DNA of 64,000 nt from Pseudomonas sp. WN033 (GTDB lineage: Bacteria > Pseudomonadota > Gammaproteobacteria > Pseudomonadales > Pseudomonadaceae): the NCBI GenBank assembly GCA_002287035.1, contig NSKG01000001.1, positions 1 to 64,000 on the forward strand, in the 5' to 3' direction. A program made the position numbers and the translations under genes. Shown here in pieces: positions 1 through 64,000 of this stretch. The notes beneath the pieces are model-generated. The model had not been told where the DNA came from and did not search any database. It saw only the letters and a list, made by a program, of their open reading frames with translations. Each line of letters starts with the position of its first letter. Position 1 is the stretch's first letter.

Positions 1-188
1 AGGCCATCCACCCCTTCATGGGTGGTGGCTACGCCCATGCGCGCAGCACGCGCCAGGCCATCGGATTCGGGGTCGATGCCGACCATCGCGCCCATGGCGA
101 TATGCTCGCTGTTGCGCAGGATCTTGATCATCAGGTCGGTGCCGATGTTGCCCGAGCCGATGATCGCGGCTTTCAGTTTCTTGCTCAT
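1..188 (-). CDS. Acetaldehyde dehydrogenase (acylating), N-terminal part
   Basis: Only the first 62 or so codons are inside the window; the gene continues past base 1. The product starts [20 protein letters not shown], an N-terminal Rossmann NAD-binding motif (GSGNIG) typical of the DmpF/MhpF/BphJ/HsaG family. These enzymes convert acetaldehyde, channelled from 4-hydroxy-2-oxovalerate aldolase, to acetyl-CoA with NAD and CoA. It lies downstream of the hydratase in the same direction, with a REP pair in the gap, so it is the last visible step of the meta-cleavage route; the aldolase gene is expected just beyond the window edge. Identity is strong from motif and context, though the catalytic cysteine lies outside. 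Confidence 0.88.
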
Positions 189-250
189 GTTTATGCCCTC
201 GTTGGGGTAATACTTGTTCTGTTGTGGTGGCTGGCATTGCCTGCGCCCTA

Positions 251-335
251 GATTGCTTCGCTGCGCTCGCAATGACGGCGTGGGTGCGAATAAACCGCTG
301 CGTCATTGCGAGGGCCGCAGGCCCGTGGCAATCCA
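251..335. repeat. REP-like inverted pair (copy 1)
   Basis: Two REP-like units face each other: 251-278 (GATTGCTTCGCTGCGCTCGC then AATGACGG) and 301-335 (CGTCATTGCGAGGGCCGCAG then the GGCAATCCA end). The right unit ends one base before the hydratase stop codon. The same family recurs at 27322-27400, 54636-54750, 55140-55250 and 56529-56639. Such pairs can form hairpins that protect the 3' end of upstream mRNA or damp read-through. Confidence 0.85.
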
Positions 336-336
336 C

Positions 337-1122
337 TCAGGTAAAGCGCACGCTGGCGCCGCCAATCCCCGCCAGGTGCATACGCAGGTTGTCCCCGGCG
401 GCCACCGGCACCATCGCCGACAGCGCCCCAGACAGAATCACTTCACCGGCTTTCAGGCTCATGCCCAGTTGACCCAGCGTATTGGCCAGCCAGGCCACCG
501 CCGTGACCGGCGAGCCCATGGTCGCGGCACCAGCACCGGTACCAACCACCCGGCCGTTCTTCTCCAGCACCATGCCGGTGCTGTAAAGGTCGAGTGTGCG
601 TGGATCAACCAGCCGGTCGCCGAGTACGAAAACACCGCAGGAGGCGTTGTCGGCCACGGTGTCCTGAATCCGGATCTGCCAGTCACGAATACGCGAGTCG
701 ACGATCTCGAAGCAGGCCATGACCCCTTCGGTTGCGCGTAATACATCGGAGGCGGTCACACCCGGGCCGGTCAGGTCGTGTTTGAGAACGAAAGCAATTT
801 CACCTTCGGCCTTGGGCTGGATCAGACGGCTCATGTCGATGCTCTCACCCTGGTTGACCACCATACGGTCGGTGAGCTGACCGAAGTCCGGCTGATCGAC
901 CTTGAGCATGTCCATCACCGCTTGGCTGGTGACCCCGATTTTCTTGCCGATGATCCGCTCACCTGCTTCCAGGCGACGGGCAATCAGGTGTTGCTGGATG
1001 GCATAGGCATCCTCAATCCGCAACTGAGGAAAGCGCTCGGTCAGCGGTGCTACCATGCGAGCATCGCGCAACGCTGCAAACAGTTCGTCGCCGAGTTGAT
1101 CCAGATTAGGGGTATCAGTCAC
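337..1122 (-). CDS. 2-hydroxypenta-2,4-dienoate hydratase (2-keto-4-pentenoate hydratase family)
   Basis: Predicted 261 aa, the usual length of the MhpD/DmpE/BphH/HsaE family, which adds water to 2-hydroxypentadienoate to give 4-hydroxy-2-oxovalerate. Family signatures are present: IGKKIGVTS, the metal-binding acid stretch KAEGEIAFVL, and the C-terminal GSPVTAVAWLANTLG and ILSGAL motifs. An ATG at 1140 is in frame but has no ribosome binding site. A GTG at 1122 follows AGGAGAAG at good spacing and overlaps the end of the upstream GlcG-like gene, so GTG is preferred. It acts after the C-C hydrolase at 10240-11127 in the same operon. 4-oxalocrotonate decarboxylase is the nearest alternative in this superfamily, but the context favours the hydratase. 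Confidence 0.86.
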   Translation of the reverse strand: MTDTPNLDQLGDELFAALRDARMVAPLTERFPQLRIEDAYAIQQHLIARRLEAGERIIGKKIGVTSQAVMDMLKVDQPDFGQLTDRMVVNQGESIDMSRLIQPKAEGEIAFVLKHDLTGPGVTASDVLRATEGVMACFEIVDSRIRDWQIRIQDTVADNASCGVFVLGDRLVDPRTLDLYSTGMVLEKNGRVVGTGAGAATMGSPVTAVAWLANTLGQLGMSLKAGEVILSGALSAMVPVAAGDNLRMHLAGIGGASVRFT

Positions 1123-1603
1123 AAGCCTTCTCCTGAACATTACTTTCAAGCGGTTGAACGCACTGGGCGATAGCCTCACGTCCAGCATTGGCACAATCCA
1201 TATCCTCTTCTTCGCTGGCCCCTGATACGCCTATCGCTCCAACCAGTCGATCACCAAGCAGCAGTGGAAAAGCGCCACCCATGGCAATGATGTCCGGACG
1301 CAACATCAGGTTCATGCGGATACGCTCGCTAGCGCTGTCAACCATGTCAGCCAGCGTGCTACTGGGCAAAGCGAAGGACGCTGAAGTGCGAGCCTTGTCG
1401 ATGGCCAGGTCAATGCTGTGCCAGGGCGTACCGGACACTCGAGCAAAGGTCAGCAGATGGCCGCCCGAATCGACTACGGCGATACTGACCTGCAGCGCCC
1501 GGCTAATGGCATAGGCGACTGCTGCATCCATCGCCGCTTGCGCCATTTCAAGCGGCAGGTCACCACTACGAATCCGTGGCAAGGGAATTCCGTTGCCGCT
1601 CAT
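1115..1603 (-). CDS. GlcG/HbpS-like heme-binding-fold protein (DUF336)
   Basis: A 162 aa soluble protein with the GlcG/HbpS fold: an N-terminal helix followed by SIAVVDSGGHLLTFARVSG, then the KARTSASF segment, and a C-terminal GGAFPLLLGDRLVGAIGVSG strand-turn typical of the family. Members are common in aromatic and glycolate catabolic operons, where their role is poorly defined; some bind heme or cobalamin, and others are suspected to aid unstable intermediates. The start ATG overlaps the stop of the RND gene by four bases (ATGA) and its end overlaps the hydratase start, so translational coupling is likely. No signal peptide is visible. The family call is firm, the function unknown. Confidence 0.8.
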   Translation of the reverse strand: MSGNGIPLPRIRSGDLPLEMAQAAMDAAVAYAISRALQVSIAVVDSGGHLLTFARVSGTPWHSIDLAIDKARTSASFALPSSTLADMVDSASERIRMNLMLRPDIIAMGGAFPLLLGDRLVGAIGVSGASEEEDMDCANAGREAIAQCVQPLESNVQEKACD

Positions 1604-4095
1604 ACCGGCACCTCCTGCTCTCGACTAGCCTTCTGCTCAGTGTCAGTCGACACCAGGTCGGAGCTTTTCTCTGAAGTTGAGGCAGGGTTCTCACGCCCCT
1701 GTGGGAAGTGCCGGGGTTGTAGTAGGAAGCAGGCCAGGGCCGGTACCAGAACCAGCGCCACCAGCATGTTGCAAAGGAACATGAAGGTCAGCAGCAGACC
1801 CATGTCAGCCTGGAACTTGATTGGGGACAGTACCCAGGTGATCACGCCCAGCGACAACGTGATCCCGGTAAACACCACCACTCGTCCAGTAAAGTTGAGT
1901 GCATGAAAATAGGCCTCTGACAGAGTGGAGCCACGCTTGAGCCAGAACAACATCACACTGATGATGTAGAGCGCGTAATCCACACCGATGCCTACCCCCA
2001 ACGCCACGACAGGCAGGGTGGCTACCTTGAGCCCCATACCCAGCTTGACCATCAAGGCCTCAGCCAGGATCGAGGTCAGCATCAGCGGCAAAATAGCGCA
2101 GACTGTCGCTCGCCAGGAGCGGAAGGCGATCAGACACAACAGGCTCACCGCAAGGTAGACACCAATCAGCATCTGCGTATTAGCCTGCTTGACCACAATA
2201 TTGGTGGCGCTCTCGATCCCGGCATTGCCAGCGGCCATCAGAAAGCGAACCTCGTCGCTGTTGAACTGATCGGCAAAGCTGTCAGTAACACTCACAACAG
2301 CATTGAGCGTGTCGGCCTTGTGGTCCTTGAGGAACACATAGATCGACAACAGATCGCAGGTATCGTTGAACAGCTCTCGCGGCGAGCGGTTGGCGGCGGC
2401 ATTGATCATCGCCTGGTTTGGCGGCAGCTCATTCCATTTGAGCAATCCTTCATTCATCCCGACGTTAACCCGACGCGCCACCCCGGCGATCGAACTGGTT
2501 CCATCCACCGCAGGCAACTGGCGCAGCCGCCATTCGAGTTCTTCGACCTTGCGCAGCGTTTCATAGTTGACGCATTGCCCGGTCTCGGTTTCAACCATGA
2601 TCACAAATACATCGCTACTGGCCTGGTAGTTGCCGATGATGAAGGCGTTGTCCTGGTTGTAACGCGAGTCCGGCCGCAGCTCTGGTGCACCCGGATCAAG
2701 GTCGCCAACCTGCAGATCCTGACTGGTCCACAAGGCCCAGCCGCCCAGCATCAGTGCATGCACCAGGGCGAAGACCGCCATGCGTGGTTTGGTGAAAAGA
2801 TCCAGAATCCGCATGAACGCCGGTGTACTGGTCGAGTTGTGCTGAATGTTCTGCTCGGCATGCAGGCGACGCTCGGCAGCCTTGGCCGAGACACCGGTAT
2901 AGGACAGCAGGATCGGCAGCAGGGCCAGGTTGGTGAACACCAACAGTGCCACTCCCAAACTGGAGATGATTGCCAGGTCCTGAATCACCGGAATATCGAC
3001 CAACGTCAGGACGGCAAACCCCACCGCATCGGCCAACAGAGCTGTCATCCCCGCAGCGAACAGGCGGCGAAAGGTATAGCGTGCCGCGATCAGCCGATGA
3101 GTACCCCGACCAATGTCCTGCATGATGCCATTCATCTTCTGCGCACCATGACTGACCCCAATCGCGTAAACCAGGAACGGCACCAGAATTGAGTAGGGGT
3201 TCAGTTCGTAGCCCAGCATCGGCAGAACGCCAAGCAGCCAGACCACGCCGGTCAGGGTGCAGCCTTGGACCACCAAAGTACTGCGCCAGCAGCGAGTAAA
3301 GCGCAGCAGGATGAAGGTGGAGATGAATACGGCAAAGGCAAAGAACACCAGCATGGCATACAGGCCGGATATCAGATCGCCCATAACTTTGGCAAAACCA
3401 ATGATATGGATGTCCACGCCCTGCGCTTCATAACGCTCGCGGATCTGCTCCAGAGCGTCGGACAATTCCTTATAGTCCAGAGCTGCGCCGGTATTGGGAT
3501 TAATATCTAGCAGCGGCACCAGAATAATGCTGGAGCGAAAGTCCGGCGCAACCAACTGGCCGATTTCGCCCGACAACTCGACATTGCCACGTAGTACCTC
3601 AAGATCTGCTGCCGAACCACTGAATCCATCCGGCACCACAGTGCCACCGTCAAAGCCGTGCTCGGTAACACCTTGCCAGCGGGTCAGAGGCGTCCATAAC
3701 GACTTCATGAAGGCGCGATCAACCCCAGGCACCAGATACACCTCGTCGTTGATCTGACGCAACAACTCCATGTAATCGGCACTGAAGATATCCCCTTGGT
3801 GCTCTTCGGGTAACGCTATGGCAATACGCAGAGCATTGGCCGAGCCTTTGAGTTCTTCGGCATGCTTGAGGTAGTTGAGCACGAACGGATGGCTGGCCGG
3901 AATAGTCTTGAGAAAGCTGGCATTGAGTTTGAGCTGACTGGCTGACACGATGAACACCGCTGTCAGCAAAGCACAAAGTGCGATAACCCAGCCTCTATAA
4001 TTGAACAGTAAGCGTTCGAGACGATTGCCCGAATACTTGTCGAAGTCGGCGAGGGATGCGATGGTTTCGAACCCGTCAGATACTTTTTTACCCAT
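1600..4095 (-). CDS. RND/MMPL superfamily membrane transporter
   Basis: 831 aa with the RND duplication: one TM helix near residues 33-53, a large periplasmic loop, a bundle of five TM helices at about 237-395, then a second TM helix near 440, a second loop and a terminal bundle at about 650-800. The SILVPFLVYAIGVSHGAQKM and ALGVGIGVDYALYIIS segments are characteristic of the MMPL/HpnN/Patched-like branch rather than AcrB drug pumps. Genes of this branch sit with DUF1302, DUF1329 and YCF48 genes in catabolic clusters for hydrophobic aromatics, steroids and fatty compounds, so uptake or envelope trafficking of a hydrophobic substrate is the best inference. The substrate cannot be read from sequence. 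Confidence 0.85.
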   Translation of the reverse strand: MGKKVSDGFETIASLADFDKYSGNRLERLLFNYRGWVIALCALLTAVFIVSASQLKLNASFLKTIPASHPFVLNYLKHAEELKGSANALRIAIALPEEHQGDIFSADYMELLRQINDEVYLVPGVDRAFMKSLWTPLTRWQGVTEHGFDGGTVVPDGFSGSAADLEVLRGNVELSGEIGQLVAPDFRSSIILVPLLDINPNTGAALDYKELSDALEQIRERYEAQGVDIHIIGFAKVMGDLISGLYAMLVFFAFAVFISTFILLRFTRCWRSTLVVQGCTLTGVVWLLGVLPMLGYELNPYSILVPFLVYAIGVSHGAQKMNGIMQDIGRGTHRLIAARYTFRRLFAAGMTALLADAVGFAVLTLVDIPVIQDLAIISSLGVALLVFTNLALLPILLSYTGVSAKAAERRLHAEQNIQHNSTSTPAFMRILDLFTKPRMAVFALVHALMLGGWALWTSQDLQVGDLDPGAPELRPDSRYNQDNAFIIGNYQASSDVFVIMVETETGQCVNYETLRKVEELEWRLRQLPAVDGTSSIAGVARRVNVGMNEGLLKWNELPPNQAMINAAANRSPRELFNDTCDLLSIYVFLKDHKADTLNAVVSVTDSFADQFNSDEVRFLMAAGNAGIESATNIVVKQANTQMLIGVYLAVSLLCLIAFRSWRATVCAILPLMLTSILAEALMVKLGMGLKVATLPVVALGVGIGVDYALYIISVMLFWLKRGSTLSEAYFHALNFTGRVVVFTGITLSLGVITWVLSPIKFQADMGLLLTFMFLCNMLVALVLVPALACFLLQPRHFPQGRENPASTSEKSSDLVSTDTEQKASREQEVPV

Positions 4096-4125
4096 GATAG
4101 TTACCTTGCAATGGCCTACTGCGCT

Positions 4126-5187
4126 TTAGCGCAGCCCTTCGGGTTTGAACCAGGTGATGCCGCGCTGCCCTACCGCCAGAACCCGGCCGTCAGCGATCGG
4201 TAACAATGCGGTAAAGGGATACTGACGTTCAGGCCGCACGCGACTGAAACTATGGCCGTTGTCATCGCTGAGCCAGCCAGTTCCGGAAACATCAGTAATC
4301 AACACCCGGCCATCGGGCAGTCGGGTACCGGCAGTCAGGCTTTGCGTAGCGTCAAGCATTACCGGTTGCCAACTCTGACCGGCATCAGAAGAACGAAACA
4401 GGTGACCGCGCAGACCAAAAGCCAGCAAGTTGCCGTCCCTTGTGTCAGTCAGGGCAAAGAAGCTGCCCTCATAGGGCTCATCGAGGTTATGTGCATGTCC
4501 TTGCTGATCAAGGCGAAACAGCCCACCCATTTCCCCAGCGATGTAGAGCCCATCGTCATGCTCCAGCAGATAATTCAGATGACGCTCCGAGGTCGCCTCC
4601 AACACAGCTGAAAGCCCCTGCCAGCTCTGACCACCGTCGCGAGTCATAACCGCCATGCCAAAGGCTCCAACCGCCAGCACCTGGCTGGCACTCTGGCAAT
4701 GGATCGCAAGCAATGGCTTGTCTGCCCCATCCTCGACCAGACGCTCGGCGCTCATCACCAACTGAGGATCACGCGCCTGGGCATCCTTGAGTAGCGCCGC
4801 AGCAACACCATTGCCATCCAGCTGCAAGTTCCAGGTCTCCCCACCATCAGCGGTAGCCAGAATGGCCCCCCTGTGACCGGTGGCCCAGCCATTTAGCTCG
4901 TCAGCGAAACACACGGCAGTCAAGGTCACACTGACCGGCACCGAGGCCTGACGCCAGCTGTTGCCTTCGTCGTCGGAGAGAATGATATGACCGCGTTCAC
5001 CCACGGCAACCAGGCGCTGCCCGGCCCGGGTAAGATCAGCCAGCATGGTTCGATGAGCCAGCTCGGTTGCGACTGCGGGTTTGTTGAGAGTATCCGGCAG
5101 CACGCTCGCAAGGACGGAGCCACCGGCCAGAGGCTGCAGTAGTGACAACGTCAGCAGGCAGGCCGCAGTTTTCAAGGACTTGTTCAC
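4126..5187 (-). CDS. Exported YCF48/BNR-repeat beta-propeller protein
   Basis: 353 aa. Residues 1-28 form a signal peptide with a long hydrophobic core (AACLLTLSLLQPLAG). The rest contains repeated blade motifs of the sialidase/YCF48 type: DEGNSWRQ, DGGETWNL, DGGQSWQG and DAGQSWQP, each followed by a strand and a GWATGHRG- or VLAVGAFG-like turn. Plant and cyanobacterial YCF48 (HCF136) assists photosystem II assembly; bacterial relatives next to RND genes are thought to be periplasmic partners of the transporter. It lies 30 bp upstream of the RND gene and downstream of the DUF1329 gene, all co-directional. A periplasmic chaperone or adaptor role is an inference. Confidence 0.82.
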   Translation of the reverse strand: MNKSLKTAACLLTLSLLQPLAGGSVLASVLPDTLNKPAVATELAHRTMLADLTRAGQRLVAVGERGHIILSDDEGNSWRQASVPVSVTLTAVCFADELNGWATGHRGAILATADGGETWNLQLDGNGVAAALLKDAQARDPQLVMSAERLVEDGADKPLLAIHCQSASQVLAVGAFGMAVMTRDGGQSWQGLSAVLEATSERHLNYLLEHDDGLYIAGEMGGLFRLDQQGHAHNLDEPYEGSFFALTDTRDGNLLAFGLRGHLFRSSDAGQSWQPVMLDATQSLTAGTRLPDGRVLITDVSGTGWLSDDNGHSFSRVRPERQYPFTALLPIADGRVLAVGQRGITWFKPEGLR

Positions 5188-5222
5188 CTGAGCACACTCC
5201 GCTCGTGGTTTGTTGTTATCAG

Positions 5223-5252
5223 CGCCGGCGTCCGCCGAAGCGGACGCCGGCG
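5223..5252 (-). other. Perfect 13-bp stem-loop between DUF1329 and YCF48 genes
   Basis: CGCCGGCGTCCGC, loop CGAA, GCGGACGCCGGCG: a 13-bp perfect GC-rich stem with a tetraloop, only about 10 bases past the DUF1329 stop. No U-tract follows on the transcribed strand, so it is not a standard terminator. It may stabilise the upstream mRNA or set the ratio of DUF1329 to downstream products. Confidence 0.75.
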
Positions 5253-5262
5253 AAGTGCCAGG

Positions 5263-6642
5263 TTAGCGGCCACTCATCCGCAACAGCGATTGCGGCGAGA
5301 AGTAGCTTTCCGAGCGGCGGTTGACCATCTTGAACTGGTCTCCGGCAATGTCGTTCCCCATGGCACAGTTGTAGACCCAGGCCTTGGTCCGGTGGTCATG
5401 GAAGAACCCATTGCAATAATTGACCGTGGCCGGAATATCCGGAGCCACAAACGGGGTGGTCATTGCTGTACGCCACAGCGTTCCTTCGGCGTCCCAGCCA
5501 TCCAGAATCGCAGTTCCCCAGTTGTCTTCACTGAAATAGAACTTGCGCTTGGGCACCGCATGACGGCTACCCGGTTTGAGATTGGCCTCAACCTCCCAGA
5601 CCCGGTGCAATTCCCAACGGACATGGTCTGGATTGGCGTGGCTACGGCCGAGTACTTCAGCGTCACTGTTAGCCAACAGCGCGTTGTTGTTGTACGGAAT
5701 GTACATTTCGCGCTTGCCAATCAATTTCCAGTCGTAGCGCTCCGGCGAACCACCGCCACCAAAGGTCTCATCAACGAAGTTGACCCCGGAAGCCACGACG
5801 TTGGGGGTATCGAAGTTGATACTCGGAGCCTGACGTACCCGACGCTGACCGACCAGGTACTGCCACAAAGTCCGGCCCTGGGCATAGTCGAGCACGTTGT
5901 GCACCATCAGCGCTTCACCGGCCCGGAATGCCGGTTCATAGGCCAACTGGATAGCCAGCATGTAACGCGGATTCGAGACGCTGGCATCCCAGGAGCCATC
6001 CTTGTAGAAGTAGGGATACTGGCCATAGTCCACTGCAGCTGTAGCCAGGATGCGCCGACCTTCAGCGGTCGTGGTCCAGACCTGATACTTGGTATCTGTC
6101 GCCTCGCCACGCCATTGCATCTGGTGGTTCCAGTACAACTCAATCCCGGTTTTCGGAATCGGGAACGGCACACCGCCATAGGCACCACGCACGGTCAGCC
6201 CATCGTTTTCCAGGGTCGCCTCAGTGGCATTGCGGAAGGTGTTGTCGTAAACCCATTGCGGCGCGGCAGCAGTACGTCGGGTCGGATACACATCAATACG
6301 GAAACTGTCTGGATTGTCGCGGAACAGTTGAACAATACCATCGGCCAACTTGTCCTGATGCTCTGCCAGATTAGCCGCCGTAATCGAGAAAAGCGGCTGA
6401 TCGCCAGCGAACGGATCAAAGTTGCGGTAACCATTGCGAAAATCTGCCGGCACCTTGGTGTAGCCACCATCCCAGGCAGGGATGCTGCCGTCAGCATTAC
6501 CGGCACGTTCGGCCCCGAGCGGGGTCAGGGTTGTTTTCAGTTGAGCCGCTTCCTGCGGACTGACCGCAGCCAGCGCAGAGCTGACGCCAAGCGCCAACAG
6601 CGATGCACAGAGGACGGAACGATGAATATTCTTGTTATGCAT
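5263..6642 (-). CDS. DUF1329 outer-membrane-associated lipoprotein-like protein
   Basis: Predicted 459 aa, the normal DUF1329 length. The chosen ATG at 6642 gives a signal peptide (SVLCASLLALGVSSALAAV) and has GAGGT upstream; an in-frame upstream ATG would add ten non-conserved residues. After cleavage come family features: the N-terminal AAQLKTTLTPLGAERAGNADG-type region describing a LolA/LolB-like half barrel, and the C-terminal HRTKAWVYNCAMGNDI-like strands. DUF1329 proteins accompany DUF1302 in operons for degrading steroids, alkanes and other hydrophobic compounds; structural similarity to LolB suggests lipid or hydrophobic ligand binding. The transcription unit continues from DUF1302, whose stop is only about 10 bases upstream. 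Confidence 0.85.
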   Translation of the reverse strand: MHNKNIHRSVLCASLLALGVSSALAAVSPQEAAQLKTTLTPLGAERAGNADGSIPAWDGGYTKVPADFRNGYRNFDPFAGDQPLFSITAANLAEHQDKLADGIVQLFRDNPDSFRIDVYPTRRTAAAPQWVYDNTFRNATEATLENDGLTVRGAYGGVPFPIPKTGIELYWNHQMQWRGEATDTKYQVWTTTAEGRRILATAAVDYGQYPYFYKDGSWDASVSNPRYMLAIQLAYEPAFRAGEALMVHNVLDYAQGRTLWQYLVGQRRVRQAPSINFDTPNVVASGVNFVDETFGGGGSPERYDWKLIGKREMYIPYNNNALLANSDAEVLGRSHANPDHVRWELHRVWEVEANLKPGSRHAVPKRKFYFSEDNWGTAILDGWDAEGTLWRTAMTTPFVAPDIPATVNYCNGFFHDHRTKAWVYNCAMGNDIAGDQFKMVNRRSESYFSPQSLLRMSGR

Positions 6643-6652
6643 GGTCTGAACC

Positions 6653-8335
6653 TCAGAACGTGTAGGATGCATTCAGGGAGATGAAATCGCGGTCGCCGTT
6701 GGTCTGCTTGTAGGTCTTGACCCCGGTTACAGCCCCGATCGCCGGAACAAACTCAGGACGGCTGGTACGATCGCTCGGACCATAGAAGCCGTTGTAGCTC
6801 AGAGATACTGTCACCCGCTTGAGATACTCAGCCGAGACGCCGACGTTGAACCCGCCCCCTTTGGCCTGACTGAAACCACCAACGGCCGAAGAACGACCAT
6901 CCAGGCCATAGCTCACACCCATGGGCACCGAGAGATCAACGCCATCGAATACCTGGAAGTAGGTTGGAGTGAACACCACACGCATGGCGGTTGCGTCACG
7001 GGTGTTGTTTGGATCCAGCCACTCGCGATTTTTGGTGACACTCAGAGTACGGTTCCAGGCCACCTCACCCAGCAAGGCGGCGGTATCCCAGAACCGGCCC
7101 TTGGGCAGAATGGTGATCATGTTGATTTGTGCATGGGCGGTATTACCCACGGCATACAAGGGGTTGCTGCGGTTGTCACGATTACCTGCCAGATCGGTCA
7201 CAGTCAGGCTGACCAGCGGTGCATTGCGACGGGTAGAGGCCTCAAAGCCTACGTTGGCAGAACCAATCCCCCGGTTGGCACTGAAACCGTAGGCCTTGAT
7301 GTCTTCCGGGAATACCAGCATGTATTCGCCAACCACCAGGTCACCCACCTGCCCTGGCTGGGGCGGCCCCGCGAATGGACGGGTCTGCACCTGGAAGTTC
7401 TTGTCGTGGTAGCGAATCGCGTACAACCCAAACTCGGTACCGATCTGATCAGCCCGGTAGCGCAGTTGCATACCCCACTGACCAGAGTCGCGCGCCTCAA
7501 TATCCTTGGTGCGGTACAGCGAAATCTGTGGATCGCCGGCAACCGCCAGAATCCGCTCACCACCACCATCAAGCAGGTCGGCGGGGCTGAAGTAGCTGCC
7601 AGCAGCAGGAATACGGGTACGTTCCCACTCCAGTTGGTAATAGGCACCCACCGACAGCGCTGGGGTCAGCTGCAGCTCACCCGACAGTTGCTTGACCGGC
7701 AGCACCAGTTCCTTGAACTGGGAATTGGGCACCGACAGCGCCTGGATCGCATTGATCGGCATCATGCCGCCAGCGATACCATTGTTACCAAAAAACAGGC
7801 TTTCGCCGTACAGCAGAGAGTGCTGACCGACACGCACCACACCCCAGATGTCGTCAGTCAGGTCAAAATCACTGTAAACAAAGGCGTCACGAATCTCCGC
7901 ATCACGGCCATGCAGATCGCGCGTTTCCTTGGTGAACTCGTTGTAACGAACGCTCAGACTGTTGGCGGTACCTGGATTGTCGTGGTCATTTCTGCGGTTG
8001 TAGACACGGTCATACCAGGCCGCGCCGCTCACGCGCGCACCCATACCGCGGTAGTTGACGTCAAATTCCGAGAATAGGTCGAGACGGTTGTTGATCATCG
8101 AACCCTTGTCGAAGTTGCGGTCGCCATCATCCAGCGTCGGATCAGCAATCAACCGGTTCATCTGATCTTTCACCCGCCAGGCGGCGGTGTATTTGACGTT
8201 GGTATCCAGCCGTACTCGCAGGTCGGAATTACCGGTGTCAAACTGAAAAGCCTGCGCGGGCAGCGCAGTGCAGAGCAAAACGGCAGCACTCAATGCAGAA
8301 AGCGTAAAGGTCTTGTTCAGACTTTGGTGAGACAT
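6653..8335 (-). CDS. DUF1302 outer membrane channel-like protein
   Basis: Predicted 560 aa. The ATG at 8335 gives a clear signal peptide (TLSALSAAVLLCTALPAQAF) and follows GAGGTGC. The mature chain shows alternating amphipathic strands and ends in ISLNASYTF with a terminal phenylalanine, the signature of an outer membrane beta-barrel inserted by BAM. DUF1302 proteins are large porin-like barrels found with DUF1329 in hydrophobic-substrate clusters. Placed directly after the flavin monooxygenase gene, it is a likely outer membrane entry port for the compound degraded here. Function inferred from fold and context only. Confidence 0.86.
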   Translation of the reverse strand: MSHQSLNKTFTLSALSAAVLLCTALPAQAFQFDTGNSDLRVRLDTNVKYTAAWRVKDQMNRLIADPTLDDGDRNFDKGSMINNRLDLFSEFDVNYRGMGARVSGAAWYDRVYNRRNDHDNPGTANSLSVRYNEFTKETRDLHGRDAEIRDAFVYSDFDLTDDIWGVVRVGQHSLLYGESLFFGNNGIAGGMMPINAIQALSVPNSQFKELVLPVKQLSGELQLTPALSVGAYYQLEWERTRIPAAGSYFSPADLLDGGGERILAVAGDPQISLYRTKDIEARDSGQWGMQLRYRADQIGTEFGLYAIRYHDKNFQVQTRPFAGPPQPGQVGDLVVGEYMLVFPEDIKAYGFSANRGIGSANVGFEASTRRNAPLVSLTVTDLAGNRDNRSNPLYAVGNTAHAQINMITILPKGRFWDTAALLGEVAWNRTLSVTKNREWLDPNNTRDATAMRVVFTPTYFQVFDGVDLSVPMGVSYGLDGRSSAVGGFSQAKGGGFNVGVSAEYLKRVTVSLSYNGFYGPSDRTSRPEFVPAIGAVTGVKTYKQTNGDRDFISLNASYTF

Positions 8336-8378
8336 GAAGCACCTCAAAGGGGCGTTAGCCCGCCTTTTATTTTTATTT

Positions 8379-8430
8379 CCGTGGTAGCAGCCTGGTGCCC
8401 GCCACCACGGTACCAATGGGGAAAATCCCC
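8379..8430 (-). other. Two intercistronic hairpins before the DUF1302 gene
   Basis: CCGTGGT (8379-8385) pairs with ACCACGG (8404-8410), and GGGGA-AAA-TCCCC at 8418-8430 is a second palindrome. They occupy the 105-base gap between the monooxygenase and DUF1302 genes. No U-tract follows on the minus strand, so segmental mRNA processing or stabilisation is more likely than termination. Confidence 0.5.
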
Positions 8431-8440
8431 AAACTCAGAC

Positions 8441-9658
8441 TCAGCCGTTAAGTGAGACCGGCTCCAGACCAAACACCATGGGCGGTAGCTGCTGTCCCAG
8501 CAGATAGGCTCCGAGCATGCCCGCGGTATCGTCGGCGTTCTGGGTGATATGGTTGGAAGCAGCGATCACGTCGCGCAGGATGCGCTGCAGCGGGTTGCTG
8601 AGATAAATGCCGCGGGCCGAGGTGGCCTTGAACAGCAGCATTACAGCTTCTTCGCAATCGCGCCCAACGCGGGCAATATCCAGCATGTGATGAACGCGGT
8701 CATAGTTCGGCACCAGCTCCCGGCGCTCGACGATTTCGGTGGTCTCGGCCATCATCTGCAGCAGGCGGGCACGTGCCGAGCGTACCCGTACCACGGCGTT
8801 GCCAAGACGGTCTTTGACGTAGGGGCTCAGCGCCGCGCTGCCACCATCGGTTGTATTGGTGCGCACGCTCATCTGGCGGATGTATTCGTCGATCCCGCCC
8901 TGGGCCATACCGACGATCAGGGCCGATACAGCGCCGAAGAAGATCTGGTTAAACGGGTACAGATAAGCAGTGCCACGCTCGTCGTAGTTGTACTGGATCA
9001 GGCTGTGGGCGCGGTGATAGGGAACAAAGCTTTCCTTGACTACCAGGCTCTTGCTACCGGTACCGGCCAGACCGAAGGTGTGCCAGTCGTCCTCGATTTC
9101 GTAATCGGTCGCAGGCACCAGCATCGACAGACGGTCGATGATATTGCCCTGGGCGTCGCGGCGCAGGCCGCCCAGAAATGCCCACTGGCCATGGTCACAA
9201 CCACTGGACGTTTTCCAGGTACCACTGATCAGGTAACCGCCTTCAACCTCTTCAACCTTGCCGAAGGGTGGGTACGAAGAAGCGATGATGGTCTTGTCAT
9301 CCTCACCCCAAACATCTTCACATGCCTGATCCGGCATACTGCCGAATTCCCACTGGTGCACACCGAGGATCATCATGTTCCAGGCACTGCTACAGCAGCC
9401 ACGGCCCAGCTCCATCAACACCTTGTAGAACACCGCTGGGTTCATTTCCCACCCACCGAACCGGGCAGGCTGGAGAATCTTGAAGAATCCGGCATCGACG
9501 AAAGCGCGGATGGTTTCTGTCGAAACCATGCGGTTCTTCTCGACCGAGTCGGCCTTTTCCAGCAGCATCGGGATCAGATCCCGTGCGCGCTGCAGCAGTT
9601 CGGCTTCGGAAGGAACGCTACCGGCCTCAAGGGCATTTTTTTTCAGAGCATTAGTCAT
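8441..9658 (-). CDS. Flavin-dependent phenol-type monooxygenase, HsaA-like (acyl-CoA dehydrogenase fold)
   Basis: Predicted 405 aa, similar to HsaA and other group D two-component monooxygenases with the acyl-CoA dehydrogenase fold. Visible features are the N-terminal helical domain with FFKILQPARFGG, the central beta domain SGTWKTSSGCDHGQWAFLGG (flavin/substrate pocket), and the C-terminal helical bundle with the late ASNHITQNADDTAGMLGAYL segment. HsaA hydroxylates a phenolic ring ortho to the OH using reduced flavin from a separate reductase, which is encoded just upstream at 9710-10243. ATG 9658 was chosen because it fits the family N-terminus; an in-frame ATG farther upstream adds a basic stretch. 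The actual phenol is unknown. Confidence 0.85.
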   Translation of the reverse strand: MTNALKKNALEAGSVPSEAELLQRARDLIPMLLEKADSVEKNRMVSTETIRAFVDAGFFKILQPARFGGWEMNPAVFYKVLMELGRGCCSSAWNMMILGVHQWEFGSMPDQACEDVWGEDDKTIIASSYPPFGKVEEVEGGYLISGTWKTSSGCDHGQWAFLGGLRRDAQGNIIDRLSMLVPATDYEIEDDWHTFGLAGTGSKSLVVKESFVPYHRAHSLIQYNYDERGTAYLYPFNQIFFGAVSALIVGMAQGGIDEYIRQMSVRTNTTDGGSAALSPYVKDRLGNAVVRVRSARARLLQMMAETTEIVERRELVPNYDRVHHMLDIARVGRDCEEAVMLLFKATSARGIYLSNPLQRILRDVIAASNHITQNADDTAGMLGAYLLGQQLPPMVFGLEPVSLNG

Positions 9659-9709
9659 GTTGGATCTCGCTTTTGTTGTTGTCTGGACCATGGCGCGCAA
9701 GACTGCAGC

Positions 9710-10243
9710 TCAGACCAGCGCCGCAAACTGTCCGTTGAAGTAGATAAGTGGGTCTTCCTGACTCATCTGTCCGGTCACCTCGATGACCTCGCAGAGAAAC
9801 ATGTCGTGGGTACTGGCCGGGATCGCCTCAACTACCCGACATTCGAAACTGACCAGAGCATCACCCAACACCGGCACACGACTGATACCCGAAGCCCAGG
9901 CGCCTTCGGCGAATCGCTCTTCACCACTGACACCCTCCACCATCCCCGCAAAGCGTCGAGCAACCTGTTCCTGGCTGCTGCCCAGAACATTCACGCTGAG
10001 ATGGCGCTGCTCGCTGATCACACCATGGGCATACACATTGCGGTTCACGCAGACCAGCAGCCGTGGTGGATCAGCAGTGATGGAACAGACTGCGGTGGCA
10101 GTCAGGCCGGCGCGCTGTTGTTCATCACCACTGGCAATCACTACACAGTGGCCTGCCAGATTGCGCATTGCTGCACAGAAGCGAGCCGTGTCCACCGGCG
10201 GATGGGTACGCAGACTTTGCATGGTTGCTAGCTGGGCATTCAT
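9710..10243 (-). CDS. Flavin reductase (HpaC/HsaB-like)
   Basis: 177 aa, one flavin reductase domain of the HpaC/HsaB type: an N-terminal FCAAMRNLAGHCVVIASG strand, the flavin-binding GLTATAVCSITADPPRLLVCVN region, and a C-terminal DPLIYFNGQFAAL stretch. It supplies FMNH2 or FADH2 to the monooxygenase encoded next in the operon, using NADH. Its ATG overlaps the stop of the hydrolase gene by four bases. Cytoplasmic. Length and motif order match the family well, and pairing with the oxygenase makes the role confident. Confidence 0.9.
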   Translation of the reverse strand: MNAQLATMQSLRTHPPVDTARFCAAMRNLAGHCVVIASGDEQQRAGLTATAVCSITADPPRLLVCVNRNVYAHGVISEQRHLSVNVLGSSQEQVARRFAGMVEGVSGEERFAEGAWASGISRVPVLGDALVSFECRVVEAIPASTHDMFLCEVIEVTGQMSQEDPLIYFNGQFAALV

Positions 10244-11127
10244 GCGGCTACCCGCCCGGTCGAGAGAAACTCGACCATCACCTGATTGAACTCCTTGGGA
10301 GATTCATATTGCGGCCAGTGCCCAGCCAGTTTTTTCATCACATACAACTGGCCACGCGGCAGGCTTGGCAAAGCAGCTTCGGCAGCCGCCACGTCATGAA
10401 TCGGGTTGTGGCTGGTCCACAGCAACAGTGATTCGCACTGCACCTTTTCCAGCTCAATCATGTCCGGCTTGGCACCGTCCTGGTTGACCTTGCGCAGCCG
10501 TGCATAAACCAGAGGGGCGCTGGCCTGGAAATCCTCCCGCGAATAAATCGCCAGGCGTGAACCAACCAGCTCCTCGTTGAGCAAGTTCCAGTTGCCTTCG
10601 TACAAAAGCCACTGCATACGCGCCAGCACACTTTCGTAACTCGGCTGCTGACCGGCGCTTTTGGCCGATAGCTCACCCAGCGCGCGGAGATCCGCATAGC
10701 CCTTCTCGCTGACGATCGGGATGCCACCAGTAGTGTTGAATACCGCTCGCAGAATCCGCTCGGGATAGCGCACGGCAAAACCACCAGTTACCACGCCTCC
10801 CAAAGACTCGCCGGAGATATGTGCACGCTCGATGTCCAGCACATCCATCAGTTCACGCAGTTGCTCGACGTAATCACTGATCGAATACTCAATATCGAGC
10901 TTCTTGGCCGACAGCCCATGCCCGACATAGTCAAAGGCAATCACATGAAAGTGCTCACCCAACGCCACTACATTCTTTGCATAGGCCTCCAGATGACCAC
11001 CGATGCCATGCATCAGAATCAGCGTTTCGGCCTTGTCATGCCCTGCTTCGGCAATGCGCGTACGCCCGTAGGTCGGCAGGTCGACATAGCGAACTTCAGC
11101 GCCGAGAAAATCCAGCCAGATACTCAT
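10240..11127 (-). CDS. Meta-cleavage product C-C bond hydrolase (alpha/beta hydrolase, HsaD/BphD-like)
   Basis: 295 aa alpha/beta hydrolase. The nucleophile elbow is GESLGG with Ser108; likely acid Asp245 (HNPIHDV) and His270 (LAGHWPQ) complete the triad, and the oxyanion region is LMHGIGGH near residue 40. Such MCP hydrolases split the 2-hydroxy-6-oxodienoate produced by the extradiol dioxygenase into 2-hydroxypenta-2,4-dienoate and a carboxylic acid. Its place between dioxygenase and reductase genes, and the hydratase farther along the operon, supports that step. The acid released would carry the original ring substituent and cannot be identified here. Confidence 0.88.
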   Translation of the reverse strand: MSIWLDFLGAEVRYVDLPTYGRTRIAEAGHDKAETLILMHGIGGHLEAYAKNVVALGEHFHVIAFDYVGHGLSAKKLDIEYSISDYVEQLRELMDVLDIERAHISGESLGGVVTGGFAVRYPERILRAVFNTTGGIPIVSEKGYADLRALGELSAKSAGQQPSYESVLARMQWLLYEGNWNLLNEELVGSRLAIYSREDFQASAPLVYARLRKVNQDGAKPDMIELEKVQCESLLLWTSHNPIHDVAAAEAALPSLPRGQLYVMKKLAGHWPQYESPKEFNQVMVEFLSTGRVAA

Positions 11128-11151
11128 ACAGGTGCTCTCCTCGCTACAGGC

Positions 11152-12093
11152 TCAGGCCTGCGAAACCGGGTTGCGCTTATGGCCCCAGTCGCTCATTTGG
11201 TGATAGGTCTTGACCTCCCAGTTGCCTTCGTCGATGACGATTCCGCCCCAGCCGAACTCGAAGTTGAAACCTGAAGGGGTCTGGGCATAGAAGGAAAACA
11301 TCTTGTCGTTCGGGTGATGGCCCAACTCCAGAACGATTGGTACACCGGCAGCCACCGCGCGGTCATAGGCCAGACCGACATCATCGATGTCCTCAACCTG
11401 CACCATGAAGTGATTGAGTACCTTGGGGGACGGTGCCTGAGCAGTAGCAATCGAGTGGTGGCGACCGGTCTTGGTGTGGAAGAAAGTCGCCTCGACAGTC
11501 AGGCCCGGCTGGACCTCCTGGCGGATGTAATCGCTGACCCGAAACTTGAGCACATTCTTGTAGAACTCAACGGTTTCAGCCCCGTTATCACGATTGGCGA
11601 ACGGCAGAATGTGCCCAACACCAAGCTCACCGGTAATAAATCGGCTTTTCAGCACGCTGGAGCGGAATTGATCTTTGAGCAAGGCGACGCCATGGCCGAA
11701 GAAGAACTCATGGTCAAAACCATTTGGGTCCTGGCATCTGTAGCCTTTCTCGATATGACGCCGCGCACATTGTTCAGCACTCAGCGCCTGCAACTCGATA
11801 CCCTTGTCACCCAGCTCGGCAACATAGCTCTCAAGCTCCTGCTCACTGGTGAACTCCCAGCCAGCGGCGATGATGTCATCGGCATCGCTTTGCTCGAGAA
11901 AGAAGCGCTGACAGTATTCGTCCATGCGCAGGGTCATGCTGGAGGCATCACGCCGTCCTACCTGCATGCCAAGAATGTCGGTGGCAAAGGTCTGCCACTT
12001 GTCGAGGTTGCTGACGCCGAAACCGACGTAGCCCAGAGAAGAAATCTCAGCCACTGCACTATCTCCGTTATTCTTGTTTTCAAGTCCGGTCAT
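11152..12093 (-). CDS. Extradiol ring-cleavage dioxygenase (VOC superfamily, type I)
   Basis: 313 aa with two vicinal-oxygen-chelate domains, the size of BphC/HsaC enzymes. The C-terminal domain carries the iron ligands His161 (GVGHILPF), His228 (LNHFMVQVED) and Glu279 (FNFEFGWGG), with His212/His213 as the expected second-sphere histidine. It cleaves a substituted catechol next to its hydroxyls. It is the first gene after the sigma-54 promoter. The N-terminus includes about 15 polar residues before the conserved EISSLGYVGFGVSNLDKW start, so a slightly later start is possible. The substrate may be a bulky 3-alkylcatechol, judging by the HsaABD-like partners, but that is inference. Confidence 0.9.
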   Translation of the reverse strand: MTGLENKNNGDSAVAEISSLGYVGFGVSNLDKWQTFATDILGMQVGRRDASSMTLRMDEYCQRFFLEQSDADDIIAAGWEFTSEQELESYVAELGDKGIELQALSAEQCARRHIEKGYRCQDPNGFDHEFFFGHGVALLKDQFRSSVLKSRFITGELGVGHILPFANRDNGAETVEFYKNVLKFRVSDYIRQEVQPGLTVEATFFHTKTGRHHSIATAQAPSPKVLNHFMVQVEDIDDVGLAYDRAVAAGVPIVLELGHHPNDKMFSFYAQTPSGFNFEFGWGGIVIDEGNWEVKTYHQMSDWGHKRNPVSQA

Positions 12094-12141
12094 CCGGCCT
12101 CGGTGTAAACAGAACGCTTGCTGCGTTGTAAGGGAGTTAGA

Positions 12142-12156
12142 GCAACAGCTGTGCCA
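12142..12156 (-). promoter_or_regulatory. Sigma-54 (-24/-12) promoter of the meta-cleavage operon
   Basis: Read on the minus strand the sequence is TGGCAC-AGCTG-TTGC, a full match to the sigma-54 consensus with correct GG/GC spacing. It lies 49 bases upstream of the dioxygenase ATG, and the adjacent divergent gene encodes a sigma-54-dependent activator, which together make it convincing. Confidence 0.85.
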
Positions 12157-12315
12157 GCTTCATAAAACTCACTACATAGAAACAAAAAACTCTTTATATA
12201 CAAATAGATAAAAAGAATCCCAGAGCCTCACAGAAGAAACACTTGAGACAGTAATAAAAAATGGATCTTAATACTTTTCTGAACTTTCATAATTTTCTAC
12301 AACAAATTTCGCCAC

Positions 12316-12338
12316 ACTTTTCGTGATAACCGAAAAGT
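12316..12338. promoter_or_regulatory. Candidate upstream activating site for the XylR/DmpR-type regulator
   Basis: ACTTTTCG-N7-CGAAAAGT, a perfect 8-bp inverted repeat, is centred about 185 bp upstream of the -12 element. That is the usual distance for an enhancer of a sigma-54 activator. A half copy, ACTTTTC, occurs at 12273-12279. The surrounding 12160-12300 stretch is strikingly AT-rich, as expected for IHF-assisted DNA bending. Confidence 0.6.
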
Positions 12339-12463
12339 CTATTCAGCTATCATTGGTCGGGATGGCTCAAACAGACAGCCCTCCTCTTCTGTTAAGATGA
12401 CGTCGCCCTCACACCGGCAGTAACACGACCAATCATTACAAATACAAAACTCATGGTAAGTAC

Positions 12464-14299
12464 ATGTCCGTATCGAACGACAAAAAGAGCAACAGCTCGC
12501 ACTCACTCAAGGACGTGATCACTGACCTGCGTTTTCCAGACATGCAGGACCTGGCCGAGCATTTGTATTTCAACCCGGAAGAAGGGCTTATCTGGCTGGG
12601 TGAAAAGCGCATGCTGATGCTGCATGCCGAAACGTTCGGCTCGCTGCGCCAGGAGCTGCTGGAAAGCCTTGGGATTGAACAGACCCGCGGCCTGCTCACC
12701 CGTATTGGTTACCTGAGCGGTACCCGGGATGCCGAACTGGCCATTCGTACCCGGCAGCATGGTACCCAGCTCGACATACTTGCCGCTGGCGCGCAGATAC
12801 GGTCATTGTGCGGCCTGATCAAAGTTGAACCGGTACGCATTGAGGTCGATCAGCACCAGGGCTATCTGTATGGCGAATTCACCTGGAAACAGTCAATCGA
12901 AAGCGATCAGCACCTGGCCATGAATGGCCACAGTCACGATCCCGTCTGCTGGATGGAAACCGGCTACAGTTCCGGATTCCTGACCCGGCTGATGGGTAAA
13001 CGCATTCTGGTCCGCGAAGTGGAGTGCGTGGCGCGAGGAGACGAGGTTTGTCGCGCAGTGGCTCGCCCGGTAGAAGCCTGGGAAGATGCCGAAAACGATC
13101 TGCAGTACTTCCAGCCACGTTCTTCAATCAGACAGCGACAACAGACTCCAAGCCGTAGCGAATTTTCCGGAATGCAGCCCGGCAGAGCACCATTCGGCCT
13201 GACCTTCGAGCAGCAGGACGTTGCCGAACTGGATCGACCGGTCGGCAGTTCGGCAGCCTATCACGCGGTGCTGCACAAGATTCTCCGGGTAGCCTCTACC
13301 AATGCCACAGTTCTGTTGCTGGGCGAAAGCGGGGTCGGCAAGACCATGTTCGCCCATGAAGTACATGCCAATAGCCGACGTGCCGGCGCGCCTTTCATCG
13401 AGATCAACTGTGCGGCAATCCCAGACACCCTGATCGAGTCGGAGCTGTTCGGCGTTCAGCGCGGCGCTTACTCCGGCGCCACCGAAGCACGCCCAGGGCG
13501 CTTCGAGATCGCTGACGGCGGTACCATTTTTCTCGATGAAATCGGCACCCTTAGCATGACCGCCCAGGGCAAGCTGCTGCGTGTGCTGCAAAGCGGTGAG
13601 CTGGAGCGTCTGGGTAGCACCAAGACCCTAAAAATCAACGTACGGGTCATCGCCGCGACCAACGAGGATCTGGCCGAAGCTGTAAAGCAGGGGCGTTTTC
13701 GCAGCGATCTGTTCTATCGGCTGAACGTTTTCCCGGTCACCATCGCTCCGCTGCGCGAACGCAAGGATGACCTCCCACTGCTGCTTGAGCGTTTCATCAA
13801 CCGGTTGTGTCAGCAACATGAGCGGCAACTAAGTGGCATCACCCCAAGAGCCCTGCAACGCATTCTTGACTACCCCTGGCCGGGCAATATCCGCGAGTTC
13901 GAGAACGTCATTGAGCGCGCAGTTATTCTCGCCGACGATGGTGAAACCCTGGATCTAAGGCATCTCTCTGGCATCGAGGAAGCCCAGCGCGAAACCCACA
14001 AGGGCACGGTAAGCTGGGATCAGGCTCCCGGGATCGGCATCCGCCTGCCCGAGCCCAAGGCCACAGCGGAGGATGGCAGCGTCCCACCCGTCAGCGGACC
14101 GCCATTGGATCAGACGGCATTACGCCTTCTACAGCAGCAACCGCTCAATCTGAGTGATATCGAGGATGCCTTCGTCCGCGCGGCAATGCATCTGGCTGAG
14201 CAAAACATCACTCGCGCCGCCAGCCTGCTCGGGCTGACCCGCGCCCAAATGGACTACCGGCTTAAAAAGATGGCCAACCACAACGCTCCCGAGTCTTGA
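12464..14299 (+). CDS. Sigma-54-dependent XylR/DmpR-family activator
   Basis: 611 aa. Residues about 20-130 are an XylR_N-type sensor start (FPDMQDLAEHLYFNPEEGLIW-like), followed by a V4R domain at about 140-205 with conserved cysteine in GDEVCRAV. The AAA+ domain has Walker A GESGVGKT near 287, the loop GAYSGA near 332 in place of GAFTGA, and GGTIFLDEIGTL as Walker B. A C-terminal Fis-type helix-turn-helix (ITRAASLLGLTRAQMDYRLKK-like) ends the chain. Relatives bind aromatic effectors directly in the sensor domain. It is divergent from the operon with the sigma-54 promoter and a palindromic enhancer, so it very likely activates it in response to the aromatic substrate. Confidence 0.9.
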   Translation: MSVSNDKKSNSSHSLKDVITDLRFPDMQDLAEHLYFNPEEGLIWLGEKRMLMLHAETFGSLRQELLESLGIEQTRGLLTRIGYLSGTRDAELAIRTRQHGTQLDILAAGAQIRSLCGLIKVEPVRIEVDQHQGYLYGEFTWKQSIESDQHLAMNGHSHDPVCWMETGYSSGFLTRLMGKRILVREVECVARGDEVCRAVARPVEAWEDAENDLQYFQPRSSIRQRQQTPSRSEFSGMQPGRAPFGLTFEQQDVAELDRPVGSSAAYHAVLHKILRVASTNATVLLLGESGVGKTMFAHEVHANSRRAGAPFIEINCAAIPDTLIESELFGVQRGAYSGATEARPGRFEIADGGTIFLDEIGTLSMTAQGKLLRVLQSGELERLGSTKTLKINVRVIAATNEDLAEAVKQGRFRSDLFYRLNVFPVTIAPLRERKDDLPLLLERFINRLCQQHERQLSGITPRALQRILDYPWPGNIREFENVIERAVILADDGETLDLRHLSGIEEAQRETHKGTVSWDQAPGIGIRLPEPKATAEDGSVPPVSGPPLDQTALRLLQQQPLNLSDIEDAFVRAAMHLAEQNITRAASLLGLTRAQMDYRLKKMANHNAPES

Positions 14300-14313
14300 A
14301 CCTCTCCTGTCTC

Positions 14314-15678
14314 TCAGTCGCTGGCGCGTAGATTCATACGTCTTGCAGCGAACAATGACGCCAGAAACAGCAGCGAAATCAGCGCAAACAACACCCGATA
14401 CGGTTGGTCAGGTGTTTGCGCCAGAGGTGCAACCACCCCATGTGTCAGGCTGGCCAGCAGCGCACCGATCAGCGTAATACCCAGCGCACCTCCAGCCTGC
14501 CGAGTCATGGTGGTGACTGCTGTCCCCCGACGCAACAGACTGTCCGGTACCGCCCGGGCCATGCTGGTATAGAGACCGGGGATGATCATGCCCAGGGCAA
14601 ACCGACTGATCACAATCCCGGCAGCAATACTGGCAAGCCCACCCGGCCAGGCCAACAGCAAGCTCGATACAGCAAAGCAGGACAGGCCAATCGAGACCAC
14701 CAGGTGCGAAGAGAAACGATCCACCAGCCGCCCAGCCAGAGGAATACTTACGGCCAGAGCCCCCCCACCGAGCAGCAATAGATTACCGGTAGTCACCGCC
14801 GACTCACCCAAGCCGTTTTGCAGCAGCAATGGAATTAGAAAGATCGAACCGTACATGCCAACACCATAGGCCAGCGTTACCAGCAACCCGTTGAAATATG
14901 CGGGATGACTCAATAGCGCCGGCTCGATCAACGGATCTTCACGCACTTGCATCTGCCGCCAGAAAACTCGAACCAGACAAAGCCAGATCAAGGCCATCAG
15001 CATGGCCAAACCTGAGGAATGCTCCAGCAGCAACGGCCAGAGAAACACCAGGACAACCAGCATGGCGAGAAACCCCAGCCCGGCAAAGTCAAGCCGACTG
15101 GGTGTCGTCACTACTGCACGCTCCTGCGGACGGCGCCAGACAATCAGCCCCAGCGCCACCATGGCAGGCGGCACGCCCAGCCAGAAAGTATGACGCCAGT
15201 TGGCATGCTCAACGACAAAACCGGCCAGAGTTGGACCCAGTGCAGGTGCCATTACCACTCCCAGACTGAACATCGACAGGGTACGCCCCTGACGGGCCGG
15301 GTTGGCCGATTCCAGCACCAGAAACAGCGACAAGGGCTGCATGATACCGGCACACAGTCCCTGTACGGCGCGCGCCATCAGCATCGCGGCAAAGCTGTCG
15401 GACAGCCCAGCCAATAACGAAACCAGCAGATACAACAGCAACAGTCTGGCGAACACCCGCCAGGCTCCAAAGCGGTCAGCCAGCCAGGATGCCAGCGGCG
15501 CGCAGACGACTGTCAGACCGAGAAAAACCGATGAAAAGGATTGCGCCAGGCGGTGACTGATTGCGAACTCGGCCATCATCGGCGCAATCGCCACATTGAT
15601 GGTTGTCGCCGACATCACTACGGCGAAACTACCGATCACCAGGGCGGCAATGCTGGTTGCTGAGGCGTGCGTACTCAC
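14314..15678 (-). CDS. MFS transporter (DHA2/EmrB-like)
   Basis: 454 aa, about 12-14 hydrophobic helices. The LADRFGAWRVFARLLLL segment is motif A and the MARAVQGLCAGIMQPLS segment the antiporter motif typical of DHA family drug/H+ antiporters. The GTG at 15678 follows CAGGAGAGCCAG, a strong ribosome binding site, and yields the expected short N-terminus. It lies tail to tail with the activator gene, 14 bases apart, and next to the isochorismatase gene in the same direction but behind that gene's terminator. It could export a toxic aromatic or pathway product; the substrate is not predictable. Confidence 0.82.
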   Translation of the reverse strand: MSTHASATSIAALVIGSFAVVMSATTINVAIAPMMAEFAISHRLAQSFSSVFLGLTVVCAPLASWLADRFGAWRVFARLLLLYLLVSLLAGLSDSFAAMLMARAVQGLCAGIMQPLSLFLVLESANPARQGRTLSMFSLGVVMAPALGPTLAGFVVEHANWRHTFWLGVPPAMVALGLIVWRRPQERAVVTTPSRLDFAGLGFLAMLVVLVFLWPLLLEHSSGLAMLMALIWLCLVRVFWRQMQVREDPLIEPALLSHPAYFNGLLVTLAYGVGMYGSIFLIPLLLQNGLGESAVTTGNLLLLGGGALAVSIPLAGRLVDRFSSHLVVSIGLSCFAVSSLLLAWPGGLASIAAGIVISRFALGMIIPGLYTSMARAVPDSLLRRGTAVTTMTRQAGGALGITLIGALLASLTHGVVAPLAQTPDQPYRVLFALISLLFLASLFAARRMNLRASD

Positions 15679-15694
15679 CTGGCTCTCCTGAAAG

Positions 15695-15726
15695 AAAAAA
15701 ACCCGGCCTCATGAGCGAAGACCGGG
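15695..15726 (-). terminator. Rho-independent terminator after the isochorismatase-fold gene
   Basis: On the minus strand CCCGG and CCGGG arms (15722-15726 and 15702-15706) enclose a 15-base loop and are followed by seven Ts (15695-15701). It ends the operon running from the flavoprotein gene at 18551 and separates it from the MFS gene. Confidence 0.7.
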
Positions 15727-15760
15727 CAGTAAATCATTCTGGACCCAAGGGCTCAGCGAT

Positions 15761-16336
15761 CTACTCAAAGGCCGTTTCAGATGTGGCCACGGAGCAAAAG
15801 CGGGCGATGCTGGCAAGCGAATTGGCATGTTCCTGCTCATTCGGACCAGCGCAGCAGTCTTCCAGCACCACAACATCGTAATCACGGTCATGGGCATCGC
15901 GCACAGTAGCCTGGACCACCGCCTGGGTACTGACGCCGCTGCAATAGATACGCTCAATTCCTTCACGCTTGAGCAGCAGCTCAAGTTTGGTTTGGTAGAA
16001 CGGCGACACCCGGTGTTTGACGATATCCCAATCGCCAGCCTGTGGTGCCAGCGCTTCATGCACCTGACCACCCCAGGCGTTCATTTTGAGAATGCCGTTT
16101 TTGGCAATAGGGCCAAACACCTGCGAGCTGGGATTAGCCTCGCGGTGATCGTCAGAGAACGCCACGCGTACATAGGCAACAGGAACACCCTTGGCCCGCG
16201 CACGGGAAATGGCGTTGGCGGTGCGCTGGATCACCTCGCGAGCCTGAATATCGGCCTGCATCGGAGCCTTGCCGCTGGCACCATCGGCGTGCACCAGGTC
16301 GTTCTGCATATCCAAAACCAGATAAATACTCTTCAT
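15761..16336 (-). CDS. Isochorismatase-fold hydrolase lacking the nucleophilic cysteine
   Basis: Predicted 191 aa from the ATG at 16336, which follows AAGGACG and starts the conserved first strand (IYLVLDMQNDL). The catalytic Asp9 and Lys107 (VKHRVSPF) are in place. At the position where amidases such as PncA have Cys (GLATDYCVK), this protein reads GVSTQAVVQ, with Val140. True isochorismatases (EntB, PhzD) also lack that Cys and cleave a vinyl ether, so amidase or nicotinamidase activity is unlikely. It follows an SDR gene and a flavoprotein gene in one operon. Substrate unknown. Confidence 0.8.
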   Translation of the reverse strand: MKSIYLVLDMQNDLVHADGASGKAPMQADIQAREVIQRTANAISRARAKGVPVAYVRVAFSDDHREANPSSQVFGPIAKNGILKMNAWGGQVHEALAPQAGDWDIVKHRVSPFYQTKLELLLKREGIERIYCSGVSTQAVVQATVRDAHDRDYDVVVLEDCCAGPNEQEHANSLASIARFCSVATSETAFE

Positions 16337-16362
16337 TGAAGTCGTCCTTATGGTTGGTGAAC

Positions 16363-17106
16363 TCAGTCGCACCAAAGTGCGCCATTGACATCGAGAATCT
16401 CGCCATTGATGAAGCCGGAACGTTCATCGAGCAGAAAGTGGATTGCATGGGCAACTTCCTCCGGGGTACCCATGCGCCCCGCTGGGACCAGTGCCCGCAG
16501 GCTTTCGGGAAAGCTGTCGGTCATCTGCGTGGCAATCGGACCAGGAGCTACCGCATTGACCCGAACCCCCTGCGGTGCCAACTCCTTGGCCAGGAACCCG
16601 GTTAGGGTATGAATGGCTGACTTGGACATGCCATAGGCCACGTTACCAGCCCGATCCAGCTCATTCGGATCCAGCCAGGGCCGGGCATTGCCGGCATTCT
16701 TGCCAACCACCGAGCCGATATTGACGATGGCTCCGCGCCCACGGGAGGCCATACGCTGCCCCACCTGCTGACAAACAATCAGAGTCCCCAAAACATTGAT
16801 GCGCCAGACCCGCTCGACCTCGGCCACCGGCAGGTCTATAGCCCGCCCCCGAGACACCACACCAGCGACATTGACCAGAGCGGTGATCTGCCCGTAGCGC
16901 TGTTCGCCCTCACTGACCAGCCGGCTGACTGCCTGCTCGTCGGTAACATCCAAGCCACGAAATGACACTGCTGCGGGCAAAGACGAACCAGGCTGCATGT
17001 CGGTGGCCAGAACCTTGTAACCTTCAGCCAGCAAACGTTCACAAGTGGCCTTGCCGATGGCGCCACAGGCGCCGGTCACCAGCGCCAGCCCTTTGTCAGT
17101 GCTCAT
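16363..17106 (-). CDS. Short-chain dehydrogenase/reductase
   Basis: 247 aa classical SDR. TGACGAIG at about 11-18 is the nucleotide-binding glycine motif; Asp36 after the second strand suggests NAD(H). NVAG lies near 79-82, catalytic Ser132 (NIGSVVG), and Tyr158-xxx-Lys162 (YGMSK). The PGPIATQM region is normal for the family. It would oxidise an alcohol or reduce a ketone, a common step beside ring desaturation. Its ATG overlaps the stop of the upstream flavoprotein gene (ATGA), indicating coupled translation. Confidence 0.9.
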   Translation of the reverse strand: MSTDKGLALVTGACGAIGKATCERLLAEGYKVLATDMQPGSSLPAAVSFRGLDVTDEQAVSRLVSEGEQRYGQITALVNVAGVVSRGRAIDLPVAEVERVWRINVLGTLIVCQQVGQRMASRGRGAIVNIGSVVGKNAGNARPWLDPNELDRAGNVAYGMSKSAIHTLTGFLAKELAPQGVRVNAVAPGPIATQMTDSFPESLRALVPAGRMGTPEEVAHAIHFLLDERSGFINGEILDVNGALWCD

Positions 17107-18551
17107 GCCGTCACCTGTGCAGCGGTCTGACCAGCACGGCGGCCAAATACCAGACCACGCAGTACCGAGGTGCCGCCACAGTAGTTGCCGAAATACATCG
17201 CAGCGGTTTCGCCAGCGGCATACAGGTTGGTAATCGGTGCGCCGTCGACGTTTACCACCCGCGCATGCTCATCGATCTTCAGGCCGCCAAAGGTAAAGAC
17301 ATTGGCCGAGATGATCGGGTAAGCCATGAACGGTCCCTGATCAACGGGCAGTGCCCAGTTGCTTTTTGCCGGGCTTAGCCCCTGGGTCGCGAGACCATCC
17401 AACTCCAGCGGTTTCCAGGTGCCTGGGCGACAGGCAGCGTTGTACTCGGCCATGGTTTGGTTGAACTGATCAACAGGCAGCTCCAGACGCTGAGCCAGTT
17501 CACCGAACGAGTTGCCTTCAATCGCTGGCTGATCGGTGCGAATGCCCAACCGGTAATTGGGAATATCCTTGACCTTCTGGTCCAGGATTACCCAGGCGAT
17601 ACCGTCGGTCTGGGCCAGAATCTTGCGCGTTACCCGCTCATACCAGGCATCCACCGTGCCGGGTGCTTCATCGGTAAAGCGTTTACCTTCGCGGTTGACC
17701 AGCACACCATAGGGAAAGATAAAGATCGATGGTTCGGAAATTCCAGAGCGCGGGTCTACCGGTTCAGCGTGAAAGTTACCGAACTCGCCCGCCCCTGCTG
17801 CGCCGATATCCAGGGCCATCTGAATGCCTTCGCCGCGGTTGTAATACCCCCCCTTGCAGACCGGGCGCATGAAAGCAGCCTTGGGCCCCATGTAGCGGCT
17901 GAGCATTTCCAGGTTTCCTTCAAACCCGCCGCAAGCCAGAGTGACTGCGCCGTGAAAACGCAACTCACCACGCTCGGCTGACCAGGCATGCAGACCACAG
18001 ACCTGGTTCAAGCCACTAGAGATCAGGGCTCGGGCAGTAGTTTCATAGAAGAACTCAGCCCCCAGTGTTTCTGCTCGCGCAGCCAGACATTCGACGATGG
18101 CCTCACCACCACCGACCGGTAGCAGGCGCGGCTGGGTACTGGTAAGAAACTGGGTCGGCAGGAAATCAAAACGTACCCCCTGCTCTTTCAGCCAGTTGAT
18201 GGTGTCAGGCACGCTGTCGGCAAAGGTGCCGATTACGTTGGCATCTATGGCAGCCAAGCTGCGTGCCTGGACCGACCAGTCCGAACGATCACGCAGGCTC
18301 TCGGCTACAAAGTCAGGGTCCTGATAGAAACCAGAATTTTCCGCGAGGAAGGCGTCGAAATCGTCGGTGACCTGGTCATGGCTCTGCATCCGCAGGTAAG
18401 CTTCGGTCCAGCGCGTCTGACCACCGCGTTCCTCGCGTACCGAGCGCTCCAGAACGGCAACCTTGAGTCCCTGCTCGGCCGCCGATACTGCTGCCGACAG
18501 ACCTGCCGCACCGCAGCCCACTACTATCAGATCAAAATTCAGTTCAGTCAT
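17103..18551 (-). CDS. FAD-dependent dehydrogenase, TcuA/fumarate reductase flavoprotein-like (paralogue 1)
   Basis: 482 aa. The N-terminal FAD dinucleotide motif is VVGCGAAGLSAAVSAAEQG with the acid of VLER at the end of strand two. A capping domain follows, and the C-terminal FAD motif ITNLYAAGETAAMYFGNYCG closes the fold. Catalytic region FTFGGLKIDEHARV is typical of the tricarballylate dehydrogenase/3-ketosteroid dehydrogenase/fumarate reductase superfamily. No Tat or Sec signal and no heme motif, so it is a cytoplasmic desaturase that probably donates electrons to ETF. It leads an operon with SDR and isochorismatase-fold genes and faces a LysR gene across an 87-base gap. Confidence 0.83.
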   Translation of the reverse strand: MTELNFDLIVVGCGAAGLSAAVSAAEQGLKVAVLERSVREERGGQTRWTEAYLRMQSHDQVTDDFDAFLAENSGFYQDPDFVAESLRDRSDWSVQARSLAAIDANVIGTFADSVPDTINWLKEQGVRFDFLPTQFLTSTQPRLLPVGGGEAIVECLAARAETLGAEFFYETTARALISSGLNQVCGLHAWSAERGELRFHGAVTLACGGFEGNLEMLSRYMGPKAAFMRPVCKGGYYNRGEGIQMALDIGAAGAGEFGNFHAEPVDPRSGISEPSIFIFPYGVLVNREGKRFTDEAPGTVDAWYERVTRKILAQTDGIAWVILDQKVKDIPNYRLGIRTDQPAIEGNSFGELAQRLELPVDQFNQTMAEYNAACRPGTWKPLELDGLATQGLSPAKSNWALPVDQGPFMAYPIISANVFTFGGLKIDEHARVVNVDGAPITNLYAAGETAAMYFGNYCGGTSVLRGLVFGRRAGQTAAQVTA

Positions 18552-18561
18552 TTTTGTACCT

Positions 18562-18600
18562 CCCTCAGGTGGTTGGTACTATAGAAAGCCACCCTGAGGG
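18562..18600. promoter_or_regulatory. Inverted repeat in the LysR-flavoprotein divergent gap
   Basis: CCCTCAGGTGG (18562-18572) and CCACCCTGAGGG (18589-18600) form an inverted repeat with one bulged base. A TATAGT box (minus strand, 18578-18583) lies between the arms, a likely -10 element for the flavoprotein operon. A LysR-type operator overlapping the promoter is the simplest reading. Confidence 0.5.
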
Positions 18601-18638
18601 GTTCGAGACTTGCTGAGCTAATGGGGTTTTAGAAAAAC

Positions 18639-19592
18639 ATGAAGAACCGAATGGACAAGCTCTGGGCCATGCAGGTCTTTACCCGCGTTGTTGAATGCGG
18701 CAGTTTCAGCCGCGCGGCAGAATCACTGGATATCGCCAATGCCACCGTCACAGCCAGCGTACGCAACCTGGAAACCTACCTGGGGGTCACGCTGCTCAGC
18801 CGCAACACCCGCACCTTGCGCCTGACCGATCCGGGCGAACGATTCTTTCGTCACTGTGTGGAACTGCTGCGTCAGGTCGAGGAAGCAGAAGCGGAAGTCA
18901 TGGAGCAGACCGGTAACATTCAGGGACAGTTGCGGATTGAGTCGCCGGCTGCCTTCGGCAAGGATGTAATCGCCCCGCTGCTGGCCGACTTCTGTCGCCA
19001 GCACCCGGACCTGCAGGTTGCCCTGCGTCTGACCGACCACCCCGAAGGCCTGATTGAAAGCGGTACTGACGTAGCCATACGGATCGACTCAGTCAATGAC
19101 GCCGACCTGGTTGCCAGGCCGCTGTACCAGGCACATTACGTTGCCTGCGCCACCCCCTCATTTCTGGAACTGGCTGGCACCCCGCAGCATCCGCGCGAAT
19201 TGCGCGCCGCCCGCTGCCTGGGCCTGTTCCGCAAAGCCAGTTTCAGCCCGGCAGTCTGGTCGTTCAGTCTTGATGGTGAACACCACGAGCTGTTGCCGGA
19301 AGGCCCGTTGCATTTCAACAGCACCGACGCCTTGATCAATGCCGCGCTGGCCGATCAGGGCTATATCTATGTGCTTGATGTGTTCGTCAACCGACTGATT
19401 TCTGAAGGAAAACTGGTGGAGTTGCTGCCGCAGTGGAGTACCTACGGTCGCACCTTTTTCAGCGTAACAGCCAAGTCACGCTTCGTGGCGCCACGTACGC
19501 GGGCGTTCATCGACTACATGATGAGCAGCCTTGACGCCCAGCGCCGGGTGCCGGTGGGCGTACGTATTGGCCTGCAGCACGGCCGTCAGTGA
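18639..19592 (+). CDS. LysR-family transcriptional regulator
   Basis: 317 aa. Winged helix at residues about 6-65 (FTRVVECGSFSRAAESLDIANATVTASVRNLE-type), linker helix, then a periplasmic-binding-like effector domain starting near 95 (GQLRIESPAAFGKDVIAPLL). The sequence is of the CrgA-like branch common in Proteobacteria. An alternative start at the Met four residues later (MDKLWAMQ) is closer to the usual family start, and neither has a strong ribosome binding site. It is divergent from the flavoprotein-SDR-isochorismatase operon and convergent with etfAB, so it likely regulates the former. Effector unknown. Confidence 0.88.
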   Translation: MKNRMDKLWAMQVFTRVVECGSFSRAAESLDIANATVTASVRNLETYLGVTLLSRNTRTLRLTDPGERFFRHCVELLRQVEEAEAEVMEQTGNIQGQLRIESPAAFGKDVIAPLLADFCRQHPDLQVALRLTDHPEGLIESGTDVAIRIDSVNDADLVARPLYQAHYVACATPSFLELAGTPQHPRELRAARCLGLFRKASFSPAVWSFSLDGEHHELLPEGPLHFNSTDALINAALADQGYIYVLDVFVNRLISEGKLVELLPQWSTYGRTFFSVTAKSRFVAPRTRAFIDYMMSSLDAQRRVPVGVRIGLQHGRQ

Positions 19593-19602
19593 ACTCCAAA
19601 GT

Positions 19603-20571
19603 CTACGCTGGGAGTCGCTCCAGCAAAGCTGGCAACATTTGCTCCCACTCAGCCACCACGCCGAGATTGGCAACCTTGAAAATGTCCGCGGCAGGGTCGC
19701 TGTTGATCGCCACGATGCGGCTGTCATGGCTGATCCCGGCCAGGTGCTGTGGAGTGCCGGAAATCCCTACCGCCAGATAGACATCAGGACTAACAAACTT
19801 GCCGGAGACTCCAACCTGACGCATCACTGGCAGCATCCCGGCATCCACCGCCGGCAGGCTGCCGCCCAAACTGCCGCCGAGTTTTATCGCCAGCTTTTCC
19901 AACAACGCAAACCCAGCCTCATTGACGCCGCGCCCACCGGAAACCACGATACGAGCGCTTTCGACCGGCGGCAGGGTCTGCCCGCTGCTGCTCTGCTCCA
20001 TCTCCAACATGACCGGCAGTGATTTGCCCAGTTCGATAATTCGAGACTCAAGCACATTAGCGTGCGCCGACTGCTGTTGCAGTTTGCCGGCTCGCAGGCA
20101 GGCCACCGCCAGACCGGTCTCAATCTGGAGACGCAACGTCAGCCGCCCACCCCAGCAAGCGCGCTCAAACTCAAGACCGCCAGCCTTCCAGTCCAGTCGC
20201 GCACAGCGCCCAAGCCAGGTTGCGGAAAGACACGCGGCCAGACGAGCCCCCAGTTCTTCACCCTCACTGCCCGGAGGCAGCAGCAACAGTTGCTGACCGG
20301 ACTGATCCAGTGCCTGTGCGGCGGCTTCGGCCAGTGCCTGGAGATTCTCACCATCACTCAGGGCAGCATGTACAGCATAAACCAGCTCAACCGCACCAGC
20401 AGCCCCAGCCAAATCTGTAAGCCAGGCAGCTGGATCCGGACCAAGCGCCAGTACCGCACACTCCAGAGACTGTTGATGCGCCACTTGCCGGGTTGCAGCC
20501 AGCGCCTGTTCGGCAGCCTCCTGCCCCCAGGCCAGCGGGATCACCGCTACAATTCGTTGCTGCATCGTCAT
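19603..20571 (-). CDS. etfA: Electron transfer flavoprotein alpha subunit, pathway-specific paralogue
   Basis: 322 aa. The C-terminal FAD domain has SGGRGVNE, VGVSGKFVSPDVYLAVGISG and HLAGISHDSRIVAINSD, which bind FAD in EtfA/FixB. The N-terminal domain is shorter and more divergent than in housekeeping EtfA. It pairs with EtfB, whose stop overlaps its start (ATGA). ETF accepts electrons from flavoprotein dehydrogenases and passes them to ETF-quinone oxidoreductase, so this pair probably serves the three flavoproteins encoded around it. No Etf-QO gene is in the window. Confidence 0.9.
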   Translation of the reverse strand: MTMQQRIVAVIPLAWGQEAAEQALAATRQVAHQQSLECAVLALGPDPAAWLTDLAGAAGAVELVYAVHAALSDGENLQALAEAAAQALDQSGQQLLLLPPGSEGEELGARLAACLSATWLGRCARLDWKAGGLEFERACWGGRLTLRLQIETGLAVACLRAGKLQQQSAHANVLESRIIELGKSLPVMLEMEQSSSGQTLPPVESARIVVSGGRGVNEAGFALLEKLAIKLGGSLGGSLPAVDAGMLPVMRQVGVSGKFVSPDVYLAVGISGTPQHLAGISHDSRIVAINSDPAADIFKVANLGVVAEWEQMLPALLERLPA

Positions 20572-21356
20572 GCTGACACCCCTCCGCTGTCACGTATATA
20601 AGCCAGGATGGTGTCGGCCTGGCTGCCAACATCGCCCGCCAGCATGCGACACTGGCCGCCGCGCTGAACATCCCGAGCCACCTCCAGGGCTTTCAATCGT
20701 AATGGGCTACCGTCAGCTGTGGCAGCCGCAACATCGAAACCGAGTTTTTTCGCCATCATCACGTTTTTCATCAAGGGGTGGCGCAGCTTGTTGCGCCGAT
20801 CATTGGTCACGGTCGCCAGCACCGGGCCCGGTGGGCGATACCACTGCTGGCGTATGCCACGTTCGCGCAAAAGACACAGTTGACCATCCTGCCATTGTGC
20901 ATACTGGGTCAGCGAGAACAGCGGTAAACCCAACGCTGAAGCCAGCATAACCGGCAGGCCACCTTCATCCAGATCGCCGAACTCGCGCCCAATCAGCAAC
21001 AGGTCCGGCAACAAAGCCTCACTGCGGATCAGCCCGGCAATCTGGTGACTGCTCAGCTGTGCATCCCACAAACAGCAGGGCTGCAGATCGAGGCGGCGCA
21101 GCCGGTCCGGCTTGAATGCCGCCACACTGCGCAACAGGTTGTCACTGTTGCTTCCCCCCAGCACCAGCACCTCCAAATGGCAGTCGCTGTGCTTGTCACG
21201 CAGCTTCAGCGCCAACTCCAGCGCACCCTCATCGAACGGACTGAGAATCCGCCGTGACTGCACACTTTCATCGATCTGTCCGTCAGCACCAATGGCAATG
21301 GGGTGCAACGGATAGCGGTTGTCAGCGACACCGGCCAGCAGCACCAGAATGTTCAT
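20568..21356 (-). CDS. etfB: Electron transfer flavoprotein beta subunit, divergent paralogue
   Basis: 262 aa. EtfB features include the N-terminal ILVLLAGVADNRYPL strand, SPFDEGALELALKLRD (the conserved N-D/E-ALE region), LGGSNSDNLLR, and the late PGPVLATVTNDRRNKLRHP followed by MKNVMMAKK. The usual AMP-binding motif GKQAIDxDxxQxGxMxA is altered to GREFGDLDEGGLPVMLASAL. ATG 21356 is preferred over a GTG one codon upstream because GGGGAGG is five bases before it. It follows the flavoprotein gene at 21373 by 16 bases and precedes etfA. Confidence 0.88.
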   Translation of the reverse strand: MNILVLLAGVADNRYPLHPIAIGADGQIDESVQSRRILSPFDEGALELALKLRDKHSDCHLEVLVLGGSNSDNLLRSVAAFKPDRLRRLDLQPCCLWDAQLSSHQIAGLIRSEALLPDLLLIGREFGDLDEGGLPVMLASALGLPLFSLTQYAQWQDGQLCLLRERGIRQQWYRPPGPVLATVTNDRRNKLRHPLMKNVMMAKKLGFDVAAATADGSPLRLKALEVARDVQRGGQCRMLAGDVGSQADTILAYIRDSGGVSA

Positions 21357-21372
21357 CACAGCCTCCCCAGCT

Positions 21373-22746
21373 TCAGCCTGAAATTACCGTGGCCGCAGCC
21401 AGGCGCCCGAAAATTGCTGCCTTGCCCAGCGCCGACCCGGTCATGTAGGCCGCCCCATGCAGTCCGCCGACCATTTCGCCTGCGGCCAGCAGGCCATCGA
21501 TAGGCTCGCCGAAAACGTCATGCACCCGCATCTGCGGATCAACGCGCACGCCACAGTAGGTGCCGAATACGGCAGCGGTCGAGGGATAGGCATAAAACGG
21601 TGGATGACTTAGAGGGCGCAACTCGCCATGCATATGCACCAGATGCCGACGCCCAAAGGCCGGGGTCTGGCCCTGACTCACGGCCTGGTTATAGGCCTGC
21701 ACTTCAGCAAGAAAGTCTGCTACCGGAAGCTCCAGCATCTGCGCCAGCTCTTCCAGGCTATCGGCTTCGACAAACAATCCTTCCTCCAGCCGGCGCTGAA
21801 AATCGAGAATCCGTACCCGGTTGTCACCGTCGGCCATGATCTCGCGATCTAGAATCTGGTAGGTCACACCATAAGACTGCTGCATGCAGGCATCGCCGAG
21901 CAGCTTGTAGGACAGCGACTCGTCAACATAGCGCCGACCTTCCTGATTCACCGCAATGGCGCCCTTGTAGACCGCCAGGCAGGCGTGGTGATTGTGTTCG
22001 TCCATCGGGTGTTTGCCATAGGTACCCTTGATATGCACCATATCCCGCACATCCGCGCCCAGGGCCCAGGCCATGCGCAGCCCGTCACCCTCATTGCCCT
22101 CACCACCGATGAACACTGCATTGTCATACAGCGGGGAGAAGCGATGGATCATCTCGCGGTCATGCACAAAGCCGCCGCAGGCCAGAATCACCCCGCGCGA
22201 CGCCCGAACCTCCAACGGACTCCCGGCCTGGTCGGCAGCTATTCCGGTAACCCGCCCGCTGACATCGCGTTGCAACCGACGGGCTCGCGTATCGCGCAGC
22301 AGTTCAACCTTGCCGGTCGCCAAGGCGGCCCGTTCCAATTGGCGTATCATGTCGGCAGGATCAACATTGTGTACTCTGGGCACCGACTGCCCTGAGGCGG
22401 TTTCAATCACAGGCAGGAAGCTGACACCGTGGTGCTTAAGCCACTCGTAGGTTGCCAGTTGCTGGTCGACGTAGGCCTTGACCAATGCCTCGTCACATTC
22501 ACCCTTGCCCACCTCAATCAGATCCCGATACAGCAGTTCAGAGGAATCCTCGATACCGCGTTCCTGCTGCAGATCAGTACCTGCAAAGGCCAGACAACCT
22601 CCGCTCATGGCTGAGGAGCCTCCTGTCGCCGAGGTCTTTTCCAGTATCAACACCTGAAGGCCCGCTTCAGCCGCCGTCAACGCGGCAGTAAAACCAGCCA
22701 GGCCCCCACCGATCACCAAGAGTTCAGTCTCAATACGGTTGCTCAT
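21373..22746 (-). CDS. FAD-dependent dehydrogenase, KstD/fumarate reductase-like (paralogue 2)
   Basis: 457 aa. Begins with the FAD motif LLVIGGGLAGFTAALTAAEAG and LILEK, then TSATGGSSAMSGG, the FAD-contacting glycine-serine stretch. ILACGGFVHDREM and the C-terminal IDGLLAAGEMVGGLHGAAYM motif complete the FAD_binding_2 fold. It is soluble and lacks cytochrome or signal sequences. The order racemase-like gene, this gene, etfB, etfA on the minus strand, with an ATGA overlap at its start, suggests an acyl, ketone or ring desaturation whose electrons go to ETF. The substrate is unresolved. Confidence 0.83.
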   Translation of the reverse strand: MSNRIETELLVIGGGLAGFTAALTAAEAGLQVLILEKTSATGGSSAMSGGCLAFAGTDLQQERGIEDSSELLYRDLIEVGKGECDEALVKAYVDQQLATYEWLKHHGVSFLPVIETASGQSVPRVHNVDPADMIRQLERAALATGKVELLRDTRARRLQRDVSGRVTGIAADQAGSPLEVRASRGVILACGGFVHDREMIHRFSPLYDNAVFIGGEGNEGDGLRMAWALGADVRDMVHIKGTYGKHPMDEHNHHACLAVYKGAIAVNQEGRRYVDESLSYKLLGDACMQQSYGVTYQILDREIMADGDNRVRILDFQRRLEEGLFVEADSLEELAQMLELPVADFLAEVQAYNQAVSQGQTPAFGRRHLVHMHGELRPLSHPPFYAYPSTAAVFGTYCGVRVDPQMRVHDVFGEPIDGLLAAGEMVGGLHGAAYMTGSALGKAAIFGRLAAATVISG

Positions 22747-23576
22747 GCCGTGCGCTCCCCGGTGGTTTCGAGCAGACGTTCGCCCAGCCCGTAAAAATCA
22801 AAAATCTCTCTGACTCGTAGTGGGTCTGGGCGGGCCGAAAAATAGTTGCGATTGCAGCTGCGGGTGCCGTTGGCCCGCTGCAGGTCGACCATCGCCTCGG
22901 CCTGCTTGATCCAGGCACCAAGCGAATCGAGCACCGGCACGCCGTCCACCTCACTGATACCGTGAGTAGCCAGCAGCACATTCAGCGGTGCCTCACCGGG
23001 AATGATCACTTCGGCGCCAGCGGTAATCAGTGCCCGTGCCGCACTGCGGAATTGCTCGATCAAAGGCTCAGGATCGCTGAAGGCCGCCAACACATCGGCG
23101 AAGCGGAACCCAACGTGACGCACAGCGGCCAGTCGCCCACCCAGCCCATGCCGAGCCGCATTGTCGCTGACCAATTCAGCCAGTTCGTCGATGAACACCA
23201 GTACGCCAAAACGCCGGCCAAGCATGCAGGCAGTCAGCATGGCCGACTCACCGTAACCAACCACCGGGATGTTCAGCAGGCTACGGATTTCCCGCAGCGC
23301 CGGCTCCGGCAGGGTGCTGATCGCGTAGGCGTCGTAACCCTGAGCTTCGGCATTGATACCGTTGGCCATGAACTGCAGGCCATGCAGGTACTGGAGAGCG
23401 CCGTACTTGATATCGTCGCCCGGATAATTGCTGCGGTAGGTGCCAGGCTGCATACCGTGCATATCGATCACGGTATCGGGGCGGGCCACCTTGCGGAAGT
23501 GAGCCCGCAACGCAGCGTCATAGGCGCCCAGGTCGCTGAGAACGGTAAAACTCTGATGCCAGATGCGAATGCTCAT
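22743..23576 (-). CDS. Asp/Glu/hydantoin racemase-fold protein without catalytic cysteines
   Basis: 277 aa from the ATG at 23576, where the conserved first strand IRIWHQSFTVL begins; a long in-frame upstream extension is shadow reading of the neighbouring flavoprotein gene. The fold resembles hydantoin racemase (HyuA). The first active-site motif, normally CxxDP, reads T88-L-P-E-P, and the second, normally LGCAG, reads P-G-E195-A-P. Both catalytic cysteines are therefore missing. Enzymes of this fold also include maleate isomerase and arylmalonate decarboxylase, all cysteine-dependent. It may do acid-base rather than thiol chemistry, or be non-catalytic. Its stop overlaps the next flavoprotein start (ATGA). 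Confidence 0.75.
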   Translation of the reverse strand: MSIRIWHQSFTVLSDLGAYDAALRAHFRKVARPDTVIDMHGMQPGTYRSNYPGDDIKYGALQYLHGLQFMANGINAEAQGYDAYAISTLPEPALREIRSLLNIPVVGYGESAMLTACMLGRRFGVLVFIDELAELVSDNAARHGLGGRLAAVRHVGFRFADVLAAFSDPEPLIEQFRSAARALITAGAEVIIPGEAPLNVLLATHGISEVDGVPVLDSLGAWIKQAEAMVDLQRANGTRSCNRNYFSARPDPLRVREIFDFYGLGERLLETTGERTA

Positions 23577-23578
23577 GG

Positions 23579-25084
23579 TCAGTCCCTGGTTGGCTGATTG
23601 TCGATGGACAGAGTGTCGGCGGCGCTGTATTGCGCGGCATCGGTGCCGGCCAGACGGCCCAGCACCGATCCCGAGGTGAGCCCGGCACCACCGGCATATT
23701 TGACGTAGTAAAGGTTGCCGACCAGTTCGCCAGCGGCATACAGCCCTTCGATCGGCTGACCCTGTTCGTCCTGAACCCGCGCCTGGCTGTCGACCTGCAG
23801 GCCGCCAAAGGTAAAGGTGATGCCACAGGTAACGGCATAGGCAACGAACGGCGGTTTGCTCAGCGGGTTGGCCCAGTTCGACTTCGGCAGACTCAAACCC
23901 TGAGTACAACGGCCATCACGTACCGCCGGATTGAAGGGGATATCGGTACGCACCGCAGCGTTATAGTCGGTCAGGGTCTGCAGCAATGCTGCTGCATTGA
24001 TGCCTTCGAGCCTGGCCACCAGCGCTTCAAGGCTGTCGGCCTCGATACGGGTGGCCTGACGCACCCGGTACTCATCCGGCAGCAGGTGCTCGCTGTGCTG
24101 ATCGAAGATCTGCCAGGCAACACCTCCGGGTTGGCGCAACACCTTCTCGCCCATGCCGGAGTAGGTGTAATTGCGAAAATCCTCGCCCTCGTCGATAAAG
24201 CGCCGGCCATCGGCATTCACCACCACACCGAGGTGGAAATAGTTCTTCTGCATGTTGAGCAGGTTGATGTCACCTTGCGCCGGGGCGTTGAGGTCGTAGA
24301 ACACCGCGTGGCAACCGGACCAGTTACCATGCGCCGCCGCACCGACATCCAGCGCCATCTGGATACCATCGCCGGTATTGAAGCGTGAGCCACGCACCTT
24401 GGCCAGATCCCAGCCCGGCCCAAGATACTGTGCACGCCAGCGAAGGTTGGCGTGAAAACCGCCGGTGGCAACAATAACCGCAGGTGCGGCATACACCTCA
24501 CCACGGTCGGTCAGCACCTGCCAGCGCCCGTCGCCACAGCGGTTAAGCCGCTTGCCGCGCGTATCATAGACAAGCTCAACTCCCTCCTGCACAGCCCGGC
24601 GAGTCAGCGCATCAACCAGTCCCAGGCCACCGCCGGACACCTCGACCGTCAGGCCGCCCCAAAATTTGTACTTACCGTCGACCTTGAACGCCTGGCGGCC
24701 ATAGATCGGCATGAAGCGCACGCCCTTGCCGGTCATCCAGCACAGGGTATCCAGACTACGGGTAACCACGGTATCCAACACTTCGGGGTCAGCCCGATAC
24801 TGGCTCATCGCGGCCAGCTCACCAAAGAAATCGTCCTCGCTGTAACTGCCGAAGTCACTGTTGTCCAGCTCACTGTCGAGCAGGTCGGGCATCAGCAGTT
24901 TGAGGTCGTTAGCACCCTGATAGGCAACCCGAAAAGCACCGCCAGTATGAGCCGAGTTGCCGCCTTTGAGCGCCTCGGGGGCACGCTCAAGCAGCGCGAC
25001 TCTCGCCCCCTGCTCACGTGCAGACAGGGCTGCGCAGAGGCCGGCATTGCCGCCGCCGAGAACGATAACGTCGAATGAATGCAT
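23579..25084 (-). CDS. FAD-dependent dehydrogenase, TcuA-like (paralogue 3)
   Basis: 501 aa from the ATG at 25084, preceded by CGGAGAG. The FAD motif VIVLGGGNAGLCAALSAREQG is followed by GGNSAHTGGAFR, closely resembling tricarballylate dehydrogenase TcuA. IVATGGFHANLRWRAQYLGP, FTFGGLQVDSQARV and the C-terminal IEGLYAAGELVGNLYYVKYA complete the fold. It is the first gene of a minus-strand operon with the racemase-like gene, paralogue 2 and etfBA. No tcuB (iron-sulfur/heme partner) is present, so electrons more likely go to ETF. A PadR gene is divergent. Confidence 0.84.
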   Translation of the reverse strand: MHSFDVIVLGGGNAGLCAALSAREQGARVALLERAPEALKGGNSAHTGGAFRVAYQGANDLKLLMPDLLDSELDNSDFGSYSEDDFFGELAAMSQYRADPEVLDTVVTRSLDTLCWMTGKGVRFMPIYGRQAFKVDGKYKFWGGLTVEVSGGGLGLVDALTRRAVQEGVELVYDTRGKRLNRCGDGRWQVLTDRGEVYAAPAVIVATGGFHANLRWRAQYLGPGWDLAKVRGSRFNTGDGIQMALDVGAAAHGNWSGCHAVFYDLNAPAQGDINLLNMQKNYFHLGVVVNADGRRFIDEGEDFRNYTYSGMGEKVLRQPGGVAWQIFDQHSEHLLPDEYRVRQATRIEADSLEALVARLEGINAAALLQTLTDYNAAVRTDIPFNPAVRDGRCTQGLSLPKSNWANPLSKPPFVAYAVTCGITFTFGGLQVDSQARVQDEQGQPIEGLYAAGELVGNLYYVKYAGGAGLTSGSVLGRLAGTDAAQYSAADTLSIDNQPTRD

Positions 25085-25111
25085 GCTGCTCTCCGTCTGT
25101 TGCGGTGATGT

Positions 25112-25126
25112 TGTCATCACCTGACA
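25112..25126. promoter_or_regulatory. Candidate PadR operator
   Basis: TGTCA-N5-TGACA, an inverted repeat within the divergent gap (25085-25266) between the flavoprotein operon and padR. It lies within 45 bases of the flavoprotein start, a position where a repressor would block transcription. Assignment is by position and symmetry only. Confidence 0.35.
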
Positions 25127-25266
25127 TGGCGGCATTATCCAAGCGTGAAACCGGTAGTAGGAGGCACCAAGACCGAAGGGGTTTTTCGGATTAGCTGCAA
25201 AGTAATGCGAGGCTTTCCAGCAAAGCATGACTTTGATAGCAGCTGCGCCCCGGCTAGAATGCGCTC

Positions 25267-25806
25267 ATGTCTATCCAACACGCCCTGCTTACCTCTCTGC
25301 TGGAACAGCCCTCAACCGGCTATGAACTGGCCAATCGCTTCGATCGCTCAATCGGCTATTTCTGGCAGGCCAGCCATCAGCAGATCTATCGTGAACTGGC
25401 GCGCATGGCCCGTAGTGGCTGGGTGCAGGTCGAGGAGCAGGACAATGGCGGCAAGCGCCGGCGCAAGGTCTACCGGGTGCTACCGGACGGACGTGAAGAA
25501 TTGATTCGCTGGGCGCGCAGCCCGGAGCTGTCACTGAACAATACCCAGGATCTGCTGGTAAAACTGCGAGCTGAAGCAGTGATAGGTCCGCTGGGGCTGG
25601 ATGCCGAGCTGCAGCAACTGATCGAGCAGCATCAGGTACGGCTGGAGGTTTACCGCGAAATCGAGCAGCGCGACTTTGCCGCCGCCAATCTGAGCAGGGC
25701 CCAACAACTGCAGTATGCCATTTTGCGCAAGGGCATCATGACCGAGGAAAACTGGCTGGCCTGGGCCCAGCAGGTTTTGCCCCTGCTGCGCCAAAACCAG
25801 CCATAG
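25267..25806 (+). CDS. PadR-family transcriptional regulator
   Basis: 179 aa. The N-terminal winged helix has the PadR pattern: LLTSLLEQPSTGYELANRFDRSIGYFWQASHQQIYREL, then the wing VEEQDNGGKRRRKVYRVLPDGREEL. A C-terminal helical Vir_act_alpha_C-type dimerisation domain follows. PadR proteins usually repress phenolic-acid or stress genes and release on ligand binding. It faces the flavoprotein/racemase/etf operon and is convergent with the nitronate monooxygenase-like gene, two bases apart. It likely controls the former. Confidence 0.9.
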   Translation: MSIQHALLTSLLEQPSTGYELANRFDRSIGYFWQASHQQIYRELARMARSGWVQVEEQDNGGKRRRKVYRVLPDGREELIRWARSPELSLNNTQDLLVKLRAEAVIGPLGLDAELQQLIEQHQVRLEVYREIEQRDFAAANLSRAQQLQYAILRKGIMTEENWLAWAQQVLPLLRQNQP

Positions 25807-25808
25807 GA

Positions 25809-26768
25809 TTACAGCGCCAGACGTTCCCGCGCGGCCTGATACTCGCGCTTGAGCCGTTCAACCAGCTGTGCCGCCGGCAGCACTTCCTTGACTGCACCAA
25901 CCCCCTGACCAGCGCCCCAGATATCACGCCAGGCCTTGGACTTGCTGCTGCCGCCAGAACCAAAGCTCATCTTCGACGGATCAGACTCCGGCAGGCTCTC
26001 CGGATCCAGACCGCTGTTGACGATGCTCTGGCGCAAGTAGTTGCCATGCACGCCGGTGAACAGGTTGGAGTAGACGATGTCCTCGGCGCTACTGGCAACG
26101 ATCATGTCCTTGTAGGCCTGGTCGGCATGGGCTTCTTCGGTGGCGATGAAGGCCGAGCCAATGTAGGCCAGATCGGCACCGGCGGCCTGGGCTGCCAGCA
26201 CCGCATTGCCGTTGGCAATCGAGCCGGACAGCAGCAGTGGCCCGTCGAACCACTCGCGAATTTCCTGGATCAGCGCGAATGGCGACTGGGTACCGGCATG
26301 CCCGCCGGCACCGGCGGCTACCGCGATCAGGCCATCGGCGCCTTTCTCGATGGCCTTCTTGGCGAACTTGTTGTTGATGATGTCGTGCAGCACGATGCCG
26401 CCATAGCCGTGGACCCGCTGATTCAGATCCTCACGGGCACCCAGCGAGGTGATGATGATCGGCACCTTGTACTTCTCACACAGCGCCAGGTCGTGCTCCA
26501 GTCGGTCATTGGACTTGTGTACGATCTGGTTGACCGCAAACGGCGCGGCCGGTTTGTCCGGGTTTTGCGCGTTGTATTCGTCCAGCTCGCGAGTAATGCG
26601 CTCCAGCCACTCTTCCAGCACCGGTCCGGGACGCGCATTGAGCGCCGGGAACGAGCCAACCACCCCGGCCTTGCACTGGGCAATCACCAGATCAGGGTTG
26701 GAAATGATGAACAGCGGCGAGCAGACCGCCGGCAACGACAGATTTTGCAGAATTGCGGGAAGAGCCAT
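25809..26768 (-). CDS. Nitronate monooxygenase-like FMN protein
   Basis: 319 aa TIM-barrel FMN protein of the NMO/2-nitropropane dioxygenase family. Residues LPAVCSPLFIISNPDLVIA match the N-terminal substrate/FMN strand; VAAGAGGHAG carries the conserved catalytic histidine; LSGSIANG and AYIGSAFIATEEA bind the FMN phosphate. Family members oxidise nitronates such as propionate-3-nitronate, or act as enoyl reductases. Here, next to flavoprotein desaturases, an oxidoreductase role in the pathway is possible but undetermined. It heads away from padR with the NTF2-like gene upstream. Confidence 0.85.
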   Translation of the reverse strand: MALPAILQNLSLPAVCSPLFIISNPDLVIAQCKAGVVGSFPALNARPGPVLEEWLERITRELDEYNAQNPDKPAAPFAVNQIVHKSNDRLEHDLALCEKYKVPIIITSLGAREDLNQRVHGYGGIVLHDIINNKFAKKAIEKGADGLIAVAAGAGGHAGTQSPFALIQEIREWFDGPLLLSGSIANGNAVLAAQAAGADLAYIGSAFIATEEAHADQAYKDMIVASSAEDIVYSNLFTGVHGNYLRQSIVNSGLDPESLPESDPSKMSFGSGGSSKSKAWRDIWGAGQGVGAVKEVLPAAQLVERLKREYQAARERLAL

Positions 26769-26796
26769 GAAGCCTCCGGAAACAGGTGGGAATTGA

Positions 26797-27231
26797 TCAG
26801 GCCTGGCCAGCCAGAATCGCCTTGTAGGGCTCCATGCGCCGGGCCATTTCCGCGCCCAGTGCCTGCAGTCCGCTCAGCGGCCGTACCATGACTTCGAATT
26901 CAAGAATCTTGCCCTGGTCATCGAAACGCAGCATGTCGATGCCCTTGAGCGCCTTGCCGTTGACCTCGGCACTGAACTCCAGAACTACGCTGGAGCCGCA
27001 GTCACTGACGAAGCTGCGATGATAGCGGAAATTCTCGAAAACCTGATTGACGTTTTTGAGTACCAGCTTGATGGCCGCTCGCCCCGGATAGGGGGTATGG
27101 GCTACCGGCGAGCGAAACACGATGTCATCGGCCAGCAACGGGTCCAGCTCTTCCATTGCATTACGTTCGAGAATCCGGTGCCAGGTATCAAGGGTGGCCT
27201 GGGCAGCCGGAGCAAGGGTGTTGGATGACAT
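26797..27231 (-). CDS. NTF2-like (SnoaL-type) small protein
   Basis: 144 aa alpha+beta cone of the NTF2/SnoaL class: an N-terminal helix pair (TWHRILERNAMEELDPLLADDIVF), then RSPVAHTPYPGRAAIKLVLKNV and long strands VVLEFSAEVNGKALKGIDMLRFDDQGKILEFEVMVRP. Such proteins include ketosteroid isomerase-like and polyketide cyclase-like enzymes, as well as non-enzymatic ligand binders. Without the catalytic Asp-Tyr pattern clearly visible no reaction is assigned. It is the first gene of a two-gene unit with the nitronate monooxygenase-like gene, 28 bases apart. Confidence 0.75.
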   Translation of the reverse strand: MSSNTLAPAAQATLDTWHRILERNAMEELDPLLADDIVFRSPVAHTPYPGRAAIKLVLKNVNQVFENFRYHRSFVSDCGSSVVLEFSAEVNGKALKGIDMLRFDDQGKILEFEVMVRPLSGLQALGAEMARRMEPYKAILAGQA

Positions 27232-27321
27232 GGGCGGCTCCTGTTGTTGGAATATCTATGCAACTGGTTGCATATCAATACCCCAAGCCACCCGGTTTTG
27301 CAACGGGCACGGCCAGCCACT

Positions 27322-27400
27322 CGTCATGACGAGCGGCTAAACGTGTGGTGATCCATGCACACTCATGGATGGCCACGCCGCTACGCGACTCGCCATGACG
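27322..27400. repeat. Degenerate REP-like inverted pair (copy 2)
   Basis: CGTCATGACGAG...TGGTGATCCATG (27322-27358) faces CATGGATGGCCACGCCGCTA...CGCCATGACG (27364-27400). It is a mutated version of the pairs elsewhere in the window. Together with the element at 27424 it accounts for most of the 362-base gene-free gap 27232-27593; the first 90 bases show nothing recognisable beyond the NTF2-like gene's promoter area. Confidence 0.6.
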
Positions 27401-27423
27401 ATGCCGGAGCAGCCTAAGCTAGG

Positions 27424-27592
27424 GAACCACTGAAAAACGTTGGCGAGGCAGGCAAGACAATACCGATGGCGGCCCCGCAAAAACAGCCGAAAAAGCGCAG
27501 TTTACCTGATGTAAATGAGCATTTTGACCGGGCTCGCGATCGAGGCTGTTTTTAACGCAGTATTGCCAACGCAGGTAGTTTTTCAGAGGTTC
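27424..27592. mobile_element. MITE-like element with terminal inverted repeats
   Basis: The left end GAACCACTGAAAAAC (27424-27438) matches the reverse complement of the right end GTTTTTCAGAGGTTC (27578-27592) at 14 of 15 bases. Subterminal AAAAACAGCC and GGCTGTTTTT are also inverted. The element has no credible protein, is about 170 bp, and its right edge abuts the hemN stop codon. This fits a miniature inverted-repeat element or similar dispersed repeat; a target-site duplication is not clear. Confidence 0.6.
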
Positions 27593-27593
27593 A

Positions 27594-28976
27594 CTAAATA
27601 ATCCGCGAAAACCGCTGACCACCATCAACCTGCTGGTAGGCGTCGAACACCATGCACACCGAGCGCACCAGCAGTCGCCCGGACGGCAATATTTCGATGT
27701 TGTCGACATCCAGCCGGATCAGGCCATCACGGTGCATTTGCTGAAGAATCGGCCAGCAATCGGCAAAATAATTCTGAAAGTCGATGCCAAAGCGCCGCTC
27801 GATATCACTGAAACGTAATTTGAAATGACAAATGAGCTGGCCGATCACGGCCCGGCGCAACCGGTCGTCAGCATTGCAGCTTAAGCCGCGCCGGGTCGCC
27901 AGCCGGTCATGGTCGAGGCTGTCCTGATAAACCTTGATGTCGGCCGTGTTCTGGCAATACAGATCACCGATCTGGCTGATGGATGAAACGCCCAGACCGA
28001 TCAAATCGCAGTGGCCATGGGTGGTATAGCCCTGGAAGTTACGCTGCAGCTCACCCGACTCCTGGGCCAGACTCAGGGTATCGTCGGGCAGGGCAAAATG
28101 ATCCATGCCGATATAACGGTAGCCGGCATCGGTCAGTTGCCTGATGCTGGTTTCCAGCATCTGCAGCTTGGCTTCCGGGCTGGGCAGATCGGCCGCGTTG
28201 ATCCGCCGCTGCGGCGGAAAACGTTCGGGCAGATGAGCGTAGTTGAATACCGACAACCGATCCGGCTTGAGCGCGATGATCGCCTCCACGGTCTTGGCAA
28301 AACTCTCCGGGCTCTGCTTGGGCAGACCGTAGATCAGATCGATGTTGATCGAGCGGTATTCCAAGGTGCGCGCCGCATCCATCACCGCCTGGGTCTGTTC
28401 AGGACTTTGCAGCCGATTGACCGCGCGCTGTACTTCGGGATCCAGATCCTGGACCCCGAAACTGACCCGGTTGAAGCCAATCTCACGCAACATGCCCATG
28501 GTCGACCAGTCCGCCTCGCGCGGGTCGATCTCGATACTGTAGTCGCCGATATCATCATCGTGCAGGTTGAAATGCGCCCGCAGCTTGGCCATCAGCCCAC
28601 GCAGTTCCTCATGACCAAGGAATGTGGGCGTACCGCCGCCGAAATGCAGCTGTTCAACCTGCTGGTCAGGATCAGCATGGGCCGAAACCAGCTCGATCTC
28701 GCGGAACAAGCTCTTAAGGTAAGGCTGGGAGCGGCTGCGGTCCTTGGTAATGACCTTGTTGCAGGCGCAGTAGTAGCAGATGTTGGCGCAGAACGGCACA
28801 TGCACGTACAGCGACAGTGGCCGGCGTGCAAAGCGGCTGCCTTCCAGCGCCTGAAGCAGATCGGCAGGCTCAACACCATCATGAAACTGCACGGCGGTAG
28901 GATAGGAGGTATAGCGCGGCCCTGCGGTATCGTAACGACGGATGAGTTCGGCATCCCAGCGGATGGTATTGAACAT
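27594..28976 (-). CDS. hemN: Oxygen-independent coproporphyrinogen III oxidase
   Basis: 460 aa radical SAM enzyme. Cysteines C63, C67, C70 (CxxxCxxC) and C72 match E. coli HemN's [4Fe-4S] set, and Tyr57 and the GGGTPTFL segment are conserved. It decarboxylates coproporphyrinogen III to protoporphyrinogen IX in anaerobic heme synthesis, needed for nitrate and nitrite respiration. An ANR/FNR-like box lies about 70 bases upstream of the ATG. The last residues RFSRII run straight into the flanking MITE-like element. It follows norR in the same direction, but the box suggests its own promoter. Confidence 0.95.
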   Translation of the reverse strand: MFNTIRWDAELIRRYDTAGPRYTSYPTAVQFHDGVEPADLLQALEGSRFARRPLSLYVHVPFCANICYYCACNKVITKDRSRSQPYLKSLFREIELVSAHADPDQQVEQLHFGGGTPTFLGHEELRGLMAKLRAHFNLHDDDIGDYSIEIDPREADWSTMGMLREIGFNRVSFGVQDLDPEVQRAVNRLQSPEQTQAVMDAARTLEYRSINIDLIYGLPKQSPESFAKTVEAIIALKPDRLSVFNYAHLPERFPPQRRINAADLPSPEAKLQMLETSIRQLTDAGYRYIGMDHFALPDDTLSLAQESGELQRNFQGYTTHGHCDLIGLGVSSISQIGDLYCQNTADIKVYQDSLDHDRLATRRGLSCNADDRLRRAVIGQLICHFKLRFSDIERRFGIDFQNYFADCWPILQQMHRDGLIRLDVDNIEILPSGRLLVRSVCMVFDAYQQVDGGQRFSRII

Positions 28977-29041
28977 GGGAGGACGCTCCGAATGTATGAC
29001 TCTGATGTCGTACAGCCTACCGCCAGCGCCGTGCCAACACC

Positions 29042-29055
29042 TTGACGCATATCAA
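29042..29055 (-). promoter_or_regulatory. ANR/DNR box upstream of hemN
   Basis: TTGAC-GCAT-ATCAA, one mismatch from TTGAT-N4-ATCAA, centred 72 bases upstream of the hemN start. That predicts a start site about 30 bases before the ATG if the site is at -41.5. The box lies in the norR-hemN gap. Confidence 0.7.
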
Positions 29056-29082
29056 CGGTGCGCCAATTGCCTGGACCACCGG

Positions 29083-30618
29083 TCACTCACCGAGGCTTTT
29101 CAGCCCCAGCCGCCGAGCCAGCTTGTGCAGGTTGCTCGGGTCCAGATCCAGCATTCGCGCTGCGGCGCTCCAGTTGCCATCGGTCACCGCCAGTGCCCGG
29201 CGAATCTGCTCGCGCTGACAACTGTCCACGCTAATGCGCATGGGTTGCACACTCGGAGGCGTCGCGCCAGCACTGCGTTCGTCCCTGAGCGTCGGGGCGA
29301 TACTGGCCGGCACATCCAATACTGCCGTATCCAGGACCAACATGGCCTGGCGTGAGCCTTCACGCCCCAACGCCCGGATTGCCGCACGACTGATCACATG
29401 CTCAAGCTCTCGCACATTGCCGGGCCAGTCATAGGCCAGTAGCGCCTGCTCGGCATCGCTGGCCAGACGCAGGCTACGCACGCCCAGACGCGCCCGGTTG
29501 AGTTCAAGAAAGTGCCCGGCCAGCAGCAGGATGTCATTGCCACGCTCACGCAGTGCTGGGATCGGCACCGGGTAGACCGAAAGCCGGTGGTAAAGATCAG
29601 CCCTGAAGTCGCCCTTGGCCACCGAGTCGGCCAGGTTACGGTTGGTGGCTGCGATGATACGCACATCAACCCGCAGCGGCTGGTCAGCGCCCAAACGCTG
29701 AATCTCGCCATTTTGCAGGGTTCTCAGCAGCTTGGCCTGAACACTCAGAGGCAACTCACCCACTTCATCGAGAAACAGGGTGCCGCCGTCAGCGGCATCG
29801 AACCGGCCACTTCGATCATTGGCCGCCCCGGAGAATGCACCTTTGACATGACCGAACAGCTCGCTTTCGGCCAGCGACTCCGGCAACGCCGCACAGTTGA
29901 CCTGAACCAGCGGCTTATCGGCGCGCGCCGAGTGGCGATGCAGCCAATGGGCAAACAACTCCTTGCCCACCCCGGTTTCGCCACTCAACAGTACCGGCAA
30001 GTCCGAATCGGCCACTACAGCCAGCTCTTCGAGCAAGCGGGTGAGCGCCGGGCTCTGGCCGACAATGCCGTGTTCGAAGCGACCCGGCAACGTCTCGGGC
30101 GCAGCTACCCGGTCCAGGCGCAAGGCCCGGTTTTCCTGCTCCAGGCGCGTGACCCGCAGTAGTGCCTCAACCAGCGGCAACAGTTCCTGAATACGCAACC
30201 TGGCCTGTTCGTCAAAGGTGCCGGCACGCAGTGCGTCAAAGGTCAGAGCCCCCCACAGCTCACCTTCCACATACAGACTGACACCCATGCAATCGTGTAC
30301 CGGCAACGGCGCGCCGGGGCTGTCGTCGAGCAAGCCGTCATAGGGATCCGGTAGCGGGCTGCCCGGCTCGAACCAGGTCGGCTCACGGCGCGACAGCAAG
30401 GCCGCCAGACGTGGGTGGCGTGCAATCTCGAAACGCCGGCCCAGCGCATCCTGCACCAGCCCCACCGCCGCCAGCGGCCGCAGGCAGTCATCTTCGCGCT
30501 GTAGCAGCACCACCGCGCCACAGGCAAACGCCTCGCGCAATACGTGCACCAGGCGCTGCAAACGTACCGCAGCGGGCAGATCCGCAACCAGGTCAGGTAA
30601 AAGCAGCTTGTCGATCAT
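29083..30618 (-). CDS. norR: Nitric-oxide-responsive sigma-54 activator NorR
   Basis: 511 aa. N-terminal GAF domain (about 1-170) that in NorR carries the NO-sensing non-heme iron; AAA+ domain with Walker A GETGVGKE (213-220), GAFSGA (260-265) in place of GAFTGA, and GGTLFLDE (278-285); Fis-type helix-turn-helix at the C-terminus (about 465-505). It faces ytfE across a gap with two GGT-N7-ACC sites and a sigma-54 promoter, exactly the expected arrangement for NorR activating an NO-stress gene. No norVW, fhp or norCB is visible in the window. Confidence 0.93.
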
Positions 30619-30638
30619 GGTTCAATCCACCCTGTGAT

Positions 30639-30675
30639 GGTCAAATAAACCCTATTTTTATGGGTAATAATAACC
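30639..30675. promoter_or_regulatory. Two NorR binding sites (GGT-N7-ACC)
   Basis: GGT-CAAATAA-ACC at 30639-30651 and GGT-AATAATA-ACC at 30663-30675. Centres are 24 bp apart, near two helical turns. This is the NorR enhancer consensus described for Ralstonia. Only a degenerate half site (ACC at 30690-30692) is seen for a third copy. Confidence 0.75.
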
Positions 30676-30716
30676 ATAAAAATTAAAATACCCATAAATA
30701 TCAACAATTTAAAAAA

Positions 30717-30731
30717 TGGCACAAAGCTTGC
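30717..30731 (+). promoter_or_regulatory. Sigma-54 promoter of ytfE
   Basis: TGGCAC-AAAGC-TTGC, a full -24/-12 match, 37 bases upstream of the ytfE ATG and downstream of the NorR sites. Confidence 0.88.
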
Positions 30732-30767
30732 CATGGTTCAGTTAGATCCACTGAACGGAGCAAGTGC

Positions 30768-31424
30768 ATGAACATCGACTACCTCAACAGCCCTTTGGGC
30801 GATCTGGCCCGCAGTATTCCCGGCGCCACCAAAGTGTTTCACGACTACCGCCTGGACTTCTGCTGCAATGGTCATCGGACCCTGGCCGAAGCCAGCGCCC
30901 GCAAAGGCCTGGAGCCGGATGCTGTGATCAATGAATTGCAGCGCCTGAGCACCGGCCCCGGCGATACCCAGGACTGGAGCAGCGCCAGTGCCGCAGAACT
31001 GATTGATCACATTCTGCATCGCTATCATGCCCGGCACCGCGAGCAACTACCGGAACTGATTCGCCTGGCCCGCCGGGTCGAGCAGGTACATGGTGACCGG
31101 CCCGAGTGCCCCAATGGCCTGGCCGACCATCTGTGCGCGATGCTTCAGGAACTGGAAAGCCACATGCTGAAAGAGGAGCAGATCCTGTTCCCGTTATTGG
31201 CCCGTGGGCATGCCGCCATGGCCTCCGGCCCCATCAGCGTGATGCGCTTCGAGCATGAACAGCATGGCGATGCGCTCGAAGGGGTTATCAACCTGACCAA
31301 CGACATCACCCCGCCACCCGGTGCCTGCAACACCTGGCAGGCGCTGTACCGCGGGCTGGAAGAACTGCGCCAGGACCTGATGCAGCATATCCACCTGGAA
31401 AACAACATCCTGTTCCAGACCTGA
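30768..31424 (+). CDS. ytfE: Iron-sulfur cluster repair di-iron protein YtfE/ScdA/DnrN
   Basis: 218 aa, usual RIC length. The N-terminal ScdA_N segment has the double cysteine LDFCCNGHRTLAEA, and the hemerythrin-like C-terminal bundle supplies di-iron ligands: HILHRYHARH, HMLKEEQILFP, FEHEQHGD and HIHLENNILF. These proteins repair iron-sulfur clusters damaged by nitric oxide or oxidative stress. It is expressed from the sigma-54/NorR promoter just upstream. Confidence 0.95.
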   Translation: MNIDYLNSPLGDLARSIPGATKVFHDYRLDFCCNGHRTLAEASARKGLEPDAVINELQRLSTGPGDTQDWSSASAAELIDHILHRYHARHREQLPELIRLARRVEQVHGDRPECPNGLADHLCAMLQELESHMLKEEQILFPLLARGHAAMASGPISVMRFEHEQHGDALEGVINLTNDITPPPGACNTWQALYRGLEELRQDLMQHIHLENNILFQT

Positions 31425-31430
31425 CCGGCG

Positions 31431-31865
31431 TTACAGCACAAACATCGCCTTGGCACAGATGACCAGCAGCACGGCATGCAGCAACAGGCTGACGTTCAGC
31501 CAGTGCATGCCGCGCTCGGCAATCAACTGGCGGCGGCGCAATACGATCAACGCTAGGTAATGACCGATGATCAGCAGCGCCAGCAGAATTTTCAGGCTCA
31601 GCAGCGTGCCGAAGGTGGTCGCCAGCGGGTCGGCCAGCAACCGCCGATAGGGCCAGGCCAGGGCGATACCCGCGCCATACAGCAGTAAGGCCACCCAATG
31701 GATGACATGACGCGCACGCTGGCCCAGCAACTCTGCCAGTCTGGTTCGGCTGGCTGGCTCCAGTTCGCGTGCGGCAGGCCAGAGAATCAGAACCTGGAAA
31801 AACAGTGTGCCAATGAAGGCGATAGCCATCAGCAAATGCAGGCTCTTGAGTAGCAGATAGGTCAT
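31431..31865 (-). CDS. CopD-like integral membrane protein
   Basis: 144 aa with about four TM helices: near 4-25, 52-72, 84-106 and 122-143. It starts MTYLLLKSLHLLMAIAFIGT, with histidine in the first helix (His10), like the CopD/YkuI-type and DUF2269 families of putative heme or copper-transfer membrane proteins. An upstream in-frame extension is shadow reading against nnrS. It lies convergent with ytfE and divergent from nnrS, so a role in NO/heme-copper biology is a guess from context. Confidence 0.7.
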   Translation of the reverse strand: MTYLLLKSLHLLMAIAFIGTLFFQVLILWPAARELEPASRTRLAELLGQRARHVIHWVALLLYGAGIALAWPYRRLLADPLATTFGTLLSLKILLALLIIGHYLALIVLRRRQLIAERGMHWLNVSLLLHAVLLVICAKAMFVL

Positions 31866-32007
31866 TGTTCGGGTCCGTCGGCCATGGCTGGTTTTCAGCT
31901 TACTAGAAGTACCTCCCAAATAAAGGCTGCTACCGAGGTACCCCCAAGGACATATTGTCGCAACCGCTCCTGCAACGGCAGCATGCGGCAACAGCAAGGA
32001 GATTTCC

Positions 32008-33159
32008 ATGGCTCTATTCGGTCTGGGCTTTCGACCCTTTTTTCTGGCCGGCAGCCTGTACGCCGCACTGGCGGTCCCCTTGTGGATCGCCGCCCTGTTC
32101 GGTCTGATCGACTGGCAGCCGGCCGGTGGCTGGCTGGCCTGGCACCGGCATGAAATGCCCTTCGGCTTCGCCATGGCCATTGTGGCCGGCTTTCTGCTGA
32201 CCGCTGTGCAGAACTGGACCGGCATCGCCGGCCTGGCCGGGCGTCCTTTGGCACTTCTGGCCGGGCTGTGGCTGGCTGCCCGCCTCGCCTGGCTGCTCGG
32301 CGCGCCCAACTGGCTGCTGATCCCCCTGGATCTGATCTTCCTGCCGGCAGTGGCGATCGTGCTTGGCCTGCGTCTGTGGCAAGTACGCCAGGCACGTAAT
32401 TACCCAATCGTGCTGGTGCTCGGCCTGCTGACGCTGTGCAACCTGTTCAGTCTGATCGGCCTGGACCGCAACGATCACGGCCTGCAACGCCAAGGCGCAC
32501 TGGCGGCCATCTGGTTGATTGCTGCACTGATCGGCCTGATCGGTGGCCGGGTCATTCCATTCTTTACCAGTCGCGGGCTGGGGCTGAACGCCCAGGTCAC
32601 GGCCTGGCCCTGGCTCGATCACACTCTGTTGATCGGCGGCTTGTTGCTGGCACTGTTGGTACTCAGCGGTATCGGACTGGTTGCCGCTCCCTGGCAAGCC
32701 GTACTATTTCTGGTGTTGGCCGCAGGACACCTGATCCGTCTGCTGCGCTGGCACCACCCGGGCATCTGGCGCGTATCGCTGCTCTGGTCCCTGCACCTGG
32801 CCTATGCCTGGCTTGTGCTGGCGCTGCTGTTTCACGGGCTGTGGCATTTGGGCTGGCAATCCGGCTTCAGCCAGGGCCTGCATCTGCTGACCATCGGGGC
32901 CATGGCCGGCATGATTCTGGCCATGATCGCCAGAGTCAGCCTCGGCCACACAGGTCGGCCGCTGCAGCCACCCGTCAGCATGGGAGTGGCCTTCGCCCTG
33001 CTCAATCTGGCGGTACCACTGCGCGTCTGGCTGGCGCCCAGTCAGCCGCTGGCCGGTTTTTGGCTGAGTAGCCTGTGCTGGACAGCAGCCTTTGTTCTGT
33101 TTCTCTACCATTACGCACCCATGCTCTGGGCCCCACGTACAGATGGAAAGCCAGGCTGA
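32008..33159 (+). CDS. nnrS: NnrS-family heme-copper membrane protein
   Basis: 383 aa, about 12 TM helices. The N-terminal LGFRPFFLAGSLYA and HRHEMPFGFAMAIVAGFLLTAVQNWTG segments are diagnostic of NnrS, with His residues (WHRHEM) that may bind heme. The later GGRVIPFFTSRGLG and LGHTGRPL stretches also match. NnrS lessens nitrosative stress when NO accumulates during denitrification. ATG follows CAAGGAGATTTCC, a strong ribosome binding site. It sits between the NO-stress genes and dnr, as commonly found in denitrifiers. Confidence 0.94.
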   Translation: MALFGLGFRPFFLAGSLYAALAVPLWIAALFGLIDWQPAGGWLAWHRHEMPFGFAMAIVAGFLLTAVQNWTGIAGLAGRPLALLAGLWLAARLAWLLGAPNWLLIPLDLIFLPAVAIVLGLRLWQVRQARNYPIVLVLGLLTLCNLFSLIGLDRNDHGLQRQGALAAIWLIAALIGLIGGRVIPFFTSRGLGLNAQVTAWPWLDHTLLIGGLLLALLVLSGIGLVAAPWQAVLFLVLAAGHLIRLLRWHHPGIWRVSLLWSLHLAYAWLVLALLFHGLWHLGWQSGFSQGLHLLTIGAMAGMILAMIARVSLGHTGRPLQPPVSMGVAFALLNLAVPLRVWLAPSQPLAGFWLSSLCWTAAFVLFLYHYAPMLWAPRTDGKPG

Positions 33160-33192
33160 GCTGCGAACCGGTTACCTCTTTGGGGGCATGGC

Positions 33193-33206
33193 TTGATGGC
33201 CGTCAA
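33193..33206 (+). promoter_or_regulatory. ANR/DNR box upstream of dnr
   Basis: TTGAT-GGCC-GTCAA, one mismatch from consensus, centred 47 bases upstream of the dnr ATG. At a -41.5 position the transcript would start about five bases before the ATG, leaving an almost leaderless mRNA. Confidence 0.75.
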
Positions 33207-33246
33207 GAATTTACTCTGAAACTCTGCCTTCGATGATGGAACGCTC

Positions 33247-33996
33247 ATGCCACTCAGCAAACCGCACCGCCTGCAGGTCCTCCACCACCCACTGCTGGCT
33301 CATTTCAGCCCCGCAGTGCAAGACCAACTGCTGGCCGATGCTCACTACCGTGAATATCACTCCCACGCGCAGATTCTGCGCCAGAGCGATCCTGCCGAGC
33401 GTTTCTTCATGGTGCTGGAGGGCCGCGTCAAGCTGTATCGCATATCTGCCGATGGCAAGGAAAAGGTGGTGGAAATCATCCAGCCGGGCCACACCTTCGC
33501 GGAAGCGGTGATGTTCATGCGCAAATCGGTCTATCCTGTCTGCGCCGAAACCCTGGATGCGGTCAAACTGGTCGCCTTCTCCAACCGCCTGATGCTGCAT
33601 CACTTGCAGGAAAACCCGCAGACCTGCCTGCATCTGCTTGGCCACCTGAGCATTCGCCTGCATCAACGCCTGGACGAACTTGAAAATCTGACGCTGCAAA
33701 ATGCCACTCAGCGCCTGGCCCTGTACCTGGCTGGCCAGGTCAAGGACCACTCGCAGGACAGCGCCGCCATCGACCTGATGCTGCCCAAGGGCCTGATCGC
33801 CGCGCGGCTGTCAATCAAACCGGAAACCCTGTCACGGGCCATGGCCAACCTGCGCGAACGCGGGCTGATCGAGAGCAAGGCCCGGCATATCCGGATTCCC
33901 AGCCTGTCACGGCTGCTCAATGAATTCTCCCAGGGAGACTGCCCGAACGTTCAAGCAGACTCTGGAAAGCCTATACTTTGCAGCGACAGTTCCTGA
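33247..33996 (+). CDS. dnr: Crp/Fnr-family regulator Dnr-like
   Basis: 249 aa: cNMP-binding-like beta-roll (about 15-140), dimerisation helix (TCLHLLGHLSIRLHQRLDELE), and a winged helix with the recognition sequence SIKPETLSRAMANLRERGLI, whose E-x-x-SR pattern reads TTGAT half sites. It lacks the N-terminal cysteine cluster of FNR/ANR, so it is of the heme/NO-sensing Dnr type. The gene sits beside nnrS and has its own ANR box, suggesting the usual ANR-to-DNR cascade. The C-terminal tail with two cysteines extends somewhat past the typical end. Confidence 0.9.
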   Translation: MPLSKPHRLQVLHHPLLAHFSPAVQDQLLADAHYREYHSHAQILRQSDPAERFFMVLEGRVKLYRISADGKEKVVEIIQPGHTFAEAVMFMRKSVYPVCAETLDAVKLVAFSNRLMLHHLQENPQTCLHLLGHLSIRLHQRLDELENLTLQNATQRLALYLAGQVKDHSQDSAAIDLMLPKGLIAARLSIKPETLSRAMANLRERGLIESKARHIRIPSLSRLLNEFSQGDCPNVQADSGKPILCSDSS

Positions 33997-34017
33997 CCCG
34001 GAGAACCAACCCCACCC

Positions 34018-34386
34018 ATGTTCTGGTTTTGGCGCACACTGGCCTCTCTGTGCCTCGGCCTGGCTACTCTGGGCGTAGTACTGCCCGGCCTACCGACCAC
34101 GCCCTTTCTTCTGGTAGCGGCCTGGGCTGGCGCTCGCGGCTGGCCAGAGCTGGAAGCCCGTCTGCTCGCCCACCCGCATTACGGTCCGCTGATCCGTAAC
34201 TGGCGCGAGCACCGGGCCGTTCCGCGCCGGGCCAAATGGCTGGCCAGTGCCCTGATGCTCAGCAGCGTGCTGATGATCTGGCTGCTGCCAGCACCACAAC
34301 TGCTGCGCTGGCTGTTGCCGGCCTTCCTGCTGTGCGTCGCATTGTGGCTTTGGACCCGGCCGGAGCCCTCCAGCCACACTGGATAG
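34018..34386 (+). CDS. YbaN-family (DUF454) inner membrane protein
   Basis: 122 aa, two to three TM helices: near residues 5-35 and 75-112. LGVVLPGLPTTPFLLVAAWAGARGWP and HPHYGPLIRNWREHRAVPRRAKWLA are typical DUF454 motifs. Relatives occur next to heme and iron genes, but no role is established. It lies 21 bases after dnr and 73 bases before the fused narK gene, all same strand, so it may be co-transcribed. Confidence 0.85.
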   Translation: MFWFWRTLASLCLGLATLGVVLPGLPTTPFLLVAAWAGARGWPELEARLLAHPHYGPLIRNWREHRAVPRRAKWLASALMLSSVLMIWLLPAPQLLRWLLPAFLLCVALWLWTRPEPSSHTG

Positions 34387-34459
34387 ATCGCCTGCCTCTA
34401 CTACAGTTAGACCTGACGGCGTTCATATCTGACTGTGTAATGAAGGAAAGGAGAACTTC

Positions 34460-37129
34460 ATGGCCTTGCCCACCCCTGTGCCACGGAGCCGGCAATATCA
34501 GGCTCTGGGCCTGTCCACCCTGGCCTTCACGCTGTGCTTTGCGGTCTGGACGGTGTTTTCCATTATCGGCCTGAGCATGAAAACCGAGTTCGGCCTGAGC
34601 GATACCCAGCTCGGCCTGCTGATGGCCACGCCAGTACTGACCGGTTCGATCAGCCGCTTGTTTCTGGGAATCTGGACCGACCGTTATGGCGGGCGCTGGG
34701 TGTTTGGCCTGTTGATGCTGACCAGCGCCGCCTGCACCTACCTGCTGACCTATGCACAGAATTACCCCATGCTGCTGCTCGGTGCACTGGGCGTGGGTCT
34801 GGCGGGCGGCGCCTTCATTGTCGGCGTGACCTACACCGCCGCCTGGTTCGAGCCCGAGCGTCAAGGCACCGCACTGGGTATCTTCGGCGCCGGTAACGTC
34901 GGCGCCGGGGTCACCAACTTCGCCGCGCCCTTTCTGTTGGTCGCCATCGGCTGGCAGGGAACCGCTCAGGTCTATGCGGCGATCCTGGCCATCATGGGTG
35001 TGGTGTTTTTGCTCGCCGCCCGTGAAGACCCTCTGGCCGCCGAACGCAGACAACAAGGCGCGCCGGGGATGCTCGAGCAACTCTCGCCCCTGGCCGACCC
35101 CAGGGTCTGGCGCTTCTCGCTGTATTACTTCTTCGTGTTTGGCGCCTTCGTTGCCCTGGCCCTGTGGCTGCCGCACTACCTGATGGGCGTCTATAAGGTC
35201 GACATCAAGACCGCCGGGATCATTGCCGCGCTTTATACCGTACCTGCCTCGCTGTTTCGCATTCTCGGCGGGGTGCTGTCAGACCGCTACGGCGCCCGCA
35301 AGGTCATGTACTGGACCTTTCTGGCTTCGGTAGCCTGCACCTTTGTGCTCAGCTATCCAGCTACCGACTTCATCATTGCAGGCGTTCAGGGCGAGGTTCG
35401 CTTTCATCTTGAAATCAGCCTGTATGCCTTCACCGTGCTGATCTTCATCCTCGGATTCTTCATGTCGCTGGGAAAGGCGGCGGTGTTCAAACATATTCCG
35501 GTCTACTATCCCAGGCATGTCGGCGCGGTTGGCGGGGTAGTCGGCATGGTTGGGGGGCTGGGCGGTTTTTGCCTGCCACTGACCTTCGGCATGCTCAATG
35601 ACGTCATCGGCATCTGGCAAAGCAGCTTCATGCTGCTGTTTCTGATCGTCGCTGCGGCACTGGGTTGGATGCACTACAGTATTCGTCGGGCCGAGCGGGT
35701 CGAATGGCAAACCCAGCAAGTCTCGACCGATCTGCCGGAGCTGGCCACACCCAAGGCCTTTGTGCTGGACGACTGGCGTCCGGAAGATCAAGAGTTCTGG
35801 GACACCACGGGGCGACGCATCGCCACTCGCAACCTGTGGATCTCGATCCCCAACCTGTTGCTGGCCTTCGCGGTCTGGACCATCTGGAGCATTCTGGTAG
35901 TGAAGCTGCCGGCCCTGGGCTTCAGTTACAGCGCCAACCAGTTGTTCTGGCTGGCCGCCCTGCCGGCACTGTCCGGCGCCACCTTACGGATCTTCTACAG
36001 TTTCATGGTACCGATCTTCGGGGGTCGACGCTGGACGGCACTGTCCACCGCCAGCCTGCTGCTGCCCTGCCTGTGGATCGGGGTGGCGGTACAGAATCCG
36101 GATACGCCCTACCTGATTATGCTGATCCTGGCCTTGCTGTGCGGCTTTGGCGGCGGCAATTTTGCCTCCAGCATGGCCAATATCAGCTTCTTCTACCCAC
36201 AGGCACACAAGGGCGCGGCCATGGGCATGAATGCCGGGCTCGGCAACCTCGGGGTGTCCGCCATGCAGTTGCTGGCGCCTCTGGCCATTGCCAGCAGCGT
36301 ATTCGGCGGCATGGCCGGTGAGCCGCTGATCATTCAGGAGGGCAGCAACGCTGGCAATCCGGTCTGGCTGCAGAACGCCGCTTTCATCTGGGTACCACTG
36401 ATCGTAGTGGCCGCCCTGGCGGCTTGGTTCGGCATGAACGACATCGCTGACGCCAAGGCCAGCTTCAAGGATCAGGCGGTGATCTTCAAGCGTCAGCACA
36501 ACTGGCTGATGTGCTGGCTGTATATGGGCATGTTCGGCAGTTTCATCGGATTTGCCGCCGGCTTCCCGTTGCTGGCCGGCATGCAGTTTCCAGAAATGGA
36601 CCCGGTCAAATATGCCTTCCTCGGGCCGCTGGTTGGCGCCCTGGTGCGCCCGGTCGGTGGTGCCATGGCTGACAAGCTCGGTGGCGCACAAGTCACCCTA
36701 TGGGCCTTCGTGATCATGATCGGCGGAGTCATTGGTGTACTGAGCTTTTTGCCGAGCGACCAGAGCGCCGGCAACTTCTGGGGTTTCTTCGCCATGTTCC
36801 TGCTGCTGTTCGTCTGCTCGGGTATCGGTAACGGCTCGACCTTCCGCATGGTTCCGGTAATTTTCCATGACCTGCTGTTGCGCGAACTGGGCCCCCAGCA
36901 TGCTGAGGAAGCACAAAAGGCCGCCAATCGCGAGTCCGCTGCAGTGATCGGCTTCATCTCGGCGATTGCCGCCTATGGCGGTTTCTTCATTCCCAAGGCC
37001 TACGGCAGCTCAATCGAACTGACCGGCAGCGTCGCTGCTGCCTTTATCGGTTTCATCCTGTTTTACGCCAGCTGCATTGCCATAACCTGGTGGTTCTATG
37101 CACGGCGCGGAGCACCCGCGCCGTGCTGA
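34460..37129 (+). CDS. narK: Fused double nitrate/nitrite transporter (NarK1-NarK2)
   Basis: 889 aa, two complete MFS nitrate/nitrite porter modules in one chain: residues about 1-415 (NarK1-like, H+/nitrate symport) and about 445-885 (NarK2-like, nitrate/nitrite exchange). Each has the conserved glycine-rich signature (GAGNVGAGVTN in the first, NAGLGNLGVSAMQ in the second). The linker contains DWRPEDQEFWDTTGRRIATRN, the normal NarK2 N-terminus, so it is a true gene fusion like that known in Paracoccus. GGAGAACTTC precedes the ATG. It lies before moaA in convergent direction, apart from the separate narK genes of the nar operon. Confidence 0.93.
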   Translation: MALPTPVPRSRQYQALGLSTLAFTLCFAVWTVFSIIGLSMKTEFGLSDTQLGLLMATPVLTGSISRLFLGIWTDRYGGRWVFGLLMLTSAACTYLLTYAQNYPMLLLGALGVGLAGGAFIVGVTYTAAWFEPERQGTALGIFGAGNVGAGVTNFAAPFLLVAIGWQGTAQVYAAILAIMGVVFLLAAREDPLAAERRQQGAPGMLEQLSPLADPRVWRFSLYYFFVFGAFVALALWLPHYLMGVYKVDIKTAGIIAALYTVPASLFRILGGVLSDRYGARKVMYWTFLASVACTFVLSYPATDFIIAGVQGEVRFHLEISLYAFTVLIFILGFFMSLGKAAVFKHIPVYYPRHVGAVGGVVGMVGGLGGFCLPLTFGMLNDVIGIWQSSFMLLFLIVAAALGWMHYSIRRAERVEWQTQQVSTDLPELATPKAFVLDDWRPEDQEFWDTTGRRIATRNLWISIPNLLLAFAVWTIWSILVVKLPALGFSYSANQLFWLAALPALSGATLRIFYSFMVPIFGGRRWTALSTASLLLPCLWIGVAVQNPDTPYLIMLILALLCGFGGGNFASSMANISFFYPQAHKGAAMGMNAGLGNLGVSAMQLLAPLAIASSVFGGMAGEPLIIQEGSNAGNPVWLQNAAFIWVPLIVVAALAAWFGMNDIADAKASFKDQAVIFKRQHNWLMCWLYMGMFGSFIGFAAGFPLLAGMQFPEMDPVKYAFLGPLVGALVRPVGGAMADKLGGAQVTLWAFVIMIGGVIGVLSFLPSDQSAGNFWGFFAMFLLLFVCSGIGNGSTFRMVPVIFHDLLLRELGPQHAEEAQKAANRESAAVIGFISAIAAYGGFFIPKAYGSSIELTGSVAAAFIGFILFYASCIAITWWFYARRGAPAPC

Positions 37130-37136
37130 GGGGCGC

Positions 37137-37163
37137 AAAAAAATGGGCCGCTGATGCGGCCCC
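37137..37163 (-). terminator. Rho-independent terminator of moaA / nar operon
   Basis: On the minus strand GGGCCGC-ATCA-GCGGCCC is followed by seven Ts. It marks the end of the nar transcription unit after moaA. A second perfect 10-bp stem, CACGGCGCGG-AGCAC-CCGCGCCGTG (37101-37125), overlaps the end of the fused narK gene. Confidence 0.82.
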
Positions 37164-37184
37164 AAGGGAGATGATCTTTGCCGG

Positions 37185-38177
37185 TCAGCCGCCACTGGCG
37201 TTCATGAACCGCAGAATCTGTACCTGATCCACTTCAAACTGGTGGCGGGCCGGCTTGAGCTGCATGGCCCGGTCCAGGGCCTGGTGAATCGGTGCGTCAG
37301 TGGTCGGGTGGCGACGCACCAGCGCGCGCAGGTCGATGGCGTTTTCATGCCCCAGGCATAGCAGCAGCCGACCTTCGGCAGTCAGCCGCACACGGTTACA
37401 ACTGGCGCAGAAGTTGTGCGAGTGCGGCGAGATGAAACCGATGCGTGAGGCCGGGTAATCCACTATCCGCACATAACGGGCCGGGCCGCCGGTACTTTCG
37501 GTACTGTCGAGCAAACTGTAGCGTTCAGCGATCCGGGCACGGACTTCATCGCTGCTGCACAGCGACTCGGCGCGTGAACGCCCCACTTCGCCCAGCGGCA
37601 TCTCCTCGATGAAGCTGATATCCAGCCCGTGGTTCAGGGCGTAGTCGACCAGCGCCGGGACTTCGTCGGCATTGCGCCCTTTCATCACCACCACATTGAG
37701 CTTGATGCGTTCGAAACCCGCACTGCGCGCGGCCTCGATCCCGGCCAATACCTGCGTCAGCTCGCCAGTGCGGGTGATCGCCCGGAAACGGGCGGGGTCG
37801 AGGCTATCGAGACTGATGTTGAGGCGTTTGACACCGGCATCGGCCAACGGCCGGGCCAACTTGACCAGTTGCGAGCCGTTGCTGGTCATAACCAGTTCAC
37901 GCAAACCGGGCAGCGCGCTGATGCGCTCACACAACCCGACAATACCCTGACGCACCAGCGGTTCGCCGCCGGTCAGGCGAATTTTCTTCACCCCGCGGGC
38001 GACGAACAGCCGGGCCAGCCGTTCAATCTCCTCCAGGCTCAAGACCTGCTGGCGTGGCAGAAAGGCCATATCCTCGGCCATGCAGTAGACGCAGCGAAAG
38101 TCGCAGCGGTCGGTCACCGACAGCCGCAGGTAATCGATGCGTCGGCCCAGGCCGTCGATCAGCGCTGCCTCAGTCAT
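37185..38177 (-). CDS. moaA: GTP 3',8-cyclase MoaA
   Basis: 330 aa radical SAM enzyme: C25xxxC29xxC32 cluster in the N-terminal half, a C-terminal cluster [18 protein letters not shown], and the C-terminal GG needed for activity (NASGG). It makes the first molybdenum cofactor precursor from GTP. As the last gene of the nar operon it supplies cofactor for NarG, matching the Pseudomonas arrangement ppiC-moaA. It lies 9 bases after the ppiC-like gene. Confidence 0.95.
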
Positions 38178-38186
38178 GACGACCTC

Positions 38187-39005
38187 CTATTGCACCAGTG
38201 GCGAATCAGCGGCACGCAGAACGATGCCTTCAATCTCGGCCTCAGCCATCAGGGTTTCCAGGTACTGCACTACCGCCTTGCGCCAGACCCGCTCGCCCAG
38301 CTCCTGGGCGATGCTGTCGCGCACATGCTCATAGGGCAGTTGGCGACCATCAATACGCTGATCAACCCTGACGATATGCAGGCCGTAACGTGACTCCAGT
38401 GGCTGCGCCGACAAGCCTTCGGGCAGACGCAGCAACTGCCGCTCGAACTCCGGCACGGTCTGACCCTGACTGATCTGGCCCAGCGCCCCGCCCTGCTCCT
38501 TTGACGGGCAGTCGGAATGCCGCTTGGCCAGCTCGGCAAACTGCTCCGGCCCAGCCTGCAACTGGCTGATCAACTGCAGCGCCACTTCACGCTGCTGGCT
38601 GCGCCCCACTGCATCCTCGGCCGGCACGGCCAGCAGGATGTGACTGGCCGCCACCAGGGGAGCACTGCTATAACGCGCCTGATTGGCCTGGTAGAAGCGT
38701 TGCAGGCTGGCCTCATCGGCTTCCGGTACCTGCACCTCGCGCTCCAGCAAGCCACGAATCAGCGCCTCTTCGGCCGTTTCACCCTCGGCGGGCCGTACTT
38801 CCACACCCAACTCGGCAGCCCGCTGGTCCAGCAACTCTCGAATGACCAGTGCCTGAGCCGCCAGATAAATCGCATCCTCACGATTCTCGGCCGGGTGATA
38901 CTGCATTTCCCGGGCAATCGCCTCGGGGTCCAGCTCGATACCGTTGACCCTGACCTGCGGCCACTCGGCACGCTCACTGCTGGCAATGATCGCAGCGTTG
39001 TTCAT
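38187..39005 (-). CDS. ppiC: Parvulin-type peptidyl-prolyl isomerase of the nar operon
   Basis: 272 aa: an N-terminal helical region (about 1-120) and a parvulin/rotamase domain at about 125-225 with AASHILLAVPAED, HSDCPSKEQGGALGQISQGQTVPEFE and ESRYGLHIVRVDQR. No signal peptide, so it is likely cytoplasmic. Its place between narI and moaA matches other Pseudomonas nar operons, suggesting help in folding or maturation of nitrate reductase (resembling NifM in architecture). Confidence 0.9.
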   Translation of the reverse strand: MNNAAIIASSERAEWPQVRVNGIELDPEAIAREMQYHPAENREDAIYLAAQALVIRELLDQRAAELGVEVRPAEGETAEEALIRGLLEREVQVPEADEASLQRFYQANQARYSSAPLVAASHILLAVPAEDAVGRSQQREVALQLISQLQAGPEQFAELAKRHSDCPSKEQGGALGQISQGQTVPEFERQLLRLPEGLSAQPLESRYGLHIVRVDQRIDGRQLPYEHVRDSIAQELGERVWRKAVVQYLETLMAEAEIEGIVLRAADSPLVQ

Positions 39006-39065
39006 CGCTCTACTCCTGTACGGGTCTGAAAGCGTGCGGGTAACTGCCCCGCACGCACCAGGCTC

Positions 39066-39746
39066 TCAACCACGTTGACGGACGATCTGATAACGGCGAC
39101 CCAGATACCACACCGGGGCACTGATGATGTGCACCAGCCGGGTAAAGGGGAACAGCACGAACAGCGTCAGGCCGAGGAACACGTGCAGTTTGTAGACCAG
39201 GCTGACCGGCTCGATCGACGCAGCCGCCAGGAACGGCTGGAAGGTCACGGTGTATTGCGCCCAGTTGGCCAGCAACACCATCACCGATCCATCCATGTGC
39301 CCGGCCGAGGCCGGAATGGTAGCCAGACCCAGCAGCAGTTGCGCCAGCAACACCCAGAGAATCATGATGTCCGAGAAGCTCGACTGGGCACGTACCCGCG
39401 GGTTGGTCATGCGCCGGTGAATCAGCATGAGCAGACCAATCAGACACAGGATGCCGAAGAACCCGCCCGACACCATCGCCAGCAACTGCTTGTTCGAAGT
39501 GCTGATGACATGGTGATAAATCGCCTCCGGGATCAGCAAGCCAACGAAGTGCCCGGCCAGAATGAACAGGATGCCGATATGGAACAGGTTGCTGGCCAGA
39601 CGCAGGCCCTTGTCATGCATAAGCTGACTGGAGTGCGCCTTCCAGGTGTATTGCGACAGATCGAAGCGCGCCCAACTGCCGATCACGAACACCGCCAGGG
39701 CAATGTAGGGATACACGCCGAACAGAAGAAAATTGAAGTTTGACAT
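39066..39746 (-). CDS. narI: Respiratory nitrate reductase gamma subunit (cytochrome b)
   Basis: 226 aa, five TM helices. Histidines for the two hemes b are in LASNLFHIGILFILAGHFVG (helix two) and LHVFLGLTLFVLFPFTRLVH (last helix). It anchors NarGH to the cytoplasmic membrane and takes electrons from quinol. Follows narJ by 9 bases. Confidence 0.96.
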   Translation of the reverse strand: MSNFNFLLFGVYPYIALAVFVIGSWARFDLSQYTWKAHSSQLMHDKGLRLASNLFHIGILFILAGHFVGLLIPEAIYHHVISTSNKQLLAMVSGGFFGILCLIGLLMLIHRRMTNPRVRAQSSFSDIMILWVLLAQLLLGLATIPASAGHMDGSVMVLLANWAQYTVTFQPFLAAASIEPVSLVYKLHVFLGLTLFVLFPFTRLVHIISAPVWYLGRRYQIVRQRG

Positions 39747-39755
39747 GCTTGCCTC

Positions 39756-40478
39756 CTAGGCCTTGCCGGCCGATACGGCGTTATCGTTGAACCCGACCCA
39801 ATGCACCGGCACCGCCTGCTCTTCGCGCGGTTTGCCCGGTGCCCGGCTGGTGCCGCAGGCGCCCTGGCTGTCGCCATTGAGGAAGGTCACTTCCTCTTCC
39901 TGCCAGTCCCGGTCGAGCGCTTCCAGACTGTGATCGGGTTGGCCCGGCTCGATACCGGCGGTGGCCGTTTCCGGCTCACACCCGGCAATCTGCAACAGCG
40001 CCTGCAAGCAGGCGGCATAGTCCGACTCACGCTCGGCCAACCGGGCAGCCAGCAACGCCAGCAGGTGCTGTACATCGGCCAGACCTTCGCGGGCCTCCAG
40101 ATCCTCTCGACTGGCAAGAAACTCCAGGTACAGCGGGATGTAGTCCGGCAGTTCCTTGACCCCGATGGCAAAACCGGCGGCCTCGTACTGAGCCATCAGA
40201 TCAACCATCGCCTGACCACGGTCGCGCGACTCGCCATGCACATGCTCGAACAGCAACAGCGACAGGTAGCGGCCACGCTCGAACAGCTCGGTCCAGGCTT
40301 CCTGCACGTCCAGCAATGGCTGGCCGGCGACACGCTCCAGCAGCGCCTGCAGGGCCTGACGCTGGGCCGGGCTGATCTCCCGGGCAGCAGAAATCGCTTG
40401 GCTCAGTTCATCCCGGGCCGCCTGGACGGCGGCCTCGGGGTAATCGAGCAACAAGGAAATTACCTTGAGAATTCGCAT
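39756..40478 (-). CDS. narJ: Nitrate reductase chaperone NarJ
   Basis: 240 aa, the usual NarJ/TorD-like all-helical fold: VISLLLDYPEAAVQAARDELSQA, YLSLLLFEHVHGESRDRGQAMVDL and ELPDYIPLYLEFLASR. It holds NarG ready for molybdenum cofactor insertion and membrane docking but is not a subunit. The C-terminal 60 residues are acidic and less conserved. Confidence 0.95.
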   Translation of the reverse strand: MRILKVISLLLDYPEAAVQAARDELSQAISAAREISPAQRQALQALLERVAGQPLLDVQEAWTELFERGRYLSLLLFEHVHGESRDRGQAMVDLMAQYEAAGFAIGVKELPDYIPLYLEFLASREDLEAREGLADVQHLLALLAARLAERESDYAACLQALLQIAGCEPETATAGIEPGQPDHSLEALDRDWQEEEVTFLNGDSQGACGTSRAPGKPREEQAVPVHWVGFNDNAVSAGKA

Positions 40479-40480
40479 GT

Positions 40481-42019
40481 TCAGTTCTCCCAGATCTGCA
40501 CGGTCTTGAGCACGTCACGGCGGCTGGCCTTCTTGCCACCGAACATGTTGACCTCGGAACTGCCGTTGCAGCCGCTGCCAAAGCTGAAGCCACAGCCATT
40601 GCGTTCGGCAAAGACTTCGCTCAGCGCCTCTTCGCGGTGCGCGGAGGGGATCACGTAGCGGTCCTCGTAGTTGGCAATCGCCAGATAACGGTACATGTCC
40701 TCGGCCAGCGCCTTGGTCAGACCCACCTCTTGCAGTGCCTTGAGATCTTCCACCCCGTCGACCTGCTGGGCCCGCTTGTACACGCGCATGGCCAGCAGGC
40801 GCTTGAGCGCCAGCTTGACCGGCGCTTCATCACCGGCAGTCAGCAGGTTGGCCAGATAGCGCAGCGGAATGCGCAGGCTGTCGACATCCGGCAGAATGCC
40901 GTTCATCCCGACCTTGCCAGCCTCGGCTGCATTCTGGATCGGCGACAGCGGCGGCACGTACCAGACCATCGGCAGCGTGCGGTATTCCGGGTGCAGCGGC
41001 AGCGCCAGCTTCCAGTCCACCGCCAGCTTGTACACCGGCGACTGCTGAGCCGCCTCGATCACCGACATCGGCACACCATCGGCCAGCGCCTGCTTGATCA
41101 CCTTGGGATCATGCGGATCAAGGAAAATCTCCAGTTGCTTCTGGTACAGGTCCTGCTCGTTCGGAGTGCTGGCCACCTCATGAATCCGGTCGGCGTCGTA
41201 CAGCAGTACGCCGAGGTAGCGAATCCGGCCAACACAGGTTTCCGAGCAGACGGTCGGCATGCCCGACTCGATGCGCGGGTAACAGAAAATGCACTTCTCG
41301 GATTTGCCGCTCTTCCAGTTGAAGTAGATCTTCTTGTACGGGCAGCCGCTGATACACATGCGCCAGCCGCGGCACTTTTCCTGGTCGATCAGGACGATGC
41401 CATCCTCTTCGCGCTTGTAGATCGCGCCACTCGGGCAGGCGGCCGCACAGGCCGGGTTCAGGCAGTGCTCGCACAGGCGCGGCAAGTACATCATGAAGGT
41501 GTTTTCATACTCACCGTAGATGTCGGCCTGGACCTGGTCGAAGTTCTTGTCCTTGCGCCGTTTGGCGAACTCGGTGCCAAGAATTTCTTCCCAGTTCGGG
41601 CCCCATTCGATCTTCTCCATGCGCTGGCCGGAAATCGCCGAACGCGGCCTGGCGGTCGGCTGGTGGGCCGACTCGGGTGCGGTGTGCAGATGCTGGTAGT
41701 CAAAATCGAACGGCTCGTAGTAGTCGTCGATGGTCGGCATGTCGGGGTTGGCGAAGATGTTCGCCAGCACCCGGAACTTGCCACCGATCTTCGGGTTGAT
41801 CGAGCCGTCCTTGTTGCGGACCCAGCCGCCCTTCCATTTGTCCTGATTTTCCCACTCCTTGGGGTAGCCGATCCCGGGTTTGGTCTCGACGTTGTTGAAC
41901 CAGGCGTACTCCATACCTTCACGGCTGGTCCACACGTTCTTGCAGGTAATCGAGCAGGTATGGCAGCCGATGCACTTGTCCAGGTTCAGCACCATGCCCA
42001 CTTGTGAACGAATCTTCAT
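40481..42019 (-). CDS. narH: Respiratory nitrate reductase beta subunit
   Basis: 512 aa from the ATG at 42019, preceded by GAGGAGAC and starting the conserved MKIRSQVGMVLNLDKC. It carries four iron-sulfur clusters: CIGCHTCSITC, CEHCLNPACAAACP, CRGWRMCISGCPY (Trp in place of one Cys, making the [3Fe-4S] cluster) and CIFCYPR/CSETCVG. It conducts electrons from NarI hemes to NarG. Ten bases separate it from narG. Confidence 0.97.
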   Translation of the reverse strand: MKIRSQVGMVLNLDKCIGCHTCSITCKNVWTSREGMEYAWFNNVETKPGIGYPKEWENQDKWKGGWVRNKDGSINPKIGGKFRVLANIFANPDMPTIDDYYEPFDFDYQHLHTAPESAHQPTARPRSAISGQRMEKIEWGPNWEEILGTEFAKRRKDKNFDQVQADIYGEYENTFMMYLPRLCEHCLNPACAAACPSGAIYKREEDGIVLIDQEKCRGWRMCISGCPYKKIYFNWKSGKSEKCIFCYPRIESGMPTVCSETCVGRIRYLGVLLYDADRIHEVASTPNEQDLYQKQLEIFLDPHDPKVIKQALADGVPMSVIEAAQQSPVYKLAVDWKLALPLHPEYRTLPMVWYVPPLSPIQNAAEAGKVGMNGILPDVDSLRIPLRYLANLLTAGDEAPVKLALKRLLAMRVYKRAQQVDGVEDLKALQEVGLTKALAEDMYRYLAIANYEDRYVIPSAHREEALSEVFAERNGCGFSFGSGCNGSSEVNMFGGKKASRRDVLKTVQIWEN

Positions 42020-42029
42020 GGCTGTCTCC

Positions 42030-45000
42030 TCAGTCGATATCACGCGGCAAAGGTTGCGGCAGAGCATCCCCGTTGGGACCGTCAAGCCAGTCGACCTTGC
42101 TCATCTTGCGTACCACCACGAACTCGTCACGGTTGCAGCCCACGGTGCCGTAGTAGTTGAAACCATAGGCCTGCTGGGCATAGCCACCGATCATGTGAGT
42201 CGGCTTGAGCACCACCCGGGTGACCGAGTTGTGGTGACCGCCACGGGTACCGGTCATCTCGCTGCCCGGCATGTTCACGATCCGTTCCTGGGCGTGGTAC
42301 ATCATCACCATGCCCTCCTTGACCCGTTGACTGACCACCGCCCGGGCGACCAGCGCACCGTTGGCGTTGAAGCACTCGACCCAGTCGTTGTCTTCGATAC
42401 CGGCTTTTTTGGCATCGATTTCCGACAGCCAGATGATCGGCCCACCCCGACTGAGAGTGAGCATGATCAGGTTGTCCGAGTAGGTGCTGTGGATGCCCCA
42501 CTTCTGGTGCGGGGTGATCCAGTTCAGCACGATCTCGGTATTGCCGTTGGGCTTCTTGCCCTTGACGTACTCAATGGTGCGGGTGTTGATCGGCGGGCGA
42601 TAGCTCATCAACTGCTCACCGAACGCCTGCATCCACGGGTGATCCTGATAGAACTGCTGACGACCGGTGATGGTGCGCCATGGAATCAGCTCGTGGACGT
42701 TGGTGTAGCCGGCGTTGTAACTGACCTTCTCGTCTTCCAGGCCAGACCAGGTCGGGCTGGAAATGATCTTGCGCGGCTGCGCCTGAATGTCACGGAAGCG
42801 GATCGCTTCGTGTTCCTTGGCCAGTGCCAGATGGGTGTGATCGCGGCCGGTGAATTTCGACAATGCCGCCCAGGCCTTGACCGCCACATGACCATTGGTC
42901 TCAGGTGCCAGACTGAGTACGACCTCGGCAGCATCAATGGCAGTATTGATCTGTGGCCGGCCCTGGCTGACGCCCTCTTCCTGCACCACATGGTTGAGCT
43001 TGCCGAGGAACTCGACCTCATGCTCGGTATTCCAGCCGATCCCCTTGCCACCGTTACCCAGCTTGTCCATCAACGGCCCAAGCGAGGTGAACTTCTTGTA
43101 GGTGTTGGGGTAGTCACGCTCGACCACCATCATGTTCGGGCAGTTCTTGCCCGGTACCGGCGCTTCACCGGCGGTTTTCCAATCGGTACCACCGAACGGC
43201 TGAGCCAGTTCGCCGGGGCTGTCATGCAGCAGCGGCACAGTGACCAGATCCTGTTCGACCCCAAGCACACCCTCGGCCACCTGGGAAAACTTCTTGGCGA
43301 TGGCTTTGTAGATTTCCCAGTCCGACTTCGACTCCCAGGCCGGGTCCGCCGCCTGCGACAGCGGATGGATGAACGGGTGCATATCCGAGGTGTTGAGATC
43401 GTCCTTTTCGTACCAGGTAGCGGTCGGCAGCACGATGTCCGAATACACACAGGTACTGGACATGCGAAAGTCCAGAGTGGTGACCAGATCCAGCTTGCCG
43501 ATCGCCCCCTCATCGACCCACTCGGCCTCATGTGGCTTGAAGCCGTCGCGCTTGCCCAGATCCTCGTTGAGCACGCCATGCTTCTCGGCGCCCAGCAGGT
43601 ACTTGAGCATGTACTCATGGCCCTTGCCGGAGCTGCCCAGCAGGTTGGAGCGCCAGATGAACAGGTTGCGCGGGAAGTTGTCCGGGTTATCCGGCTGCTC
43701 ACAGGCGAACTTCAGACTGCCGTCCTGCAACGATTGCAGTACATAGTCCTTCGGCTCCAGGCCTTTGGCGGCCGCTTCGCGGCAGATCTGCAGCGGGTTG
43801 CGATTGAGCTGCGGCGCGCTGGGCAACCAGCCGGCCCGCTCGGCGCGGATGTTGTAGTCGAGCATGTGCTCAGGGAACTGGCTCTTGTCGGCCAGCGGCG
43901 AGAGCACTTCATGAATGCTCATTTTCTCGTGGCGCCACTGCGAGCTGTGGTTGTAGAAGAAGCTGGTGCTGTTCATCTGCCGCGGCGGACGGCTCCAGTC
44001 CAGGCCGAAGGCCAGGGGCAGCCAGCCACACTGCGGGCGCAGTTTTTCCTGACCCACGTAGTGCGCCCAGCCACCCCCGGTCTGACCCACGCAGCCACAC
44101 AACATCAACATGTTGATCAGGCCGCGGTAGTTCATGTCCATGTGGTACCAGTGGTTCATCGCCGCGCCGACGATAATCATCGAGCGGCCATGGGTCTTGT
44201 CGGCGGTATCGGCGAACTCGCGGGCGATCTGGATCACCTTCTCACGGGCAACACCGGTGATCTGCTCCTGCCAGGCCGGTGTGCCGGGCACGCTGGCATC
44301 GTCGTAGCTGCTGGCAACGTTGCCACCACCCAGGCCACGATCAATCCCCAGACCGGCGGCCTGAATATCGAACACCGTGGCGACCTTGACCGCCCGGCCA
44401 TCGCCCAGGGTCAGACTGCGGGCCGGCACCCGGCGCAACTGAATCTCCTCGCCCTCGACGTGCTGGAAATGCTCGTGCAGTTGGCCGCCAAAATACGGGA
44501 AGGCCACCTCGACCGCTTCGCCGCCGTCGAGCTGTGACAGTTGCAACTCGACATCGCGGCCGTCACGCCCTTCACGGGCCTCGATATTCCATTTGCCGGA
44601 CTCGCCCCAGCGATAGCCGATCGAACCCAGCGGCGATACCAGCTCGCCGGTCGGGCCGTCAACCGCCACGGTTTTCCACTCGGGATTGTTGTCCTGGCCA
44701 AGCTTGCCATCCAGATCGGAGGCGCGCAGGAACCGGGTCGGCTGATAGCCGCCGGCCAGGGGCTCAAGCAACACCAGCATTGGCAGGTCGGTATAGCGGC
44801 GCACATAGTCGGTGAAATAGGCGCTGGGTTTCTCCAGGTGAAATTCCTTGAAGATCACATGGTTCATGGCCTGGGCCAACGCCGCATCGGTGCCCTGCTT
44901 GGGGTTGAGCCACAGGTCGGTGAGCTTGGCCACCTCGGAGTAATCCGGGGTTACCGCCACGGTCTTGGTGCCCTTGTAGCGCACCTCAGTGAAGAAGTGC

Positions 45001-45791
45001 GCATCCGGGGTCCGGGTCTGCGGTACGTTGGAACCCCAGGCAATGATGTAGTTGGAGTTGTACCAGTCGGCCGACTCCGGTACGTCGGTCTGTTCGCCCC
45101 AGACCATCGGCGAGGCCGGCGGCAGGTCGCAGTACCAGTCGTAGAAGCTCATGCACACCCCGCCAATCAGCGACAGGTAGCGGCTGCCGGCGGCGTAGCT
45201 GATCATCGACATGGCCGGAATCGGTGAGAAACCAATCACCCGATCCGGGCCGTATTGCTTGATGGTATAGACGTTGGCGGCGGCGATGATCTCGGTCACT
45301 TCCTCCCAACTGGAGCGCACGAAGCCGCCCAGACCACGCTTGCTCTTGTACGAGCGGGACTTGGCCGGATCCTCGACGATACTGGCCCAGGCCTCGACCG
45401 GGGTCTTGCCCGCCCGGGCCTCACGCCAGAGCTTGAGCAGCGACTTGCGCACCTTGGGGTACTTGACCCGGTTGGCGCTGTAGATATACCAGCTATAGCT
45501 GGCGCCGCGCGGGCAACCACGGGGCTCGTGGTTGGGCAGGTCCGGGCGGGTGCGCGGATAGTCGGTCTGCTGGGTTTCCCAGGTGATCAGGCCGTTCTTG
45601 ACGTAGATCTTCCAGGAACAGGACCCGGTACAGTTGACCCCGTGGGTCGAGCGTACGATTTTGTCGTACTGCCAACGCGCACGGTAGACGTTCTCCCAGT
45701 CACGCGACTCCTCGCGGGTCTCGCCGTGACCGTCAGCGAATTCGCCCTGCTTCTTCTTGAAGAAGCGCAGTTGATCGAGCAGATGGCTCAT
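42030..45791 (-). CDS. narG: Respiratory nitrate reductase alpha subunit
   Basis: 1253 aa molybdenum enzyme. The ATG at 45791, with ATGAGGAGAACC upstream, starts MSHLLDQLRFFKKKQGEFAD. The FS0 cluster region is HGVNCTGSCSWK with a later RGCPRGASY. The Mo-bisPGD ligand region YNSNYIIAWGSNVPQTRTP, GSRYLSLIGGV and the C-terminal PLRHPxx-type stretch TGTRGGHHNSVTRV are normal. It reduces nitrate to nitrite in the cytoplasm. It lacks a twin-arginine signal, as expected of NarG rather than NapA. Confidence 0.98.
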   Translation of the reverse strand: MSHLLDQLRFFKKKQGEFADGHGETREESRDWENVYRARWQYDKIVRSTHGVNCTGSCSWKIYVKNGLITWETQQTDYPRTRPDLPNHEPRGCPRGASYSWYIYSANRVKYPKVRKSLLKLWREARAGKTPVEAWASIVEDPAKSRSYKSKRGLGGFVRSSWEEVTEIIAAANVYTIKQYGPDRVIGFSPIPAMSMISYAAGSRYLSLIGGVCMSFYDWYCDLPPASPMVWGEQTDVPESADWYNSNYIIAWGSNVPQTRTPDAHFFTEVRYKGTKTVAVTPDYSEVAKLTDLWLNPKQGTDAALAQAMNHVIFKEFHLEKPSAYFTDYVRRYTDLPMLVLLEPLAGGYQPTRFLRASDLDGKLGQDNNPEWKTVAVDGPTGELVSPLGSIGYRWGESGKWNIEAREGRDGRDVELQLSQLDGGEAVEVAFPYFGGQLHEHFQHVEGEEIQLRRVPARSLTLGDGRAVKVATVFDIQAAGLGIDRGLGGGNVASSYDDASVPGTPAWQEQITGVAREKVIQIAREFADTADKTHGRSMIIVGAAMNHWYHMDMNYRGLINMLMLCGCVGQTGGGWAHYVGQEKLRPQCGWLPLAFGLDWSRPPRQMNSTSFFYNHSSQWRHEKMSIHEVLSPLADKSQFPEHMLDYNIRAERAGWLPSAPQLNRNPLQICREAAAKGLEPKDYVLQSLQDGSLKFACEQPDNPDNFPRNLFIWRSNLLGSSGKGHEYMLKYLLGAEKHGVLNEDLGKRDGFKPHEAEWVDEGAIGKLDLVTTLDFRMSSTCVYSDIVLPTATWYEKDDLNTSDMHPFIHPLSQAADPAWESKSDWEIYKAIAKKFSQVAEGVLGVEQDLVTVPLLHDSPGELAQPFGGTDWKTAGEAPVPGKNCPNMMVVERDYPNTYKKFTSLGPLMDKLGNGGKGIGWNTEHEVEFLGKLNHVVQEEGVSQGRPQINTAIDAAEVVLSLAPETNGHVAVKAWAALSKFTGRDHTHLALAKEHEAIRFRDIQAQPRKIISSPTWSGLEDEKVSYNAGYTNVHELIPWRTITGRQQFYQDHPWMQAFGEQLMSYRPPINTRTIEYVKGKKPNGNTEIVLNWITPHQKWGIHSTYSDNLIMLTLSRGGPIIWLSEIDAKKAGIEDNDWVECFNANGALVARAVVSQRVKEGMVMMYHAQERIVNMPGSEMTGTRGGHHNSVTRVVLKPTHMIGGYAQQAYGFNYYGTVGCNRDEFVVVRKMSKVDWLDGPNGDALPQPLPRDID

Positions 45792-45870
45792 GGTGGTTCT
45801 CCTCATTCCGAACGGATAAGCCGTTCAGTAGCTATCGGGATTACTAGCGGAACTGCTGCCGTTTTTTGCT

Positions 45871-47367
45871 TTATTTGATCGTCACTTCCTGTTGACGGAG
45901 GGCCTCAAGCTCACGATCCACCGAGGACACGTAGTACTCCTCGGAGAACGCCCCCTCAGGTTCCTTGAGCCAGACAAAACAGAGGGCGAAGCTGATGAAG
46001 GCCCCGGCGGCAATGATCATGAAGAACTGCGACGGGGATACGAACGTATAGAGAGTAAGGTAGCAGACCGCCCCGACATTGCCATACGCGCCCGCCATCC
46101 CGGAGATTTGCCCGGTGATGCGCCGCTTGATCGAGGGGATAATGCCGAAGGTCGCGCCCTCAGCCCCCTGCACGAATACTGAGCAGGCCACAGTCACAGC
46201 CACGGCAACCAGCAACGGCCACTTCTCGTTCATCAGCCCCATCATCAGGAAGCCGACACCGATACCGAACATGTAGGCCAGCATCACGAAGCGGCGATTA
46301 CCCAAGCGGTCGGACACCAGCCCGCCCATTGGCCGTGCCACCAGATTGACGAAGGCAAACGAGGCGGCAATGATCCCGGCGGTAGTCGGAGTCAGGCCCC
46401 AGGTCAATTCGAAGAACATCGGCAGCATCGACACCACCGCCAGCTCGGCACCGAAGTTGGCGAAATAGGTCGAGTTCAGCGCGGCGACGCTGTTGAACGG
46501 ATACTTGTCATCCTCCGGCACGCCCTTCTTCAGAATCGGCACATTGACCCGCAGGATCTGGATGATCTGGTACAGCACCACCAGGGCAATCACCACGTAG
46601 CAGATCGTTGCGCCGGTTGCTGACAGGTAGCCCATGTCCTCAATCCGCCAGACCAGGATGCCCAGCACGCCGACCATGGGGATGGTCCAGAGAATCAGCT
46701 TGATCATGTCGGCCCAGGTACTGACCTCCATGGCGCTGGCCTTTTTCGGCTTGTGATGCACGGTACCGGGCGGGCCGTCGGAAATCGCAAACCAGTAGTA
46801 GACCCCGTAGGCCGCCATGATCAGCGCCGAGCTGGCAATCGCCCAGCGCCAGCCTTCCGGACCGCCGAAGATATGGATCGCGATAGCCGGCAGGCTCATG
46901 GCCGCAGCAGCCGAACCGAAGTTGCCCCAACCGGCATAGAAGCCTTCGGCAAAACCGATGTCCTTGGGCTTGAACCACATGGCGGTCATGTGGATACCGA
47001 CCACGAAACTGGCGCCAATCGAGCTGAGCACCAGGCGTGAGACCAGCAGTTGTACGCGGCTGTCACCGAAGGCGAAGAACAGCGCCGGCAGCGCCATCAC
47101 CACCAGCAGCACCGAGAACACCCGGCGCGGCCCCCAACGGTCCAGCGCCATCCCGACGATGATCCGCGCCGGGATCGTCAGCGCCACGTTGGCGATGGCA
47201 AACAGCTTGATATCGTCCGGGGTCAGCCAGTCGAGGCTTTTCAGCATGCTCGACGCCAGCGGTGCCATGCCGAACCAGACGAAGAAAGTGATGTAGAAAG
47301 CGATCCAGGTCAGATGCAGCGCCCTGATTTCCGGGTTCTTCCACTTGAACACATCAGCAACTTTCAT
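45871..47367 (-). CDS. narK: Nitrate/nitrite transporter of the nar operon (MFS, extended)
   Basis: 498 aa MFS porter with SMLPMFFELTWGLTPTTAGI and GMAGAYGNVGAVCYLTLYTF, the nitrate signature. Longer than standard NarK1 (about 430 aa): the middle region (about 205-285) has two extra hydrophobic segments (MIKLILWTIPMVGVLGILV and ICYVVIALVVLYQII), suggesting 14 helices. The chain ends in a charged tail. It is second in the operon after usp, so probably supplies nitrate during respiration. Confidence 0.9.
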   Translation of the reverse strand: MKVADVFKWKNPEIRALHLTWIAFYITFFVWFGMAPLASSMLKSLDWLTPDDIKLFAIANVALTIPARIIVGMALDRWGPRRVFSVLLVVMALPALFFAFGDSRVQLLVSRLVLSSIGASFVVGIHMTAMWFKPKDIGFAEGFYAGWGNFGSAAAAMSLPAIAIHIFGGPEGWRWAIASSALIMAAYGVYYWFAISDGPPGTVHHKPKKASAMEVSTWADMIKLILWTIPMVGVLGILVWRIEDMGYLSATGATICYVVIALVVLYQIIQILRVNVPILKKGVPEDDKYPFNSVAALNSTYFANFGAELAVVSMLPMFFELTWGLTPTTAGIIAASFAFVNLVARPMGGLVSDRLGNRRFVMLAYMFGIGVGFLMMGLMNEKWPLLVAVAVTVACSVFVQGAEGATFGIIPSIKRRITGQISGMAGAYGNVGAVCYLTLYTFVSPSQFFMIIAAGAFISFALCFVWLKEPEGAFSEEYYVSSVDRELEALRQQEVTIK

Positions 47368-47387
47368 GTTCCGTTACTCCTTGCAAC

Positions 47388-47846
47388 TCAGGGGCAAGCC
47401 TGGATCAGCACCGGGCACGGGGCCCGGCGCGCCAGGAAGGCACTGACACTGCCAAAGGTCATGTAGTCGAGTTCATCGACCAGCAGGTTGAGTGAGCGCG
47501 AGATGAAGCCACCGTCCGGCTCGTTGCTGTGACGGGCAATCACCAGCAGGTCGGGCTTCTTGTGCTCGGCGGCCTTGAGGATCATCTTGCGGGCGTCGCC
47601 CTCGGCCAGAATCACATCGGCATTGAGGCCGGCCTGACCGACCCGCTCGGCCGCCTCGCGCAGAAAGCCCTGGAACTCGGCGCGCTGCTGGCTGAACAGT
47701 TCGGAACTGGCGTCACTGGTGTCCAGCGAGCCTTCAACCACCCCGATCAGCATGATCAGCGGGTTGAGCGGCTTGAACATGGCGATGGTGGCATCCAGCG
47801 CCTTGCGGGAATTACGTGAGTTGTCGTAAGCGATCATGATTCTCAT
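47388..47846 (-). CDS. Universal stress protein (UspA family)
   Basis: 152 aa Usp fold: MRIMIAYDNSRNSRKALDAT at the N-terminus with the first-strand Asp, and a C-terminal ATP-binding-like run GGFISRSLNLLVDELDYMTFGSVS in place of the strict G-2x-G-9x-G(S/T) motif. A small stress/energy sensor. It is embedded between the two separate narK genes, so it is induced with nitrate respiration; its partner is unknown. Confidence 0.88.
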   Translation of the reverse strand: MRIMIAYDNSRNSRKALDATIAMFKPLNPLIMLIGVVEGSLDTSDASSELFSQQRAEFQGFLREAAERVGQAGLNADVILAEGDARKMILKAAEHKKPDLLVIARHSNEPDGGFISRSLNLLVDELDYMTFGSVSAFLARRAPCPVLIQACP

Positions 47847-47859
47847 GGTCTGTCTCCGC

Positions 47860-49461
47860 TCAGGGGTTCTTCACATAGGCGTTGCGGCGCAGGTAGAACC
47901 ACCAGTTGAGAACCAGGCACAGGGCGTAGAACACCGCGAACCCGTACATGGCCACCTCCGGGGTGCCGGCCTTGACCTGCTCACCAATCACGATCGGGGC
48001 AACGAAGGAGCCGTAGGCGGCTACCGCCGAGGTCCAGCCCAGTACCGGGCCAGCCTTCTCACGGTCGTAGATCACACCGATAGTGCGGAAGGTCGAACCG
48101 TTGCCGATGCCACTGGCGGCGAACAGCACCAGGAACAGCACCAGGAACAGGAAGAAGTACTGCTCAGGCTGGCTGGAGCTGTAGGCCTGCTGCAGCACGT
48201 AACCGACCGCCACCGAGGCTGCGACCATCACCACCGAGATCACCTGGGTAACAATCGAGCCGCCAACCTTGTCGGAGATCCAGCCACCCAGCGGGCGAAT
48301 CAGTGCGCCGATGAACGGACCAATCCAGGCATAAGTCAGCGCGCTGGGCGCATTAGGGTTGGCCACCCGGGTTACAGTGCCGTCGGCTGCCACCTCGGTA
48401 ACGAAGCCGAAGATCACCGTAATCGACAGCGGCAACGCCATCGAGAAGCCAATGAAGGAGCCGAAGGTGAGGATGTACAGCACGCTCATCGACCAGGTGT
48501 GCTTGTCGCGGAAGATCGCGAACTGGCGCTTGATGTGCGGCTGAATACTACCCGGCAGCAACCGCAACAAACCCAGGGTCAACCCCATGATCAGGATCAT
48601 GGTCAGCCACATATTGAGTACACCCAGCCCCACCGGAGCCGGCAGATACAGATACAGGCCCACCGCAGCGGCGATGAAGCCCACGCCGTACAGGCCAAGG
48701 ATCTTGCCGAAAGCACTCAGGGCACTGCCCGGATTGGGGGTAATTGGCTCGAGGTTGTTCATGCCGAACCAGCCGGCAAACGCCAGCGGAATCAAAAACA
48801 CCAGCCAGACCCAACCGGCGTTCTGAATCCAGGTTTCAGTCCCGGCCGGAATTCGTCCGATCAAGGTGCCGCTGTCCTGGGTCAGCACCATGGAACCACC
48901 GGCAAAAGCTCCAAACACCCCGGCGGTCATCACCAGCGGAATCAGAATCTGCATGGTGGTCACCCCGAAATTGCCCAGCCCGGCATTCAGGCCCAGGGCC
49001 AGACCCTGCTGGTTCTTCGGGAAAAAACCGCTGATGTTGCTCATTGAGCAGGCGAAGTTGCCGCCGCCGATACCCGAGAGAAAGGCCAGCAACTGAAACA
49101 CCCACAGCGGTGTATTGGGATTTTGCAACGCCATGCCGGCACCCGCGGCCGGAATCATCAGCAGCGCGGTGGTCAGAAAGATGGTGTTGCGACCGCCAGC
49201 AATGCGGATCATGAACGAGGCCGGAATCCGCAGGGTCGCCCCGGTCAGGCCGGCGATGGCGGTCAGGGTGAACAGTTCAGCCGGAGCAAAGGGAAAGCCC
49301 AGGTTGATCATCTGAACGGTGACGATGCCCCACATCAGCCAGATGGCGAACCCCATCAGCAGACTTGGGATAGAAATCCATAGATTGCGGTTGGCAATTT
49401 TCTTGCCGGTGGACTCCCAGAAAACCGGTTCCTCCACATCCCATTTCTTGATCATGCTCAT
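47860..49461 (-). CDS. narK2: Nitrate/nitrite transporter NarK2-type, first gene of the nar operon
   Basis: 533 aa from the ATG at 49461 with AGAGGAT upstream; a longer frame exists but crosses the promoter. MSMIKKWDVEEPVFWESTGK and ANRNLWISIPSLLMGFAIWL match the NarK2 N-terminus; NAGLGNFGVTTMQ and GIGNGSTFRTIG are the nitrate signatures. It exchanges nitrate for nitrite. The promoter region upstream holds an ANR box and NarL heptamers, so this is the first gene of narK2-usp-narK-narGHJI-ppiC-moaA. Confidence 0.94.
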   Translation of the reverse strand: MSMIKKWDVEEPVFWESTGKKIANRNLWISIPSLLMGFAIWLMWGIVTVQMINLGFPFAPAELFTLTAIAGLTGATLRIPASFMIRIAGGRNTIFLTTALLMIPAAGAGMALQNPNTPLWVFQLLAFLSGIGGGNFACSMSNISGFFPKNQQGLALGLNAGLGNFGVTTMQILIPLVMTAGVFGAFAGGSMVLTQDSGTLIGRIPAGTETWIQNAGWVWLVFLIPLAFAGWFGMNNLEPITPNPGSALSAFGKILGLYGVGFIAAAVGLYLYLPAPVGLGVLNMWLTMILIMGLTLGLLRLLPGSIQPHIKRQFAIFRDKHTWSMSVLYILTFGSFIGFSMALPLSITVIFGFVTEVAADGTVTRVANPNAPSALTYAWIGPFIGALIRPLGGWISDKVGGSIVTQVISVVMVAASVAVGYVLQQAYSSSQPEQYFFLFLVLFLVLFAASGIGNGSTFRTIGVIYDREKAGPVLGWTSAVAAYGSFVAPIVIGEQVKAGTPEVAMYGFAVFYALCLVLNWWFYLRRNAYVKNP

Positions 49462-49545
49462 GGCGCATCCTCTGTCTGGTGCAAGTCGGGACCGGCCATA
49501 CCGGCTCCATGGCTCGCACGCTAAGGGGATGTGGCCTGGCAAAAC

Positions 49546-49559
49546 TTGATCTGGATCAA
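49546..49559. promoter_or_regulatory. Perfect ANR/FNR box of the nar operon
   Basis: TTGAT-CTGG-ATCAA, exact consensus, centred 91 bases upstream of the narK2 ATG. At -41.5 the transcript would start about 50 bases before the ATG. The site also lies in the narX-narK2 intergenic gap. Confidence 0.9.
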
Positions 49560-49596
49560 CACGACCATTTCGCACTGGCGGGCAAAATCTGGCTCA

Positions 49597-49617
49597 TACC
49601 TCTTTTTGGATACCTAC
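49597..49617. promoter_or_regulatory. NarL heptamer-like sites
   Basis: TACCTCT (49597-49603, full match to TACYYMT) and TACCTAC (49611-49617, 6 of 7) lie upstream of the ANR box, next to an AT-rich stretch (49617-49660) that could bind IHF. This arrangement fits NarL activation of the nar promoter. Beyond this the 326-base gap 49462-49787 carries only the narX leader. Confidence 0.6.
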
Positions 49618-49787
49618 TTAAGAAAAAATAAATCCATAAAAATCAAACAATTAAAAGACTGAGACACAACATAGGGAGTAGCCCGCCAGCAGCCCGGCTT
49701 ATTGGAGATACCTACCGCCGGTGATTGCAAAAATCGGCGTCTGGCGCACAATTGGTTCTACCTGCCGCCAGAATCTGCCAAGCTCTC

Positions 49788-51638
49788 ATGCCCAACACCC
49801 CACCTGACCCGCTCACTCCCCGACATTCAGTGGTGTTCCACACGTTGCTGGCGTTTGTGGTGATCATCGGCGTGTCGGTGTTGAGTCTGCTCGGCAACCT
49901 GTACATGGCTGATGCCCTGGAAGGTGACGCCGCCGCCATCAACCAGGCCGGTAGTCTACGCATGCAGGCTTACCGTCTGGCCCTGACTGCCACCCAGGGC
50001 GATGACGAGCGGTTGACCGAACGCCTGCAACGGCTGGACGATACCCTGACCTCGCCGGCTCTACTGCTGACCGTGCGCCGCCACCCCAACAGTCCGCTTC
50101 CGGAGCGCTACGCCACCATCGTCAGCCATTGGGCCTATACCATGCGCCCACAACTGGCCGACCAGCCCCGTGATCTGGCGCGTTATCTCAGCGAACTGGA
50201 TGCCTTTACCCAGGAGCTGGACAGTTTCGTGCGCAGCCTGCAGGAAGCCTCGGAACGCAAACTGGGGGTGATTCGGGTACTGCAGGTCGGCACCCTGTTC
50301 ATCATCGTGTTGATCGCCTTTTTGCTGATCAACCGCCTGCACAACAACCTGGCGACACCGCTGCGTGCGCTGACCGCCATGGCCCGGCAGATCGGACGCG
50401 GCAACTTCAGCAGCCGGGTCGAGGTTGCGGGTGATACCGAGCTGAGTCTGTTGGCTCGCACGCTCAATCAAATGAGTCAGGAGCTGGCTGAGCTCTACGC
50501 TGAAATGGAGCAGAAAGTCAGCGACAAGACCGCCGAGCTGCAACGCAGCAACGCCAGCCTGCAACTGCTGTTCAACGGTGCGCAGATGCTCTACAGCCAG
50601 CCTCAGGACCCCGGTCAGATGATGGGGCAGTTGCTCAGCAAAGTGCAGGAAGCGCTGGGCAGTGGTCCGGTCAGCCTGTGCCTGAACCGCCCCGGGGAAG
50701 CCGGCAGTCACACCGCTATCAGTTCGCTCGATATGCTGCCACCCTACTATTGCGACCTCCCCCAGTGTGCAGCCTGCCCGGCGCAGGCCAACCAGGGGCT
50801 ACTGGCCAACGGCAACCGGCTGATCAGCTTTGCCATGCGCTCCGGGGCCAGCGAGCTGGGCACCCTGCGGGTTGAGCATCCGGCCAATCAGGCACTGGAA
50901 CCCTGGCAGGAACAGTTGATGCTCACCCTGGCAGACCTGTTTGCCGCCTCACTCAGCCTTGCTGGTCAGGGCGAACAACAGGCACGCATCGCGCTGATGG
51001 AAGAACGTGCAGTCATCGCCCGCGAACTGCACGACTCGCTGGCCCAGGCACTGTCAGCGCAGAAGCTGCAGCTGGCCCGACTCAAGCGCCTGGCTGCACG
51101 TGGCGCCGACAGCGAGACCCTGAGCGCTACCGCTGGCGAGATTGAACAGGGATTGAATGCTGCCTACCGACAACTGCGCGAACTGCTCACCACCTTCCGC
51201 ATCAAGGTCAACGCCCCCGGACTCAAGCCAGCCCTGCACGCCACTGTGGAAGAGTTCAGCAGCAACTCCGGGCTGGACATTCATTTCAGCTATCAGCTCG
51301 ATCACTGCCCGCTGACCCCCAACGAGGAAATCCACTGCCTGCAGGTGGTGCGCGAGGCCCTGAGCAACGTGCTCAAACACGCCAGGGCCAGCCAGTGCTG
51401 GCTGAACCTGTACCAGGACCGCAAGGGCATGATCCACGTCCAGATCGAGGACAACGGCATCGGCATTGGCGACAACGTCAGCCCCAGCGGTCACTACGGG
51501 CTGACCATTCTGCGCGAGCGTGCCGAAGGCCTGAATGGCGAGGTCAGTATCGACCCACGCGAAGCTGGCGGCACCCGGGTCTGGTTACGCTTTGCCCCCG
51601 ACTATCGACGAATCCCCCTGAGACAGGAGTCAGTCTGA
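49788..51638 (+). CDS. narX: Nitrate/nitrite sensor histidine kinase NarX
   Basis: 616 aa. TM1 near 15-37, periplasmic P-box NQAGSLRMQAYRLAL (nitrate binding), TM2 near 165-185, HAMP, a central region with cysteines CDLPQCAACPAQ, then the HisKA_3 phosphoacceptor VIARELHDSLAQALSAQKLQ and ATPase motifs (IEDNGIGIG, GLTILRERAE). The ATG at 49788 fits the family N-terminus but lacks a strong ribosome binding site; a TTG codon 21 residues earlier is possible. It ends two bases before narL. Senses nitrate and controls the nar operon via NarL. Confidence 0.92.
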   Translation: MPNTPPDPLTPRHSVVFHTLLAFVVIIGVSVLSLLGNLYMADALEGDAAAINQAGSLRMQAYRLALTATQGDDERLTERLQRLDDTLTSPALLLTVRRHPNSPLPERYATIVSHWAYTMRPQLADQPRDLARYLSELDAFTQELDSFVRSLQEASERKLGVIRVLQVGTLFIIVLIAFLLINRLHNNLATPLRALTAMARQIGRGNFSSRVEVAGDTELSLLARTLNQMSQELAELYAEMEQKVSDKTAELQRSNASLQLLFNGAQMLYSQPQDPGQMMGQLLSKVQEALGSGPVSLCLNRPGEAGSHTAISSLDMLPPYYCDLPQCAACPAQANQGLLANGNRLISFAMRSGASELGTLRVEHPANQALEPWQEQLMLTLADLFAASLSLAGQGEQQARIALMEERAVIARELHDSLAQALSAQKLQLARLKRLAARGADSETLSATAGEIEQGLNAAYRQLRELLTTFRIKVNAPGLKPALHATVEEFSSNSGLDIHFSYQLDHCPLTPNEEIHCLQVVREALSNVLKHARASQCWLNLYQDRKGMIHVQIEDNGIGIGDNVSPSGHYGLTILRERAEGLNGEVSIDPREAGGTRVWLRFAPDYRRIPLRQESV

Positions 51639-51639
51639 A

Positions 51640-52293
51640 ATGAGTGAAGAGGACATCACCCGCATTCTGTTGGTCGACGACCACCCGATGATGCGCCGCG
51701 GTTTGCGTGACCTGCTGGAACTGGAAGACGACCTGCAACCGATTGGTGAAGCCGGCAGTGGCGCTGAAGCCCTGCAGTTGGCCGAACAGTACGAGCCGGA
51801 CCTGATTCTGATGGACCTGAACATGCCCGGCATGGATGGCATCGAAACCGTCCGCCAGCTGCGCGACGCCGGCTGCGATGCGCGCATTGTGATGTTCACC
51901 GTCTCCGACGAGCACAGCCATGTGCTTGAAGCGCTGCGCCAGGGTGCCGACGGTTATCTGCTCAAGGACATGGATGCCGATCATCTGGTCGAACAGATTC
52001 GCAAGGCCGCCCACGGCCAGTTGGCCTTGAGCCCGGACCTGACCATGGTGCTGGCCCAGGCCATTCGTGAGCGCCCCAGCAAGCATCAGCCAAGTACAGC
52101 CGCGTCACTGACCAAGCGGGAAAAGGATGTGCTCAAGCTGATCGCCAAGGGCCACAGCAACAAGATGATCGCCCGCCGCCTGGATATCACCGAAGGTACG
52201 GTCAAGGTCCACGTCAAACGCCTGCTCAACAAGCTGGGCATGCGCTCACGTACCGAAGCGGCGGTCTGGGTAGTGGAAAACCATCTGAACTGA
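51640..52293 (+). CDS. narL: Nitrate/nitrite response regulator NarL
   Basis: 217 aa. Receiver domain with phosphoacceptor Asp59 (LILMDLNMPG), acidic pair in LLVDDHPMMRR, and Lys of YLLKDMD; LuxR-type HTH with SLTKREKDVLKLIAKGHSNK. Paired with NarX on the same transcript, it activates nar genes and usually represses alternative respiration genes. Confidence 0.95.
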   Translation: MSEEDITRILLVDDHPMMRRGLRDLLELEDDLQPIGEAGSGAEALQLAEQYEPDLILMDLNMPGMDGIETVRQLRDAGCDARIVMFTVSDEHSHVLEALRQGADGYLLKDMDADHLVEQIRKAAHGQLALSPDLTMVLAQAIRERPSKHQPSTAASLTKREKDVLKLIAKGHSNKMIARRLDITEGTVKVHVKRLLNKLGMRSRTEAAVWVVENHLN

Positions 52294-52680
52294 TCAGCCA
52301 CTGGCGATACGGTTCTTCAACTCCCAGACCTGCTCGACCAGTCGGTCCTCAAGCAGGTCAGCCTGCTCCTGGGTACAGTCTGTGCCAAAGCGTTTGCGCA
52401 GGCCCAGGTCACTCAGCACGATGTGTTCATCCGGCTGCACCTGACAGCGAGCCAGGCAGGCTTTGACGCAATGCAGCCGGCAGCCATCGATGGCGACGAT
52501 CGGACGCCCGGAGCGGGCCAGCTTGACCAGTGCCGCAACGCCACCACCGACGCCGGCAATACAGGACATTTCCGCTACTCCGGCCCGATCCAGGCGCAGC
52601 GCCAGGTTATTGGCCAACTGTGCGACATTGGAGCAGCCGGAGCAGGAGTAGATCAAAGGGTGTTCAGATGTAGACGACAT
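52294..52680 (-). CDS. DGC-domain putative zinc-binding protein
   Basis: 128 aa from the ATG at 52680 with GAGGTGAC upstream. Cysteine motifs CSGCS near 12-16, IDGCRLHCVKACLARC (the DGC signature) and a late Cys suggest metal binding. No signal peptide. Such proteins are found next to narXL in other pseudomonads, probably in anaerobic metabolism, but their function is unknown. It is convergent with narL, overlapping its stop region. Confidence 0.8.
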   Translation of the reverse strand: MSSTSEHPLIYSCSGCSNVAQLANNLALRLDRAGVAEMSCIAGVGGGVAALVKLARSGRPIVAIDGCRLHCVKACLARCQVQPDEHIVLSDLGLRKRFGTDCTQEQADLLEDRLVEQVWELKNRIASG

Positions 52681-52698
52681 GTTTGTCACCTCGCTGAG

Positions 52699-52710
52699 GT
52701 TACATGTAAC
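52699..52710. promoter_or_regulatory. Perfect palindrome GTTACATGTAAC
   Basis: A 12-bp perfect palindrome between the DGC gene start and the moeA stop codon. Position suits an operator for the DGC gene. It matches neither an ANR box nor a NarL heptamer. Confidence 0.3.
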
Positions 52711-52714
52711 AGAG

Positions 52715-53947
52715 TCAGACAAGCAGTTGCTCGAATGGCCAGTAGCGCACCAGATCCCCCTGCTTCAGGGTCCGCTCCGGCTCGATCTCCACCAGCCCTG
52801 CGGCCCAACAGGCCGCGCTGAGCATGGCCGAGCCCTGGTTCTCGTGCAGCAGCGCCTGCTGGCCAGTTGCACAGGGCTCGCGGCGGCCACGCAGAAACTG
52901 ACGTCGTGGCCGGGCTTTGGGCCAGTCAAAACCGGCCGGTAGCAAATACGGCATGGGGTCGTCGGTCAGGCAGCCCTGAGCCTTTAGCAACCAGGGCCGC
53001 GCCACCATCAATGCGGTAACCAGAACCGCCACCGGGTTCCCCGGCAAACCAATCCACGGCGTCCCGGCCACCTCGCCAAAGGCCAGCGGCTTGCCGGGTT
53101 GAATCGCCAGCCGCCACAGTTGCAGAGTGCCCAGATCCTGCACTGCCAGTTTCAGATGGTCTTCCTCACCAACCGAGACGCCACCCGAACTGAGCAGCAC
53201 ATCAGCCTGCCCGGCCAGTTCGGCCAGACGATTGCGGGTGAGCGCCAGATCATCGGCCAGACATCCGCCATCGATCACTTCCATCCCCCAGCCCTGCAAC
53301 AGGCTAAGCAAGGTATAGCGATTGGCATCGTAGATCTGCCCGCCGGCTACCGGCTGCCCTGGCTCACGCAGTTCATCGCCACTGCTCACCAAGGCGACCC
53401 GCAGACGCCGGTAGACCGGTATCCGGGCCAGCCCATGACTGGCCAGCAGGCCAATGTCCTGAGCCCGCAATCGCTGCCCCTTGGGCACCAGAAGATCCCC
53501 ACGGCGCAGTTCTTCAGCCTGACGGCGAACATGCTGACCCGGCGTCAATGCCGGCAGCAAAACCTGCCCACCTTCGACCCGGCACTGCTCCTGCGGCACG
53601 ACACTATCGGCCCCAGGTGGCAATGGTGCACCGGTAAATATCCGCACCGCTGTCTGCGGCGCCAGAAGGTCAGCCTGATCACCTGCCGCCACCCGCCCCA
53701 AAACCGGCAACCAGCCGCCCGCAGCCGGCAGATCACTGGCCCGCAGCGCGTAACCGTCCATCGCACTATTGTCCCAGGCCGGCACATCCAGCAGCGCGTG
53801 CTGATCCATGGCCAGCACCCGGCCAAGCGTCTGGTGCAGCTCCACCGGCTCGCTGACCAGCGGGTCCGGCATGAATTCCAGCAGTTGGGGCAGCGCTACT
53901 TCCAGCGGCAACAGATGCTGGCTGGTCGTGCAGTCGCATTGACTCAT
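52715..53947 (-). CDS. moeA: Molybdopterin molybdenumtransferase MoeA
   Basis: 410 aa. The ATG at 53947, with CGGGAGTCGG upstream, overlaps the moaB stop (ATGA); a further upstream ATG would add six residues. Features: N-terminal DVPAWDNSAMDGYALRA, PQEQCRVEGGQ, VSSGDELREPGQPVAGGQIYDAN, LLSSGGVSVGEEDH and the C-terminal GLPGNPVAV. It inserts molybdate into adenylylated molybdopterin. Confidence 0.95.
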   Translation of the reverse strand: MSQCDCTTSQHLLPLEVALPQLLEFMPDPLVSEPVELHQTLGRVLAMDQHALLDVPAWDNSAMDGYALRASDLPAAGGWLPVLGRVAAGDQADLLAPQTAVRIFTGAPLPPGADSVVPQEQCRVEGGQVLLPALTPGQHVRRQAEELRRGDLLVPKGQRLRAQDIGLLASHGLARIPVYRRLRVALVSSGDELREPGQPVAGGQIYDANRYTLLSLLQGWGMEVIDGGCLADDLALTRNRLAELAGQADVLLSSGGVSVGEEDHLKLAVQDLGTLQLWRLAIQPGKPLAFGEVAGTPWIGLPGNPVAVLVTALMVARPWLLKAQGCLTDDPMPYLLPAGFDWPKARPRRQFLRGRREPCATGQQALLHENQGSAMLSAACWAAGLVEIEPERTLKQGDLVRYWPFEQLLV

Positions 53948-54495
53948 GACCGACTCCCGCAACATGCCGCCTGATGTTCACTGGGTTTGAGGTGTGGCAC
54001 GGCATTGCACGGTCGGGTCCGGCTATCCAGTTGCAGCGCCAGAATCCCATCCCATGCGGTGCGACAGGCACCCGGCGAGCCCGGCAAACAACACACCAGC
54101 GTGCCATTGGCAAAACCGGCCAGCGCCCGGGACTGCACGGTCGAAGTACCAATTTCCTGGAACGACAACTGACGAAACAGCTCACCAAAGCCATCCATGC
54201 TCTTGTCCAGCAGCGGGCTGATGGCCTGGGGCGTATTGTCCCGCGCAGTAAACCCGGTCCCCCCGGTGATCAGCACCACCTGAACGTCCGGCGCAGCAAT
54301 CCACTGCGACACCAGGGCCCGCAGCAGGTAGATATCGTCGATTACCAACTGCCGGTCAGCCAGCACATGGCCTGCAGCCTGCAAGCGTTCAACCAGAGTG
54401 CGGCCGGAGTCATCGGTTTCCAGAGTACGGGTATCGCTGACCGTCAGCACAGCGATGCGCAAGGGAATAAAAGCCTGAGAAGCCAGGTGGGCCAT
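53944..54495 (-). CDS. moaB: Molybdenum cofactor biosynthesis protein MoaB
   Basis: 183 aa, MogA/MoaB fold. [19 protein letters not shown] and [19 protein letters not shown] are the molybdopterin-binding loops; [16 protein letters not shown] is the C-terminal motif. It adenylylates molybdopterin for MoeA. The terminal stretch from residue 160 is cysteine- and histidine-rich and longer than usual. Confidence 0.93.
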
Positions 54496-54635
54496 AAGCC
54501 AAACCTCCTAGAAAGTCTGGCTTTGAGCATGCAGTTGATCAGCACTGACCGATAGTGCCCTATGGAGGTACATACCCGGAGCATTGGAGGGGTATGGCAC
54601 TACCTCCTCGCCCCAGCATGGTGGCATCCCCACCC

Positions 54636-54750
54636 TGGATTGCCACGCCGCTACGCGGCTCGCAATGACGGTTTGGGAGCAACAACCCCCATCACCGTGC
54701 CCACATCCCTACCCCGTCATTGCGAGGGCCGCAGGCCCGTGGCAATCCAT
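54636..54750. repeat. REP-like inverted pair (copy 3), left of the GIY-YIG gene
   Basis: Left unit 54636-54671 (TGGATTGCCACGCCGCTACG ... AATGACGG) faces right unit 54714-54750 (CCGTCATTGCGAGGGCCGCA ... GGCAATCCA). The 42-base spacer resembles that of copy 4. The rest of the 337-base gap 54496-54832 contains the moaB promoter area and a short unmatched stretch before the nuclease gene. Confidence 0.9.
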
Positions 54751-54832
54751 AGGCCACCTCATACCCCCGGTTGCACCCACCACCAAACCTGCGCAACACT
54801 GCCCCTCCCGAAAGCACCCCAAGGATGGCCGT

Positions 54833-55120
54833 ATGATCAGGGAACCCTGTGTTTACATCATGAGCAACAAACCCAACGGCACGCTGTACGTTGGCGTCAC
54901 CTCCAACCTACCTGCCCGCGCCTGGCAGCATCGAACCGGAGCAGTACCCGGCTTCACCTCCCGGTACGGACTCACCAAACTGGTCTGGTATGAAAGACAT
55001 GAACAGATGGCAGAAGCCATAAGTCGAGAGAAACAGCTAAAAGCCAGCAACCGCGCAGGAAAAATCCGCCTGATTGAAGAAAATAACCCGCACTGGAACG
55101 ACTTGTATCCGAGCCTGTAG
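54833..55120 (+). CDS. Small GIY-YIG nuclease-domain protein
   Basis: 95 aa, a single GIY-YIG domain of the UvrC-N/YhbQ-like type: Val7-Tyr8-Ile9 and Leu18-Tyr19-Val20-Gly21 make the two-strand signature, Arg29 (RAWQHR) and Glu66 (SREKQLK) are the expected catalytic residues, and YERHE lies between. AAGGA precedes the ATG by seven bases; an in-frame upstream extension crosses the REP pair and is rejected. It stands alone on the plus strand within minus-strand molybdopterin genes and is bracketed by two nearly identical REP pairs. Could act in DNA repair or in spread of the repeat; unproven. Confidence 0.9.
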   Translation: MIREPCVYIMSNKPNGTLYVGVTSNLPARAWQHRTGAVPGFTSRYGLTKLVWYERHEQMAEAISREKQLKASNRAGKIRLIEENNPHWNDLYPSL

Positions 55121-55139
55121 AGCCCGGGCAGCAAAACCC

Positions 55140-55250
55140 TGGATTGCCACGCCGTTACACGGCTCGCAATGACGGCTTGGGAGTAACAGACCCAATCACC
55201 AAACACGCCCCCCCTCGTCATTGCGAGGGCCGCAGGCCCGTGGCAATCCA
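55140..55250. repeat. REP-like inverted pair (copy 4), right of the GIY-YIG gene
   Basis: Left unit 55140-55175 and right unit 55216-55250, in the same orientation and spacing as copy 3, differing at few bases in the arms (GCCGTTACACGGCTC versus GCCGCTACGCGGCTC). The two copies therefore form long direct repeats on either side of the nuclease gene. Confidence 0.9.
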
Positions 55251-55274
55251 TAAGCAGCTACACAGCACTCCACC

Positions 55275-55724
55275 TCAGCCCCAGCGCTTCAACGCCGCAT
55301 CATCACTTTCACGGGCATCGACCCAGCGCGGGCCGTCCGGGGTGTCTTCCTTTTTCCAAAATGGAGCCTGGGTCTTGAGATAGTCGATGATGAAATGACA
55401 GGCCTCAAAAGCTGCCTCTCGGTGGGCAGAGCTGACGCCAACAAACACGATTGGCTCACCCGGTTCCAGGCGTCCAACCCGGTGCAACACTTCAACGGTC
55501 AGCAATGGCCAGCGCTCACGGGCCAGATCGACAATCTTGCCCAGCGCCTTTTCGGTCATGCCCGGATAGTGCTCAAGCAGCATGCCGGCCACTTCCTGGC
55601 CGTCATTAAAATCCCGCACATAACCAACAAACCCAACCACCGCACCGACCCCAAGCTGGTCGGCGTGCAGTTGATTGAGCAGTTGTCCGGGGTCAAAGCA
55701 CTCCGTCTGAACTCGAATAGCCAT
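55275..55724 (-). CDS. moaE: Molybdopterin synthase large subunit MoaE
   Basis: 149 aa. VGAVVGFVGYVRDFNDGQEV, LEHYPGMTEKAL, RVGRLEPGEPIVFVGVSSAHR and IIDYLKTQAPFWKKE contain the conserved active-site residues, including Lys of the late LKTQAPFWKK motif. With MoaD it converts cyclic pyranopterin monophosphate to molybdopterin. It follows moaD by two bases. Confidence 0.95.
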   Translation of the reverse strand: MAIRVQTECFDPGQLLNQLHADQLGVGAVVGFVGYVRDFNDGQEVAGMLLEHYPGMTEKALGKIVDLARERWPLLTVEVLHRVGRLEPGEPIVFVGVSSAHREAAFEACHFIIDYLKTQAPFWKKEDTPDGPRWVDARESDDAALKRWG

Positions 55725-55725
55725 G

Positions 55726-55974
55726 TCAGCCCCCGGTCACCGGCGGGAAAAACGCCACTTCATCGCCATCGGCCAAAGGCTCGTCCAGGCCGCACAGTTC
55801 CTGATTGCGAGCACACATCAGACGCGGCTCGGCCAGTACCTGCCAGGCCTCACCGCGGGCTAACAGCAGCTCACGCACCGCAGCGACGCTATCGAGTTCA
55901 GCCGACCAGGGCAGTTGCTCCTGATCGCAATTGAGGGTTTCCCGATAACGAGCGAAATAGTTGAGGGTCAGCAT
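55726..55974 (-). CDS. moaD: Molybdopterin synthase small subunit MoaD
   Basis: 82 aa ubiquitin-like sulfur carrier; begins [12 protein letters not shown] and ends FFPPVTGG with the C-terminal Gly-Gly that becomes thiocarboxylated. Longer in-frame reading upstream is the moaC gene's shadow. The ATG overlaps the moaC stop (ATGA). Confidence 0.95.
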   Translation of the reverse strand: MLTLNYFARYRETLNCDQEQLPWSAELDSVAAVRELLLARGEAWQVLAEPRLMCARNQELCGLDEPLADGDEVAFFPPVTGG

Positions 55975-56447
55975 CAGTCTGCCTCCGCCTGGTAGTCGCC
56001 ACTCTTGCCGCCGTGCTTGCTGAGCAGCCGGGTCGACTCGATCACCATGCCCTTGTCCACCGCCTTGCACATGTCGTACAGAGTCAGAGCAGCGATACTG
56101 GCGGCGGTCAGGGCTTCCATCTCTACTCCGGTCTGACCGGCCAGTTTGCAACGCGCCTCGATCCGTACCGCATCCGGCGCCTCGGCAAACAGTTCGACCT
56201 TGACCCCGGTCAGCAGCAGCGGGTGACACAGCGGAATCAGCTCATGGGTGCGTTTGGCCGCCTGGATGCCGGCGATCCTGGCCACGGCAAATACATCCCC
56301 CTTGGGATGGCCGCCGGTCTGGATCAGTTCCAGGGTTTGCGGGAGCATGCGCACCCGGCTTTGTGCCACGGCTTCACGGAAAGTCACCGCCTTGTCGGTG
56401 ACATCGACCATATTGGCCCGGCCCTGGCTATCGAGGTGAGTAAGCAT
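55974..56447 (-). CDS. moaC: Cyclic pyranopterin monophosphate synthase MoaC
   Basis: 157 aa from the ATG at 56447, which follows CAGGAATC and matches the usual start [19 protein letters not shown]; an ATG 24 bases earlier lacks a ribosome binding site. It has [15 protein letters not shown] and [20 protein letters not shown], with catalytic Lys in MCKAVDKGM. Converts the MoaA product to cPMP. Confidence 0.95.
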
Positions 56448-56528
56448 CGATGATTCCTGTAACGTCGTCATGCCCCTACTCTACCGCAACCGCCCAGGCC
56501 GGGCATTACCTCTAACGAGGGGGTTACC

Positions 56529-56639
56529 TGGATTGCCACGGGCCTACGGCCCTCGCAATGACGGAGTAAAGCCAACACACCGTACTCTACCCCCCACCCC
56601 AAACCGTCATTGCGAGCCGCACAGCGGCGCGGCAATCCA
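56529..56639. repeat. REP-like inverted pair (copy 5)
   Basis: Left unit 56529-56564 (TGGATTGCCACGGGCCTACG ... AATGACGG) and right unit 56605-56639 (CGTCATTGCGAGCCGCACAG ... GGCAATCCA). Fills the gap between moaC and the acyl-CoA dehydrogenase gene. Confidence 0.88.
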
Positions 56640-56662
56640 TGACCCACGAATGAGCCCCCAAC

Positions 56663-57922
56663 TCAGCTCACCCGCAACACATCCGGCGGCGTCAGGTAAT
56701 CGCTGCTTGATCCACGTCGTTCGGCACTGTCATCAATCTCCAGCCGGGCAATGCTGCGCAGGTGTACCTCGTCCGGGCCATCGGCGATCCGCAGTGAGCG
56801 GGCGCTGGTCCACAGATCGGCCAGGGGAGTATCCGGGGTCAGGCCCATGGCGCCGAATACCTGCATGGCGCGATCAACCACACCGCTCAACATCGCCGGC
56901 ACCACCGCCTTGATCATGGCAATTTCGCGGCGGGCCTTGCGCGCACCGACCTGATCGATCATCCAGGCGGTCTTGAGTACCAGCAACCTGGCCTGCTCAA
57001 TCTCCATGCGTGAACGGGCGATCCACTCACTGATACTGCCATGCTGATGCAGATAGCGGCCAAAGGTCTTGCGTTCCTGAGCCCGGTCAACCATCAGTTC
57101 CAGCGCCAGCTCAGCCATCCCGATGGCACGCATGCAGTGATGGACTCGCCCCGGCCCCAACCGGGCCTGGGCCATCATGAACCCATCCCCCTCATTGCCC
57201 AGCAGATTCTCGACCGGCACCCGGACATTGCGCAGCAGCAGCTCACAATGACCTTCGGCCGCGACGTGGTTCATCACCGGAATATTGCGCAACAGCTCAA
57301 CGCCGGGGGTGTCGAACGGAACGATCACCATGCCCTGCTGACGGTGACGATCCGCATCCGGGTCGGTCTTGCCCATTACAATAAGAAACGCGCAGTCAGG
57401 ATGAGCGGCATTGGTGATGAACCACTTGCGCCCATTGATCACATAGTGATCGCCATCACGGCGGATCAGCGTCTGGATATTGCTGGCATCCGAGGACGGT
57501 ACATCCGGCTCGGTCATGGCAAAGGCCGAGCGAATCTCACCATTGAGCAAGGGCAGTAGCCAGCGCTGGTACTGCGCATCCGTGGCAAACAGGTGCAGCA
57601 ACTCCATGTTGCCGGTATCCGGCGCATTGCAGTTGAATACTTCCGAAGCCCAGTGAATCCGGCCCATGATTTCCGCCAGCGGGGCGTACTCCAGATTGCT
57701 CAGCCCAGTCCCCGGCTCATCCTCGCGCAACCCAGGCAGAAACAGGTTCCACAGCCCCTCTTCCCGGGCCAGAGCCTTGAGGTCAGCCATGAACGGTGGT
57801 GGATAGTCACCAGCCGCCACCGCCCGGTGCCACTCAGGGATGCGTGGCACGATGTAACGCTCCATGAACCCACGCAACTGGGTCATCAGCGCCTGGGTCC
57901 GTTCACTGTATGCAAAATTCAT
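56663..57922 (-). CDS. Acyl-CoA dehydrogenase (ACAD10/11-like)
   Basis: 419 aa. Flavin domain motifs FAMTEPDVPSSDASNIQT (FAD/substrate) and KWFITNAAHPDC; C-terminal helical QVFGAMGLTPDTPLADLWTSARSLRIADGPDEVH resembles the ACAD10/11 branch. ATG 57922 follows GGAG by nine bases. It is isolated from other fatty acid genes; the following REP pair ends its transcript. Substrate chain length unknown. Confidence 0.85.
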   Translation of the reverse strand: MNFAYSERTQALMTQLRGFMERYIVPRIPEWHRAVAAGDYPPPFMADLKALAREEGLWNLFLPGLREDEPGTGLSNLEYAPLAEIMGRIHWASEVFNCNAPDTGNMELLHLFATDAQYQRWLLPLLNGEIRSAFAMTEPDVPSSDASNIQTLIRRDGDHYVINGRKWFITNAAHPDCAFLIVMGKTDPDADRHRQQGMVIVPFDTPGVELLRNIPVMNHVAAEGHCELLLRNVRVPVENLLGNEGDGFMMAQARLGPGRVHHCMRAIGMAELALELMVDRAQERKTFGRYLHQHGSISEWIARSRMEIEQARLLVLKTAWMIDQVGARKARREIAMIKAVVPAMLSGVVDRAMQVFGAMGLTPDTPLADLWTSARSLRIADGPDEVHLRSIARLEIDDSAERRGSSSDYLTPPDVLRVS

Positions 57923-58064
57923 GAGGTCAACTCCAATCGAGGGGGTTGAACTCACATTAATTCAGTTAAGCAATTCTGATTTTGATCAGAGTCAATAATA
58001 AAAACCATGAATACTGCAGGACGTACCATGACAGCTAAACAACAGCACAGTTTGTGTGCTAAAC

Positions 58065-58136
58065 CTTTAACGCCCTGCCTATAGGCAGTGGAGCCGCGAA
58101 GCAACGGAATCGGCTCTATACAGCCATTGGTTATGT
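58065..58136 (-). other. attC-like site at the 3' end of higBA
   Basis: Read on the minus strand: ACATAAC (R''-like, 6/7 of RYYYAAC), AGAGCCG ... CGGCTC (paired L'' and L' arms around GATTCCGTTGCTTCG), then GTTAAAG (R'-like, 6/7 of GTTRRRY). Length 72 bp. The inner GAGCCG and GCTTCGCGGCTC text is like Pseudomonas attC sites. The orientation fits a cassette with higBA as its content. Confidence 0.45.
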
Positions 58137-58445
58137 CCGGTGTCCGATGCCTGATGCAGCGCTCCACGGACGAATATTCTTCAACTGCTCCTCAAGGGCC
58201 TCTTCCGCAACTTCAATGTCGTAGACAGCCTGAGCTCGCAACCAATAACCATTGGACAAACCAAAGAAGCGACAAAGCCGCAGATCCGTGTCGGCACTTA
58301 TCGAACGCTTCCCAGCAATAATCTGGCCGATTCTCTGAGCAGGCACCCCAATTTCTTTAGCCAAGCGGTATTGAGAAATACCCAGCGGCTCAAGAAACTC
58401 TTCCTTCAGTAACTCGCCTGGCGTTACAGCTTCAATATTGCGCAT
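58131..58445 (-). CDS. higA: HigA-type antitoxin
   Basis: 104 aa XRE-family protein: VTPGELLKEEFLEPLGISQYRLAKEIGVPAQRIGQIIAGKRSIS carries the helix-turn-helix, followed by DLRLCRFFGLSNGYWLRAQAVYDIEVAEE. Neutralises HigB and represses its own promoter. It lies 10 bases after higB, the toxin-first order typical of HigBA. Confidence 0.92.
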   Translation of the reverse strand: MRNIEAVTPGELLKEEFLEPLGISQYRLAKEIGVPAQRIGQIIAGKRSISADTDLRLCRFFGLSNGYWLRAQAVYDIEVAEEALEEQLKNIRPWSAASGIGHRT

Positions 58446-58455
58446 GAGTTACCTC

Positions 58456-58734
58456 CTAGTGGTAATCAACAATTTCGACATCTTCCGCACCAGCCTTGGT
58501 CCAGCGGAAGCAAACCCGGAACTGCTTGTTGATTCGAATGCTGTGCTGACCTTGGCGGTCGCCATGCAGTGGCTCCAACATATTGCCGGGCGGCACTTTA
58601 AGATCATCCAACTGGCTTGCAGCTTGGAGTTGCCGAATTTTCCTCAAGGCAACTCGCTCAAAATTGACGAAACACCTGACGCGGCGTCCGCTTGCCAATG
58701 TCTCGGTATCCTTACACTTGAACGATATGATCAT
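58456..58734 (-). CDS. higB: HigB-type toxin (RelE-like mRNA interferase)
   Basis: 92 aa. VALRKIRQLQAASQLDDLKVPPGNMLEPLHGDRQGQHSIRINKQFRVCF is the RelE/HigB fold, with the basic IRINKQFRVCFRW strand for ribosome/mRNA contact. Its ATG at 58734 is preceded by a palindrome ACGTTAATAACGT (58754-58766), a candidate HigA operator, near a TTGACG -35 box. Confidence 0.92.
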   Translation of the reverse strand: MIISFKCKDTETLASGRRVRCFVNFERVALRKIRQLQAASQLDDLKVPPGNMLEPLHGDRQGQHSIRINKQFRVCFRWTKAGAEDVEIVDYH

Positions 58735-58753
58735 GGATCAATAGTGACGCGCT

Positions 58754-58769
58754 ACGTTAATAACGTCAA
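58754..58769 (-). promoter_or_regulatory. higBA promoter and candidate HigA operator
   Basis: The palindrome ACGTTAATAACGT (58754-58766) overlaps a TTGACG -35 hexamer (58764-58769, minus strand), with CACTAT as -10 at 58741-58746. Autorepression by HigA would fit. The farther 58804-58810 GCCTAAC (minus GTTAGGC) marks a perfect integron R' consensus. Confidence 0.45.
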
Positions 58770-58895
58770 GCGTCAACATCAAAGGAGGTTATTTGGAAGA
58801 AGCGCCTAACGTCGCCAGCATGCGTGATTTTGTGGCGATGTCAGTGTGCCCTGCGCGGGCCGTTGCCAGGGGCGCGGGCTTACCCGTGTCACAGG

Positions 58896-58927
58896 AAAAA
58901 AACGGCTGCCTCCTTGCGTTGGCAGCC
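58896..58927 (-). terminator. Rho-independent terminator of acs
   Basis: GGCTGCC and GGCAGCC arms around an AACGCAAGGA loop, followed by seven Ts on the minus strand. It lies 44 bases past the acs stop. Confidence 0.85.
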
Positions 58928-58970
58928 TAATCGAGAGCAGGAGATATCCGCTATCGGGGGGAGCAGAGCA

Positions 58971-60932
<1,962 letters not shown>

Positions 60933-61071
60933 GGGCACCTCATGGGAGAGTTTTAAAATTGTGGCCCTAGTGTCGTGGCCACACCCCTCCCGTTCCATTC
61001 GACCAAGGTCTTAGCGGGATTAGACCTTTGGTGAACGGGTGCCGCGCGGTTGACCTGCCGCGGCTTCCAGC

Positions 61072-61086
61072 TTACGTTAACGTCAA
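61072..61086. promoter_or_regulatory. LiuR-type palindrome upstream of liuR
   Basis: TTACGTTAACGTCAA, 42 bases before the liuR ATG. It shares the TACGTTAACGT core with the palindrome at 61793-61808, suggesting autoregulation. Confidence 0.75.
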
Positions 61087-61127
61087 TATAGACCGGGCTC
61101 GCAGCCCATTGGCTACCCGAGGCACCG

Positions 61128-61514
61128 ATGTCCGAAACCTACAGCATTTCCGATCTGGCCCGCGAACTGGACATCACCACCCGCGCCATCCGTTTCTACG
61201 AGGAACAGGGCATGCTCAGCCCCGAGCGGCGCGGCCAGGAACGCATCTACAGCCCACGCGACAAGGTCACGCTCAAACTGATTCTGCGCGGCAAAAGGAT
61301 CGGCTTTTCCCTGGCTGAGTGCAAGGAACTGATCGAGCTGTACGACCCCAGCCATGGCAATCGCAAACAGCTGGAAACCTTCCTGCACAAGATCAGCCAA
61401 CGACGCCAGCAACTGGCCCAGCAACTGCTGGATATCCAGCAGATGCAACTGGAGCTGGATACCGCCGAAGAGCGCTGCCTGGCAGCATTGGCTGGGGGCC
61501 AGACCAGCGCCTGA
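61128..61514 (+). CDS. liuR: MerR-family regulator LiuR
   Basis: 128 aa: N-terminal winged helix ([26 protein letters not shown]), then a long coiled helix ([34 protein letters not shown]). It lacks the C-terminal cysteines of metal sensors. MerR regulators of this type control leucine and isovalerate degradation in gammaproteobacteria. Its gene is just upstream of the liu operon and has the same palindrome. Confidence 0.88.
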
Positions 61515-61792
61515 GCACCCTCACTCCGGCTTCCATCTCCTACACTCCCTGGCGACGCTACCCTGGCTGGGCGCGACGCGTATCCTCTGGGAGTGTCGCG
61601 CGCCTGCGCGACACAGAGCTACCCCGCAACACCGTGCTTTCCGCCAGTTCCAGCATCGCGCAGGTGCTGGGCGGCATTCCGACGACGCTTCCCAGACCAG
61701 GCACAAATCTCCGTGCAATCCCTTGAGAGTGTCCGAAACTGCTTTAATCAGTGTTTCCCTATCAACAATCATTGACGTTGGGCGCAAGCAAG
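61515..61792. other. Gene-free gap with a perfect 9-bp hairpin
   Basis: No credible gene is seen between liuR and the liuA promoter. GTGTCGCGC-GCCT-GCGCGACAC at 61593-61614 is a perfect 9-bp stem. No U-tract follows, so it is a REP-like palindrome or partial terminator. Confidence 0.5.
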
Positions 61793-61808
61793 TTTACGTT
61801 AACGTAAA
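61793..61808. promoter_or_regulatory. LiuR operator of the liu operon (16-bp perfect palindrome)
   Basis: TTTACGTTAACGTAAA, perfect over 16 bp, 59 bases upstream of the liuA ATG. It matches the site before liuR and the pattern reported for LiuR in gammaproteobacteria. Confidence 0.85.
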
Positions 61809-61866
61809 GGTAAGCAAATTTACCGGTACTGGAAAAACTCTGACAACTACAAACACAGGAGCCGCC

Positions 61867-63030
61867 ATGTACTACCCCAGCCTCAACTTCGCCTTGGGCG
61901 AAACCATCGACATGCTGCGCGAGCAGGTCCAGCACCTGGCGGCTGCCGAACTGGCTCCACGGGCGGCGCAGATCGACCGTGACAACAGCTTTCCGCATGA
62001 CATGTGGCGCAAATTTGGCGACCTGGGTCTGCTGGGCATCACGGTCAGCGAAGAGTACGGCGGCGCCGGGCTCGGTTATCTGGCCCATGTGGTGGCCATG
62101 GAGGAAATCAGCCGGGCTTCAGCCTCGGTAGCGCTGTCCTACGGGGCCCATTCCAACCTGTGCGTCAACCAGATCTTCCGCAATGGCACCGCCGCACAGA
62201 AAGCCCGTTACCTGCCCAAGCTGATCAGCGGCGAACAGGTCGGTGCGCTGGCCATGAGCGAGCCGAATGCAGGCTCCGATGTGGTCAGCATGAAACTGCG
62301 GGCCGAACGGCGCGGCGACCACTATGTTCTCAACGGCAGCAAGATGTGGATCACCAATGGCCCGGACGCCGATGTCTACGTGATCTATGCCAAGACCGAA
62401 CCAGACCTGGGTCCGCACGGCATCACCGCCTTTATCGTCGAGAGTAGCGCCAAGGGCTTTTCCCGTGGCGACAAGCTGGACAAGCTGGGCATGCGCGGCT
62501 CCAACACCTGCCCGCTGTTTTTCGATGACGTTGAAGTGCCGGCCGAGAATGTCCTGGGCGCGCTCAACGGCGGGGTCAAGGTGCTGATGAGCGGGCTGGA
62601 CTACGAGCGCGTGGTGCTGTCTGGCGGCCCCATCGGCATCATGCAGGCCTGTCTGGATGTGGTGGTGCCCTATATCCACGACCGCCAGCAGTTCGGTCAA
62701 AGCATTGGCGAGTTCCAGTTGATCCAGGGCAAGGTCGCCGACATGTATACCCAGCTCAACGCCAGCCGCGCCTATCTCTATGCAGTCGCCCAGGCCTGTG
62801 ATCGCGGCGATGCCACCCGCAAGGACGCCGCCGGAGTAATCCTCTACAGCGCAGAAGCAGCCACCCGCATGGCGCTGGATGCGATTCAGATTCTCGGCGG
62901 CAACGGCTACATCAACGACTATCCGTGTGGACGCCTGTTGCGCGACGCCAAGCTCTACGAGATTGGCGCCGGCACCAGCGAGATCCGGCGCATGCTGATT
63001 GGCCGGGAACTGTTCAATGAGACCCGCTGA
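61867..63030 (+). CDS. liuA: Isovaleryl-CoA dehydrogenase
   Basis: 387 aa from the ATG at 61867 with CAGGAGCCGCC upstream; a longer in-frame reading crosses the promoter. Glu247 in [12 protein letters not shown] is the catalytic base position specific to isovaleryl-CoA dehydrogenase rather than the late Glu of other ACADs. [32 protein letters not shown] and [13 protein letters not shown] are family motifs. Oxidises isovaleryl-CoA to 3-methylcrotonyl-CoA in leucine breakdown. First gene of the liu operon. Confidence 0.95.
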
Positions 63031-63045
63031 AGCCCGGAGCCGGCC

Positions 63046-64000
63046 ATGACCATACTCGCCTCGCATCTGAACCGGCACGCTACCGAGTTCGCCAGCAACA
63101 GCAGCGCCATGCAGGCGCTGGTCGCGGACCTGCGTTTGCAACTGGCACAAATCGCTGAAGGCGGCGGCGCCAAAGCCCAGCAGCGCCATCTGGAACGTGG
63201 CAAGTTGCTGCCGCGCCAGCGCATCGACACCCTGCTTGATCCTGGCTCGCCGTTTCTGGAAATCGCGCCGCTGGCTGCCCATGAGGTCTACGATGAACAG
63301 GTGCCGGCTGCCGGGCTGATCGCCGGTATCGGTCGGGTTTCGGGGGTCGAGTGCCTGATCGTCGCCAACGATGCCACGGTCAAGGGCGGCACCTACTACC
63401 CGCTGACCGTGAAAAAGCACCTGCGCGCCCAGGCGATTGCCCGCGAGAACCGCCTGCCATGCATCTATCTGGTCGATTCCGGTGGCGCCAACCTGCCGCG
63501 CCAGGATGAGGTGTTCCCCGACCGCGAGCACTTTGGCCGGATTTTCTTCAATCAAGCCAACCTGAGTGCCGCCGGCATCCCACAGATTGCCGTGGTCATG
63601 GGCTCCTGCACCGCTGGCGGGGCCTACGTGCCGGCCATGGCCGACGAGGCGATCATGGTCCGCAACCAGGCGACCATTTTTCTCGCCGGCCCGCCGCTGG
63701 TCAAAGCCGCTACCGGCGAAGTGGTCAGCGCCGAAGAACTGGGCGGGGCTGACGTGCACTGCAAGACCTCGGGGGTGGCCGACCATTACGCCGAGAACGA
63801 TGAACACGCTCTGGCGCTGGCCCGACGCTGCATCGCCAACCTCAACTGGCGCAAGCAGGGTCAGTTGCAGGTGCAGCCACCTCGCCCGCCGCGCTACCCG
63901 GTCGAAGAACTGTACGGCGTGATCCCCAGCGATAGCCGCCAGCCGTTCGACGTTCGCGAAGTGATTGCCCGGCTGGTCGACGACAGTCAGTTCGATGAAT
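63046..64000 (+). CDS. liuB: Methylcrotonyl-CoA carboxylase carboxyltransferase subunit (partial)
   Basis: Starts with ATG at 63046, 15 bases after liuA, and is cut by the window end after 318 codons. [78 protein letters not shown] and [14 protein letters not shown] are strongly typical of the MCC beta subunit. Carboxylates 3-methylcrotonyl-CoA with the biotin subunit LiuD, expected farther on. No stop codon occurs before the edge. Confidence 0.93.

Follow-up and report, generated by a model that had tools for sequence, protein, structure and literature searches.

Three FAD_binding_2 flavoproteins and a private ETF beside a meta-cleavage pathway in Pseudomonas sp. WN033: a candidate desaturation module

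What chemistry is encoded where three FAD_binding_2 flavoproteins lie with their own ETF genes next to a meta-cleavage pathway, as they do in Pseudomonas sp. WN033? Desaturases of this family are easily labelled fumarate reductase, KstD or TcuA from model scores; one of the three, FP3, would be named TcuA in this way, yet its own genome has no TcuB. A conserved gene set that includes a dedicated ETF, and in which two enzymes lack the cysteines normally used for catalysis by their folds, suggests chemistry hidden by such names. In the reading preferred here, with a probability of about 0.5, the genes form an undescribed, ETF-coupled and apparently CoA-free desaturation module, which would act either on that part of a phenolic compound that is not aromatic or on the acid released from it. 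Such a module would broaden ETF-linked desaturation past acyl-CoA. No description of the gene set was found in the titles and beginnings of abstracts searched.

The window analysed is a 64,000-nucleotide stretch, and the core within it comprises nine genes, all on the minus strand except that of a LysR regulator (18639-19592, plus strand). These encode the isochorismatase-fold protein ICH (15761-16336; PF00857), an SDR oxidoreductase (16363-17106), the TcuA-like flavoprotein FP1 (17103-18551; PF00890, E 3.4e-44), EtfA (19603-20571; PF00766 and PF01012), a divergent EtfB (20568-21359; PF01012), the flavoprotein FP2 (21373-22746; PF00890, E 6.3e-61), the Asp/Glu/hydantoin-racemase-fold protein RAC (22743-23576; PF01177) and the TcuA-like flavoprotein FP3 (23579-25084; PF00890, E 8.7e-38). 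The profile matches, which also identify the SDR and LysR genes, agree with the first-pass annotation, where three FAD_binding_2 genes had been listed with EtfAB, an SDR and proteins of the isochorismatase and racemase folds. By coordinates, start and stop codons overlap by four bases in the pairs FP1-SDR, EtfB-EtfA and FP2-RAC. FP3 is the first gene in the run FP3-RAC-FP2-EtfB-EtfA and is separated from RAC by 2 nt, the start codons of both having been chosen by the analyst among ORF options. Genome-wide, PF00890 has 26 matches, and FP1, FP2 and FP3 are three of the five with E < 1e-30.

A search for this gene order in other genomes, as had been suggested, found the nine-gene core again in Pseudomonas, Halopseudomonas, Marinobacter and several Betaproteobacteria. 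Its carriers are some soil and marine bacteria, and the core, in which the SDR and LysR genes are conserved, would be a patchily distributed catabolic module. The earlier remark that a CoA ligase is missing is supported, as the conserved core contains none. LysR control had been proposed together with PadR control and with NMO-like and NTF2-like members. Genes for PadR (25267-25806, plus strand), NMO (25809-26768, minus strand) and SnoaL/NTF2 (26797-27231, minus strand) are indeed in the locus by profile match; none of the three had a match listed at 60 bits or more in 35 related loci, which extend at most 10 kb past RAC, and they were dropped as module members. In unannotated loci, genes came from a simple ORF picker and their starts are uncertain. 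The gene set is not obligate, because FP2 is absent or divergent in several core-carrying Betaproteobacteria: at E <= 1e-60 it has no match in two of these genomes (G598 and G599), and two further genomes have FP2 matches of 42-49% only. In addition, one betaproteobacterial genome (G600) has a RAC fragment only, two loci (L040 and L049) have enzymes limited to RAC, SDR and ICH, and another (L035) has RAC only.

The three flavoproteins share only 28-36% pairwise identity, and in the tree each is an orthologous clade that spans gamma- and betaproteobacterial sequences. On this phylogenetic evidence they are old, separate lineages; the first-pass view of a flavoprotein trio stands, and recent paralogy does not. 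FP3 scores 545 bits against the NCBIfam TcuA model NF006130, above the cut-off of 369, and FP1 falls just below it (352.6 bits). TcuA catalyses a CoA-free desaturation, and these TcuA-like proteins could use aliphatic carboxylates, with no need for a ring. The scores also invite the reading that the cluster is a tricarballylate (TcuABC) system in a different arrangement, as does TcuB elsewhere in the genome of 8 of the 15 cluster carriers tested (one below the cut-off), including all 5 Betaproteobacteria. Nevertheless, this is very improbable and was rejected, in line with the earlier expectation: the TcuB model TIGR02484 has no match in the WN033 genome or in a close relative (G098), although it recovered TcuB in both TcuA/TcuB control genomes, and FP3, which shares 35% identity with the control TcuA proteins, belongs to a clade separate from TcuA with adjacent TcuB (support 100/100). 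The module further differs from TcuA/TcuB in having ETF genes. The control TcuA pair joins the FP1 lineage weakly (91/66), in a tree that flags long branches.

The best solved relatives of FP2 are urocanate reductase and flavocytochrome c, yet FP2 has no heme domain and scores 273.7 against the flavo_cyto_c model (cut-off 285.5); its predicted structure was set aside (pLDDT 56). The fumarate-type Arg of the GANRLGG-type motif is replaced by Tyr in all aligned rows of FP1 (28/28), FP2 (18/18) and FP3 (11/11), which were kept at > 58% identity and 90% coverage with the control row own_L001, translated out of frame, left out; in the same alignment, the genome's own NadB-like row has the Arg. By eye, TcuA proteins with neighbouring TcuB carry the same Tyr, so that this residue is non-discriminating, and the identification of the flavoproteins as KstD from an active-site Tyr was dropped. 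KstD belongs to the same superfamily and, like them, has Tyr at the YPGPG position, although the compared column is a gap in one of the four KstD rows. A second Tyr of FP2 corresponds to the KstD PY motif if read ungapped by eye, but MAFFT aligns it differently. KstD models gave at most 188 bits against cut-offs near 790, and none passed. Another parallel in enzyme types is the aromatisation of cyclohexanecarboxylate by ChcB2, ChcC1 and ChcC2, which proceeds on the free acid, with no CoA, through an SDR and two FAD_binding_2 desaturases. Scores are far below the cut-offs here as well (FP2: ChcC1 149/1000, ChcC2 143/900; SDR: ChcB2 116/350), and the module has three flavoproteins, a private ETF, RAC and ICH.

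The claim that the ETF is private is supported by its domains and its distribution. PF01012 is intact in both subunits and PF00766, the FAD-binding domain, in EtfA, where the FAD motif is kept. The EtfB region LRHPLMKNVMMAK, which we take to be the ETF recognition loop, is kept in the orthologues aligned. Further EtfA matches in the genome are located on contigs C12 and C20. Among 198 family genomes, EtfB carriers and RAC carriers coincide in 9 of 10 each, a figure raised by relatedness since the carriers come from two genera, and one genome (G050) has EtfB alone. Thus, an intact ETF appears to be inherited together with the flavoproteins.

RAC and ICH are folds without the catalytic residues expected of them. 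Asp/Glu/hydantoin racemases have two catalytic cysteines; in RAC, whose AlphaFold model (pLDDT 82.7) has allantoin racemase as its nearest solved fold by Foldseek, Thr and Glu replace both (positions as in 2eq5) in 33 of 33 aligned rows, and Cys residue 117 is invariant. This loss is not particular to the module, because RAC relatives outside the clusters lack the pair too. A nucleophilic Cys characterises the amidase branch of the isochorismatase superfamily, while EntB and PhzD represent its vinyl-ether-hydrolysing branch. ICH retains the Asp and Lys motifs and has Val at the position of that Cys, within a segment, GVSTQAVVQA, that is invariant in 28 of 28 aligned rows. The window and 34 loci could have given 35 rows; the alignments kept 33 of these for RAC and 28 for ICH, at > 45% identity and 85% coverage with no stop. 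As the catalytic cysteines are missing, the assignment of ICH and RAC as maleamate amidase and maleate isomerase, a pair typical of a nicotinate-type pathway, was ruled out. A more specific reading, rather unlikely as it stands, is that the flavoproteins desaturate a cyclic or carboxylated compound beside an oxygen function. ICH would hydrolyse the resulting enol or vinyl ether, RAC would isomerise or cleave the product of this hydrolysis, and the SDR would oxidise it. If true, this would amount to a flavin-driven counterpart of beta-oxidation, or to ether cleavage by oxidation, coupled to meta-cleavage in Gammaproteobacteria and free-standing in Betaproteobacteria.

The conserved set continues leftwards into meta-cleavage genes (337-14299), and in Gammaproteobacteria the core shares one island with a complete meta-cleavage pathway. 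A XylR/MobR-type sigma-54 activator with XylR_N and V4R domains (12464-14299, plus strand) is followed, on the minus strand, by a BphC/HsaC-type extradiol dioxygenase (11152-12093; TIGR03213 275.5, cut-off 366; best solved relative 23al/9x2g), an alpha/beta hydrolase that is weakly HsaD-like (10240-11127) and the flavin reductase of a two-component hydroxylase (9710-10243), the last two by profile scores. Beyond these lie a putative HsaA-like flavin-dependent phenol hydroxylase (8441-9679), with 3-HSA hydroxylase as its nearest solved structure, and a DmpE-type 2-oxopent-4-enoate hydratase (337-1194; TIGR03220 442.9, cut-off 408.8). The genes conserved between these two (1600-8416, minus strand) match RND, BNR/YCF48, DUF1329 and DUF1302 profiles and probably serve to transport a hydrophobic substrate. 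The hydratase is followed by acetaldehyde dehydrogenase, aldolase and a BphD-like hydrolase in the close relative G098. The hydroxylase, dioxygenase and hydrolases resemble those of the HsaABCD and BphCD systems, and the hydratase, aldolase and acetaldehyde dehydrogenase, as in DmpEFG, all exceed curated cut-offs. By contrast, the upper enzymes score below all cut-offs (Hsa equivalogs: HsaA 320/450, HsaC 207/450, HsaD 119/400, HsaB 66/230), and their substrate is therefore probably not 3-HSA or biphenyl.

The core and the meta pathway might be unrelated catabolic units that are only neighbours. In favour of this, HsaA has no match at E <= 1e-30 in any of 6 core-bearing Betaproteobacteria, EtfB occurs alone in G050, and one genome (G025) has RAC and EtfB with no hsaA match, its contig ending shortly beyond them. 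However, the operon-like meta run of P. fluorescens HK44 ends with FP3, directly after the BphD-like hydrolase gene, and in P. sp. H9 and P. insulae it lies beyond the meta run with the remaining core on the opposite side. All 8 carriers of an HsaA orthologue among the 198 family genomes also have RAC, a count inflated because the carriers are related and drawn from two genera only. Mere neighbourhood thus seems improbable, and the link to an HsaA-like meta pathway, proposed earlier, is borne out. FP3 is on the core's contig in 5 of the 7 Pseudomonas genomes searched, HK44 included. One internal stop is found in 3 of 10 hsaA orthologues and in 3 of the FP3 orthologues listed.

Two narrower readings differ in the order of the two parts. 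In one, proposed in the first-pass annotation, FP1-3 turn a cyclohexanone- or cyclohexenone-type ring stepwise into a phenol for the HsaA-like hydroxylase and the meta pathway. This would fit a superfamily that includes KstD and ChcC1/ChcC2, the phenol-type XylR/V4R regulator adjoining the core and FP3 within the HK44 meta operon. Moreover, of 5 plasmid contexts of FP2 relatives (from 9 records outside the Variovorax cluster; genes in the unannotated R. gallicum record were located by tblastn), one has an extradiol dioxygenase nearby and three have a cupin together with an FAH-family protein; the cupins would be ring-cleaving. Against it stand the Betaproteobacteria with a core and no HsaA, the unmet KstD and ChcC cut-offs and the Tyr shared, by eye, with TcuA. 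As TcuA-like FP1 and FP3 fit an acid equally, the proposal could not be upheld as first made, and it is kept as a plausible minority reading.

In the other, which is given similar weight and is likewise less probable than the broader one, the BphD-like hydrolase frees an acid (R-COOH) that the core desaturates, oxidises and cleaves without CoA, and Betaproteobacteria import the acid directly. The TcuA-like nature of FP1 and FP3, the place of FP3 immediately after the hydrolase gene in HK44 and MmgE/PrpD genes at 12 betaproteobacterial loci are consistent with this. In addition, all 4 contexts of FP1 relatives (4 of 19 records outside the Variovorax cluster) have an adjoining aldehyde dehydrogenase, and 2 of the 4 also contain CoA-transferase and CoA-ester lyase. 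Tripartite-tricarboxylate (TctC) receptors accompany the core on an annotated Variovorax plasmid, but they are weak evidence because they are very common across Bordetella-type genomes; the probable ring-cleavage genes close to FP2 relatives also speak against this reading. MmgE/PrpD was not counted as shared by both classes, since the P. insulae protein has no NCBIfam match and resembles one betaproteobacterial copy only (31% over 418 columns).

In the broader, preferred reading of a CoA-free module, FP1-3 would each remove two electrons from C-C bonds, either in a non-aromatic ring or in a carboxylated moiety, and the electrons would pass through the module's own ETF to quinone. The SDR would oxidise an alcohol to a ketone, ICH would perform a hydrolysis and RAC an isomerisation or lyase step, both unlike ordinary amide or amino-acid chemistry. 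The presence of the module and a full meta pathway (hydroxylase, extradiol dioxygenase, hydrolase, hydratase and aldolase) in one gammaproteobacterial island argues that they would jointly degrade a phenol bearing, or derived from, the non-aromatic part. In Betaproteobacteria, the module occurs without the HsaA-type part, next to MmgE/PrpD. The island has two regulators. An MFS transporter gene at the edge of the core (14314-15678, minus strand), DHA2/EmrB-like by a profile match with a score below the cut-off, is found at some gammaproteobacterial loci.

The flavoprotein module contains three proteins of the FAD_binding_2 family (PF00890), namely FP1 (17103-18551), FP2 (21373-22746) and FP3 (23579-25084). 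In the same region, Pfam places EtfA, EtfB, an SDR, an isochorismatase-fold protein (ICH), an Asp/Glu/hydantoin-racemase-fold protein (RAC), an MFS transporter and a LysR protein, and it thus agrees with the first-pass annotation for the three flavoproteins, EtfAB and the SDR, isochorismatase-fold, racemase-like and LysR members. The pairs FP1-SDR, EtfB-EtfA and FP2-RAC are linked by start/stop overlaps. The 4.16-Mb genome holds 26 matches to PF00890, five of them with E < 1e-30, and FP1, FP2 and FP3 are three of these five. The ETF domains of the module's EtfA and EtfB are intact, and the further EtfA matches of the genome lie on contigs C12 and C20.

The flavoproteins had been described as three paralogous dehydrogenases. 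They do belong to one family, but FP1 and FP3 are only 36% identical and FP2 shares 28-30% with either, and each forms one orthologue clade that spans both gamma- and betaproteobacteria. Judged by their sequences, they are old, distinct lineages. FP2 is nearest to flavocytochrome c and urocanate reductase, while FP3 scores above the NCBIfam TcuA cut-off and FP1 slightly below it. Despite this score, FP3 is not filed as a tricarballylate system, because TcuB is absent from this genome and FP3, 35% identical to the control TcuA, falls in a separate clade. TcuB had no match in the window's genome or in its close relative G098, and both TcuA control genomes were positive; among the cluster carriers tested, 8 of 15 have a TcuB match (one below the cut-off), including all five betaproteobacteria. 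At the active site, Tyr replaces the fumarate-type Arg in every aligned row of FP1 (28/28), FP2 (18/18) and FP3 (11/11). The same Tyr is found in KstD (all three rows having a letter at that column) and, by eye, in both TcuA proteins with an adjacent TcuB. Thus, this residue does not discriminate between ketone and carboxylate substrates.

Two further members lack the catalytic residues usual for their folds, at positions taken from alignments. The predicted model of RAC has the racemase fold (pLDDT 82.7), with allantoin racemase as its best Foldseek match and, as another match, OpaE, an 'atypical member' according to the entry title. Both racemase cysteines are missing from RAC in 33 of 33 rows; the second position is an invariant Glu195, and a different cysteine, Cys117, is also invariant. 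Loss of the pair is not unique to RAC, since two relatives in other clusters likewise lack both cysteines, and one of the two is retained in a second RAC-like protein that the betaproteobacterial clusters encode. In ICH, the nucleophile position is Val (28/28 rows). Single reactions are known for each of the enzyme families. Abstract openings in the literature searched gave no description of the gene set, and as far as these reach, the association of these families with a private ETF, two of the folds lacking the catalytic cysteines typical of them, is undescribed.

A scan of genome contigs with RAC as query gave 35 loci. A search for the gene order had been proposed in the first-pass annotation, and the core indeed recurs: all eight genes (RAC, FP2, EtfB, EtfA, LysR, FP1, SDR, ICH) are present in 12 of 16 gammaproteobacterial and 9 of 17 betaproteobacterial loci, some being in pieces in two of the former (L029, L050). 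The four incomplete gammaproteobacterial loci comprise three that stop at a locus or contig end (L020, L021, L024) and a fragmentary remnant (L030); the betaproteobacterial ones are on cut or short contigs (L037, L046-L048) or are reduced (L035, L040, L042, L049). Of the last two loci, L052 is a match of 38 residues and L053 a relative at 31%. The compact order FP1-SDR-ICH-RAC-FP2-LysR-EtfB-EtfA is found on a Variovorax plasmid, where FP3 and MmgE/PrpD adjoin it. The module is rare: RAC is carried by 10 of 198 family genomes, one match being partial, and of 398 phylum genomes only that of the window has ICH at E <= 1e-40. The cluster is also present in G144, a genome of the same genus. As for the PadR, NMO and NTF2 genes, which had been counted as members, they do adjoin FP3 (25267-27231), but none has a match listed in the 35 related loci.

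Some related loci differ in content. RAC, SDR and ICH are the sole core enzymes in the betaproteobacterial loci L040 and L049, together with a CMD-like protein; L040 adds an amidohydrolase_2 protein and L049 a glyoxalase-family dioxygenase. A private EtfB (73%; G050:C19:151146-151928) occurs in a family genome without a RAC or hsaA match, which suggests a reduced or different module. NTF2-like genes recur next to FP2 relatives in Rhodococcus (L086) and V. boronicumulans (L088). On a Rhizobium gallicum plasmid (L085, 10001-12108), an FP2 relative (43%) directly adjoins a RAC relative (about 32-34%), and cupin and FAH-family genes lie a few kb from the pair.

Genes on the left side of the core encode a XylR/MobR-type activator, an extradiol dioxygenase, a hydrolase, a flavin reductase, an HsaA-like hydroxylase and a 2-oxopent-4-enoate hydratase; DUF1302, DUF1329, BNR and RND genes are also present there. 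G098, whose proteins are 94-100% identical to those of the window, continues past the window edge with acetaldehyde dehydrogenase, 4-hydroxy-2-oxovalerate aldolase and a BphD-like hydrolase. The hydratase, aldolase and dehydrogenase score above curated cut-offs, and the upper-pathway enzymes fall below those for Hsa and Bph, so that the aromatic substrate is probably that of neither.

A link between this meta pathway and the core is supported by co-occurrence and gene placement. All eight hsaA carriers (E <= 1e-170) among the 198 family genomes also carry RAC, at 14-23 kb from hsaA (Fisher 9e-13, a value that ignores relatedness, the eight coming from two genera). Of 11 gammaproteobacterial cluster genomes tested, 10 have an orthologue of the HsaA-like gene (73-91%), the exception, G205, holding the remnant L030; none of six betaproteobacterial genomes tested has a match at E <= 1e-30. 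In seven Pseudomonas genomes the locus lacks a RAC-adjacent FP3, but each of the seven has an FP3 orthologue (74-77%). Five of them (G202, G206, G207, G208, G777) carry it on the contig that holds the remaining cluster genes, and in G204 it is partial and on a separate contig; G776 is the seventh. In P. fluorescens HK44 (G208), the run flavin reductase-hsaA-DUF1302-DUF1329-BNR-RND-hydratase-dehydrogenase-aldolase-hydrolase ends with FP3, 15 nt past the hydrolase ORF, and in P. sp. H9 and P. insulae FP3 lies past the same run with at least one extra gene between. This placement is the strongest new evidence that the core and the meta half form one island.

The order in which the two halves act can be read in two ways, between which we do not choose. 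The flavoproteins may act ahead of ring cleavage, yielding a phenol. Consistent with this, the regulator belongs to the phenol type, and in four of five plasmid contexts opened FP2 relatives (41-44%) have an extradiol dioxygenase (one) or a cupin and FAH-family pair (three) nearby, the cupins being putative ring-cleavage enzymes. Alternatively, the core may degrade an acid released after ring cleavage. This is favored by the betaproteobacteria tested, which have no HsaA match, by MmgE/PrpD in 12 betaproteobacterial loci, by TctC receptors on the annotated Variovorax plasmid, and by FP1 relatives, which are accompanied by an aldehyde dehydrogenase in 4/4 contexts opened and by a CoA-transferase and CoA-ester lyase in two of them. 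Under either order, the module would perform ETF-coupled oxidation of a non-aromatic part.

Several minor features concern the island and its surroundings. The best solved relatives of the dioxygenase (11152-12093) are 23al and 9x2g (338 bits, versus 185 for BphC), which bear a generic name only. A sulfatase-like gene, below the cut-off of the arylsulfatase model, sits near or in the meta run of G098 and P. insulae (L071 10978-12639, L127 7721-9403), which may point to sulfation of the substrate in some strains. The tRNA-Tyr called by ARAGORN at 1415-1513 (-) lies inside an ORF (1115-1603) between the hydratase and RND genes and is probably a false positive; a relative also has an ORF at this position (L126 11133-11594). 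Directly to the right of the island (27594-34386) are genes of nitric-oxide and denitrification type, encoding HemN, NorR, a DUF542/hemerythrin protein, NnrS and a Crp-type regulator.
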